The notes beneath the pieces are model-generated. The model did no database searches. It was not told the DNA's origin and saw nothing but the letters and a program-made list of their open reading frames with translations. Of a stretch of DNA of 40,164 bases, positions 1-40,164 are shown one piece after another (the first letter of the stretch is position 1; each line of letters opens with the position of its first letter). The translations under genes and the position numbers were made by a program. The DNA comes from Thiobacillus sp. (GTDB taxonomy: Bacteria > Pseudomonadota > Gammaproteobacteria > Burkholderiales > Thiobacillaceae), in assembly GCA_021166845.1 (NCBI GenBank), contig JAJPEP010000103.1, forward strand, positions 1-40,164, in the 5' to 3' direction.

Positions 1-282
1 GATGGAGATGCTGGTGGTGCCGGCGATGCCGCTGGTCACTTCCACCGGCACCACGGCGCCGTTTTCGGCGATGTCGGGCGCCTTGATGGTGATGTCCTTG
101 CTGTCTGCCGGGTCGGCCACGCCGATGCCCTTGAGGGCGGCACCGACGTTTTTGGCATCGAAAGCGGCCTTGTTCCAGGCGGCCATCGCCTGGGTCGGCT
201 TCAGCACGCCGGCGACCACGGCAATCGCCACGGCGCCCGCGCCTGCGGCGCCTTTCAGTACGTTTCTACGAAGTACGTTCAT
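1..282 (-). CDS. soxY: SoxY, thiosulfate-oxidation sulfur carrier (partial, N-terminal 94 residues)
   Basis: SoxY carries the sulfur intermediate on a C-terminal GGCGG-type cysteine arm in the periplasmic Sox cycle; that arm lies beyond the window edge and is not seen. The visible part starts MNVLRRNVLKGAAGAG, a Tat-type twin-arginine signal ending near the AMA/A site. It is followed by the SoxY signature region, in which an AFDAKN stretch precedes SKDITIKAPDIAENGAVVPV. The start at 282 is supported by a GGAAGGA ribosome site just upstream. The gene reads off the left end of the window; soxZ would be expected next. A sigma-54-like promoter lies at 427-441, so expression probably follows the thiocyanate operon rather than a classical SoxR repressor, but that is inferred. 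Confidence 0.9.
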   Translation of the reverse strand, partial: MNVLRRNVLKGAAGAGAVAIAVVAGVLKPTQAMAAWNKAAFDAKNVGAALKGIGVADPADSKDITIKAPDIAENGAVVPVEVTSGIAGTTSISI

Positions 283-426
283 TGAGAAATATCCTTCCAA
301 AGTTACAAGTTCATCGATATTTTCGCGGGCGCGATTGCCAAAGCCTTGAACCACCTTCAATCCATGCAGCCTGGAGCCACCCCATGGAGCCGTTACACAC
401 CCAATTGTTTACTCGACACTACTTAA

Positions 427-441
427 GCACAAAGAATGCCA
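427..441 (-). promoter_or_regulatory. Sigma-54 promoter candidate for soxY
   Basis: Read on the minus strand the sequence is TGGCATTCTTTGTGC, which has the GG-N10-GC spacing of a -24/-12 promoter. It points at soxY, with a predicted transcript start near 415 and a leader of about 130 bases. An almost identical element, TGGCATTGTTCGTGC, is present at 7986-8000, and the DNA around the two is also similar. No experiment backs it here. Confidence 0.6.
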
Positions 442-483
442 GATGACATTTGCCATATAAAACAATATGATGCGATTTGCGCA

Positions 484-525
484 ATTTGGAATTCGTTCCA
501 AATAGAAACAGGATTTTTTGGAACG
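484..525. promoter_or_regulatory. Likely enhancer/operator region upstream of soxY (palindromes plus CGTTCC-N5-GAAAC box)
   Basis: Positions 484-503 form a perfect palindrome, ATTTGGAATTCGTTCCAAAT (8-bp arms, TTCG centre). A third half-site, TTTGGAACG at 517-525, pairs with CGTTCCAAA at 494-502. Inside it, 494-509 reads CGTTCC-AAATA-GAAAC, the same box found at 7740-7755 and 27227-27242. It lies about 53 bp upstream of the -24 element at 427-441, a normal place for an NtrC-type activator site. The rest of 283-619 holds only leader sequence and AT-rich spacer; I see no gene in it and no clear terminator for the operon ending at 620. Confidence 0.55.
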
Positions 526-619
526 GGAAAGATTGACCGATTTAGCTCTCAGCTCCGATCCCTGCGAGCCATTACGTTGACCTGTCGATTTCTGTCTGAG
601 CCTGGAATGCTCCTGACAA

Positions 620-1168
620 TCACCTGGCTGAGGCGGGAGGCAAAGGTGAGCGGTACTGCATCGCCTGGCCGGATCCATCCAGTTCCCCGGACTTAAGTGG
701 CGGCCGTGCCGGCGGCGACGCGTAAAACACCTTGTCCTTTTCGTCACCCTTGATTCCATGGCGCTGGCTGCGCTTGAACGGATGGTTCATCAACACCAGT
801 CCATCCTGTTGCGCCGCCTCGCGCTGCGCGATTTCGAGGTCGCCCGCAGCCTGTCCATTCCATGGCATGACATAGTAGGCTGGGGCCTCTCGGTCCGGCA
901 GCTGCAGCCAGAGATAAATCGCCTGGCCGTCTTTCGGGCGCACCGCCAGCACCACCGCCTCCTTGGCCTGGGAGAAATATTCCTGATCGATCGGTTTGGG
1001 CTGGGACAGCAACTGGTTGAAGAGGTACAGCGCCAAGCCGACCGAACCCGCCAAATAAAGCAGCGAGGTCAGGCGGAAGGCGTGGCTGGTGGTGGTCCTC
1101 ATCGAAAACAGGGCGTAGCCCAGGGAAACGATGAGATAAGCGACCAGCAGGGCGAGCAGGTTGTTCAT
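620..1168 (-). CDS. Uncharacterised two-helix membrane protein, last gene of the thiocyanate operon
   Basis: I do not recognise this 182-residue protein. Two hydrophobic segments (about residues 3-21, LLALLVAYLIVSLGYALF, and 33-52) are followed by a soluble domain with the aromatic stretches AIYLWLQLP and APAYYVMPW, and a Pro/Ser-rich tail. Its start overlaps the stop of the preceding gene as ATGA (1165-1168), so translation is probably coupled. It travels with an ExbB/TolQ-like channel and a one-helix protein. A partner in that membrane complex is a reasonable guess, not shown by sequence. The ORF is real by position and coupling; its function is unknown. Confidence 0.7.
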   Translation of the reverse strand: MNNLLALLVAYLIVSLGYALFSMRTTTSHAFRLTSLLYLAGSVGLALYLFNQLLSQPKPIDQEYFSQAKEAVVLAVRPKDGQAIYLWLQLPDREAPAYYVMPWNGQAAGDLEIAQREAAQQDGLVLMNHPFKRSQRHGIKGDEKDKVFYASPPARPPLKSGELDGSGQAMQYRSPLPPASAR

Positions 1169-1818
1169 TTGTAGGCATCGAAGTTGTAGCCGCCGGGCGC
1201 GTCGGTGCGCAGGGCCTTCGGCGCAGCGTTGACGCTGGAAGCAAGCAGTTCGCCCTGGTCGTCCAGCTTGAAGCGGAACACGGTCTGCTCCTCGCCCGGC
1301 TTGCGCAGGACCGCATCGGACACCAGTATTTGCCGGCTTACGCGTGAACTGCCGCTCGGCTTGATGGTGGACACCAGAACCTTGACCTTGAGCGGCCAGA
1401 CGTTGGCACGGTTGAAATACATGTGCAGGTTGACGGCGTATTCGCCTGCCGGGATGTCGCGCGAGAAAGCGTTCTCGTAGTTCAGATTGGAAGCGTCGTT
1501 GCGGAAGCCGATATCATCCCGCAGCAGGTTGAAGACCTGGCCGCCCAGGTTGGAGTAGCCGACGGCAACGTCGCCCGGAGCCTGCACCCAGAGGTCGACG
1601 TCGGCGTCGACACGATCGTCCCAGCGCGCTTCCACGATCACGTTTCCGGGCGCCGATACCTCCTTGCTCTCTTCCTGCTTTTGCTTGGGCGGATTGATGT
1701 GGGGCAGCATGATAACGACCAGCGACACAAACCCGAGCAGCGCGAGGGTGATGACGTCGCGGAAAACGACGTCGGAATCGTCCTCGGCTTCGGCATCGAA
1801 TGAAAAATGCTTGCTCAT
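1165..1818 (-). CDS. Single-helix membrane protein with periplasmic beta-rich domain, ExbD-like topology
   Basis: The protein has 217 residues. An acidic cytoplasmic N-terminus (MSKHFSFDAEAEDDSDVVFRD) leads into one helix (about 23-41, ITLALLGFVSLVVIMLP). A periplasmic domain of about 170 residues follows, with the stretches RWDDRVDADVDLWVQAPGD, VGYSNLGGQVFNLLRDD and AGEYAVNLHMYF. The N-in, single-helix layout directly after an ExbB/TolQ-like gene (9-bp gap) mirrors ExbD/TolR/MotB partners. The periplasmic domain is not a recognisable ExbD or OmpA-like fold, however. An aspartate in or next to the helix would be needed for a proton channel; the nearest is D21 at its cytoplasmic edge. Function is unknown; I infer a proton-driven complex. 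Confidence 0.75.
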   Translation of the reverse strand: MSKHFSFDAEAEDDSDVVFRDVITLALLGFVSLVVIMLPHINPPKQKQEESKEVSAPGNVIVEARWDDRVDADVDLWVQAPGDVAVGYSNLGGQVFNLLRDDIGFRNDASNLNYENAFSRDIPAGEYAVNLHMYFNRANVWPLKVKVLVSTIKPSGSSRVSRQILVSDAVLRKPGEEQTVFRFKLDDQGELLASSVNAAPKALRTDAPGGYNFDAYK

Positions 1819-1827
1819 CGCGGACGG

Positions 1828-2427
1828 CTATTCCGTGTCCGCCGATTCGAGGATGGCGGCGACCAGGTTGACCACTCCGGTACGCAACATATTGTAGTTG
1901 GCGTTCAGCCACAGGTTGGTGATGGCCCCCGCCAGGGTCGTGTAGAGCGCAACGCCCATGCCGTTGGTGAGCGCGCCCACCAGCTTGCCGACCTGGGCAG
2001 CATCGCCCACTGCATTGGCCGAAATGTTGGTCAGCACCATAATGAAGCCGATCACCGTGCCGAGCAGACCCAGCATGACCAGGCTGGACGAGATGTACTT
2101 GACGAAGGAGATGCGCGCAAACAGCTTGATCTCGAACGCTTCCTTCACGCTTTCACGGTCGGCCTGCCTGCTCTTGTCGGCAAATTCCTTGAGCTTGCCC
2201 TTGCCGCCGCGCTTGACGTAGTTGAGTTCGCGGCTCGTCTTCCAAACGCGAAACCCGCACAGCACCATGCCATACAGGAACAGGCCGGCGATCACGTACA
2301 CGATGTAGGAGCTGTCCGCCAGAAAAACGGGCTCGACCATGCCGTTCATGTGGAACACCCACAGAATGGCGAAGCCCACCATGTTCAAGGCCAGCCAGCG
2401 ATAGAAAAGCAGGTAGTCCCATTTCAT
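1828..2427 (-). CDS. MotA/TolQ/ExbB-family proton-channel protein
   Basis: The protein has 199 residues, starting at MKWDYLLFYRW with GAGGAA upstream; the longer in-frame start at 2562 would overlap upstream sequence and lacks a ribosome site. It has four hydrophobic segments. A cytoplasmic basic loop (RVWKTSRELNYVKRGGKGK) precedes the family core: a helix pair around LVMLGLLGTVIGFIMVL and then GALTNGMGVALYTTLAGAI, the classic ExbB/TolQ/MotA pattern. These proteins form the pentameric stator of proton-motive-force machines. It is separate from the TonB-linked ExbB at 10949-11701 and is followed by an ExbD-like partner. What it energises here is unknown. Its place in the thiocyanate operon suggests handling of sulfur, copper or the cell envelope. 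Confidence 0.85.
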   Translation of the reverse strand: MKWDYLLFYRWLALNMVGFAILWVFHMNGMVEPVFLADSSYIVYVIAGLFLYGMVLCGFRVWKTSRELNYVKRGGKGKLKEFADKSRQADRESVKEAFEIKLFARISFVKYISSSLVMLGLLGTVIGFIMVLTNISANAVGDAAQVGKLVGALTNGMGVALYTTLAGAITNLWLNANYNMLRTGVVNLVAAILESADTE

Positions 2428-2558
2428 TCTTGTGATTCCTCGGACAACAACATCGGCTTGAGCTTCATAAGCGGCCCGGGGCCGGGCGCGAGTCAACGCA
2501 ATTGGGGCCCAGGGCGCATCCCGCCATCCGGTTTTGCCGTTGGCGCAGGAAACCCGTC

Positions 2559-2891
2559 TCAATGATCGGCGGTGAGCGGATAGCCGAGCTGCGCCATGCC
2601 GAGAAACGCCTGTTCGCTGGCCACAGCAGCGTGTTTGACCACCGCCGCGCTATCCTGCTTTTTGGCCGCCTCCTGGGCCTGGGCCAATGCACTGGCGGCC
2701 GTCGTCCACAACGCGCTCTTGCTCTTTGCCATATCGACGATGAACACCGCTCCCGACAGCGCCTGCGACGCCTCGGCCGTCAATGCTGAACCCGCAGCGC
2801 TTTCCGCCGCATACACACCGGAGCCCATGGCGCCGCCAAGCAGAAAAATCCCTCCGGCCATCATCCGGGCTACATTTTGAATTGCCTTCAT
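2559..2891 (-). CDS. SoxK/SAXB-like small periplasmic protein (SoxXA partner)
   Basis: The protein has 110 residues, starting at MKAIQNVARMM with AAGGAG just upstream; the longer ORF start at 2942 would run into soxA. It has a signal peptide ending near VYA/AES, then an alanine-rich helical domain in which SALWTTAASALAQAQEAA is followed by a second helix (AVVKHAAVASEQAFLGMA). Small helical proteins of this kind next to soxXA (SoxK, also called SoxXA-binding protein) stabilise the SoxAX complex and raise its activity. Family assignment rests on size, the W-x-x-A helix pattern and position 47 bp after soxA; sequence conservation in this family is low. Another helical adaptor remains possible. 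Confidence 0.65.
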   Translation of the reverse strand: MKAIQNVARMMAGGIFLLGGAMGSGVYAAESAAGSALTAEASQALSGAVFIVDMAKSKSALWTTAASALAQAQEAAKKQDSAAVVKHAAVASEQAFLGMAQLGYPLTADH

Positions 2892-2938
2892 CCCTGTTCT
2901 CCTTGAATAAGTGAGCAGCACCTGCCGTGCGCTGCGGG

Positions 2939-3772
2939 TCATTTCCGGAATACCGAAGCCTTGAGCGGCAGACCATTGCTCAGGTAGCTGTGGTAGTACT
3001 CGAGGTTGTTGTATTCCTCGCCGCCGATTTCAAGCGGTGTCATGCGTACCATCTGGTTGCACGCGGCATAACGGCGCTGCAGGGTGAACAGCGTGTATTC
3101 GCCGCCGCGGAATGCCGGCCAGTGGGTGGCCTGGCCAGGCGCCATCGACAGGTATTCGGTGCGCAGGACGTTGCCGACGTTGCTGATATGGCAACCCGCG
3201 CAGGAAAAATTCAGCTGGCCGCGGCGCTGGTGAAAGAACCGCTTGCCTGCTTCATAGGCTTCCAGGGCATCCTTGCCTTCCACCTTGACGTTCATCCTCA
3301 TGCCGTCGGACAAGGTGCGGGCATGGGCCGTCAGCAGCCCCATGGTGTTCATGTCGCTGTGCTTGTAGGCCGCTTCGCCATTTTCCGTTCGGCACTGGTT
3401 GAGTGCCATTTCGAACGTCACCACTTTTTTTGCGGCGGCATCGAACAACGGGTAATTGCCAGCGACATTCTTCCCCCCGCGCGGGAAGCAGTCCGCGTAG
3501 CGCTTGCCGTTTTTGAACGGGGTTTCCCACAATTTGGCGCCTTTCTCGATTTCGGCGTCGTAAGGCGGGAAAGCCATGATGGCGTCGTATTGAGCTTTGG
3601 CATCGGGGCTGAATACCAGTGCGCCATGCACGTAATCCTCGAATTTGATAGCGGGATATTTTTTCTGCACCGCTTTTACGACTTCCAGACGATGTTTTTC
3701 CGGTGCGGCCTGCGCATTCACGGCGACTGCGAGCCATCCCAGGCAGGACATGATCCAAATCAGTTTCTTCAT
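2939..3772 (-). CDS. soxA: SoxA, L-cysteine S-thiosulfotransferase haem subunit
   Basis: The protein has 277 residues with a signal peptide (MKKLIWIMSCLGWLAVAVNAQA). One c-type haem site, CAGCH, is at 191-195. The SoxA active-site cysteine (persulfide ligand) is C238 in RRYAACNQM, followed by the family ending NLEYYHSYLSNGLPLKASVF. C95 and C127 probably form the disulfide that replaces the first haem in mono-haem SoxA proteins. SoxAX joins a sulfane or thiosulfate group to a carrier cysteine and passes two electrons to its haems. Here it lies with soxX and a soxK-like gene downstream of a thiocyanate dehydrogenase. It may therefore act on the sulfur released from thiocyanate, or as electron acceptor; both are inferences. 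GGAGAAAGAA precedes the start. Confidence 0.93.
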   Translation of the reverse strand: MKKLIWIMSCLGWLAVAVNAQAAPEKHRLEVVKAVQKKYPAIKFEDYVHGALVFSPDAKAQYDAIMAFPPYDAEIEKGAKLWETPFKNGKRYADCFPRGGKNVAGNYPLFDAAAKKVVTFEMALNQCRTENGEAAYKHSDMNTMGLLTAHARTLSDGMRMNVKVEGKDALEAYEAGKRFFHQRRGQLNFSCAGCHISNVGNVLRTEYLSMAPGQATHWPAFRGGEYTLFTLQRRYAACNQMVRMTPLEIGGEEYNNLEYYHSYLSNGLPLKASVFRK

Positions 3773-3809
3773 TTCTTTCTCCGTACGGTGTCGATAATGA
3801 ATACGCGCC

Positions 3810-4178
3810 TTACAGCCCGTAGATGTAATCCACTACTTTGTTGATCTCGTCATCGCTCAGAATCTTGTGCTTGCCGAAGGGGGGCATGAGGCTGTCGGCA
3901 TTGGCTTTTGCCGGGTCCCAGAGTTGGGCGTAGAGCTTTGCGCGATCCGGAAACCGTTCCTTCATGTTGATCACCGGCGGGGCGATGTTGGTGCTGGTAA
4001 CAGCTTTTGAATCGCCAGGAATGGCGTGACAGGCCAGGCAATTGCCCTTGCGGTTGTCGAAAGCCAGTTCCTGCCCGGTGGGCGCCTTGGCTTCATCCGC
4101 ACACACCGTCTGCGCAAAGCCGGCAATCAGAATCAGGCATGCGCCGGCAGTGCGGATGCTCGTGGGAAATTGATACAT
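3810..4178 (-). CDS. soxX: SoxX, monohaem cytochrome c subunit of SoxAX
   Basis: The protein has 122 residues from MYQFPTSIRT, chosen because AAGGAG lies 6-7 bases upstream; the in-frame extension to 4232 lacks this and would overlap the previous gene. A signal peptide ends near VCADEA. The haem-binding motif is CLACH (47-51) and the probable axial ligand is M98 in SLMPPFGKH, followed by the SoxX ending LSDDEINKVVDYIYGL. It receives electrons from SoxA and donates to the respiratory chain. The order soxX-soxA-soxK, without soxYZ in the same transcript, is unusual for a standard sox operon and suits a second, thiocyanate-specific SoxAX. Confidence 0.92.
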   Translation of the reverse strand: MYQFPTSIRTAGACLILIAGFAQTVCADEAKAPTGQELAFDNRKGNCLACHAIPGDSKAVTSTNIAPPVINMKERFPDRAKLYAQLWDPAKANADSLMPPFGKHKILSDDEINKVVDYIYGL

Positions 4179-4216
4179 ATCTGCTCCTTGGTGTATCCAG
4201 GTGTCGCACCCGGGTG

Positions 4217-4876
4217 TTACTGAAAAATGCACGGTCCCGGATTCATGTCCGGGCAGGTGGTGCTGGCATCGGTCCGCATTCCGGACACCTCTGCCTCACT
4301 AAAATCGGCCGCATGCAGATTCGCGCCCGAAAAGTTCGTGTCCGCCATTCCGGAAAACAGAAAACGGGCCTCGTATAAATCCGCATTCTTGAAATTTGCG
4401 CCATGCAGATTCGCGCCTTCCAGATTGGCGCGCTCCAGCAGAGCGCCGCTAAAATCGACCCCGGTCAGGTCGGCCTGGGTGAAGCTCGTGCGGTTGGCAT
4501 TCACCTGGGACAGGTTGCTGCCCTGCAGATCCGCGCCGCTCATTACCGTCCCGCCGATCACGGCCCCGCTCAAGTCGACGCCAATCAACCGGGCCTTGGA
4601 CAGATTTGCGCCGATAAGAAATGCGCCGCGCAGATCGGCACGCGACAGGTCCGCCTGCCGCAAATCGGCGCCGAGAAGGTTTTGCCCCGCCATACTGACG
4701 CCCCTCAGGTCACAGGCAACGCAGCTATTGGTGGTAATCAAGCGGTTCCGGTTTTCTGTCTGGGCTGCGTTTGGCTGGGCATAGACCGTGGATATCGAAA
4801 ACACAGCCATCAGGCCAAACGTTGTTGCCAGCGGCAGCAGGAGGAAATCGGCTTGGGTCTTCATGAACACGTTCAT
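4217..4876 (-). CDS. Exported pentapeptide-repeat protein
   Basis: The protein has 219 residues. A hydrophobic N-terminus (about 11-33, FLLLPLATTFGLMAVFSISTVYA) is a likely signal peptide. Next comes a cysteine pair, CVACDL, that opens a run of about 25 A(D/N)Lxx pentapeptides (for example ADLRQADLSRADLRG and ANLEGANLHGANF) forming a right-handed beta-helix. The tail TCPDMNPGPCIF supplies two further cysteines, so the helix ends may be capped by disulfides or bind a metal. Pentapeptide proteins have no single function. Periplasmic placement and the SoxX/thiocyanate dehydrogenase context are the only hints, perhaps a scaffold. The start may instead be M at 4864. Neither start has a strong ribosome site. 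Confidence 0.88.
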   Translation of the reverse strand: MNVFMKTQADFLLLPLATTFGLMAVFSISTVYAQPNAAQTENRNRLITTNSCVACDLRGVSMAGQNLLGADLRQADLSRADLRGAFLIGANLSKARLIGVDLSGAVIGGTVMSGADLQGSNLSQVNANRTSFTQADLTGVDFSGALLERANLEGANLHGANFKNADLYEARFLFSGMADTNFSGANLHAADFSEAEVSGMRTDASTTCPDMNPGPCIFQ

Positions 4877-4908
4877 TGGTTATTCATTTTTCAATGGCCA
4901 ATAGCCTG

Positions 4909-5346
4909 TTAATCCAATGAAAATCGCGTCTGCAGCGGCGCTTCGTCATTCATGGTGATCACCAGTACCAGCTTTGTTCCTTTGCGTGGCTTGATACGTG
5001 CGTCCTTGATCGACAATTCGTTGTTGCCGGTCGGTGCCATATACACAGAGAATGCGTCGTTCCCAGAGATGACCCGCAGGATGCCAACCGCCCCTTTGGT
5101 CGACTGTGGCGTGTCGCCATGATCAGTGACCCATACGTGTGCTTCGCCGTCTTTCATCACCAGTTCAAAGTGATACATCTCCACCATGCGCAACATGCCT
5201 CCATGGGCACCTTTGACTGTTGCCAGATACTCGTTGCTGTGCGCCCATGTCGGCATCGGCAGACTAAACAAAGCGATCAGGAATATGCCGACCAGCGGTC
5301 GGACCGCATATGCCAAATGGCTCGGATTCAGAATCCTGAAATTCAT
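4909..5346 (-). CDS. Small periplasmic protein with His/Met-rich segment, candidate copper carrier
   Basis: The protein has 145 residues with an N-terminal signal (hydrophobic 17-36, cleavage near TWA/HSN) and AAGGAG before the start. After cleavage the mature chain opens HSNEYLATVKGAHGGMLRMVEMYHFE, a His/Met-rich stretch suited to periplasmic Cu(I) or Cu(II). A beta-rich domain of about 90 residues follows (HVWVTDHGDTPQ, TGNNELSIKDARIKPRKG). The layout recalls domains found at the C-terminus of heavy-metal adaptors and in small copper chaperones. It sits directly after the thiocyanate dehydrogenase, a three-copper enzyme, so a role in metal delivery is attractive. I do not recognise a named family, and metal binding is inferred from composition only. 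Confidence 0.75.
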   Translation of the reverse strand: MNFRILNPSHLAYAVRPLVGIFLIALFSLPMPTWAHSNEYLATVKGAHGGMLRMVEMYHFELVMKDGEAHVWVTDHGDTPQSTKGAVGILRVISGNDAFSVYMAPTGNNELSIKDARIKPRKGTKLVLVITMNDEAPLQTRFSLD

Positions 5347-5414
5347 TTCGATACTCCTTTGCTACATGTAGCGAAAAACCGCCGACAGCACGCGCTGCCG
5401 ACGGAACAACCCAA

Positions 5415-6881
5415 TTACACCGAGGTGCTGCGGGAGTATTTCATGCCCTCCCAGTTCTCAGGGACCACGACGTGGTCGTGCATGCCGCCAGGGCAAGGCA
5501 GCCGCGCCTCGATCTTGTCGGTCTCGATGTTGAGAATTACAAGCCCCGACTGGCCCGCCTGGTGTCCGCTGTACACCGTGGTCATGTACTTGCCGTCCAC
5601 GGTACAGTCGCAGGTATGCGGATCCGGCCCCGTATCCCACTTGGCAACGACTTTCCAGGTCTTGGCATCCACTTTGCAGATGTAGCCGTTATTGGGCTTG
5701 CGCGCCCACATGGTGAAGTAGACGAAGCGGGAATCCGGAACGTTGCCCATGTGCAGCGGCAGGTACTTGGTTCCGAAGCCCTCGACGAAGGTTTCCTTTT
5801 TCCACTTGTTCGGGTTTTCATCTGTCGAGCGGTAGACAGCAATGTTGTTCTGCAGCACGTTGTTGCAGGCGACGAAGTATTCGCCACTCGTGATGAAACC
5901 GGCTTCGTGAAGAGGCGTCAGCACGGAAGGCACGGCGAAGGTCCAGGTAAAGCCGGTCTGCTTCACCAGAGGGAAGTTGTCCGGAGAACCCTTCGCGGTC
6001 GACAGCAGGGCCACCACTTCCCAGGTACGGGTGTCGATGATGGCGCAGCAGCCAAGGCGGCGGATCAGGATGGCGCCGAACGGCAACGTGGGATGCCAGG
6101 TGAATGCATCCACGAACACCGCGGTGGGGTCGGCCGGCATCAGTTCTTCGCCCAGCATCGCTTCGTGAGTCGTCTTCATGCCCTTGCGGCCCACGTAATC
6201 GAACTTGCCCGTGGTGGCATCGGGGAAGACATGGCTGATGTTGAGTTGCCGGGCGACGGGATCATAGTCAGCGCGGAACGCCTTGATGATCTTCGGATTG
6301 TCGCTAACGTCCGTGATCAGCACCATGTCCTTCTGGCCATCCGCGAACGCCACGTATTTGTTGGCGTTTTCGCCCACGCCGATGGAGACGTGCACGCCCA
6401 GCGACATGCCGGTAGTGATACCGATGTCGTTGACCACGGAAATGGAGTTCTGCTTGCCGCTGCCGTCGTAGCGCATCTTGAACATCTTGAAGTCACCGCG
6501 GTTACGCCACTCCGGAGAGTTCTCGTTGACGTAGGGCGATGCCGGCGGCTGCATGGTCTGGTAGAAGTCGAAGCCCTTGTAGGGATCGGCCGACGGCATG
6601 GCCGCGATGTGGTGGGGAATAGGCATGTCGATGCCGTGCAGGCCGTAGGAATACCAGGCCAGCGTCTCGGGCACGGACAAATCCATGGCCTGCACATAGC
6701 CGCCGTACTTGCTCGGCAGCAGCGCAATGCTGCCCTTGAATTTGGCGAATAACTCAGCCTGCGCTTCGCCGATCGGATTGTGTACAGCCGAAAACGCGCT
6801 GCCTGAGCCAAGCAGGCCTGCCGTTCCGGCAACACCGGCAGCGAACGCGCCCTGCATGAACTGCCTTCTGTTGATACTCAT
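5415..6881 (-). CDS. Thiocyanate dehydrogenase (copper beta-propeller, Tat-exported)
   Basis: The protein has 488 residues. The twin-arginine signal NRRQFMQGAF (4-13) runs to a cleavage site near AFSA/V, and AAGGAG precedes the ATG. The remainder is a beta-propeller resembling nitrous oxide reductase but lacking its CuA domain. Candidate copper and active-site residues are K58, H90/H91, H164, E246, H325, H377, H422 and H468. From memory, the Thioalkalivibrio enzyme uses K103, H135, H206, E288, H381, H438, H482 and H528. The gaps K-H 32, H-E 82 and H482-H528 46 match exactly and the others are within 3-14. The reaction is SCN- + H2O to OCN- + S0 + 2H+ + 2e-, in the periplasm. SoxA/SoxX, copper handling and a sigma-54 regulator nearby agree with known clusters. 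I see no cyanase in the window. Alternative: another copper oxidoreductase of the same fold. Confidence 0.87.
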   Translation of the reverse strand: MSINRRQFMQGAFAAGVAGTAGLLGSGSAFSAVHNPIGEAQAELFAKFKGSIALLPSKYGGYVQAMDLSVPETLAWYSYGLHGIDMPIPHHIAAMPSADPYKGFDFYQTMQPPASPYVNENSPEWRNRGDFKMFKMRYDGSGKQNSISVVNDIGITTGMSLGVHVSIGVGENANKYVAFADGQKDMVLITDVSDNPKIIKAFRADYDPVARQLNISHVFPDATTGKFDYVGRKGMKTTHEAMLGEELMPADPTAVFVDAFTWHPTLPFGAILIRRLGCCAIIDTRTWEVVALLSTAKGSPDNFPLVKQTGFTWTFAVPSVLTPLHEAGFITSGEYFVACNNVLQNNIAVYRSTDENPNKWKKETFVEGFGTKYLPLHMGNVPDSRFVYFTMWARKPNNGYICKVDAKTWKVVAKWDTGPDPHTCDCTVDGKYMTTVYSGHQAGQSGLVILNIETDKIEARLPCPGGMHDHVVVPENWEGMKYSRSTSV

Positions 6882-6919
6882 TGCATTCTCCTTAAGTTTT
6901 AAGACCTGAATTTATCGAT

Positions 6920-7555
6920 TCAGATGTCGCCCTTTTTCCAATCTTGCGGACCCACGAATACCTTCTCAACCACTCCATTTTTGTCAATCACAAACGACGT
7001 CGGCAAACCGCGAATACCGAGTCGGGTGGAAACACCCTCCGCGCTCAGTGCATCGTTGGGCGCAACGTACAGCGAGGTGGTCTTCAGGCTCTGTTCCTTC
7101 TTGAGGACATGCATGGTTTTCACTGAGTTGGGGATGACCGCTTTCGGTCCGCCCATCAGGGCAGCACCCACTGTGTCCGCATTGATGAAAACCACGTTGA
7201 TGCCGCGACCATGCCGCGACGTGAAGTTTTCGATCTTGACCAGCTCGTTTACCGAGATCGGCACCGCAGAGATGAAGAACACAACCATGGAGCGTTTGCC
7301 CTGCACCACCTTGCCAAGATCGACTTTTTCACTATTCATGCCATAGGCATCGAAATCGAGCGGCAGCTTGTTGCCAACCGCCACAGGATCGATGTAGACC
7401 TGTCCACCCACCTGTTCCGCGGTGGGGAAAGTGCCGTCTTTGCTGTCAGCCAGCGCCGTCCCCACGGGCAGAGCCAACAGGCTTGCCAGTGACATAAAAG
7501 TGCATGTGGACTTGATCCGCCCCCTCACTCTATTTTGACTTGCTCGAATTTTCAT
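6920..7555 (-). CDS. Exported thioredoxin-fold protein lacking the CxxC motif, first gene of the operon
   Basis: The protein has 211 residues starting at ATG 7555, supported by GGAGG ten bases upstream; an upstream TTG at 7567 would contain that site. A signal peptide ends near TALA/DS. The fold is TlpA/peroxiredoxin-like: KRSMVVFFISAVPISVNEL stands where FWATWCxxC normally occurs, and RGLPTSFVIDKNGVVEKVFVG carries the cis-proline TxxVID strand. Both active cysteines are replaced (A-V-P-I) and the mature protein has no cysteine, so it cannot do thiol-disulfide exchange. It may be a metal chaperone or structural partner of the dehydrogenase. A sigma-54 promoter at 7662-7676 gives a leader of about 95 bases. 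Confidence 0.85.
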   Translation of the reverse strand: MKIRASQNRVRGRIKSTCTFMSLASLLALPVGTALADSKDGTFPTAEQVGGQVYIDPVAVGNKLPLDFDAYGMNSEKVDLGKVVQGKRSMVVFFISAVPISVNELVKIENFTSRHGRGINVVFINADTVGAALMGGPKAVIPNSVKTMHVLKKEQSLKTTSLYVAPNDALSAEGVSTRLGIRGLPTSFVIDKNGVVEKVFVGPQDWKKGDI

Positions 7556-7633
7556 GTTCGCCTCCAAGAGTTCACCCCATCCTCACTTATGCCGCCCGGA
7601 CGGCGGATACATCCATCACAAACGGATTGAGGG

Positions 7634-7650
7634 TGCGACAACATGTCGCA
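7634..7650. promoter_or_regulatory. Perfect dyad at the predicted transcript start of the thiocyanate operon
   Basis: TGCGAC-AACAT-GTCGCA is a perfect 6-bp inverted repeat that begins at the predicted +1 (about 7650) of the sigma-54 promoter. It could be a repressor operator or a 5'-terminal hairpin protecting the long mRNA. No other sequence evidence separates these. Confidence 0.45.
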
Positions 7651-7661
7651 AGCTACATAAA

Positions 7662-7676
7662 GCATTTAGCGTGCCA
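7662..7676 (-). promoter_or_regulatory. Sigma-54 promoter of the thiocyanate dehydrogenase operon
   Basis: Minus strand TGGCACGCTAAATGC, with GG at 7674-7675 and GC at 7662-7663, exactly ten bases apart. It agrees with the consensus TGGCACG-N4-TTGC except for one T to A. It faces the 7555 start, about 107 bp away. An activator box (7740-7755) lies 64 bp upstream. Confidence 0.75.
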
Positions 7677-7727
7677 CATTTATTTATCAATATAAACAAT
7701 TGGTTACAAGATCATGCGTGGGTGACA

Positions 7728-7756
7728 TGTTTCGAAAACCGTTCCACGATGAAACG
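7728..7756. promoter_or_regulatory. Upstream activator site for the thiocyanate operon
   Basis: TGTTTCG at 7728-7734 and ATGAAACG at 7749-7756 are inverted arms. The right part, 7740-7755, reads CGTTCC-ACGAT-GAAAC, identical in its 11 fixed bases to boxes at 494-509 and 27227-27242. The position relative to the -24 element fits an NtrC-type enhancer. Binding by the regulator encoded at 17617-18987 is inferred. Confidence 0.6.
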
Positions 7757-7889
7757 TTGCGCCGTGCGGGTCTTCTCCTTATCAACCGTATCGGCGAGCT
7801 CGCGAGACATTCCATTGTGTTGATACGCTTCCTCTCGGCCACTCGCGGTAGGAGTTGTGCCAAGTAAGTGCGTCCTGCCGGACGCACCC

Positions 7890-7916
7890 AAAAAAAAGAA
7901 CCGGCGGATGCCGGTT
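7890..7916 (-). terminator. Rho-independent terminator
   Basis: On the minus strand AACCGGC-ATCC-GCCGGTT forms a perfect 7-bp stem with a 4-base loop, followed by C and eight T. It lies between two minus-strand sigma-54 promoters (7986 and 7662), with no protein gene upstream of it, so it ends either a small RNA or leftover transcription. Confidence 0.8.
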
Positions 7917-7974
7917 CAAAAGAGGAGAGGACAGGACAGCGCATGCCGGAAATTTGGCATGGAACACTTTCCAT
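7890..7974 (-). ncRNA. Candidate sigma-54-dependent small RNA, about 85 nt
   Basis: The interval is bounded by a sigma-54-like promoter (7986-8000) and a strong terminator (7890-7916), and contains no credible ORF. The predicted RNA has a 5' hairpin region (either ATGGAA/TTCCAT at 7959-7974, or CATGCC/GGCATG spanning about 7942-7961). Next comes an unpaired pyrimidine-rich stretch, CTGTCCTGTCCTCTCC, complementary to Shine-Dalgarno sequences, and then the terminator stem. Hairpin, C/U-rich linker, terminator is a usual trans-acting sRNA design. It could instead be a dead leader left by a deleted gene. Confidence 0.4.
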
Positions 7975-7985
7975 CACATAACAAA

Positions 7986-8000
7986 GCACGAACAATGCCA
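7986..8000 (-). promoter_or_regulatory. Sigma-54 promoter candidate of the small RNA
   Basis: Minus strand TGGCATTGTTCGTGC keeps GG-N10-GC spacing and closely matches the soxY element at 427-441, including flanking GCCAGAT and TAAAACAA stretches. The block therefore seems to be a duplicate of the soxY promoter. A related activator box lies 64 bp upstream. Confidence 0.55.
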
Positions 8001-8063
8001 GATAAAATATCCATGTAAAACAAAACGCTATACGTACAATCCCGGCGGCGGGATTACAAATCG

Positions 8064-8110
8064 TTTTCAAAGCGAAACAAATTTGCTTCCACCGTTTACG
8101 GTTTTGTTTC
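8064..8110. promoter_or_regulatory. Activator-box-like sequences upstream of the 7986 promoter
   Basis: 8064-8078 reads TTTTC-AAAGC-GAAAC, a variant of GTTCC-N5-GAAAC, starting 64 bp from the -24 element; the 7740 box has the same offset from its own promoter. A further GTTTC half-site is at 8106-8110. Confidence 0.4.
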
Positions 8111-8176
8111 AAAAGGACATTCAGCGGGATGCCGGTTGCGTTCCGACCGGCCCTTCCCCCAGGGCTGCTCCGGGCT

Positions 8177-8281
8177 GGTCACGAATCGATGCGAACCAGG
8201 CTGCCTGTCTTGGCGGCGGACGACATCACCCGGGCCACCGTCTCAATAATGCGCATGGCGGCCAGCGCGGATGTTCAGTTC
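8177..8281 (-). pseudogene. exbD 3'-end remnant
   Basis: About 105 bp are clearly similar to the end of exbD (10543-10645). Both contain GGCGGCGGACGACATCACC, then similar GCCACCG(C/T)CTCA and ATGGCGG stretches. The copy has single-base and 3-4-base indels that break the frame, and similarity stops at about 8283. It is a decayed duplicate on the far side of regBA. The remaining 8282-8541 holds no gene that I can support. Confidence 0.7.
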
Positions 8282-8541
8282 TTGCCAGGGCACCGGCACG
8301 CGCCGACACGAACCGGTTGTGACGCGGCGCCGATCCGCGATGTCATGTCATGTTCGCTCGCGCGAGTCCGGTGCATCGGGCTCTAGCATGACTATTGCTC
8401 AACTGAAGCCCGAAGGGTCGGGGCCTCCCGCCGGAGTCGGGGCCGGATTGCTTCCCCACCCCGGGGAACGGCCATCTGGCGGCGCTGAAGCGTGATGCCC
8501 CGGGAACAGTTCATCAATGATCGGAGATCGGCATTCGCCCC

Positions 8542-9918
8542 ATGGATTCCAGATTGAAACACACGCGTTCCGACATGCCCGACGCCGGCCGGCCGAGTGC
8601 GATCCCTACCCCGTTGCGGCGCCTGGTTCGGCTGCGCTGGTTCGAGATTGCCGCCCTGGCGACAGCGCTCCTGATCGCCGGCTACCCGCTGGAAATGACG
8701 CTCCCCTATGGCCCGCTGTGGGGAATCCTCGCCGTGATGGTGTTGCTCAACCTGATGACGCACGGCCAACTGGTCATGACGTCCGCGCCCGCCGGCCGGG
8801 CGGTCCTGGTGCACCTGACGCTCGACGTCCTGACGCTGTCGGCGCTGCTATATTTCACTGGCGGAGCGGTCAACCCCTTCGTTTCACTTTTGCTTGTGCC
8901 GCTCATTATCGCGGCCACCACGCTGCCGCTCATCGAGGTAGGCATCATGACCGCCGTCGCCCTGGGGGCGTATTCGATCCTCATGGTCGTCAACGTCGCG
9001 CTGCCGCCTGTCGTGCATGGACCGCTCGACTGGCTGGACACGGCGATACTCGCGCTGCTGGGCGCTGACCTCGGGCATACGGCGCACTCCAGGGGCCACG
9101 GCTTCGGGCTTCATGTCTTCGGTATGTGGCTCAACTTTGTGATCAGCGCGACCTTGATCGCTCTCTTCATCGCCCGGATGGCCGCGGCCCTGCGGCGCCG
9201 CGATGTCGCCCTGTCAAGGGCGAGAGAGGATGCGCTGCGCAACGAGCAGATTCTTGCCCTCGGCACCCTCGCCGCGGGCGCCGCGCATCGCCTGGGCACG
9301 CCGCTGACGACGATGGCCGTGATTCTCAATGAGCGGCGCATCGCCCATTCCGGCGATGCCGCGCTGGATGCCGACATGGCGCTATTGGAACAACTGGTCC
9401 GCAACTGCAAGACCATCCTCTCCGAGATTCTTTGTTCCGCCGGCCAGGTGCGCAGCGAGAGCGGCACGCTAGTCGCGCTGGACCAGCTGGTCGCCAGGAC
9501 TCTTGAGCAATGGCACGTCATCCGTCCGTCTGCCGGCATCGAGCTCGATCTCGACACCGGCACGCCGGCCCCCGACATTCTTGCGGATCGGACGCTGGAA
9601 CAGGCCCTGCTGAATCTGCTCGACAATGCCGCCGACGCCTCGCCTGTCGGCTTGGCCCTGCGTTGCAGGTGGAGCAGCCGCGAGGGCGTGCTTGAAATCC
9701 TCGACCGGGGACGTGGCATCGACGCCACGATTGCCCAGCGTATCGGACAGGCCTTTTTCTCGACCAAGAAGGCGGGCGGCGGCATCGGCATCGGCATGTT
9801 TCTGTCCAACGCCACCATCGAACGCTTCGGCGGCAGGGTGGAGCTTTCCAACCGGCCGGAGGGCGGGGCGTGCACCCGTATCTGTCTGCCTCTTGCCGTA
9901 TCCGCATCCGCGAGCTGA
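8542..9918 (+). CDS. regB: RegB/PrrB-type redox sensor histidine kinase
   Basis: The protein has 458 residues. Six hydrophobic segments span about 30-220. They include GGAVNPF (about 107-113), the conserved quinone-binding box of RegB, and a conserved LLVPLIIAATTLP helix after it. The H-box is AAGAAHRLGTPL with the phosphorylated histidine at H249. The redox-active cysteine of the family is present as C289 in LVRNCKTIL. The C-terminal ATPase has NLLDNAADAS, DRGRGI and GGIGIGMFLS. RegB senses ubiquinone pool and oxygen state and phosphorylates RegA, regulating carbon fixation and respiration in autotrophs. The response regulator gene follows after 6 bp. The ribosome site is weak (GGAG 15 bases upstream); M at 8575 is an alternative start. 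Confidence 0.92.
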   Translation: MDSRLKHTRSDMPDAGRPSAIPTPLRRLVRLRWFEIAALATALLIAGYPLEMTLPYGPLWGILAVMVLLNLMTHGQLVMTSAPAGRAVLVHLTLDVLTLSALLYFTGGAVNPFVSLLLVPLIIAATTLPLIEVGIMTAVALGAYSILMVVNVALPPVVHGPLDWLDTAILALLGADLGHTAHSRGHGFGLHVFGMWLNFVISATLIALFIARMAAALRRRDVALSRAREDALRNEQILALGTLAAGAAHRLGTPLTTMAVILNERRIAHSGDAALDADMALLEQLVRNCKTILSEILCSAGQVRSESGTLVALDQLVARTLEQWHVIRPSAGIELDLDTGTPAPDILADRTLEQALLNLLDNAADASPVGLALRCRWSSREGVLEILDRGRGIDATIAQRIGQAFFSTKKAGGGIGIGMFLSNATIERFGGRVELSNRPEGGACTRICLPLAVSASAS

Positions 9919-9924
9919 CGACCC

Positions 9925-10482
9925 ATGGAACACCTCGACGACAACGACAACCAGCCGAGCCTGATGCTGGTCGATGACGATGACACCCTGCGCGAAGTGC
10001 TGGGGCGCGCGCTCGCCCGCCGGGGCTTCGTCGTCACCGAGGCGGCCAGCGCCGAGGAAGCCTGCGAACTGGCGGAAGCGCGCCAGCCCGAATATGCCGT
10101 GGTCGACCTCAAGCTTCCGGGGGTTTCCGGCCTGGAACTCGTCAGGCGAATGGTGGGGCTGGATGCGGGCACTCGCATCGTCGTCCTGACCGGCTATGCC
10201 AGCATCACGACGGCAGTCGAGTCCATCAAGCTCGGCGCCGTCCACTATCTGGCCAAGCCGGCCAATACCGACGAGATCGTCTCGGCGCTCGGCCGTCAGA
10301 AAGGCGTGGCCGAGATCCCCATCGCCACTGCCCACCTTCCGGTCGGGCGGGTGGAATGGGAACACATCCAGAAGGTTCTCACTGAAAACGAGGGAAACAT
10401 TTCCAAGACGGCCCGTGCGCTCAGCATGCATCGTCGCACTCTGCAGCGCAAACTGCTCAAGCGCCCCCCGCGCGCAGCCTGA
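9925..10482 (+). CDS. regA: RegA/PrrA-type response regulator
   Basis: The protein has 185 residues. The receiver domain starts LMLVDDDDTLREVLGRAL and the phospho-acceptor is D61 in AVVDLKLPG, with T/K partners in VLTGYASITTAV and LAKPAN. A proline-containing linker leads to a Fis-type helix-turn-helix (GNISKTARALSMHRRTLQRKL). Length and the linker-HTH arrangement are typical of RegA/PrrA/ActR. It is paired with the RegB-type kinase just upstream. Which genes it controls cannot be read from the window. It runs toward exbD, and the 42-bp gap between the two stop codons contains a poly-G tract and no obvious terminator. Confidence 0.92.
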   Translation: MEHLDDNDNQPSLMLVDDDDTLREVLGRALARRGFVVTEAASAEEACELAEARQPEYAVVDLKLPGVSGLELVRRMVGLDAGTRIVVLTGYASITTAVESIKLGAVHYLAKPANTDEIVSALGRQKGVAEIPIATAHLPVGRVEWEHIQKVLTENEGNISKTARALSMHRRTLQRKLLKRPPRAA

Positions 10483-10502
10483 CGTCGGCTGGGGGAGTAG
10501 GC

Positions 10503-10514
10503 GGGGGGGGGGGG
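10503..10514. repeat. Poly-G tract (12 G)
   Basis: An uninterrupted run of twelve G in the gap between the converging regA and exbD genes. It could vary in length or be miscalled in sequencing. It is outside both coding regions, so it should not affect protein sequence. Confidence 0.8.
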
Positions 10515-10524
10515 CCGGAAGTCG

Positions 10525-10944
10525 CTAGTTTCGCGCCGGATCGGTCACGAATCCGATGCGCACCAAGCCGGCCCTGGCGGCGGACGACATCACCTGAGCC
10601 ACCGCCTCATAATGCACATGGCGGTCGGCGCGGATGTGCAGCTCGGGTTGCGGCTGTTTCTTCGCTTCCACGGCAAAGCGTGCCGCCAGTTCCGGCCGGG
10701 TCACCAGCGCGCCGTTCCAGAAAAGGAAGCCATTCTCGCGTATGCCGAACTCGATATGCTCGGGCTGGGTGATGTTGGGCGTACTGCTGGCCTTGGGCAG
10801 ATCGATCTTGACGGAATGGGTGAGCAGGGGCGCGGTGATGATGAAGATCACCAGCAGCACCAGCATCACATCCACCAGCGGCACCACGTTGATTTCCGCC
10901 ATCGGGCCTTGATGGCGTCGCGGGTCGAAGCTTCCCATGGCCAT
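10525..10944 (-). CDS. exbD: ExbD, TonB-system membrane protein
   Basis: The protein has 139 residues. The cytoplasmic MAMGSFDPRRHQGPMAEINVVPLVDVMLVLLVIFIIT is the ExbD signature: the NVVPLVDVMLVLL helix carries the essential aspartate (about D25). A periplasmic alpha/beta domain ends in the recycling-type motif HYEAVAQVMSSAARAGLVRIGFVTD. It converts proton flow to TonB movement with ExbB. It follows exbB by 4 bp. A broken copy of its 3' end lies at 8177-8281. Confidence 0.95.
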   Translation of the reverse strand: MAMGSFDPRRHQGPMAEINVVPLVDVMLVLLVIFIITAPLLTHSVKIDLPKASSTPNITQPEHIEFGIRENGFLFWNGALVTRPELAARFAVEAKKQPQPELHIRADRHVHYEAVAQVMSSAARAGLVRIGFVTDPARN

Positions 10945-10948
10945 GTCG

Positions 10949-11701
10949 TTACTCCTTCGCGAATGTGCGCTGTTCCAGTTTCACTACAGGACGCGGCGGG
11001 CGTCCCTCGCCTGCCGAACTGTTGGCTTTTTCGCCCACGGTAATCACCGTGTACAGGTCGTGCGCGAAGGCATCGAGCTTGGCCAGCCAGACGCGGTTGC
11101 GCCGTGTGAACGCGTTGTAGGCAAGCACCGCGGGGATGGCGACCGCCAGACCGACGGCGGTCATGATGAGTGCCTCGCCGACAGGGCCCGACACCTTGTC
11201 CAGCGTACCCTGGCCCGACAAACCGATGTTGACCAGCGCGTGATAAATCCCCCAGACGGTGCCGAACAAACCGATGTAGGGCGCGGCGGAGCCGGCCGAG
11301 GCCATCATGGTGAGGCCTTGCTCCACCCGCATCGCCTCCTGGTCGATGCCGTTGCGCAGCAGACGCGTGAGGAACTCGCCCAGCCCGCCGGCCGCGGCCA
11401 GTCTTTGCATGCCATGCCGATGGTTGTTATGGGCGGCCTCAAGCGCTTGGTGCGCCAGTTCGGCGAATGCATTGTCCACTGGCTGCTGTCGCAGTGCGGC
11501 GCCCAGGTCCAGCAGCGAATCGGCTGCCCAGAACTGTTTGAGGAAAGCTTCGGCGCGGCGCCCCGCCAAGTAATTTGACAGCGCCTTGGTCGCAATCAGA
11601 TACCAGCTCGCCACCGAGAGTGAGAGCAACAGCAACAGCACGATGCGTCCGAGCGTGTCGGTCTGCGAGAGGAAGTGGGCAAAGCCCAGGCTGTTTTCCA
11701 T
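10949..11701 (-). CDS. exbB: ExbB, TonB-system proton channel
   Basis: The protein has 250 residues from MENSLGFAHFLSQTD, with AAGGACG upstream inside the end of tonB; the longer ORF to 11965 only reads antisense through tonB. It has three membrane helices (near residues 17-37, about 140 and about 185) and the conserved GSAAPYIGLFGTVWGIYHAL and GEALIMTAVGLAVAIPAVLAYN blocks. It works with ExbD and TonB encoded on either side. It lies 2 bp from tonB, so the genes form an operon with the receptor. Confidence 0.95.
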   Translation of the reverse strand: MENSLGFAHFLSQTDTLGRIVLLLLLSLSVASWYLIATKALSNYLAGRRAEAFLKQFWAADSLLDLGAALRQQPVDNAFAELAHQALEAAHNNHRHGMQRLAAAGGLGEFLTRLLRNGIDQEAMRVEQGLTMMASAGSAAPYIGLFGTVWGIYHALVNIGLSGQGTLDKVSGPVGEALIMTAVGLAVAIPAVLAYNAFTRRNRVWLAKLDAFAHDLYTVITVGEKANSSAGEGRPPRPVVKLEQRTFAKE

Positions 11702-11703
11702 GA

Positions 11704-12399
11704 TCAACGTCCTTCGAGGGTGAAATTGAATGGCTGCGTCGCCAGCGAGCGGACGGCCTGGCCCTCGCGTTGCGCCGGGTGACAGCGCCAGGTTCTGACT
11801 ACCGCGAGCGCGGCGGCATCGAGCCGGCTGAAACCGCTGCTGGCAAGCACCTGCGCCGCGCTCACCCGTCCCGTTTCGTCCAGTTCCACCCGTAGCACGA
11901 CCTTGCCGGTTTCGCCCAGTCTGCGTGCCATGGGCGGATAGGAGGGCGGAGTGCGTTCCGGGCAAGCCACCGCCAGTTCCGACGCCAGCGTCACCGGCCC
12001 GGCTGGCATGGGCGGCGGTGCGACCGGCGCGAGCGGCTCGGCTGGCGCCGGTTCGGCTTCAGGTGCGGGCGCGATCGCCGGCGCCGGCGGTGGGACCGGC
12101 TCGACCGCCTCCAGCGGCGAGGTCACCGGCGCTTTGACCGCCAGGTGCCTGTGCGGCGGCTCGACCGGAGGCGGCGCCTTGCGCTTGACCGGCTTGGGCA
12201 CGACCGGCGGCGGAACCACCGCCGGCCGCGGCTTCGGCGGCGGCGGGGTGATGAAATGCACGAACAGCGTCACCGCCTCGGCCGGCGGCGGAATCACCCG
12301 CGCGCTCCACAGCGCATAGAACACCACGCCGTGCAAGGCCAGCACGACGAGCACGCCCGCGGCTCGATTCCATCCCAGGCGCGCCCCTCTCCCGTTCAT
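11704..12399 (-). CDS. tonB: TonB, energy-transducing protein
   Basis: The protein has 231 residues. It has one N-terminal helix (about 13-33, AGVLVVLALHGVVFYALW) and a long Pro/Lys and then Pro/Ala-rich spacer (TPPPPKPRPAVVPPPVVPKP onward). The C-terminal domain contains PSYPPMARRLGETGKVVLRVELDETGRV and ends RTWRCHPAQREGQAVRS. It links the inner-membrane proton channel to the outer-membrane receptor encoded just upstream (36-bp gap). The spacer is richer in Ala/Glu in its second half than usual, which is not a defect. Confidence 0.95.
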   Translation of the reverse strand: MNGRGARLGWNRAAGVLVVLALHGVVFYALWSARVIPPPAEAVTLFVHFITPPPPKPRPAVVPPPVVPKPVKRKAPPPVEPPHRHLAVKAPVTSPLEAVEPVPPPAPAIAPAPEAEPAPAEPLAPVAPPPMPAGPVTLASELAVACPERTPPSYPPMARRLGETGKVVLRVELDETGRVSAAQVLASSGFSRLDAAALAVVRTWRCHPAQREGQAVRSLATQPFNFTLEGR

Positions 12400-12435
12400 T
12401 GCGCTTACCGTTGCCTCACCACAGCGTGTTCACGC

Positions 12436-14589
12436 TCACCATTTCGCCTGCAGCCCGACGACCAGAGAACGCGGCAGGCCGACCGTATACGTCGGCGCGG
12501 CTGCGGTGCCCTCGGCGGTTTCGGCGTAGCGCTCGTCGAGCAGGTTGCTGATGCTGCCGTAGACTTCCATGCCCTTGCCGAACAGATAATTGGCGCGCAG
12601 GTTGACCAGGCTATGGCCGTCGTATTTGCCGGTATTGGCGGCGTCCAGCCAGTAACTGCCGAGCCTGAACCATTCGAGCTGGAAGCGCCCGCCGTTGAGG
12701 TAGCCCGGCGAATAGCCGAGGCGGGTATTGGCGATCAGACGCGGCGCGGTTTCCATTTCGTTGCCGCTGTAGTCGGCGGTTCCCGACACGATCCAGGTCT
12801 CGTAGGTGTGTTTGGCGTACGACAGGCTGGCGTCGAGATCCCAGTCGGTCGCCAGCGGCAGGCCGAGGCCGAGTTCGACGCCGCGATGCAGCGTCTCGCC
12901 GGCGTTTACCACGGTGCGCTGGGTGGTGACCGGATCGGTGTAGCTGACGATGTCGTCCTTCTTCGTCATGTGATAGACCGACGCCTCGTAGCGCAGCGTG
13001 CCGGACTTGCCGCGCAGGCCCAGCTCATAGTTGTCGACAATCACCGGCTTCAGGTCCAGCAGCGACTCGGCGGCGGCTTGCGCCTTGATCGCGGTCGATT
13101 CCCGGCTGCCGCGGAACACCTGGCTTTCAGACGGGGTGCGGAATGAATTGCTGTAGGCCGCGAAGCCATTCAGCTCATCGTTGAATGCGTAGGCCGCGCC
13201 CAGTTTCGGGCCCCAGTGGCTGTATCCGACCTGCGTGCTGGCGGCATGGCCATACCAGCCGCTGCCCGGGAAAGCTCCCGCTGCGCCTTGGGTCGCGCCG
13301 GCGACACCACCGTTGAACTGGTTGTCGTAGTCGTACTGCATGTCGTCGTAACGGAGGCCGCCGTTCAGGCGCAGTTTGTCGGTAAGCGAGATTTCGCCGT
13401 GGACGTAGGGCGAGATTCCGCGGAAGGTCACGTCATAGTCGTAGATCTTGACCGGATCGACCGCGGTGTTGAGGCTGTAGGTGGTGCCGCCGTAGGGATT
13501 GGTCGTCTTGCCGAGGCTGAGCGAATCCTCGTCGCGCGATCCCGGGCTGTAGTCAAAATCGAGGCCGACGATGAGCCGGGCCCGCATCGGCTCGAAGTCG
13601 CGGCGGTATTTGCCGAGAAAGCCGAACGACTGGTTTTTCGTGACGTACGAACTGGGGTCGTAGCCGACGCTCCAGTTGGGAATGATCTCCATGCTGTTGT
13701 CGCGAACGTACGGGGTGATCGACAGCAGCGCGTTCGCGGTCTCCTTTTCGTAGGCCGTCGACAGCCGGAACGCGTCGACCTGGCGGTAGGAAAACGGCAC
13801 GTTGTTGGTGCGCGGCGCGGCGTCGAATTCGCCCTGGCTCAGCCTGCCGACATGCTGCTGGTCGACCTTGGAAAACGACACGATGGTTTTCAGCAACGCC
13901 TCGTCGTCGAGCACGCGATCCCAGCGCGCGGTGCCGGCCTGGCGGTCGTAGCCGGCGTCTTCCTGCCAGCCGTCGGTACGGGTCAGGTTCAGGCTGGCGC
14001 GCCAGGCATCGTCGCCTTTCGAATTGCCGCCGCTCATCAGCACGCGGCCCCAGCCATGCGATCCGGCTTCGCCGGTCAGTTCGAATTCAGGCTTCCGCGG
14101 TGGCGTACGGGTGAGGACGTTGATCGTTCCGCCGATCGCATCCGAGCCATAGAGCGCGCTGCCCGGCCCTTTCATCACCTCGATGCCGCCCGACTGCGGA
14201 ACGTTGATTTCGTAGAGCGCGTTGTGGTTGAAGAAGCCGGTGGAGCGGGTCGGAATGCCGTCTTCGAGATAGAGATAGACCGCGCTGGTCGTCAGCGGCT
14301 GGCGGATCGCGGTCGAATGCCCCTCGCCCGACAAGTTGCTGACCCAGACGCCGGGGACCTGGTTGAGGATGTCCTTCGGGTGGGCGGGCCGGGTTTCGCG
14401 CAGGGTCTGGTCCTTGATGATGCCGACCGTGGCCGGCGTCTCGCTCAGCAGCTCGCCTTCGCGGGTGCCAGTCACGGTCATTTCCGGGAGCGCCGCTTCG
14501 GCGGGCGAGGATACGCCGGGCTCCGCCGCCCAGACCGGGGATGTACACAACACGCCAGCCAGCACGAGCGGAATAGGATTCGGTTTCAT
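12436..14589 (-). CDS. TonB-dependent outer-membrane receptor, substrate unknown (copper suggested by context)
   Basis: The protein has 717 residues from MKPNPIPLVL, with CGGAGACC upstream. It has a signal peptide to VWAAE and a TonB-box-like EMTVTGTREGELL. The plug domain includes HPKDILNQVPGVWVSN, LYLEDGIPTRSTGF and IEVMKGPGSALYGSDAIGGTINV. A 22-strand barrel ends GLQAKW with the terminal aromatic residue. The FNHNALYEIN loop after the plug mark recurs in receptors of the copper/haem-like group. No siderophore genes accompany it. Downstream are tonB, exbB and exbD. Upstream are an exported CxxC thioredoxin and a Cys/His-rich propeller, so metal uptake, perhaps copper for the dehydrogenase and SOD, is my inference. 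Confidence 0.9.
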   Translation of the reverse strand: MKPNPIPLVLAGVLCTSPVWAAEPGVSSPAEAALPEMTVTGTREGELLSETPATVGIIKDQTLRETRPAHPKDILNQVPGVWVSNLSGEGHSTAIRQPLTTSAVYLYLEDGIPTRSTGFFNHNALYEINVPQSGGIEVMKGPGSALYGSDAIGGTINVLTRTPPRKPEFELTGEAGSHGWGRVLMSGGNSKGDDAWRASLNLTRTDGWQEDAGYDRQAGTARWDRVLDDEALLKTIVSFSKVDQQHVGRLSQGEFDAAPRTNNVPFSYRQVDAFRLSTAYEKETANALLSITPYVRDNSMEIIPNWSVGYDPSSYVTKNQSFGFLGKYRRDFEPMRARLIVGLDFDYSPGSRDEDSLSLGKTTNPYGGTTYSLNTAVDPVKIYDYDVTFRGISPYVHGEISLTDKLRLNGGLRYDDMQYDYDNQFNGGVAGATQGAAGAFPGSGWYGHAASTQVGYSHWGPKLGAAYAFNDELNGFAAYSNSFRTPSESQVFRGSRESTAIKAQAAAESLLDLKPVIVDNYELGLRGKSGTLRYEASVYHMTKKDDIVSYTDPVTTQRTVVNAGETLHRGVELGLGLPLATDWDLDASLSYAKHTYETWIVSGTADYSGNEMETAPRLIANTRLGYSPGYLNGGRFQLEWFRLGSYWLDAANTGKYDGHSLVNLRANYLFGKGMEVYGSISNLLDERYAETAEGTAAAPTYTVGLPRSLVVGLQAKW

Positions 14590-14609
14590 GCGGTCTCCGT
14601 TGTCTTCGT

Positions 14610-15098
14610 TCAATGAGCCAATTGGTGTCTTGCCAGCCATGCGCGCAGCCGTTTTTCGCTCAGTACGCCGACCACGGTTTCGTGCTGATGGCGGGCGTCA
14701 TAGAGGTAGGTGCGCGGCAGCTCGCCGTACCAGGACGGATCGATCGCGTGGCGCAGCCGCTCGGGAATCGGGTCGTCGAACACCCAGCTGTCGACGCGCG
14801 ACAGGCCGAGGCCGGCCAGGGTTTTCCGCATCGCCGGGGCGAAGTCGGGCGTGTCGGTGGCGACCAGCACCAGCGGCAATTGCTTGTGCGTTCTCGCCAG
14901 CTTGCCCATCAGGGTCAGCTCGGCGATGCAGTAGCTGCATTCGTTCACCGACCACAGGTTGAGGATGAACGGCCGCCCGGCGTATTGCGCCTTGATGGTT
15001 TCGAGGCTGGCGGCGGTGAACGGCGCCGGTTCGCGCGCCGCGGCCGGCGCGGAAAGAGCCAGCGCCGCCAGCACCCCCAGCATTAAACGCATGGTCAT
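14610..15098 (-). CDS. Exported thioredoxin-fold protein with CSYC active site
   Basis: The protein has 162 residues with a signal peptide to about AAAREP. In ILNLWSVNECSYCIAELTLM the CxxC is at 54-57, followed by the ELPRTYLYD cis-proline loop. TlpA/ResA-like proteins of this kind reduce cysteines in the periplasm, for example in copper-site assembly or cytochrome c maturation. Its start overlaps the stop of the sialidase-fold gene as ATGA, and the receptor gene begins 20 bp downstream, so it belongs to this metal/TonB unit. The upstream propeller has a CECC motif that could be its substrate (inference). Confidence 0.88.
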   Translation of the reverse strand: MTMRLMLGVLAALALSAPAAAREPAPFTAASLETIKAQYAGRPFILNLWSVNECSYCIAELTLMGKLARTHKQLPLVLVATDTPDFAPAMRKTLAGLGLSRVDSWVFDDPIPERLRHAIDPSWYGELPRTYLYDARHQHETVVGVLSEKRLRAWLARHQLAH

Positions 15099-16327
15099 TT
15101 CGGGCTCCCCAGTTCAAGCGGCAGGACGCGCACGCCTTCGGCAGCGCTGTTCCACACCACCAGCGCCTGCTTGCCGTCGGTCAGCGGCAGCGGATAGTCG
15201 GCCGCGCCGCTGGACTCTGCCAGGCGCAGCGGCGCACTCCAGGACGCGCCGCCATCGGTCGAGCGCATGGCACGCGCAACGTAAGCGCGCCCATCGAACT
15301 CGCGCCAGGTGATCAGCACCATGCTGCCCGCCGCCGCTACCGTCGCATGGCCCGCCTGTGCCGCGGGATTTCCCAGGGCCATGGGCGGCGACTCACGCCC
15401 GCCCGCGATGCGCTTGTAGAACAGCCCTTGACGCGTCTTGCCCTGGGTAAACCAGACCAGGTGCAAGGCGCCACGGCCGTCGACCGCCAAGCCGCCACCG
15501 TGATGGGGACAGGCATCGATCTGCCATTCGTCGTCGGTGGCGCGGCGCACCTTGCCCGTATCCAGATTGGCGAGTGCGAAGTCGCGCGTGTTGGCGCCGT
15601 ACAGGTTGCGCCAGAGCGCTACCGGCCCCTCCGCGGTCCAAGTCAGCGAAGTCCGGCAGCACTCGCAGGTATGTTCAGTGAGTTTGCGATTGGCGCTGAA
15701 GTGGGCGCCGTTGTCGGCGGATTGCACGAAATAGACCGACGAGCCGGCGAACGTACCGCCTGTTTCGCGGACCGCATCGCGGTCGCGTCCGTCCAGCCAC
15801 GCCACCGCCACCCGGCCCTCGCCAGCGATCGCCAGCGAATCGAAGCTGTGGCTGCCGATGCGGCCATCGTCGTTCAGGGTGATCGGCGTGGAAAAGCTGC
15901 GTCCGCCATCGGTGGAACGGGCAAAGCGGATGTTGCCGGTGAATCTTTTCGGCAGCGACTGGCTCCAGCTCAGCAGCACCGTGCCGTCTCGTGCGACGGC
16001 GATCTTGGGACGGTTTTCAGCGTTGGCCGAAATGTCTTCCGGCTCGGACGAAACCGCAACCGGGCGCGAAAAACGCTGCCCGCCGTCATTCGACCAGGAA
16101 ACCCAGAGCTGCTGGTTTTTCACTCTGGCCAGCCAGAGACGTCCACCGTCATCGAGTGCGGCGCCTACCGCCAGGACCGGCTGAGCTTGTCGCGGCTTGG
16201 CATCGTGCCGATGCTCCATCGCCGCGGCCGCTTCATGCGCCAGCGTTGCCACCGCAATGCTCAACAGTGAAATGGCGGCGACACTAGACCGGGCCCGTCC
16301 ACAGGACCATGGCTGAATATCAAACAA
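15095..16327 (-). CDS. Exported sialidase-fold (BNR/Asp-box) beta-propeller with Cys cluster
   Basis: The protein has about 410 residues if it starts at TTG 16327, which has AAGAGG at good distance. The longer reading to 16408 overlaps sodC and has no ribosome site. A hydrophobic signal (SSVAAISLLSIAVATLA) precedes a His-containing EHRHDAKPRQ stretch. Several Asp-box repeats (SNDGGQRFSRP, STDGGRSFSTP, SADNGAHFSA, STDGGASWSAP) define a six-bladed propeller. HTCECCRTSL and CPHHGGGLAVDG are Cys/His clusters that could hold a metal. Sialidase activity is unlikely; the fold is also used by non-enzymatic exported proteins. It is coupled to the CxxC thioredoxin and receptor genes. Function is unknown, probably in metal acquisition. 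Confidence 0.75.
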   Translation of the reverse strand: MFDIQPWSCGRARSSVAAISLLSIAVATLAHEAAAAMEHRHDAKPRQAQPVLAVGAALDDGGRLWLARVKNQQLWVSWSNDGGQRFSRPVAVSSEPEDISANAENRPKIAVARDGTVLLSWSQSLPKRFTGNIRFARSTDGGRSFSTPITLNDDGRIGSHSFDSLAIAGEGRVAVAWLDGRDRDAVRETGGTFAGSSVYFVQSADNGAHFSANRKLTEHTCECCRTSLTWTAEGPVALWRNLYGANTRDFALANLDTGKVRRATDDEWQIDACPHHGGGLAVDGRGALHLVWFTQGKTRQGLFYKRIAGGRESPPMALGNPAAQAGHATVAAAGSMVLITWREFDGRAYVARAMRSTDGGASWSAPLRLAESSGAADYPLPLTDGKQALVVWNSAAEGVRVLPLELGSPK

Positions 16328-16371
16328 GGCGAGCCTCTTAAACGGTGAATGCAGCGTATGGGCCGGAGGAA

Positions 16372-16950
16372 TTACATGCGCATCATGTCCGACTCGATCA
16401 CACCGCACGCTACGCGGGGCCCCGAGTTGCCGGCAGGATCGGAGAAATCGTCTTCCTTCGCATGGATCACGATGCTGCGGTCGCCAATGGATGCCGTGCC
16501 CATCAGCGCAATGGTGATGCCGGACACCGTTACGTTCACCTCTGCCCGGCCATTGGCGTCAGCCACAATGTTGCCCAGATCGCCCAAGTGACGCGCGTTG
16601 CTTCCGGGTGCACCGTGCGTGCCGCCGGTCGGCGCGTAATGCCCACCGGCGCTCATGCCATCGGGTGAATCGCAATTTCCGTTCACATGCACGTGAAATC
16701 CGTGTTTTCCCGGGGTGAGGCCCTCTACCGTCCCGGCGATATGCACGACACGGTTCTGCATCTCGTGAAACTTCAGCGTGCCGCTGACGGCGCTACCAGA
16801 GGTGGCCGCCAGAATAGCGGTGGACGTCATCATGGAACCATGGTTTTGGGCAATGGCCGGCGCCGAACCGGCAAACAGCAGACCGGCTGCCGCGAGAAAG
16901 CGTGGTATGGCGCGGCGGTGGATACAGGGTAATTTCATGTGGATACGCAT
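16372..16950 (-). CDS. sodC: Cu/Zn superoxide dismutase, periplasmic
   Basis: The protein has 192 residues from MRIHMKLPCIHRR, preceded by AAGGAAG; the ORF extends to 16980 without support. It has a signal peptide ending APAIAQ. GKHGFHVHVNGNCDS carries two copper histidines and the first disulfide cysteine. AGGHYAPTGGTHG holds metal ligands of the Zn loop. IVIHAKEDDFSDPAGNSGPRVACGVIE holds the last copper histidine, the loop and the second cysteine. It converts superoxide to H2O2 and O2 in the periplasm. It follows the DUF302 gene in the same direction (63-bp gap) and so is probably transcribed from the sigma-54 element at 17580-17594. A GTTCC-AAAAT-GGAAT dyad lies in that gap. Confidence 0.95.
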   Translation of the reverse strand: MRIHMKLPCIHRRAIPRFLAAAGLLFAGSAPAIAQNHGSMMTSTAILAATSGSAVSGTLKFHEMQNRVVHIAGTVEGLTPGKHGFHVHVNGNCDSPDGMSAGGHYAPTGGTHGAPGSNARHLGDLGNIVADANGRAEVNVTVSGITIALMGTASIGDRSIVIHAKEDDFSDPAGNSGPRVACGVIESDMMRM

Positions 16951-16990
16951 GGAGACTTCCTTGGGTTTATTGAGCGACATGTTTCTTCAT

Positions 16991-17005
16991 GTTCCAAAAT
17001 GGAAT
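16991..17005. promoter_or_regulatory. Imperfect activator-type dyad in the DUF302-sodC gap
   Basis: GTTCC-AAAAT-GGAAT has the same 5-base spacing as the boxes at 495, 7741 and 27228, but with GGAAT in place of GAAAC. ATGTTTC lies just before it. It could be a secondary binding site; the evidence is weak. Confidence 0.3.
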
Positions 17006-17013
17006 GAAGCGTT

Positions 17014-17520
17014 TTAGAACCCCCCGCTGGCCAGTTCCGCCAGCATCGCTTTCAGATCGTTATCAAACTCTTCCAGAGAGCTCTTGCCTTCTTTCGACAG
17101 CTTCGGGTTTTTGGCCAGTATCGACAGCACATGCGCCGGGCGCTGCACCATCACCGTGGTTTTGCCATCCTTCTCAAAGAGGGCAAACCGGCAAGGCGCA
17201 AACATCTCGAAGTCGGGAACATGCCGGGTAATGGTGTATGCCTTGGTCAGATTGCAGAACTCGATAAGCTGCAGCGGATGCGCTTCAATGCCCCGGCTTG
17301 CCAGGCCTTCCTGCACGTTGAGCTGATTGATGACGGCATAATTTCTGGCTTCCAGGGCCGAAATCAGCATCTCCCGCACCGCCGGCAACTTGTCGTCGAG
17401 GGTGACTTCATATTTGACCGGGGTCACCACGACTGCAGATTCTTTGGCCCACAGGGATGCCGATTGCAGCGAACAAATCGCAATCAGGGCCAGACTTGAA
17501 AAATGATGCTTGGCGGACAT
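17014..17520 (-). CDS. DUF302 protein, exported
   Basis: The protein has 168 residues: a signal peptide (cleavage near LWA/KE), then the DUF302 core. ALEARNYAVINQLNVQEGLASRG is followed by LIEFCNLTKAYTITRHVPDFEMFAPCRFALFEKDGKTTVMVQRPAHVL. DUF302 proteins have no established activity; they are often found near metal or sulfur genes and are thought to bind a small ligand. Two cysteines, in EFCN and APCRF, are retained. A sigma-54 promoter candidate lies 60 bp upstream at 17580-17594. sodC follows. Confidence 0.85.
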   Translation of the reverse strand: MSAKHHFSSLALIAICSLQSASLWAKESAVVVTPVKYEVTLDDKLPAVREMLISALEARNYAVINQLNVQEGLASRGIEAHPLQLIEFCNLTKAYTITRHVPDFEMFAPCRFALFEKDGKTTVMVQRPAHVLSILAKNPKLSKEGKSSLEEFDNDLKAMLAELASGGF

Positions 17521-17579
17521 GCTTCCGTCTCCTTTTGTGTTTCAAAATGGTGGGCTCAAGGTCCCTGCCATCCAGGAAA

Positions 17580-17594
17580 GCAAGCCCCGTACCA
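17580..17594 (-). promoter_or_regulatory. Sigma-54 promoter of the DUF302-sodC unit
   Basis: Minus strand TGGTACGGGGCTTGC, with GG at 17592-17593 and GC at 17580-17581. It matches TGGCACG-N4-TTGC at all positions but one and is followed by TTT. I found no clear CGTTCC-N5-GAAAC box upstream; isolated GAAAC (17597) and GTTTC (17539) half-sites flank it. Confidence 0.7.
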
Positions 17595-17616
17595 GAAACG
17601 GACGGGACAGAGGCGT

Positions 17617-18987
17617 TCAGCGATTGCGTCCGTTCGGATTGAAATGGAGGCCGTATTCGCGCATCTTGCGCCACAGCGTCGTGCGGCCGATTCCCAGCTC
17701 CCGTGCCGCCTCGCCGATATTGACGGAACGAAGCAGCGTGGATTCGATCATCCGTCGTTCCGATTCTGCAATGCTGCCGGCGGTTTCAACCAAGTCGGCA
17801 GAGTCGTTTCTTGTGACGGGCGGAAGCGTTTGCTGAAGCAAGTCCTCGGGCAGGGCATCGGTGTCGATATGACCGGCATCGTCGGCGAATACCGCCATCT
17901 GTTCCACAAAGCTTTCCAGCTGGCGAATATTGCCCGGATAAGCGTATCCCAGGACATAGGCCTCCGCCCGCGGTGTCAGCCGAAGGTTGCTGCGGCCGTA
18001 CTTATGTCCGTAGACGGAGAGAAAGCGTTGAAGCAGGTATTGCAGATCCTGTCCGCGTTCGCGCAAGGGCGGCAGATGCAGGCGTATCCCGTTGAGACGG
18101 AAATAAAGGTCGGAGCGAAAATGTCCCTTCTCCATGAGCAAACCGAGATCCTGGTTGCTCGCCGACATGATGCGGATATCGACCTTTTTGCCTTTGTTGG
18201 AGCCCACCCGGCGGATTATTTTTTCCTGCAGGACGGAAAGCAATTTGGCCTGCATGGCGGGCGACAACGTGTCCACTTCATCCAGGAAAAGGGTGCCGCC
18301 ATCCGCTTCCTCGAAGAGCCCGACGCGGGATTCCGTAGCCCCGGTAAAACTGCCCTTTACATGGCCGAACAGCTCGCTCTCCAGAAGGTTTTCCGGCAGG
18401 CTGGCGCAGTTGATGCTGATAAAAGGTGCGTGGCTGCGGGCGCTGTTGTCGTGAATAAAGCGTGCCACGCGGGTTTTGCCGGTTCCGGTTTCACCGGTGA
18501 TGAGCACACTGATATCGGTCCGGGCAATCCGCTCGGCCTTGATCAGGGCGGCGCGCATTTGCGGTGTCTCGGCAACGATGTCCTCCGCGTCACGGGACAA
18601 CTCCGGAGCGCTCGACCCGATCGGGCCCACGGGCACGGCCTGACTGGCGTGGATTTTCTCCAGGATGTCCTGCTCCCGGAAAGGCTTGGTCAGGTAGTCG
18701 AAGGCGCCCAGACGCATGGCGTCCACCGCGGAATCAATGCTGCCGTAGGCCGTGATCAAAATGACAGGCAAGTTCGGGTTGATGCGCTTGATCTCACGCA
18801 GCAAGTCGGTGCCGGACATCCCTTCCATACGCAAGTCGGTAATCACCAGGTCATATACCTGCCTGCCCAGATGAGACAGCGCCTCCTCGCCGCTTTCCGC
18901 TTCCCCGGTTTCGAAGCCTGCGCCCTGAAGCATGAGGGACAGGCTGCGGCGCAGGCTTTTCTGGTCGTCTACCAGCAGGATACGCAT
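17617..18987 (-). CDS. NtrC-family sigma-54-dependent response regulator
   Basis: The protein has 456 residues. The receiver domain has D51 (VITDLRMEG) as phospho-acceptor, with the partner residues in LITAYGSI and LTKPF. The AAA+ domain has Walker A GETGTGKT (165-172) and GSFTGATESR at 212-221. That is the sigma-54-contact loop, with Ser in place of the usual Ala of GAFTGA. Walker B is GTLFLDEVD. The C-terminal Fis helix-turn-helix is IGEAARELGIGRTTLWRKM. The gene directly abuts its kinase gene (no gap). It is the only sigma-54 activator in the window, where five -24/-12 elements occur, so it is the natural candidate regulator of the thiocyanate, metal-efflux and SOD genes. Confidence 0.95.
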   Translation of the reverse strand: MRILLVDDQKSLRRSLSLMLQGAGFETGEAESGEEALSHLGRQVYDLVITDLRMEGMSGTDLLREIKRINPNLPVILITAYGSIDSAVDAMRLGAFDYLTKPFREQDILEKIHASQAVPVGPIGSSAPELSRDAEDIVAETPQMRAALIKAERIARTDISVLITGETGTGKTRVARFIHDNSARSHAPFISINCASLPENLLESELFGHVKGSFTGATESRVGLFEEADGGTLFLDEVDTLSPAMQAKLLSVLQEKIIRRVGSNKGKKVDIRIMSASNQDLGLLMEKGHFRSDLYFRLNGIRLHLPPLRERGQDLQYLLQRFLSVYGHKYGRSNLRLTPRAEAYVLGYAYPGNIRQLESFVEQMAVFADDAGHIDTDALPEDLLQQTLPPVTRNDSADLVETAGSIAESERRMIESTLLRSVNIGEAARELGIGRTTLWRKMREYGLHFNPNGRNR

Positions 18988-21648
18988 TCAGGCGACCTCA
19001 CGTCCGACAAAGGTTCCCTCGATGCGGGCAGGTACGCGCAGGAAGAACGCCGTGCCCTCGCCAACCCGGCTCCGCAGACGGATGCCGCCGCCCCACTCCC
19101 GTACCAGGCGTTGCACGATAGCCAGCCCCAAGCCGGCGCCCAAAGGCCGTTGCGAGTAGAAAGGCTCAAAAATTCGAGCCTGGTCTTCACGGGCGATGCC
19201 CTTGCCGGAATCCGTCACCACCAGCAGAAAATGCCCTGGATAATGCCGCAGGGTGACCTCGATCCGCCCCGCCCCATGGATGGACTGGGTCGCGTTGAGC
19301 AGGAGATTCCAGAACACTGTCTCCAGGCCGTCGGCATCGAATAACAGCAGCGAAGAGACAGGCTCGATATTCAACTCCAACTGGATGGAAAGGCCCTCCT
19401 GGCTGATATGCCGCTCCAGCAGAGCACAGGTCTTTTTCACTACTTGCTCCAGCACGATGGGTTTGCTGACCGATGCACGGGGTTTGCCGAAGGACAGGAA
19501 ATTGCTGGTGAGGTTGGTCAGACGCTCCACCTCACCCTGAATGATTTCCAGTGCGGCAAAGCTGCGCGAGTTCTTCCTGGCATTCGGCCGCAGCACGGCC
19601 AGGCAGTTGTTGATGGCGGATAAGGGATTGCGCACTTCGTGTGCGACCGAGGCGGCCATCTGACCCATGACCGCCATGCGCTCGCTGCGTATCTTGTTTT
19701 CCTCCGCCAGTTTGAGTTGCTGATTGAACTCGGCGAGCCGTGTGAAGCTTTGTGCATTGTTGATGGCGATGCGCACCTGCCCCGCGAGCAGCACGCCTTT
19801 ATCCAGGGTGGCGACGCTAAAACACACCGGGTCGTTGCGCGCCAGCACCATCACGCCGATGAGGTTTTCGCCGTCCAGCAGCGGAAACAGGGCAAGCGCC
19901 TCCCAGGGGCAACCCTTGGGCTTGCTGAACGGAGTTGCCCGGGATACGTCTCGCCACAGGATGCTGACGGGATGGTAATGACCGCTGATGCCCTGCAGCA
20001 GAGTGGAACACTGATTTCCGTCCCTGCACCATGCTTCGAGCTCCGTCGATACTTGCTGATCCGTCTGCGCAAACCACTTGGCCGCCAGGAAAAAACTCTC
20101 GGCTTTATTTTTATTGTCGGGCAACCACACCAGTGCCCCATCGCTTTCGAGTAGCGCGGCGCTTTCCTTGCACACGGCCTCCAGCACCCGGTCCAGATCC
20201 AGGGTGGAGGTGAGCATGTTGGAGACCCGCAGCAGCGCCAGCCTGAAATCGTTGGCATCAAGCCATTGATGGTAAAGCAGCGCGTTATGCACGATAGCGC
20301 CCACCTCATTCGCCAGCGCCCCTAACGCTCCCGGGTTCACGTTTGGACGACTCCCCCGCAGACGGAGGCGGCCGATTTCCTGTCCGTTGGCGGTAAGCGA
20401 CAGGCACACGGAATTGTAGCCCGTGTCATCGCGATAGCCGCACTCGAATACTTCTTGAACCGGCAGGATGGGATGACAGGCGGCGGCATTGCAAATGGAC
20501 GCTTCCCGCAGGGCTCGCACCGGCCAGCGCTTGCTAAAGCGGCGCGCCCGGCAATCGAACTCGTCCACCTCGTCCTGCGGTATGCGCAGGTTGAGTTCGC
20601 AACTGGTCAGCCCCAGCAACTGGTATATGGCCTTGGAGACCACGTCCAGGGTGTTGTCCAGATTGAGCGTGAGCATGGCCTCCTGGACCATGCGGTTGCG
20701 TATCTCAAGCTCACGGTTGAAGTGCCGGATTGACCGCTGGGAACGCTCAAGGCGACGATTGGCCTGTGTCAGCGAATGACGCGACTTCTCGATCGTGCGC
20801 AAGGCCAACAGGAAACCGACAAACACGATCAGCATGGCGCCAAGGTAAAACAAGAGCTTGATGCCGTGCCACACCCACCAGGCCAGGTTCCACATACTGG
20901 ATAAACTGAACAGATAGGCGCTTTGTGCAAACGCCACCAGCAGGCTGAATGCCAGCAGCGCCAATATCTGATGATGCTCGCGAAAATAACGATAAAACGC
21001 TATGCCAGCCAGCACATAGAACAAACCTGCCAAATAATGTGCGGCATGGTTGATGGATGAAAAGCCCAATTCTCCGGTCTCCCCCGGGAACAGGCTGGGG
21101 ATGGAATAGCGGTAGAGCGCCGCCACGCCGACAGCCACGGTCAAGCCGACTGCGACCGTCGCCAGATCCGCTCTGGAAAGTCCATGGTTGCGTTCGGCCG
21201 CGATTCGAACCGCCACGCCGGCAAAGATGAAAACGCTCCCGAGAAAGGTGGAGAGCGTGTGGTAGAGAACAAAACCCGTTTGGTGGCGACCAGGATCCGT
21301 CCATGCATGCAACATGTCGAATATGCCCATGACCAGGAAACCCAGACCGAACAGGATCATGCTCGGGTCGTGCCGCCTCAGACATACGGACAGGATCATG
21401 CCGGCAATGGTCAGCGCTGTCAGGCCGCAGAAGGACTCGATGAGAAGATGGCTATGAGGCTCGAGGTGGATTTGACTCTGGTCTTGAAGGGATAGCTGCG
21501 AGAAAACAAGGATAGGCCCCGCCAGCAGCAGCAGCAGCCAGATCAGAATTCCGGCTTCCGGCAGGCTGACGAATGCCAGCCGTTGTCTAACCGCACGCTT
21601 GAAATCGGTCAGCGCGTCGGTAAACGGAACGGAAGATTTAGCGAACAA
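18988..21648 (-). CDS. MASE3-type membrane sensor histidine kinase
   Basis: The protein has 886 residues. The start is TTG 21648, with GAGAGA a few bases before; no ATG fits until far inside. About eight hydrophobic helices (residues 30-290) form a MASE3-like sensor: HDPSMILFGLGFLVMGIFDMLHAWTDPG and INHAAHYLAGLFYVLAGIAFY. A coiled linker follows, then GAF-like domains (350-640) with several cysteines. HisKA has VAHEVRNPLSAINN with the phospho-histidine near 668, and the ATPase contains WNLLLNATQS, DSGKGIA and GAGLGLAIVQ. It phosphorylates the NtrC-type regulator encoded next. The ligand is unknown; context suggests thiocyanate, a sulfur species or copper. Confidence 0.9.
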   Translation of the reverse strand: MFAKSSVPFTDALTDFKRAVRQRLAFVSLPEAGILIWLLLLLAGPILVFSQLSLQDQSQIHLEPHSHLLIESFCGLTALTIAGMILSVCLRRHDPSMILFGLGFLVMGIFDMLHAWTDPGRHQTGFVLYHTLSTFLGSVFIFAGVAVRIAAERNHGLSRADLATVAVGLTVAVGVAALYRYSIPSLFPGETGELGFSSINHAAHYLAGLFYVLAGIAFYRYFREHHQILALLAFSLLVAFAQSAYLFSLSSMWNLAWWVWHGIKLLFYLGAMLIVFVGFLLALRTIEKSRHSLTQANRRLERSQRSIRHFNRELEIRNRMVQEAMLTLNLDNTLDVVSKAIYQLLGLTSCELNLRIPQDEVDEFDCRARRFSKRWPVRALREASICNAAACHPILPVQEVFECGYRDDTGYNSVCLSLTANGQEIGRLRLRGSRPNVNPGALGALANEVGAIVHNALLYHQWLDANDFRLALLRVSNMLTSTLDLDRVLEAVCKESAALLESDGALVWLPDNKNKAESFFLAAKWFAQTDQQVSTELEAWCRDGNQCSTLLQGISGHYHPVSILWRDVSRATPFSKPKGCPWEALALFPLLDGENLIGVMVLARNDPVCFSVATLDKGVLLAGQVRIAINNAQSFTRLAEFNQQLKLAEENKIRSERMAVMGQMAASVAHEVRNPLSAINNCLAVLRPNARKNSRSFAALEIIQGEVERLTNLTSNFLSFGKPRASVSKPIVLEQVVKKTCALLERHISQEGLSIQLELNIEPVSSLLLFDADGLETVFWNLLLNATQSIHGAGRIEVTLRHYPGHFLLVVTDSGKGIAREDQARIFEPFYSQRPLGAGLGLAIVQRLVREWGGGIRLRSRVGEGTAFFLRVPARIEGTFVGREVA

Positions 21649-21731
21649 TGTTGTCTCTCATGCCGGCGGGACGCATTTATCTTACGCCCCGAACCTGGAT
21701 CTAACCATAGCGGTTCCGGACCATTGCACAC

Positions 21732-24700
21732 TCAGGCGGCGGCCGGTGTTAGTCGGCCCGGCCAGCGGGTGGCCAGCCAGCGGAACAGGGTCGGAATGAC
21801 CACCAGATTCAGCAGGGTAGAACTCAACATGCCGCCCAGCAGGACAATGGCCAGGGGGCGCTCCATTTCCTTGCCGGTGGGGTCGCCAAAAATCAGGGGG
21901 GTCACGGCCAGTGCGGCCGTAAAGGCGGTCAGCAGGATCGGTACCAGGCGATCGCACGCGCCCCGGACGGCGACTTCGGCCAGGCTCAATTGCGGCTCGA
22001 ACTGCATCAGGTGCTGGTAGCGAGAGACTAGCAGCAGGCTGTTGCGCGTCGCCACTCCGAACAGCGCCACCATGCCGATCATGGACGAAACATTCAGGGT
22101 CTCGCCGGCCAGCGCGAGCGCGAATACGCCACCAATCAATGCCAGCGGCAGGTTGAGCATGATCAGCAACACCAGCGACCAATTGCGGAACGCCTGAAAC
22201 ATGATGAGCGTCATCAGCACCAGTGCGGCGGCCCCGGACATCAACAGGTTGCGCGTGGCACGCTGCTGGCCCTCGAAATCGCCACCGATCTCCAGTGCGT
22301 ACCCCGGCGGCAGCTTGACCTTTTCCTTGATGCGGGCCTGCGCTTCGCGCACGACACTATCCAGGTCACGGCCTTCGGTGTTCCACTGCACCACGGCGCG
22401 GCGCGCGCCGCTGTCGCGGTTGATCATGTAAGGTTCCTGCACGGCGGTGAATCGCGCCAGATCCCGCAGCGGGACGACCATGCCTTCCGGCGAGATGAAG
22501 GGCATCTCGCCCAGCGTGCGAATGTCGGCGCGGGCCGTTTCGTTGACCCGCAGGAAAAGGTCGAACGTGCGGTCCTGCTCCAGCACTTTGGAGGCCACCA
22601 CACCGTTGAATGCCTGTTCCACCTGGGCCACGATGGCCCCGGGGGTGAACCCGTAGGCGGCTGCCTCGGCCCGGTTAACGTGCACCTCCACGCCCGGCAC
22701 CAGAATCATCGGCTCCATCTGCAGGTCGACGATTCCGGCAACGCCCTGCACTGCCTGATAGATCTCCTGCTGTTTCTGCTTCAGCACCGCAAAATCCTGG
22801 CCGTAGAGTTTCACTGCCACCTGGGAACGCACCCCGGAGAGGATTTCCGACATGCGATGGGTAATGAATTGCGAGACATTGGTCGACATGCCCGGAATCT
22901 GCGCCAGCTGCTCGCGGATGCGTTGCATGACTTCCGGCACGTTGGGGATGCCCGGTTTCAGCGCGATGTCGAATTCGCTGAAGTTGACCGGCTGGGCGTC
23001 TTCATCCAGCCGCGAGCGGCCGGCACGCTGCGCCAGGCTCGCGACCTCGGGCATTTCGCCGATTCGTTTCTCCACCTCGCGGCCCATGCGCAGATTTTCC
23101 TCCAGAGAGGTGCCGGGCATCATGGTGGCGGCGATCACCAGGTTGCCTTCATGGAAGGGTGGAATGAAGGAGCGGCCCAGTCCCGCGAAGGTGATCGTGG
23201 CCGCCACCAGCAGCACCAGCGTACTCACCATCAGCAACAACGGCCACGCCAGCAAGTGCTGAAGCAGACGCTGATAGCGCGCCAGCAGAAATTCCGAGAT
23301 CGGACCCAGCCCGTATTGGCGCGCGTGCTGCTCGTTTCCCATCAGGTAATAACTAAGCACTGGCACCAGCGTGATGGCCACGATCAGCGAGCTGGCAATG
23401 GCGGCCAGATAGGCGATCGCCATGGGCTGAAAGATACGGCCTTCGATGCCTTGCAGGAAAAAGATCGGGGTGAAAGCCACCAGAATGATGAGGGTGGCGA
23501 AGACCACCGAGTTGCGTATTTCCCGAGAGCCTTCGTAGACGATATCCAGGGCCGGCAACGGCGCGGAGGCCCGCTTGTTTTCGCGCAAGCGGCGCAGGAT
23601 GTTCTCGACGTCAATGATGGCATCGTCCACCACTTCGCCGATGGCGAACACCAGCCCCCCCAAAGTAAGCGCATTGATGCTGATATCGAGCGCCCACAGC
23701 ACCAGAACGCCGGCCATCAGCGACGTGGGGATAGCGATCAGGCTGATCACCGTCGGCCGCCAGCGGAAGAGGAACAACAGCAGGACCAGGGCGACGATGA
23801 TGGACGAATGCAGCAGCGCATCGCGCAGGTTGTCGATTGAGGCTTCGATAAAACTGGCCTGGCGGAACACATTGGGGATCAGCTGCACATCCTTGGGGAG
23901 ATTCTCCGCCATGCTGGCCAGCACTTTTTCCACATTTCGGGTGGTTTCCATGGTATCCGCGCCCCACAGCTTGGACACCGTGCCAATCACAGCCGGACCG
24001 CCAAATATCTGGCCATCGCCCCGTTTCACTTCGCTGCCAAAGCGAACCTCGGCAATGTCGTCGATATGGATCGGCTGCCCATCGCGCATCACGACCAGCG
24101 TCTCGGCCACATCGCGCAGGCTTTCCACCTTACCGTTGGCGCGGATGAAATATTCCTCTTCGGAGCTGGGATAGACGAAGCCGCCCGGCGCCACCAGGTT
24201 GGCGGTGCGTAGCGCCTGCGCCACCATGTCGGTGGATACGCCGTATTTGCGCATGCGCAGAGGATCCAGCAACACCTGGTACTGCTTTACGCCGCCGCCC
24301 ACCGCCACCACCGAAGCCACCCCGGGTTGCGCCAGCAATCGGTTGCGGATGTCCCAGTCGACCAGGGTGCGCAGTTCGTGCTCACGATTGCTGCCCGACC
24401 AGTCCACCAGCCCGAATTTGAGCAGCCAGCTCACCGCCGAAGTCACCGGCATCATCTGTGGCGTCTGCGCTCCGGATGGCAGTTGGCCCTGCACAGCTTG
24501 CATGCGCTCCTGGACGATCTGGCGTGCACGATAGATGTCGACGCCCCACTTGAACACGATGGTGATACGCGACAACCCGACCGAGGAGTTGGAACGGATC
24601 TGGTCGATGTAGGGTGCGCCCTGCAGCACGACCTCAATCGGCCGGGTAACCAGCGTCTCCACGTCCTTGGCGGAATAACCTGGCGCCTCGGTCTGGATCT

Positions 24701-24842
24701 GCACCTGCGGCGGTGCATATTCGGGAAACACGTCCACCGCCATGTTGAGCGCCGCGACGACGGATGCGCCAGCCACAATCAGATACAGCAGAATCACTGT
24801 AATGCGGTTCCTGAGTGACCATCGGATTGCCCAGTCAAACAT
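21732..24842 (-). CDS. Heavy-metal efflux RND permease (CzcA/CusA family)
   Basis: The protein has 1036 residues with the RND pattern: one helix, a large periplasmic loop, five helices, then the same again. The start MFDWAIRWSLRNRITVILLYLIVAGASV and the sequence AIGEVVDDAIIDVENILRR in the TM4 region mark the heavy-metal branch. This TM4 motif differs from both typical CusA (Cu/Ag) and CzcA (Co/Zn/Cd), so the metal cannot be assigned from it. The protein takes metal ions from the periplasm or cytosol and exports them by proton antiport through adaptor and outer-membrane partners. Two adaptor genes precede it and the sensor kinase follows (83-bp gap). There is no outer-membrane factor here. Confidence 0.92.
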   Translation of the reverse strand: MFDWAIRWSLRNRITVILLYLIVAGASVVAALNMAVDVFPEYAPPQVQIQTEAPGYSAKDVETLVTRPIEVVLQGAPYIDQIRSNSSVGLSRITIVFKWGVDIYRARQIVQERMQAVQGQLPSGAQTPQMMPVTSAVSWLLKFGLVDWSGSNREHELRTLVDWDIRNRLLAQPGVASVVAVGGGVKQYQVLLDPLRMRKYGVSTDMVAQALRTANLVAPGGFVYPSSEEEYFIRANGKVESLRDVAETLVVMRDGQPIHIDDIAEVRFGSEVKRGDGQIFGGPAVIGTVSKLWGADTMETTRNVEKVLASMAENLPKDVQLIPNVFRQASFIEASIDNLRDALLHSSIIVALVLLLFLFRWRPTVISLIAIPTSLMAGVLVLWALDISINALTLGGLVFAIGEVVDDAIIDVENILRRLRENKRASAPLPALDIVYEGSREIRNSVVFATLIILVAFTPIFFLQGIEGRIFQPMAIAYLAAIASSLIVAITLVPVLSYYLMGNEQHARQYGLGPISEFLLARYQRLLQHLLAWPLLLMVSTLVLLVAATITFAGLGRSFIPPFHEGNLVIAATMMPGTSLEENLRMGREVEKRIGEMPEVASLAQRAGRSRLDEDAQPVNFSEFDIALKPGIPNVPEVMQRIREQLAQIPGMSTNVSQFITHRMSEILSGVRSQVAVKLYGQDFAVLKQKQQEIYQAVQGVAGIVDLQMEPMILVPGVEVHVNRAEAAAYGFTPGAIVAQVEQAFNGVVASKVLEQDRTFDLFLRVNETARADIRTLGEMPFISPEGMVVPLRDLARFTAVQEPYMINRDSGARRAVVQWNTEGRDLDSVVREAQARIKEKVKLPPGYALEIGGDFEGQQRATRNLLMSGAAALVLMTLIMFQAFRNWSLVLLIMLNLPLALIGGVFALALAGETLNVSSMIGMVALFGVATRNSLLLVSRYQHLMQFEPQLSLAEVAVRGACDRLVPILLTAFTAALAVTPLIFGDPTGKEMERPLAIVLLGGMLSSTLLNLVVIPTLFRWLATRWPGRLTPAAA

Positions 24843-24861
24843 ATGTCAGCCCGTTGTTAAG

Positions 24862-26142
24862 TCAGTGGTCATGATGTTGGTCGCCCGCGTCCGCGCCGGG
24901 TCCAGCCGAAATGCGATAGAGGCCTTCAAGCATCATTTTTCCAGCCACCACCACTTTTTCTCCTGCCTCCACTCCCTTCACCCGCAGCAGCGTGAGCGTT
25001 TCGTCGAGCACCACCACAGGTTTGCGCAGATATTGGCCGGGGGCGGTCTGCACATACACCACCGGGCTAATGGCTTGGCCCAGCACAGCCTGACGCGGAA
25101 CCCAGGTGCCCACGCGTTTGCCCAACTGCAAGCTGATATTCACGGTCTGGCCCACCGCCAACCCTGCCGGGGTCCGGCCAAGATCCACCAGAAATCGCGC
25201 GCGTTGGGTGACCGGGTCCACAACGGGCAACACCTGGGTGATGTGACGCTCCAGCTGACTGCCGTCGGGCAGACTGATGCGCACCGGCAAGCCTGGCCGC
25301 AACAGCGTCCGCTGGTCCGGAAAAACATAGCCTTCCAGCCAGTGCGGGGTGTTGGCAGCCACCATCCGCGCTATCGCCTTACCCACCAGCACGAACTGCT
25401 TCATGGTTCGGTCGCCGGCGTTTACCAGGGAGCCAGGCTGCACAAACAGGTCAGTGACAAAACCATCGGTGGGGGCATCGAGAATGATGTGCTCCACGAC
25501 TTGGCCGTGCTCGATGAGGTCAGCAATTTGCTTGTCATTCATGCCCCACCAGCGCAGGTTTTCCTTGGCATCCTTGAGATAGTTCGGCAAGCGTCCCTCT
25601 TCGCGCAGTACTTGCAGCTTTTCTTCGTTCTTGAGGAATTCAAGGTACCCTCTTTGGGTGGTGATGAACTCCGGATTGAAGACAGACGCAAGGGGCTGAC
25701 CTTTGCGTACGCTGTCCCCCGCCCGCACATACACCGCCACCACCTGACCACTGACGGCGATGTTCACGTCAACCATGGCCTGGCTGTTGGGAACGACCAG
25801 ACCATAGGTCTTGATCATGGATACCTGCGGGCCGGCTTGGACCTGAGCCAGGCTGAACAGGCTTTCCTGACCCTTCACGTTGGGCGGCAACTTCACCTCC
25901 CTAACGGCCGCTTTTTCCGACGCCGAAGCAGTCGACGCCGAAGCAGTCGACGCCGGAGCAGTCGTCGCCGGAGCAGTCGTCGCCGGAGCAGTCTGGCCGA
26001 ACATGCGCGGATCGCTATGCCCCAGCGCCAGGGGCGTCATCGCTGCACCGACACCGATGAAGGTCAACAGGCCAATTCCCTGCCGCCATGGTTTCTGCCA
26101 CGCAAATGGCTTGGGAATACGTCCAGCCGGCTCAGTGCGCAT
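24862..26142 (-). CDS. RND efflux periplasmic adaptor (large), second of two
   Basis: The protein has 426 residues, overlapping the first adaptor by 11 bp. One N-terminal helix (GIGLLTFIGVGAAMTPLA) is followed by HSDPRMFGQ and a low-complexity Thr/Ala/Ser linker made of short repeats (25913-25990). The adaptor body contains a barrel strand (GQVVAVYVRAGDSVRKGQPLASVFNPEF), an alpha-hairpin (LKNEEKLQVLREEGRLPNYLKDA), IILDAPTDGFVTDLFVQPGSLV, and a C-terminal membrane-proximal domain with a His-rich end (GDQHHDH). It bridges the RND pump and an outer-membrane channel and may bind metal through the terminal histidines. Confidence 0.9.
   Translation of the reverse strand: MRTEPAGRIPKPFAWQKPWRQGIGLLTFIGVGAAMTPLALGHSDPRMFGQTAPATTAPATTAPASTASASTASASEKAAVREVKLPPNVKGQESLFSLAQVQAGPQVSMIKTYGLVVPNSQAMVDVNIAVSGQVVAVYVRAGDSVRKGQPLASVFNPEFITTQRGYLEFLKNEEKLQVLREEGRLPNYLKDAKENLRWWGMNDKQIADLIEHGQVVEHIILDAPTDGFVTDLFVQPGSLVNAGDRTMKQFVLVGKAIARMVAANTPHWLEGYVFPDQRTLLRPGLPVRISLPDGSQLERHITQVLPVVDPVTQRARFLVDLGRTPAGLAVGQTVNISLQLGKRVGTWVPRQAVLGQAISPVVYVQTAPGQYLRKPVVVLDETLTLLRVKGVEAGEKVVVAGKMMLEGLYRISAGPGADAGDQHHDH
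25913..25990. repeat. 15-base tandem repeats in the adaptor linker
   Basis: Repeated GCCGAAGCAGTCGAC and GCCGGAGCAGTCGTC units (about five) encode an Ala/Thr/Ser-rich linker. All units keep the frame, so the number can change without breaking the protein. Confidence 0.8.
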
Positions 26143-27001
26143 GATCCGGCTCCCCCAGGCTCACACTCGTCTGCAGGCCTGCAGGCAAGGCCACTCCATC
26201 AGGCGGGTTGCCGATTAATTTGAGCCGCACACGCTGACGCTGATTGATCGGGTTGGCAAAAGCAAATATCTGCTGCACGACTGCCGGGATCGCCACCTCG
26301 CCACGGCGGGCATCGGCCACATAGACAGTGGTTCGCTGCCCGGGTTTGAGTTTGCCCGTTACCCGGACCGGCAGACTGGCCTCCACCTGGATGGCCGCCG
26401 GGCGCGCGATCGTGAGGATGGTGGTGCCGGAGGCGGTGTACTGACCGACCTGGCCGCCGGTGTTGAGGATCTGGTTGTTGACCACGTTCAGGCTATAGAT
26501 GAAGCCGGATTCCGGAGACTTGATACGGATGCGTTTTAACGGTTCGCGGCGGCTTTCCATCTGCTTGATGTCATCCTCCGACATGCCGCGCCAAGTCAGA
26601 TTCATGCGCGCGTCGATGAGCTTCTCGTTACCGGTCATGGAAAACGATTGCACTGCGTCCATGTTGCCGTACAAGGCCAGATAGGTACCCTGCACCGTCT
26701 CAAGCTCTGCGCTCTCCATTTCACCCAGCACCTCATTCCGGGCTACACGCTTGCCTACATAGAGGTTGCTCAGCTTGGTGATGCGCGCATTGATCTTGAT
26801 CACCAGATTGACCAGATGGCGCGGGTCAAAGGCCAGCGTGGCGGGGTAACGGATAGCAGCTTCCGCAGGATGATCGTGGCGATCCTCCCCCGCAGAAGGC
26901 GCTGCAGAAGGCGCGCCGAACATGGATGCATCGGAATGGGCATGCACTGCCGCCTGCAGGCCAAAAAACAAGGGCAACGCCAGAACCAGCTTGCACAGCA
27001 T
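26132..27001 (-). CDS. RND efflux periplasmic adaptor (small), first of two
   Basis: The protein has about 289 residues from ATG 27001; a TTG at 27010 would give MKKMLCKL and is also possible. Neither has a clear ribosome site. It has a signal peptide to VHA/HS, then HSDASMFG (shared with the second adaptor's HSDPRMFG) and a His-rich DRHDHPAE. The adaptor body contains VIKINARITKLSNLYVGKRVARNEVLGEMES and IKSPESGFIYSLNVVNNQILNTGGQVGQY, and ends GEPDHAH. The sigma-54 promoter at 27037-27051 gives a very short leader (about 24 bases). It leads the efflux-kinase-regulator operon, so the regulator would autoregulate its own production. Confidence 0.88.
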   Translation of the reverse strand: MLCKLVLALPLFFGLQAAVHAHSDASMFGAPSAAPSAGEDRHDHPAEAAIRYPATLAFDPRHLVNLVIKINARITKLSNLYVGKRVARNEVLGEMESAELETVQGTYLALYGNMDAVQSFSMTGNEKLIDARMNLTWRGMSEDDIKQMESRREPLKRIRIKSPESGFIYSLNVVNNQILNTGGQVGQYTASGTTILTIARPAAIQVEASLPVRVTGKLKPGQRTTVYVADARRGEVAIPAVVQQIFAFANPINQRQRVRLKLIGNPPDGVALPAGLQTSVSLGEPDHAH

Positions 27002-27036
27002 TTTTTTCAATCGTGAAAATTGATATACAGCGATAA

Positions 27037-27051
27037 GCAAGCCCTGTGCCA
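27037..27051 (-). promoter_or_regulatory. Sigma-54 promoter of the efflux-sensor operon
   Basis: Minus strand TGGCACAGGGCTTGC, the best match in the window to TGGCACG-N4-TTGC, with GG at 27049-27050 and GC at 27037-27038. The predicted start is near 27025, in front of the first adaptor gene. Confidence 0.78.
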
Positions 27052-27217
27052 GGCATTACCACTTCATCTCAGGGATCGCAATTTCCAGCGCCGCCCGCCT
27101 ATGCCCCGCTGTCTTTCGGCTTGCTTAGCGTGATCGTAGTGAGGGAGGTCCTCCGATCACCCGAAGCATGGGTGCGTCGGTATCTCGAATCCTCCAGCTG
27201 GTCGCCATGGCGAAAAA

Positions 27218-27243
27218 TGTTTCATGCGTTCCGTAATGAAACG
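27218..27243. promoter_or_regulatory. Activator site of the efflux-sensor operon
   Basis: TGTTTCAT (27218-27225) and ATGAAACG (27236-27243) are perfect inverted arms 10 bases apart. 27227-27242 reads CGTTCC-GTAAT-GAAAC, as at 494-509 and 7740-7755. It is 176 bp upstream of the -24 element, acceptable for an enhancer that needs DNA looping. The remainder of 27052-27484 has a GTGATCG/CGATCAC inverted repeat at 27130-27160 and no gene that I can support. Confidence 0.6.
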
Positions 27244-27484
27244 AAATGCAAGCATCCGGCATGGCTGGACGTGAAAAGCCGGCCGACGGCTGCCGATCAC
27301 CCCATATACAAAATGGAAATGGTCACTTCCAGATACAGTAACCGACCGTCACGATGTCAAAAGCCGAACGGCTCTTCCCAAGCAGTGATGCCGACTCGAA
27401 CCGGCGGGCGCCGGCGGCGCATCCCCGTCCTCCCGGGCCACGTTTTCCCGGTGCTATATCTTCAGAAAGACCGAGGAGATGGCC

Positions 27485-27727
27485 ATGTCCTTTCCGATCG
27501 CGGTGGATTGCCGGCCGGGCCACGGCGGCGAGCCTGTGCCCGGCGCCCTGCATTTCGGTCTGGCGAACGTGACGGTGAAAGCGCTCGTGGACAGCTGGGC
27601 GGGGCGGGATCACCGCTATTTCAAGATTCTGGGCGAGGACGGCGCGACCTGTATCGTCCGCCACGACCTGCCCTCCGGGCTGCCGGAGCTCGCCTTTTAC
27701 GACCGCGGGCAGGAGCCGGCCGGGTGA
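27485..27727 (+). CDS. Small conserved-looking cytoplasmic protein, unknown function
   Basis: The protein has 80 residues starting MSFPIAVDCRPG, chosen because GAGGAGATGG lies just before it. It has no signal peptide or membrane segment. The stretch RDHRYFKILGEDGATCIVRHDLPSGLPELAFYDR looks like a compact alpha/beta fold. Its stop overlaps the GTG start of the hydrolase gene (GTGA at 27724-27727), so the two are translated together. I do not recognise the family; the start, coupling and coding pattern make it a real gene. Confidence 0.7.
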   Translation: MSFPIAVDCRPGHGGEPVPGALHFGLANVTVKALVDSWAGRDHRYFKILGEDGATCIVRHDLPSGLPELAFYDRGQEPAG

Positions 27728-28818
27728 CCGCCAGGCTCTGTTCCGTGCTGGTGTGCCTGGCGTGGCTGGCCGGCTGCGCCACGCCTGTGGTGCAGCCGCG
27801 CGGGGCGCATCCGGCTGTCCCGCGTCTGGAGGCCGGGCGCGTGATCGCCGCCGACGGTGCGGCATTGCCCCTGAGCGTGTGGCGGCCGCACGGGGCGCCG
27901 CGTGCCATCGTCCTTGCCCTGCATGGCTTCAACGACTACAGGCTGGCCTTCGCCGAGGTGGGGCCCTTCCTCGCCGCCGGAGGGATCGCCACCTATGCCT
28001 ACGACCAGCGCGGCTTCGGCGCCACCGCCCGGCGCGGCATCTGGCCCGGCGCGGAACTGCTGGTGGACGATGCCAGGAGGGTGGCTGCATTGCTGCGCCA
28101 GCGGCATCCCGGCCAGCCGCTCTACCTGCTGGGGGAGAGCATGGGGGGCGCGGTGGCCATGAGCGTCCTCGCCGAAACGCCGGAAGCGGCCGACGGGGCG
28201 GTGCTGGTGGCCGCGGCGGTGTGGGGCCGGACGACCATGAATCCGCTGCAGCGTGGCGCGCTGTGGCTGGCGGCGCACAGCTTCCCGGGAATGCGGCTCT
28301 CCGGCCGCGGGCTGGGCATCACGGCCTCCGACAACCAGGCGATGCTGCGCGCGCTGAGGAATGACCCCCTGGTGCTCAAGGAGGCCCGGGCTGACACCCT
28401 GTGGGGCCTGACCAACCTGATGGACCGTGCGCTCGCCGCCGCGCCCATGCTGTCGGTGCCCGCCCTGGTCCTCTACGGCGAGCATGACGAGATCATCCCG
28501 CGGCGCCCCACCTGCCGGATGCTCTCCGTCCTGGCTTCCTCGGCCCGGATCGCGATCTACCCTGACGGCTACCACATGCTCACCCGCGACCTCGGCGCCA
28601 GGGTGGTGCTGGAAGACGTGGCCGCATGGCTGGCCGATCCGGCGGCGCCCCTGCCTTCCGGGTTCAATGCGAATGGGCGGGTGTCGATTTGCGGCTGGAA
28701 CGAAAGCCAAGCTGGCCGCTTGGTCGGGCCGAAGGCTGTTGAGAAGCCAGACCACGCGTGCCCGGTAATTCAAGCGGACCATCCACAAAAAATGCCGTGC
28801 AGAAACGCTTTGGGCTAA
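27724..28818 (+). CDS. Lipoprotein alpha/beta hydrolase (lysophospholipase/monoacylglycerol-lipase-like)
   Basis: The protein has 364 residues with a GTG start in GTGA overlap with the previous gene. The lipobox LAGC after a short signal makes it a lipoprotein. Catalytic signs are LALHGFNDYR (oxyanion loop), YDQRGFG, the nucleophile in GESMGGA, the acid in YGEHDEIIP, and the histidine in YPDGYHMLTRD. This is the serine aldehyde/lysophospholipase (Hydrolase_4) type, cleaving acyl esters of lipids at the membrane. After about residue 315 the tail (NGRVSICGWNESQAGRLVG and onward) no longer looks like the family and may be read-through of a lost stop. Confidence 0.88.
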   Translation: MTARLCSVLVCLAWLAGCATPVVQPRGAHPAVPRLEAGRVIAADGAALPLSVWRPHGAPRAIVLALHGFNDYRLAFAEVGPFLAAGGIATYAYDQRGFGATARRGIWPGAELLVDDARRVAALLRQRHPGQPLYLLGESMGGAVAMSVLAETPEAADGAVLVAAAVWGRTTMNPLQRGALWLAAHSFPGMRLSGRGLGITASDNQAMLRALRNDPLVLKEARADTLWGLTNLMDRALAAAPMLSVPALVLYGEHDEIIPRRPTCRMLSVLASSARIAIYPDGYHMLTRDLGARVVLEDVAAWLADPAAPLPSGFNANGRVSICGWNESQAGRLVGPKAVEKPDHACPVIQADHPQKMPCRNALG

Positions 28819-28840
28819 ATTGCCATAGACCCGCGAAGGG

Positions 28841-30301
28841 ATGCCGACAGGGAGCAGCGCATTGGATCAGGCCCGATCAAAACCACTAAAAACCATTGGC
28901 CTTGCCATCGGCGCACTCATCGGGCTACTGATCCTCGTTGCGATCGCCCTGCTCTTTTTTCTGGACATCAACGCCTACAAGCCCCGGATCGAAGCGGCCG
29001 CCTCGCGCCTGTCGGGGATGGACGTAAAAGTCGGCGGCCGCATGGGCATGGACGTCTTCCCGACCCTGCGCCTGACAGTGGAAGACGTGCGCATCCGCAA
29101 CCGGGAAATGGACCTTGCCACCGCAAAGGTGGCGCGGATCGGGGTCGATCTCCTCCCCCTGCTCCACAAGGAGATCCGGACCAACAGGATCGCGCTTGAA
29201 CAGCCAATCCTGTCCATCGAGAAGGGGCGTGATGGCACATTCAACTTCGAGAAGCCGAAAGAGGACCGAGGCCTCTTGCCCGCCCTCAACCTGGCAAACG
29301 TATCTTTTTCAGACGCGACGATCCGCTACGCGGACAAGCGAACCGGAGCGGGATTCGAGGCCGGTGATTGCAGCCTGGATGTGAGCCGCCTGCAGCTTTC
29401 GGGCAGGGAACGCCCGGGCATCATGAAACACCTTTCCCTGGTGGCGGAACTCGTCTGCGGCGCGGTCCGAACCAAGGACTACGCCGCATCCGACCTGAAG
29501 GTTTCGGTTGCCGGGCAGCGCGGGGTCTTCGATCTCAAACCGCTCACGATGCGGGTCTACGCCGGGCAAGGTTCGGGGAGCATACGGGCGGACTTTACGG
29601 GCGCTGTTCCGCTCTACCATGTCCGCTATTCCCTTTCACAGTTCCGCATCGAGGAGTTCCTCAAATCCGTTTCGCCGCAGAAGTCCGCCGAAGGGTCGAT
29701 GGATTTCTCCGCGAACCTGACGATGCGGGGAGAGACCGTGAACAAGCTGAGGCAGACCACGGCGGGGCAGATCTCGCTGCGTGGCAAGAACCTTATCCTC
29801 AATGGCCAAGACCTCGATCAGGCGTTCGCCCGGTTCGAGTCCAGCCAGACCTTCAACCTCGTGGACGTGGGCGCCTTCTTCTTTGCCGGTCCGGTCGGCA
29901 TGGCGGTCACCAAGGGATACGACTTTGCGAGCATTCTGCAAGGATCGGGGGGCCGCAGTGAGATCCGGACGCTCGTCTCGGACTGGAAAGTCGAGCGTGG
30001 CGTTGCGCTGTCGCAGGACGTCGCCATGGCAACGAACGAGAACCGGGTCGCCCTCCAGGGCGGGCTCGATTTCGTCAACGAGCGGTTCGATGACGTGACC
30101 GTCGCATTGATCGATGCCAAGGGCTGCATCAAGGCGCAGCAAAAAATCCATGGCCCTTTCAAGGAACCGGTGGTGGAGAAGCCGAGCACCCTCAAGGCAC
30201 TCACCGGGCCAGTGGTCAGGCTGCTCGAGAAGGTGGGACGACTCTTTCCGGGTGGAGCGTGCGAAGTGTTCTATGCCGGTTCGGTCGCGCCGCCGAAGTA
30301 A
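28841..30301 (+). CDS. AsmA-family protein
   Basis: The protein has 486 residues. It has an N-terminal anchor helix (TIGLAIGALIGLLILVAIALLFF). The AsmA opening is DINAYKPRIEAAASRLSGMDVKVGGRMGMDVFPTLRLTVEDVRIRN, and the C-terminal AsmA part is GSMDFSANLTMRGETVNKLRQTTAGQI, up to the ALTGPVVRLLEKVGRLF end. AsmA-like proteins move or organise phospholipids between membranes. AAGGG directly touches this ATG, so the TTG at 28862, seven codons in with GGGAG at good distance, may be the true start. It runs toward the acyl-ligase gene; 30302-30336 has no clear terminator. Confidence 0.9.
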   Translation: MPTGSSALDQARSKPLKTIGLAIGALIGLLILVAIALLFFLDINAYKPRIEAAASRLSGMDVKVGGRMGMDVFPTLRLTVEDVRIRNREMDLATAKVARIGVDLLPLLHKEIRTNRIALEQPILSIEKGRDGTFNFEKPKEDRGLLPALNLANVSFSDATIRYADKRTGAGFEAGDCSLDVSRLQLSGRERPGIMKHLSLVAELVCGAVRTKDYAASDLKVSVAGQRGVFDLKPLTMRVYAGQGSGSIRADFTGAVPLYHVRYSLSQFRIEEFLKSVSPQKSAEGSMDFSANLTMRGETVNKLRQTTAGQISLRGKNLILNGQDLDQAFARFESSQTFNLVDVGAFFFAGPVGMAVTKGYDFASILQGSGGRSEIRTLVSDWKVERGVALSQDVAMATNENRVALQGGLDFVNERFDDVTVALIDAKGCIKAQQKIHGPFKEPVVEKPSTLKALTGPVVRLLEKVGRLFPGGACEVFYAGSVAPPK

Positions 30302-30336
30302 GTGGATTGCGGGTGGCGTAGCGACGACCAGCGCCG

Positions 30337-33300
30337 TCAGCCAGCCGCATCGGGCTCCCCCAGCCGCGCCAGGATCTGGCGGCGCGCGCCGTCGCGCAGC
30401 TGCAGGGCCGCTTGCCAGGGGTCGCCCTGCGCCGATAGCGGCGTGCCGATGTGCACCGCGAGCGCGCTGTAATGCGGCCGCCGCGACTCGCCGCGCAGCA
30501 GCGTGCGGGTGCCGCTCAGGCTGACCGGCAGCACCGGCGCGCCGGTCCGCGCGGCGAGCATGAAGGCCCCCATGCGGAAAGGCAGCAGGCCGGGCTCGCG
30601 CTTGAAGGTGCCCTCGGGAAAGAACACCATGGATTCGCCGGCGCGCAGCCGTTCCTCGAGCGCGCGCGTGTCCTCGACGCCGCGCGCGCTGTCGAAGCGC
30701 TCGACGAACGCGCTGCCGAGCCGCCGCAGGGGAATGGCGGCGAGCGGCTTGCGCAACAGTTCCTGCTTGGCCACGTAGGCAAAGCGCGGCGGCAGCACGG
30801 CGGTGAGAATCAGCGCATCGAGGAAGCTGGCATGGTTGGCCACCACGATCAGCGAAGCGTCGAGGCCGGCCAGCTGCTGCGCGCCCGTCAGCCGCGGGGT
30901 CAGCCCGGTCAGCGCCAGGGCCAGCCGCGCGCAGGCCCGGGCGATGCGCCGGCGCAGGCCGAGGCCGGGCGCCGCCGCGATCAACAGCCAGGCCAGCGGC
31001 ACGATGAGCAGATAGACCGCCCACGCCCAGGCCGCCCACGCCGCATCGGCCGCGCGCCCGAGCCGGCGGCGGGCCTGGGCGACGGCGCCGGCGCCGGCCA
31101 GGCGCAGCCACTGCCGCCAGGGCGGGCGCTGCGCGCCGAGCAGTTCGCCGCGCTCGTAGCGCTCGCGGCAGGCGGCGCGGCGGACCTTGCCGCTGGAGGT
31201 CTTGAGCACCGTGCGCGGCGGCGCCAGCACGATGTCGTCGGCCGGCATGCCGATGAGGTCGACGGCGAGGCCGTTGATTTCCGCCTGGATGCGCGCGCGG
31301 TTGGCGGCGCTGTCGTCGCGGATTTCGGCCAGCACCACCAGCCGCTCGGTGCCGCTTTGCGCGTCGGTGGCCGGGAACACCGCGACGCCGCCGCGGCGCA
31401 CGCCGGGCAGCCGGCTCACCGCTTCCTCCAGTTCCTGCGGGTAGAGGTTGTGGCCGCCGCGGATGATGACGTCCTTCTCGCGCCCGGTGAGGTAGAGCTC
31501 GCCCGCCGCGAGATAGCCGAGGTCGCCGGTGTTGAGCCAGCCGCCGTCGAACAGGGCCTGGTTGGCCTCCGCGTTGCGGAAGTAGCCGCGGGTCGCCGAC
31601 GGCCCCCGGAACTGCACGCGCCCAAGCGTGCGTTCGGGCAGCGCGCGGCCGTCTGCGTCGACGATGCGGATGGCGTGGCCGGGCAGCGGCAGGCCGCAGG
31701 ACACGATGCGCTGGGCATGAACATCCTCGGCCGGAACGGGGCGGGCAATTCCGTTCGCCGACAATTCAGCGCGGTCGACACGGTCGATCAGCGGGCCGCG
31801 CCCGAGCGGAGGAAAGGCCAGGCCGACCGAGGACTCGGCCAGGCCGTAGACCGGGGTCATCGCGCCGGCGCGGAAACCGTAGGCGCCGAAGCGCGCGGTG
31901 AAGCGCTCGATGGTGGCGGGACTGACCGGCTCGGCGCCGTTGTAGGCCAGCCGCCAGCTGCCCAGATCGAGGCCATCGAGCTCGCGCTCGTCGAGCTTGT
32001 TGACGCACAGTTCGTAGGCGAAGTTGGGCGCCGCCGAGATGCTGGCGCGGTGGCGGTGGATCGCCCACAGCCAGCGCCCGGGCCGCGCCAGGAAGGTCAC
32101 CGGCGACATCAGCACCAGCCGGAAGCCGACATACAGGCTGCCCATGCAGGCGCCGATCAGCCCCATGTCGTGGTACAGCGGCAGCCAGGACACGAAGACG
32201 TCCTTGGCGCTGACGCCGGAGGCGCGCGCCATGGCATCGAGGTTGGCCAGCAGGTTGGCGTGGGAGAGCACCACCCCCTTGGGATTGCCGGTGCTGCCCG
32301 AGGTGTACTGCAGGAAGGCCGTGTCTTCCGGGCGCGGCGGAGGCGGCAGCGGCGCCGCCGCGGCGCGCGACAGGTCCGCCACGGTCGCCACCGCGCGCAG
32401 CGAGGGACACTGCGCGCGCAGCAGATGGCCGAGCGGCTTGGCGCGCGCGTCGGCGATCAGCAGCGCGGCCCCGGCGTTGGCGACGATGCCGGCGATGCGG
32501 CGCATGTGCTCCTCGATCTGCGAAGAACGCGCCGGCGGGTACAGCGGCACCGGCACACAGCCGGCGTAGAGCGCGCCATAGAAAGCGGCGAAAAATTCGC
32601 GTCCGGTGGGGAGCATGATGGCGACCCGGTCGCCAGTTATTGCACCAGGCGCGACGCGGTCGCCAGTATTAGGTTCAGGCGCGACGCGGTCGCTCGTGTC
32701 AGGGAAGCGCTGATTTATTCCGTCATCGCGAGGCCCGCAGGGCCGTGGCGATCCAGCGCGCGTTGATTCAGCCGGCATTCTGGATTGCTTCGCTGCGCTC
32801 GCAATGACAAAAGATGAATGATTCAGCGTCTCCTTAGGCTCAGGCGCGACACCATCGCCAGCATGATTGACCTCGCCAACCTGTAGGAGCGGCGCCCTCG
32901 CCGCGATCGCCGGCGCCGCGCTACCGCCGGCATTCGGCCCGGGGGCGGGCCTCCCACCTTCCATCCCGGGCGCGGCCGCAAGCGGCAGGCCGTGCTCGAC
33001 AAGCCCCGCCGCCAGCGCCAGCGCCTCGGCCTGCAGCGCGCGGTAGTCGATGTCCTCGCTCTGCCCCGCCCCGTCCTCCAGCGTGATGTGCACCCGTTCG
33101 CCATGCTGCGCGACATGCCAGTCGAGCAGTTCGACCAGGGTGGCGAGGGTTTGCGGCGGCTGTTCGGGCGCGGCCTCCTCCATCGCCGCAGGCGCCGGCG
33201 CGGGCGCTTCAGCGGGGCCGGCCTCCGCCATCTGGCGCAGCAGGTCGCGCGGCGTTTCGGCCTCGGCGAACGCCGCCTCGGCCAGCCTGACCCCGAGTTC

Positions 33301-33474
33301 GCGCTCGATGCGGGCGAGCAGTTCAACCCGCGCCAGGCTGTCGAGGCCGAAATCGCGCTCCAGTTCATGATCCAGGCCGAGGCGGTCGATGCCGTGGGCG
33401 CCCGGCCGCAGCTCGCGCGAAAGGCCGCGGACAAGGTCGAGCAGTTGCGCCTCGGAGGGGATTGAATGCCTCAT
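30337..33474 (-). CDS. Trifunctional lipid enzyme: acyl carrier + fatty acyl-AMP ligase + acyltransferase
   Basis: The protein has 1045 residues. The acyl-carrier domain (1-85) has its phosphopantetheine serine at S46 in DFGLDSLARVE. The acyl-AMP ligase domain (about 100-780) has FLQYTSGSTGNPKGV (about 385-400), LYHDMGLIG, LNTGDLGYL and a terminal KTSSGKVRR. A membrane helix pair (about 810-840) precedes a PlsC domain with NHASFLDA (about 878, the HX4D motif) and FPEGTFKRE (about 951). It probably activates a fatty acid, loads it on its own carrier and transfers it to a lipid. Residues about 169-285 are foreign: repeats and a mobile palindrome inserted in frame before GDRVAIMLPTG. Activity may be intact if this forms a surface loop. 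Confidence 0.9.
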   Translation of the reverse strand: MRHSIPSEAQLLDLVRGLSRELRPGAHGIDRLGLDHELERDFGLDSLARVELLARIERELGVRLAEAAFAEAETPRDLLRQMAEAGPAEAPAPAPAAMEEAAPEQPPQTLATLVELLDWHVAQHGERVHITLEDGAGQSEDIDYRALQAEALALAAGLVEHGLPLAAAPGMEGGRPAPGPNAGGSAAPAIAARAPLLQVGEVNHAGDGVAPEPKETLNHSSFVIASAAKQSRMPAESTRAGSPRPCGPRDDGINQRFPDTSDRVAPEPNTGDRVAPGAITGDRVAIMLPTGREFFAAFYGALYAGCVPVPLYPPARSSQIEEHMRRIAGIVANAGAALLIADARAKPLGHLLRAQCPSLRAVATVADLSRAAAAPLPPPPRPEDTAFLQYTSGSTGNPKGVVLSHANLLANLDAMARASGVSAKDVFVSWLPLYHDMGLIGACMGSLYVGFRLVLMSPVTFLARPGRWLWAIHRHRASISAAPNFAYELCVNKLDERELDGLDLGSWRLAYNGAEPVSPATIERFTARFGAYGFRAGAMTPVYGLAESSVGLAFPPLGRGPLIDRVDRAELSANGIARPVPAEDVHAQRIVSCGLPLPGHAIRIVDADGRALPERTLGRVQFRGPSATRGYFRNAEANQALFDGGWLNTGDLGYLAAGELYLTGREKDVIIRGGHNLYPQELEEAVSRLPGVRRGGVAVFPATDAQSGTERLVVLAEIRDDSAANRARIQAEINGLAVDLIGMPADDIVLAPPRTVLKTSSGKVRRAACRERYERGELLGAQRPPWRQWLRLAGAGAVAQARRRLGRAADAAWAAWAWAVYLLIVPLAWLLIAAAPGLGLRRRIARACARLALALTGLTPRLTGAQQLAGLDASLIVVANHASFLDALILTAVLPPRFAYVAKQELLRKPLAAIPLRRLGSAFVERFDSARGVEDTRALEERLRAGESMVFFPEGTFKREPGLLPFRMGAFMLAARTGAPVLPVSLSGTRTLLRGESRRPHYSALAVHIGTPLSAQGDPWQAALQLRDGARRQILARLGEPDAAG
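32621..32710. repeat. 30-bp tandem repeats inside the acyl-ligase gene
   Basis: Three copies of a GCGACGCGGTCGCC-containing unit start at 32621, 32651 and 32681, with a fourth diverged copy near 32846 beyond the palindromic element. Thirty bases encode ten residues (GDRVAPEPNT-like), so copies stay in frame. They duplicate the GDRVAIM strand of the ligase. Confidence 0.85.
32722..32808. mobile_element. MITE/REP-like palindromic element inside the acyl-ligase gene
   Basis: The ends GTCATCGCGAG and CTCGCAATGAC are inverted copies (10 of 11). The sequence between, with GAAGCAATCCAGAATGCCGG on the minus strand, belongs to a dispersed repeat common in Beta/Gammaproteobacteria. Read in frame it gives VIASAAKQSRMPAES. 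It encodes no transposase. Here it sits within an open reading frame without breaking it. Confidence 0.75.
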
Positions 33475-33492
33475 GCCTGTTTTATAGCGCCG

Positions 33493-34263
33493 TTAGTGAA
33501 TATGGCGCCGCCGCAGGTGCAGCAGCGCCGCAATCGCCGCCAGCGCGGCAACCGCGTGCTTGATCGTGTGTCCGCTGACGAGGCCGTCGGTCAGCGCGAA
33601 TACCGGGCGGTCGGCCAGGTCGAAAGCCAGGGCCAGCAGATACAGCCCGACGACCGCCAGGATGGCGCGGTCGCCGCTGTAGCGCGGCGGATGGAGGCGC
33701 AGCAGCGGCGGGACCAGCAGCACCGGATAAAGCTGCAGCAGAAAATAGAAGCGCAGGTCGCCCATCCCGCGCGCCTCGCTCCAGCCCCACCAGGCGGCGC
33801 TGCCCAGCCCCGCGGCGACGGCGAGCGGCAGCAGGCGCAGCCCGGCGACCGGGCCGATGCGCTCGCACACGACGGCGGAAAACCAGGCCATGAACGCCAG
33901 CATCATCGCCAGGCGATCCCCCAGCAGCCGCGCGTTGTCTGGGGCGAGATGGTAATAGCCCGATGCCAGCCCGACCAGAATCATGGCCAGGAAGAACAGG
34001 CCGTACGGCCAGGCCTCGCGCCGATCCCGCCAGGCGCCCTGCCCTCGCTGCACGAAGCGCAGCCCCATCGCGCCCGCCAGCACGAACAGGGCGTTGCTGG
34101 CGGTATCGAGGCAATTGGGCAGGCCCCAGCAGGCGCGCTGGTCGGCGAACGCGTGATAGCCGGGCGGCTGCGCGATCGGCGGCAGCATCCCGGCCAGCCC
34201 CGCCAGCGCGCCGGCCAAAAGCCACAGGCCGAACGCCCGGGCGCGGGGCGGCCAGCCGCTCAT
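33493..34263 (-). CDS. Ceramidase-like integral membrane hydrolase
   Basis: The protein has 256 residues with about seven helices. It opens MSGWPPRARAFGLWLLAG and contains the alkaline-ceramidase signature FLAMILVGLASGYYHLAPDNARLLGDRLAMMLAFMAW and, near the end, SGHTIKHAVAALAAI. The histidines of YYHLAP and GHTIKHA are the expected zinc ligands of the CREST/alkaline ceramidase superfamily. The usual WDRLPM is GDRLAM here. It probably hydrolyses an amide or ester of a membrane lipid. It overlaps the preceding lipoprotein gene by ATGA and lies 18 bp before the trifunctional enzyme. Confidence 0.82.
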   Translation of the reverse strand: MSGWPPRARAFGLWLLAGALAGLAGMLPPIAQPPGYHAFADQRACWGLPNCLDTASNALFVLAGAMGLRFVQRGQGAWRDRREAWPYGLFFLAMILVGLASGYYHLAPDNARLLGDRLAMMLAFMAWFSAVVCERIGPVAGLRLLPLAVAAGLGSAAWWGWSEARGMGDLRFYFLLQLYPVLLVPPLLRLHPPRYSGDRAILAVVGLYLLALAFDLADRPVFALTDGLVSGHTIKHAVAALAAIAALLHLRRRHIH

Positions 34264-35492
34264 GTGTCGTCCGCGCGCTCGGCCAGCAACAGGTCGACCA
34301 CGCGCCACAGCCGCCACAGGTCGGGCAGATCCTCGCGCCAGAAGCGCCAGGCGAACAGATCGGACACCCCCATATCGACATGCCCCAGAACACGCCGGAT
34401 CAGGAACACGCGCGCCTGCCCCGCCGGCGCCGCGGCGGCAAGCGCCAGGCTCTCCGTATAGGGAATTAGATTGTCGTTCCTGCCGTGCACCAGGATCAGC
34501 CGCGCCTGCAGCGGCGCGAGGTCGTGCCGCGCGAGATCGAGCCGCGCGATGTCCTCGCGCATGGCCCGCGGCAGCCGCGCGAACAGTTCGGCAAAGCGCG
34601 CGGGATCGTCGTTGACGGCCAGCGCATACACCGCCCGCGCACCCGGGCTCAGCCCGGCGGCAAGCGGCGCCAGGTCGGCCTCGGGGTCGCGCGTGCGCAG
34701 CGCCACCATGCGGTCGAACACGTCGCGATCCGGCGCCGGCGCGAGGTAATCCAGGCTGGAATACACCAGCACCATGCGGCCGGTATCGTCCGGCTCGATG
34801 TGCTGCAGGGCGCCCGCATGCTCGAACCAGCCGGTGGTGAAAAACAGCATGGCGCGCGGCAGGTCGTGATAGCCGCCCAGCCCGACGACGAAGCGCACCT
34901 GCTCGCGGATGTCGCCTTCCAGCGCGGCCAGCACGGCGGGCCCCACCGAATAGCTGAAGGCGAACATACCGGCGCTGCCGTCCGGCGCCAGCTCCGGCTG
35001 GCGGCTGATCCAGGCGAAGGCATCGGCGATTTCGCGCGCGTCCGATGGCCGGATGCGCAATTGCCGGTAGCCGGCGAGATCGGGCACCATCACCGCAAAC
35101 CCGGCGCGCGCCAGGGTGGTGGCGAAGGCCACCAGGCGCGGATCGTCCTTGCCCTGCGGCGCCGCTCCTGGAACCGCGACGAGGGCGGCGCGCGGGCAGC
35201 GCGGGGGCGCATCCCCTGCAGGCGCCGGCAGCCACGCGGCGCAGCCGTCCAGCGCGGCCGGCAGGTAGAGATCGGCGCGGTGCGCGCGCCCGGCCGCCGT
35301 GTAGGAGAAGGTCTGCCGCAGCGGCGCGGGGGTGGTCCGCTTGAGCCGGGAATCGGCCGTGCCGGCGGCTAGATCCTGCAGCACCCGCACCGCTTCGTAG
35401 TGCCGCGCCGGCGCGCATCCCGCCAGCGCGACGAGGAGCGCAACGGCCAGCGCGAGCGCCGGGCCGGAGCGAAAAAAAGAGGCTGCCGTCAT
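34260..35492 (-). CDS. Lipoprotein alpha/beta hydrolase
   Basis: The protein has 410 residues from MTAASFFRSG, with GGACGGAG upstream; a start at 35516 overlapping the stop of the ligase (TGATG) is possible. The lipobox LVALAGC makes it a lipoprotein. The family core is PRAALVAVPGAAPQGKDDPRLVAFATTLARAGFAVMVPDLAGYR. The predicted nucleophile is in FAFSYSVGPAVL (weak GxSxG: F-S-Y-S-V-G), the acid in LVHGRNDNLIPY and the histidine in VLGHVDMG. It is an esterase or thioesterase-like protein acting on lipids. Catalysis is less certain than for the 27724 hydrolase because the nucleophile elbow is atypical. Confidence 0.82.
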   Translation of the reverse strand: MTAASFFRSGPALALAVALLVALAGCAPARHYEAVRVLQDLAAGTADSRLKRTTPAPLRQTFSYTAAGRAHRADLYLPAALDGCAAWLPAPAGDAPPRCPRAALVAVPGAAPQGKDDPRLVAFATTLARAGFAVMVPDLAGYRQLRIRPSDAREIADAFAWISRQPELAPDGSAGMFAFSYSVGPAVLAALEGDIREQVRFVVGLGGYHDLPRAMLFFTTGWFEHAGALQHIEPDDTGRMVLVYSSLDYLAPAPDRDVFDRMVALRTRDPEADLAPLAAGLSPGARAVYALAVNDDPARFAELFARLPRAMREDIARLDLARHDLAPLQARLILVHGRNDNLIPYTESLALAAAAPAGQARVFLIRRVLGHVDMGVSDLFAWRFWREDLPDLWRLWRVVDLLLAERADDT

Positions 35493-35515
35493 GCTCCGTC
35501 CGCGCATCGCCGGCA

Positions 35516-37189
35516 TCAGGCAGGCGCGTCCTTGAGCGCCCGCCGCAAGACCTTGCCGATGGGCGACCTGGGCAGCCGCTCGCGGAATTCCACCTGCTTC
35601 GGCACCTTGTATGCGGCCAGATTCGCCCTGCAGTGGGCAATCAGTTCGGCGGCGGTCAGCGCCGGATTCCGCTTCACCACGAAGGCCTTGACCGCCTCGC
35701 CGCTCTTTTCGTCCGGCACCCCCACGACCCCCGCTTCGCTCACCCCCGGATGCAGCATCAGCACGTCCTCGACCTCGTTCGGGTAGACCTTGAAGCCAGA
35801 CACCACGACCACGTCCTTGGCGCGTTCGACGAAGCGGACCATGCCGCGCGCGTCCATCTCGCAGATGTCGCCGGTGCGCAGCCAGCCGTCCGCGCTCAAA
35901 ACCTTGGCGGTTTCGTCCGCCATGTTCCAGTAGCCGCGCATCACCTGCGGCCCCTGCACCCAGAGCTCGCCCGCCTCGCCCGGCGGCAGCGGGTTCCCCG
36001 CCTCGTCGCGGATCTCCACCCGGGTGGAGGGAATCGGCATGCCGATCGCGCCGCTGAATTTCCTGGCATCGAGCGGGTTGGCGCAGACGATGGGCGACGC
36101 CTCGGTCAGCCCGTAACCCTCGATCAGCGGCACTCCCATCCGCTGCTGCCAGCGCTCCGCCACCGCACGCTGCACCGACATGCCGCCGGCCACCGCGAGC
36201 TTGAGCGCGCCGGCGTTGGCCGGCTTCACCTCGAAGCCGGGGGCGTCGAGCAGCTTGCGGTACAGGGTGTTGACGCCGGTGATGACGGTGAAGCGGGTCG
36301 TGCGCAACACCTTGACGAAGCCGGGAATGTCGCGTGGATTGGCGATCAGCACGTCGTTTCCGCCCCACTTGACGAAGGTCAGCAGGTTGGCGGTGAGCGC
36401 GAACACGTGGTAGAGCGGCAGCGGCGTGACGACGACTTCCTCGCCTTCCCTGAGGACGCTGCCGATCCAGGCGGAGGTCTGCTCGACGTTGGCCACCAGG
36501 TTGCCGTGGGTGAGGATCGCGCCCTTGGCCACCCCGGTGGTGCCGCCGGTGTATTGCAGGAAGGCGATGTCGTCCCGCGTGACCGGAACCTCCGTCAAGC
36601 GATGGCGCACGCCGCGTTCGAGCGCGCTGCTGAAGGCCACCGCGCCCGGCAGCTGCCAGCGCGGCGCCGCGCGTTTGACCCACTTCACCGCGAAGTTGAC
36701 CAGGCAGGCCCTGAGCGGCGGCAGCAGGTCGCCGACGCGGGTGACGACCACGTGGCGCAGCGCGGTGGCCGCGACGATTTCCTGCAGCGTGCGGGCAAAA
36801 TTCTCCAGCACCACGATCGCCGTCGCGCCGGAGTCGGCCAGCTGGTGCTGCAGCTCGCGCGCGGTGTAGAGCGGGTTGACATTCACCACCACCATGCCTG
36901 CGCGCAGGGCGCCGAACAGCGCCACCGGATACTGCAGCAGGTTGGGCAGCATGATCGCCACGCGCTCGCCGCGGGTGAGGCCGGCTTCGTGCTGCAGCCA
37001 GGCGCCGAACGCCTGCGAGCGACGGTCGAGTTCGTCGTAGCTCAGGCTGATGCCCATGCTGGTGAAGGCGGGACGCGCGCGGAATCGCTCACAGCTCTGT
37101 TCGAGCAAATCCTTGAGCGAGGCATAGCGGAGAATGTCGGCTTCTGGCGGAACACCGGGCGGATAGTGCTCGAGCCAGATGGGTTCCAT
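35516..37189 (-). CDS. fadD: Long-chain fatty-acid-CoA ligase (FadD-like)
   Basis: The protein has 557 residues from MEPIWLEHYPPG; the ORF extends to 37351 but overlaps the stress-protein gene and lacks support. AMP-binding motifs are FLQYTGGTTGVAKGAILTHGN (about 211-230), LPLYHVFALTAN, GYGLTEASPIV, GWLRTGDICEMD and the C-terminal PRSPIGKVLRR. The family activates long-chain fatty acids with ATP and CoA. The operon around it (hydrolase, ceramidase-like, acyl-AMP ligase/acyltransferase) suggests recycling of fatty acids released from envelope lipids. Confidence 0.93.
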   Translation of the reverse strand: MEPIWLEHYPPGVPPEADILRYASLKDLLEQSCERFRARPAFTSMGISLSYDELDRRSQAFGAWLQHEAGLTRGERVAIMLPNLLQYPVALFGALRAGMVVVNVNPLYTARELQHQLADSGATAIVVLENFARTLQEIVAATALRHVVVTRVGDLLPPLRACLVNFAVKWVKRAAPRWQLPGAVAFSSALERGVRHRLTEVPVTRDDIAFLQYTGGTTGVAKGAILTHGNLVANVEQTSAWIGSVLREGEEVVVTPLPLYHVFALTANLLTFVKWGGNDVLIANPRDIPGFVKVLRTTRFTVITGVNTLYRKLLDAPGFEVKPANAGALKLAVAGGMSVQRAVAERWQQRMGVPLIEGYGLTEASPIVCANPLDARKFSGAIGMPIPSTRVEIRDEAGNPLPPGEAGELWVQGPQVMRGYWNMADETAKVLSADGWLRTGDICEMDARGMVRFVERAKDVVVVSGFKVYPNEVEDVLMLHPGVSEAGVVGVPDEKSGEAVKAFVVKRNPALTAAELIAHCRANLAAYKVPKQVEFRERLPRSPIGKVLRRALKDAPA

Positions 37190-37200
37190 GCAGCGCCCCG

Positions 37201-38097
37201 CTACTGCCCGCCCGTTCCGATCAGCAGCACGTCGCACGTCGCGGCAAAGGCCACGTCCTTGCTCACGCTGCCCAGCAGCCAGTCCTGCAAGCCGCCGCCA
37301 TAGCCGTGCCGCCCCAGAACGACCAGATCGACCTGGCCGTCCTCGATGCACTGGCAGATGACTGCTGGGGGAAATCCCGGCTGGACCAGGCGCCCGGCTG
37401 GCGCGCCCTTTTCGACCGACGCCAGCAGGGCATCCAGCTGCTTCTCGGCATCCGCGCGCTGGCGCGCGAGCCAGTCGGTGAGATCCACCCGGACGAACTT
37501 CGCCTTGCGCAAACGCTGCTCGACCTCGCTGCCCAGCACGTGCAGCGTTTCCACCCGCGCGCCGTCGGCGAGGCCGAAGGCATGATTCAGCACCGCAGCC
37601 GACACCGGCGAGAAGTCCACTGCCGCCAATACCTTGCGGTAAGGTTCATCTACCGGCTTCTTGACGATAAGCACCGGGCGCGTGGCTACCCTCAGCAGAC
37701 GCGACACGGTGGACCCGAGGAACAAATCCATCAGCGTGCTCTCGCCGCGCGATCCGGCCGCCACCAGGTCGGCCGCCACCTCCTGCGCGTAGCCGACGAT
37801 TTCGGTATGCGCCCGGCCGAGGCGGGTGACGGGGAGGACGCGGATCCCGAACTGACCGGACAATGCCGTCGCCATGGCCTCCACCCGGGTCTGCTCCGCT
37901 TGCTGCAACTCCTGGTCGCTATGGCCGAATTCGTCCGGGGTCAGCGTCAGGCTGGGGTAGAGATCGAGCGGGCGCACCACATGCAGCAGATGCAGCTGGG
38001 CATTGTGCTGCTGGGCAATGCGCGCGGCGCGGCGCACGGCGCGCTCCGAAAATTCGGAAAAATCGGTGGCGGCAACGATACAACGGATGCTGGACAT
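37201..38097 (-). CDS. Tandem universal stress protein
   Basis: The protein has 298 residues: two UspA domains. The first begins IRCIVAATDFSEFSERAVRRAARIAQQ and has GSRGESTLMDLFLGSTVSRLL. The second begins VLAAVDFSPVSAAVLNHAFGLAD and has the ATP-binding GRHGYGGGLQDWLLGSVSKDV. Tandem Usp proteins bind ATP and assist stress survival. It lies 11 bp upstream of the FadD-like gene and so leads the lipid operon. Confidence 0.93.
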   Translation of the reverse strand: MSSIRCIVAATDFSEFSERAVRRAARIAQQHNAQLHLLHVVRPLDLYPSLTLTPDEFGHSDQELQQAEQTRVEAMATALSGQFGIRVLPVTRLGRAHTEIVGYAQEVAADLVAAGSRGESTLMDLFLGSTVSRLLRVATRPVLIVKKPVDEPYRKVLAAVDFSPVSAAVLNHAFGLADGARVETLHVLGSEVEQRLRKAKFVRVDLTDWLARQRADAEKQLDALLASVEKGAPAGRLVQPGFPPAVICQCIEDGQVDLVVLGRHGYGGGLQDWLLGSVSKDVAFAATCDVLLIGTGGQ

Positions 38098-38190
38098 GAT
38101 GGGTTCCCGGGAAAACGCGTAACACTATTATTCATAGCCCACGCGCGAGCATCCCGGGGATTGCTGGAGCGCCGCATTCGGCGCGACCCC

Positions 38191-38422
38191 TGTGGGAGGG
38201 GCTTTAGCCCCGATGGCCCGCTCCGATCGCGGGTAAACCCGCTCCCACAAACTCCCGCCGCCGTCACATGGAAGGCCGTCCTCGACGCGATTTCCGGCGC
38301 GGACCCTGTGGGAGGGGCTTTAGCCCCGATGGCCCGCTCCGATCGCGGGTAAACCCGCTCCCACAAACTCCCTCCGCCGTCACATGAAGGGGCGTCCTCA
38401 CCGCGATTCTCGGCGGGCCATT
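38191..38422. repeat. Two tandem copies of a 116-bp repeat with REP-like palindromes
   Basis: Each copy contains a 59-bp palindromic core (38191-38249 and 38307-38365) that begins TGTGGGAGGGGCTTTAGCCCC and ends ACCCGCTCCCACA. Inner hairpins are GGGGCT/AGCCCC and GCGGGT/ACCCGC. Copies are 116 bp apart and nearly identical, including the spacer with GCCGTCACATG. No gene is present in 38098-38504. Confidence 0.85.
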
Positions 38423-38504
38423 GGCTTTGACCGTTTTTTTTACCGCAGCAAGGGCGTGCCATGAAAATCTCAAATGGGCACCCCACCGCCCGCCGCCGCC
38501 CTCG

Positions 38505-38735
38505 TCAAAGCCAGCTTTCGATCTTCTTGCGGTCCGGCACGCCGCCGGCATGCACCACCTTGCCGTCGACCACCACGCCGGGGGTGGACATGACGCCGTA
38601 GCCCAGGATGGCTGCCATATCGTCGACCTTTTCCAGATCGACCGCCACGCCGCGCGCCTGCGCGACTTCCTCGATAAGCTTCAGCGTGGTCTTGCAGTTG
38701 GCGCAGCCGCTGCCGAGCACTTTGATGTTCTTCAT
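38505..38735 (-). CDS. Small thioredoxin-family (redox-active disulfide type) protein
   Basis: The protein has 76 residues. MKNIKVLGSGCANCKTTLKLIEE carries the CxxC active site, and MSTPGVVVDGKVVHAGGVP has the cis-proline loop. It belongs to the short glutaredoxin/thioredoxin type (TM0996-like), often found in arsenic and mercury clusters as a reductant. AAGGAGGAC precedes the start, which overlaps the stop of the arsM fragment. Present with the ArsP-type permease, it probably supports arsenic handling. Confidence 0.9.
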   Translation of the reverse strand: MKNIKVLGSGCANCKTTLKLIEEVAQARGVAVDLEKVDDMAAILGYGVMSTPGVVVDGKVVHAGGVPDRKKIESWL

Positions 38736-39195
38736 ACTGCGTCCTCCTTCACGTTCGGCTTGACCGCCTCGATGCTGGCCGAGGCGATGAAATCCTCGAC
38801 CCCGCGACCGGGCGCCCAGTGGCGGATGAACTCGCGGCTGGCATCCTTGGGGGCGATGCGAATGTCGGCGAGGCCCGCCGCCGCGAGCATGGTCATGAGT
38901 TCGCCGACGCTTGCCGCGCCAGCCACGCAGCCGGTGTGGAGCGCGACTTCCTGCTGCATCACCGGCGGCAGCGGGGCGGTGGTGACGATGTCGGAAATGG
39001 CCAGACGGCCGTCTGGCTTCAATACTCCTCGGCGCTGTAGCCGATGCCGCGCGACAGCAGCTCGGCGACGTCCTGGTCCGACGGCGCGCAGCAGCCCGTG
39101 CTCGGCGCGCAGCAGCCGCCGGATTCGGCGCGCGCCACCGCGCCGTAGGCGGCGCGTACCTGCTGGCGGATCTGGTCGTGTTCGTGGATGGTCAT
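38732..39195 (-). pseudogene. arsM: arsM (arsenite methyltransferase) with internal deletion and frameshift
   Basis: The N-terminal part, MTIHEHDQIRQQVRAAYGAVARAESGG with CCAPSTGCCAPS, ends GIGYSAEEY-stop at 39019. The C-terminal part starts in another frame near 39022: KPDGRLAISDIVTTAPLPP, ALHTGCVAGAASVGEL and WAPGRGVEDFIASASIEAVKP. Both match ArsM, but the SAM-binding core of roughly 160 residues between YSAEE and LKPDGR is absent. The two pieces meet at TATTGAAG. The enzyme cannot methylate arsenic. An assembly error across this point would give the same picture. Confidence 0.85.
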
Positions 39196-39223
39196 GATCG
39201 ATCTCCCTGAAAAATATCGGGCT

Positions 39224-39535
39224 TCAGCAGCAGGATTTGCCGGAGGGCGTCGGGGTGCAGCAAACCGCGCCCGACTCCACCACGGCGATTTTGGCAAACG
39301 GGTCGGCGGGTTTGGCGCTGGCGGCGTAGGCTTCGTCGAAGCTGGCATCGAGGCTTTGCGCGGCCTCGTCGCGAATATGCCGGGCGATTTCGATCACCGC
39401 GTCGATCTGCTCGCGGGACACGCCGTAGCCCTTCAGCCGGTCGACCTGGCACAGGCCCTGTTTGGGATGGTTGGCGGCAATGTTGGCCGCCAGCGAAACC
39501 AGGGCGACGATGGACGGATGCAGTTCGGTACTCAT
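39224..39535 (-). CDS. AhpD-like/carboxymuconolactone decarboxylase-fold small protein with CC tail
   Basis: The protein has 103 residues. LHPSIVALVSLAANIAANHPKQGLCQVDRLKGYGVSREQIDAVIEIARHIRDEAAQ has the helical layout of AhpD-like proteins. The C-terminal VCCTPTPSGKSCC offers two vicinal cysteine pairs that could bind arsenite or another soft metal. It is coupled to the permease gene by ATGA overlap (39532-39535). The canonical AhpD CxxC is absent. A role as arsenic carrier to the permease is inferred from context. Confidence 0.75.
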   Translation of the reverse strand: MSTELHPSIVALVSLAANIAANHPKQGLCQVDRLKGYGVSREQIDAVIEIARHIRDEAAQSLDASFDEAYAASAKPADPFAKIAVVESGAVCCTPTPSGKSCC

Positions 39536-40164
39536 AGGATGACACTCCTCAAGGCGTTGAACAGGACGCCGACCAGCACGAAGGCGGCGGCGAGATAAGC
39601 GGCGAAGATGCCGAGCAGCGGCCATTTGACGACCTTGCGCAGGATCAGCATCTCCGGCAGCGACAGCGCGACCACCGCCATCATGAAGGCCAGCACGGTG
39701 CCGAGCGGCACGCCCTTGCCGAGCAGCGCCTCCGCCACCGGGATGATGCCGACGGCGTCGGAATACATCGGCACGCCGACCAGCACGGCGACGATCACCG
39801 ACAGCACGCTGCCGTCGCCGGCGATTTTCGCCACGAAATCCGCCGGCACGTAGCCGTGGATGAAGGCGCCGACGCCGACGCCGACAATCACGTAATTCCA
39901 GATGCGGCCGACGATCTGCCGCACCTCGTTCCAGGCGTAATCGTGGCGGGCGCGCAGGCCGGTGTCGCGTTCTTCCTGCAGCGCCGCCTCGCCCATGTGG
40001 ATTTTCCACACGTAGTCCTCGACCCAGCGTTCCAGCCTGAAGGCCTGCAGCACGTAGCCGCCGACGAAGGCGACGGTCATCCCGGTGAACACGTAGATCA
40101 GCGTCATCTGCCAGCCGATGACGCCGGCCAGCACCACCACCGCGACCTGGTTGACCATCGGGCT
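39532..40164 (-). CDS. ArsP-type permease (partial, N-terminus beyond the window)
   Basis: At least 210 residues are visible. The reading frame continues to the window edge (SPMVNQVAVVVL), as in the middle of the permease family, so M at 40158 is internal. There are several helices (VAVVVLAGVIGWQMTLIYVFTG, WNYVIVGVGVGAFIHGY, SVIVAVLVGVPMYSDAVGIIP, TVLAFMMAVVALSLPEMLIL, LGIFAAYLAAAFVLVGVLF). The motif PMYSDAVGIIP and the second-half signature SLPEMLILRKV identify the DUF318/ArsP permease type, which exports organic arsenicals. It heads the small arsenic cluster. Confidence 0.85.
   Translation of the reverse strand, partial: SPMVNQVAVVVLAGVIGWQMTLIYVFTGMTVAFVGGYVLQAFRLERWVEDYVWKIHMGEAALQEERDTGLRARHDYAWNEVRQIVGRIWNYVIVGVGVGAFIHGYVPADFVAKIAGDGSVLSVIVAVLVGVPMYSDAVGIIPVAEALLGKGVPLGTVLAFMMAVVALSLPEMLILRKVVKWPLLGIFAAYLAAAFVLVGVLFNALRSVIL

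Follow-up and report, generated by a model that had tools for sequence, protein, structure and literature searches.

A thiocyanate dehydrogenase family member in Thiobacillus, its recurring sigma-54-like sites, copper-related neighbours and linked SoxXA

A 40,164-nucleotide stretch of Thiobacillus sp. DNA (GCA_021166845.1, contig JAJPEP010000103.1, positions 1 to 40,164 of the forward strand; hereafter the window) carries a member of the thiocyanate dehydrogenase (TcDH) family. Its open reading frame at 5415-6881 has 488 codons and an ATG start and lies on the minus strand. A first-pass annotation had given the frame and its length correctly, with no strand; its assignment to the TcDH family is now backed by sequence and fold, by the active-site residues, by phylogeny and by a neighbourhood of the published type. 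The host, described there as a betaproteobacterium, indeed belongs to this group, in the sulfur-oxidising genus Thiobacillus.

We consider it likely that the window encodes a Thiobacillus TcDH of the neutrophilic type, with a sigma-54 regulon, a copper supply and a linked SoxXA which takes the sulfur. A membrane kinase and a sigma-54 activator would switch on three operons: (i) a cysteine-less redoxin, TcDH, a histidine-rich protein, a pentapeptide protein, SoxX, SoxA and a candidate SoxAX-binding protein (SAXB); (ii) the genes DUF302-SodC-BNR-TlpA-TonB receptor-TonB-ExbB-ExbD, for copper uptake and protection; and (iii) CusB2-CusB1-CusA-kinase-activator. TcDH would most likely split thiocyanate into cyanate and sulfur, and the linked SoxXA would take up this sulfur, or compounds derived from it, for SoxYZ, perhaps together with the electrons. 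The sulfur hand-over to SoxXA is the least certain step.

The protein had been described as Tat-exported. Its leader, MSINRRQFM, contains a twin arginine and scores slightly under the cut-offs of both Tat models (Pfam, 16.4 bits against 22.7; NCBIfam, 15.9 against 16.7), so that export is presumed rather than assured. In the Pfam scan this weak signal stands alone, with no match to an enzyme model. A phmmer search of the PDB returned nine distinct sequences at E <= 1e-3 (best 6.8e-81), all from TcDH entries. Some are named merely ‘twin-arginine translocation signal domain-containing protein’, and the entry titles give the TcDH of Pelomicrobium methylotrophicum or Thioalkalivibrio paradoxus. 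Identity to the Thioalkalivibrio and Pelomicrobium enzymes is 36-39% over the aligned part. The proposed shortfall of 60 residues holds against the 548-residue T. paradoxus chain, where it mostly reflects an N-terminal extension of T. paradoxus and two short loops, but the Pelomicrobium enzyme has 489 residues.

The active site is fully retained. Thirteen residues of the T. paradoxus enzyme (TpTcDH), taken from the Fig. 4 legend of PMC6504805, were mapped through an alignment (A1), and all 13 are identical in the window protein: K58, H90, H91, Q111, H164, E240, D258, H325, H377, H422, H468, D469 and R484. TpTcDH K103, H135, H206 and H381 correspond to K58, H90, H164 and H325, while H437, H482 and H528 correspond to H377, H422 and H468; these seven had all been picked out beforehand. 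The eighth residue proposed at that stage, E246, has to be replaced: the published glutamate, E288, aligns with E240, six residues away, and E246, though conserved too, is absent from the published list. A scan of genome contigs with A1 gave 49 family loci; it used two peptide patterns from A1 and is thus not exhaustive. Alignment A2 combines the window with 43 of these and omits L039 (frameshifted), L040 (partial) and the near-duplicates L018, L021, L038 and L063. Across its 44 rows the active-site positions are invariant, except that H422 is replaced by Gln in 11 rows and that one match stops before R484.

An AlphaFold2 model from the 44-row alignment shows a propeller fold with a mean pLDDT of 86.4 and a pTM of 0.86; residues 1-32 and 116-124 fall under pLDDT 50. 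Foldseek ranks 1-20 against the PDB are all TcDH (TM 0.84-0.87 by query, 0.88-0.91 by target), followed at rank 21 by NirN (0.48/0.50). From this match to crystal structures, the residues listed above probably converge on one site. The protein is a putative copper enzyme: a trinuclear site and the conversion of thiocyanate to cyanate and sulfur are predicted. That it represents another copper-propeller family, such as lactonase-type nitrous oxide reductase (L-NosZ), has a negligible probability. A weak NCBIfam match to L-NosZ exists (12.9 bits, E 0.029), but the cut-off is 700 bits, the TcDH of Thioalkalivibrio thiocyanoxidans obtains a similar score (13.3 bits), and no fold other than TcDH comes close.

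In a tree of 46 rows (the 44 of A2 and two PDB chains), the family divides into two groups supported at 100/100 each, clade A with 21 rows and clade B with 25. Their stems measure 1.34 and 0.96, or about 2.3 changes per column between the clades. Clade A comprises the window, Thiobacillus and its kin, Thiohalobacter, Guyparkeria, Paracoccus thiocyanatus, Amaricoccus, Pseudaminobacter, Rhodoplanes, Afipia and a Nevskiaceae MAG. The assayed TcDHs, from which the window protein is separated by ~2.3 changes per site, belong to clade B along with proteins of other betaproteobacteria, Nitrospirota, Planctomycetota and Melainabacteria. Identity to the window protein is 76-95% among clade A rows, which come from three proteobacterial classes, with the Nevskiaceae row as an exception (60%). 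Such high identity across classes suggests that the gene moved between them, some inner forks of the tree being poorly supported. Thirty-two window positions differ between the clades in a fixed or nearly fixed manner (gaps counted). Clade A has H239 where clade B has W (TpTcDH W287, next to the glutamate), and L376 where clade B has F (TpTcDH F436).

Thiocyanate is the presumed substrate for all of clade A, and the main doubt about the window enzyme is biochemical. A clade A propeller could apply the same copper chemistry to another small sulfur or cyano compound, with thiocyanate at most a side substrate. We find this improbable: all 21 clade A rows retain the 13 active-site residues, apart from one match ending before R484; named thiocyanate oxidisers are among the hosts; and TcDH reached 2.455% of the protein content index in a Thiohalobacter culture that degraded thiocyanate and accumulated cyanate, according to the text of PMC6934394. 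The same text, however, relates that neither the TcDH purified from Thiohalobacter FOKN1 nor cell-free extracts oxidized thiocyanate, and in the literature searched no in vitro activity is reported for any clade A TcDH. The long branch between the clades and the fixed changes H239 and L376 beside the site would also fit a different substrate, and a natural Gln at H482 in another clade indicates that the fold diversifies.

This Gln occurs in L043, L047-L050, L052, L054-L056, L059 and L060, whose hosts are Melainabacteria/Cyanobacteria MAGs, Planctomycetota and one Nitrospirota. The same His-to-Gln change was made in the PDB mutants 6sji (H482Q) and 8yu5 (H447Q). The Gln-bearing group has a support of 86/82 with L043 and of 100/100 without it, and its TcDH-like members may have another function.

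Three small genes on the minus strand surround TcDH. Upstream lies a redoxin-fold exported protein (6920-7567) whose mature part contains no cysteine; its listed start is TTG, with an ATG four codons in. Downstream are an exported 145-residue protein with conserved H36, H48, H59 and H76 (4909-5346) and an exported pentapeptide-repeat protein with four conserved cysteines (4217-4876). Synteny was followed by tblastn (E <= 1e-6) and family scans, after longest-ORF gene calls had been discarded for picking shadow ORFs in GC-rich loci. A redoxin homologue precedes TcDH in 25/25 loci (L017-L041). The histidine-rich protein follows it in 22 of the 23 loci with downstream sequence (missing in L041) and the pentapeptide protein in 20 (missing in L027, L039 and L041). 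At the same threshold, tblastn detected no homologue of these three proteins in the 24 loci L042-L065. The four cysteines of the pentapeptide protein are kept in 18/18 rows, the four histidines in 17 to 19 of 19 rows. These histidines make copper binding plausible, and the small neighbours might participate in copper delivery. The text of PMC6504805 proposes the redoxin as sulfur acceptor, itself noting the missing motif. Nineteen redoxins lack a cysteine after the FPTA-type motif, and a twentieth, a 59-residue piece, contains none at all. Without a cysteine, the protein cannot hold a sulfur atom on such a residue, which weakens this idea.

Between the redoxin and ExbD, on the plus strand (8542-10482), the window also encodes a histidine kinase, in which only HATPase_c was found, and a short receiver-Fis regulator. 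The gap at this place is only ~0.6 kb in L018, and the pair is thus not a fixed part of the locus.

The copper-related, sigma-54, SoxA and SoxX genes noticed earlier in the vicinity were all recovered by family scans. One operon (10525-17520, minus) encodes DUF302, SodC, a BNR-repeat protein, a TlpA-like protein, a TonB-dependent receptor, TonB, ExbB and ExbD; the order is the same in L018, L023 and L040 and likewise in L022, but without a SodC match. Its likely role is outer-membrane copper acquisition. Distant homologues of the BNR-repeat protein and the TonB receptor (31% and 30%) lie ~8 kb from TcDH in T. thiocyanoxidans (L051). Genes so annotated in this species rise on thiocyanate with logFC of 3.00 and 3.64 (text of PMC5744179), and their role is called unknown in the text of PMC5328954. 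A further minus-strand block contains a CusA-like RND transporter (21732-24842), the membrane-fusion proteins CusB1 (24862-26142) and CusB2 (26132-27040), a membrane histidine kinase (18988-21648; weak MASE3 and GAF, HisKA and HATPase) and a sigma-54-dependent response regulator with receiver, AAA+ and Fis-type HTH domains (17617-18987). Beyond this block, a 1045-residue protein with PP-binding, AMP-binding and acyltransferase domains (30337-33474, minus) is apparently unrelated to the TcDH locus.

Sigma-54-like sites were ranked with a score of our own, using the -24/-12 consensus and a threshold of 13.5. On the minus strand, TGGCAC-N5-ATGCT (7661-7676) lies 109 bp upstream of the redoxin ORF and TGGTAC-N5-TTGCT (17579-17594) 74 bp upstream of DUF302. 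A third site, TGGCAC-N5-TTGCT (27036-27051), is located at, or 11 bp upstream of, the listed cusB2 start; the true start is for this reason probably further downstream. The whole window holds eight sites of score at least 13.5, some within genes, so that the argument is recurrence in place and not any single site. In the matching 250-bp stretch, sites at or above the threshold are present in 12/18 clade A stretches against 45/9000 shuffled ones; the background amounts to 35 sites in 551,870 bases (both strands, 13 loci). Six loci have no site there (L026, L028, L031, L035, L036 and L041), and the positive ones are not independent, as seven of the 12 are Thiobacillus or Hydrogenophilales. Upstream of DUF302, a site occurs at 71-97 bp in each of the seven Thiobacillus stretches scanned with the gene in this orientation (window, L018, L022, L023, L024, L037 and L080). 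These recurring motifs suggest that three operons form a sigma-54 regulon: redoxin-TcDH-SoxXA, SodC/TonB-receptor, and CusBBA with kinase and activator.

Downstream of the pentapeptide gene, still on the minus strand, follow SoxX (3810-4232; NCBIfam 83 bits, cut-off 61) and a SoxA of a TcDH-linked type (2939-3772; 205.4 bits, cut-off 110). This SoxA keeps the CAGCH haem motif and Cys238, presumably the catalytic residue. The SAXB gene (2559-2942) is a candidate only, its match being weak and under the curated cut-off (19.8 bits, E 8e-4, cut-off 95). Family scans and tblastn place a MotA/TolQ/ExbB-like protein and two exported proteins at 620-2562 (minus), which in some Thiobacillus loci belong to this run of genes. 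The exported 217-residue protein at 1165-1818 (minus) is 99% identical in the Thiobacillus MAGs L021 and L022, far better conserved than the adjoining genes.

The contig ends within soxY, of which the 5′ part remains (1-282, minus). Contig C5 has a stretch 99% identical to it, and the start of contig C114 falls within soxZ; the assembly thus seems to break at a repeated soxYZ. Two near-identical soxY genes exist in some other Thiobacillus genomes (e.g. G081, G103 and G094). As a general TcDH neighbour soxY was dismissed, as it is seen in the window only: tblastn with SoxY gave no match in L017-L024, L037, L038, L078 and L080, several of which have short downstream sequence.

The linked SoxA follows TcDH closely within the genus. 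A SoxA at least 73% identical to that of the window is present in 13/13 TcDH-positive Thiobacillus genomes, 12 of which have it on the same contig as TcDH and one (G082) on another, and at full length in 0/43 TcDH-negative genomes. A 54-residue piece of this type, at 93% identity, was found in one of the latter (G077, 82% complete). Other full-length Thiobacillus SoxA proteins are at most 64% identical. In the SoxA tree, nine linked sequences group together (100/100) and six canonical Thiobacillus sequences make up a separate clade (100/99), leaving a recent duplication of the canonical gene unsupported; the sister of the linked clade is the SoxA of G119 (88/76). The presumed catalytic cysteine and the CxxCH motif are kept in 31/31 rows. 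A canonical SoxA is encoded elsewhere in each of six TcDH-positive genomes checked, and in the window's own genome SoxB accompanies it on contig C114.

In the boldest reading, a dedicated SoxXA would accept sulfur, and perhaps electrons, straight from TcDH and pass it into SoxYZ without free sulfur, under one sigma-54 regulon which also builds the copper supply. The SAXB-like protein and the soxY nearby in the same genome could be partners in this relay, which we regard, partners included, as a tentative and rather unlikely proposal. Alternatively, TcDH may be genuine and SoxXA merely carried along with the locus, acting in ordinary thiosulfate oxidation or in electron transfer only; this has a substantial chance of being right, if short of an even one. 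No SoxX- or SoxA-like haem-motif ORF was found in the fetched flanks of L026, L028, L029, L030, L033, L034 and L035, a search in which SoxX/SoxA candidates alone were scanned against NCBIfam, and SoxXA is thus not a constant component of clade A loci. The co-occurrence of SoxA and TcDH could be explained by linkage alone, the 13 genomes are related, and Thioalkalivibrio TcDH is paired instead with cytochrome c552 or flavocytochrome c (texts of PMC9456337 and PMC5744179). Such a passive role fits less well with a separate SoxA clade retained in every TcDH-positive genome despite a canonical SoxA in six of six, and with the retained catalytic cysteine. Other lineages likewise have Sox genes close to TcDH: soxX, Y and Z in L027; soxX, Y, Z and A in L041; soxX and A, with Y and Z both of low identity, in L032; and soxX and A, ~8 kb off, in L031. 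L036 has a truncated SoxX under the cut-off (36.7 bits).

Of 56 Thiobacillus genomes, 13 are TcDH-positive. The genome to which the window belongs (G000) has 115 contigs, 86% completeness and 6% contamination. The locus had been called complete, which is right for the enzyme, copper and regulatory genes; no cyanase was found in this genome at its 86% completeness, and neither was NHase-alpha, the marker of thiocyanate hydrolase. Across the genus cyanase is present in 32/56 and NHase-alpha in 13/56 genomes. Cyanase shows no association with TcDH (9/13 positive versus 23/43 negative genomes, Fisher p 0.36) and was abandoned as a marker; the texts of PMC6504805 and PMC5328954 also call it unreliable. 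The hydrolase as the real thiocyanate enzyme was likewise rejected, NHase-alpha being found neither in G000 nor in nine of the 13 TcDH-positive genomes (4/13 have it). T. thioparus DSM 505 (G106, locus L024) carries both this marker and a clade A TcDH locus. Of ten further clade A hosts, two have NHase-alpha and five have cyanase. Neither was found in Paracoccus thiocyanatus (G121), where TcDH is therefore the sole thiocyanate enzyme found by these markers.

The same genome contains a second TcDH operon (L078, contig C112, 6368 bases) with the order ExbD, redoxin, TcDH, His-rich, pentapeptide, SoxX, SoxA and SAXB candidate. Its TcDH is 93% identical to that of the window, as is a relative in G053; its DNA is ~80% identical to the window and 88.5% to the G053 locus over 2.2 kb. 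L078 is either a real second copy or a strain mixture. Locus L025 (JAIBEL010000026.1), titled ‘Rhizobium sp. isolate B91_maxbin.006’, encodes nearly the TcDH of T. thioparus DSM 505 and is probably mislabelled.

In this Thiobacillus, in whose 86%-complete genome no hydrolase was found, the TcDH locus offers a concrete knock-out candidate. T. denitrificans and Paracoccus thiocyanatus are among the few neutrophiles growing on thiocyanate as electron donor, and T. thioparus DSM 505 is described for its hydrolase (text of PMC5328954); the text of PMC8061750 treats Thiobacillus as a hydrolase user. In a thiocyanate-fed fuel cell whose 16S profile was mainly Thiobacillus, chiefly T. denitrificans, metatranscriptomics inferred the cyanate pathway, and the text reports no TcDH mRNA as identified (PMC6172326). 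A divergent TcDH with no match to a Pfam enzyme model could explain why it was missed. The electron acceptor of Thiohalobacter TcDH is called unknown in the text of PMC6934394, and the linked SoxXA is a testable candidate for the destination of sulfur and electrons outside Thioalkalivibrio. Descriptions of a Thiobacillus TcDH were not found in the text of the thiocyanate dehydrogenase literature searched. The text of PMC6504805 mentions T. thioparus NZ_KB891333.1, the contig of locus L024, and T. denitrificans NC_007404.1 for the CusB pair only. Within that literature, the Thiobacillus TcDH and its linked SoxXA seem little described.

Among known systems, the closest are those of Thiohalobacter thiocyanaticus HRh1 and Guyparkeria sp. 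SCN-R1, whose TcDHs are 81% and 78% identical to that of the window. As in the window, their loci have a cysteine-less redoxin directly upstream of TcDH, a sigma-54 activator, a membrane kinase, CusA and two CusB (text of PMC6504805). By tblastn, the His-rich and pentapeptide genes lie downstream there too; PMC6504805 names six shared upstream genes, and ‘pentapeptide’ does not appear in its text. Unlike these loci, the window adds SoxX-SoxA-SAXB candidate and the DUF302-SodC-BNR-TlpA-TonB-receptor operon, and its Cus/kinase/activator block is ~10 kb from TcDH. The predicted thiocyanate desulfurase of Afipia_64_1782 has 489 residues and is 33.7% identical to 5F75 (text of PMC8061750). A close relative, Afipia 64-13, has a TcDH that shares 76% identity with that of the window and falls in the same clade (100/100), whereas the flanks of its locus (L034) showed no Sox gene. 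With the Thioalkalivibrio and Pelomicrobium enzymes (5F75, 8Q9X and others), the window protein shares the fold and 13/13 active-site residues; these enzymes, however, belong to clade B, with W287 and F436 in place of H239 and L376, and the fetched clade B flanks contain no redoxin, His-rich or pentapeptide gene. The enzyme type is already known; least described in this system are the linked SoxXA and the likely sigma-54 regulon.
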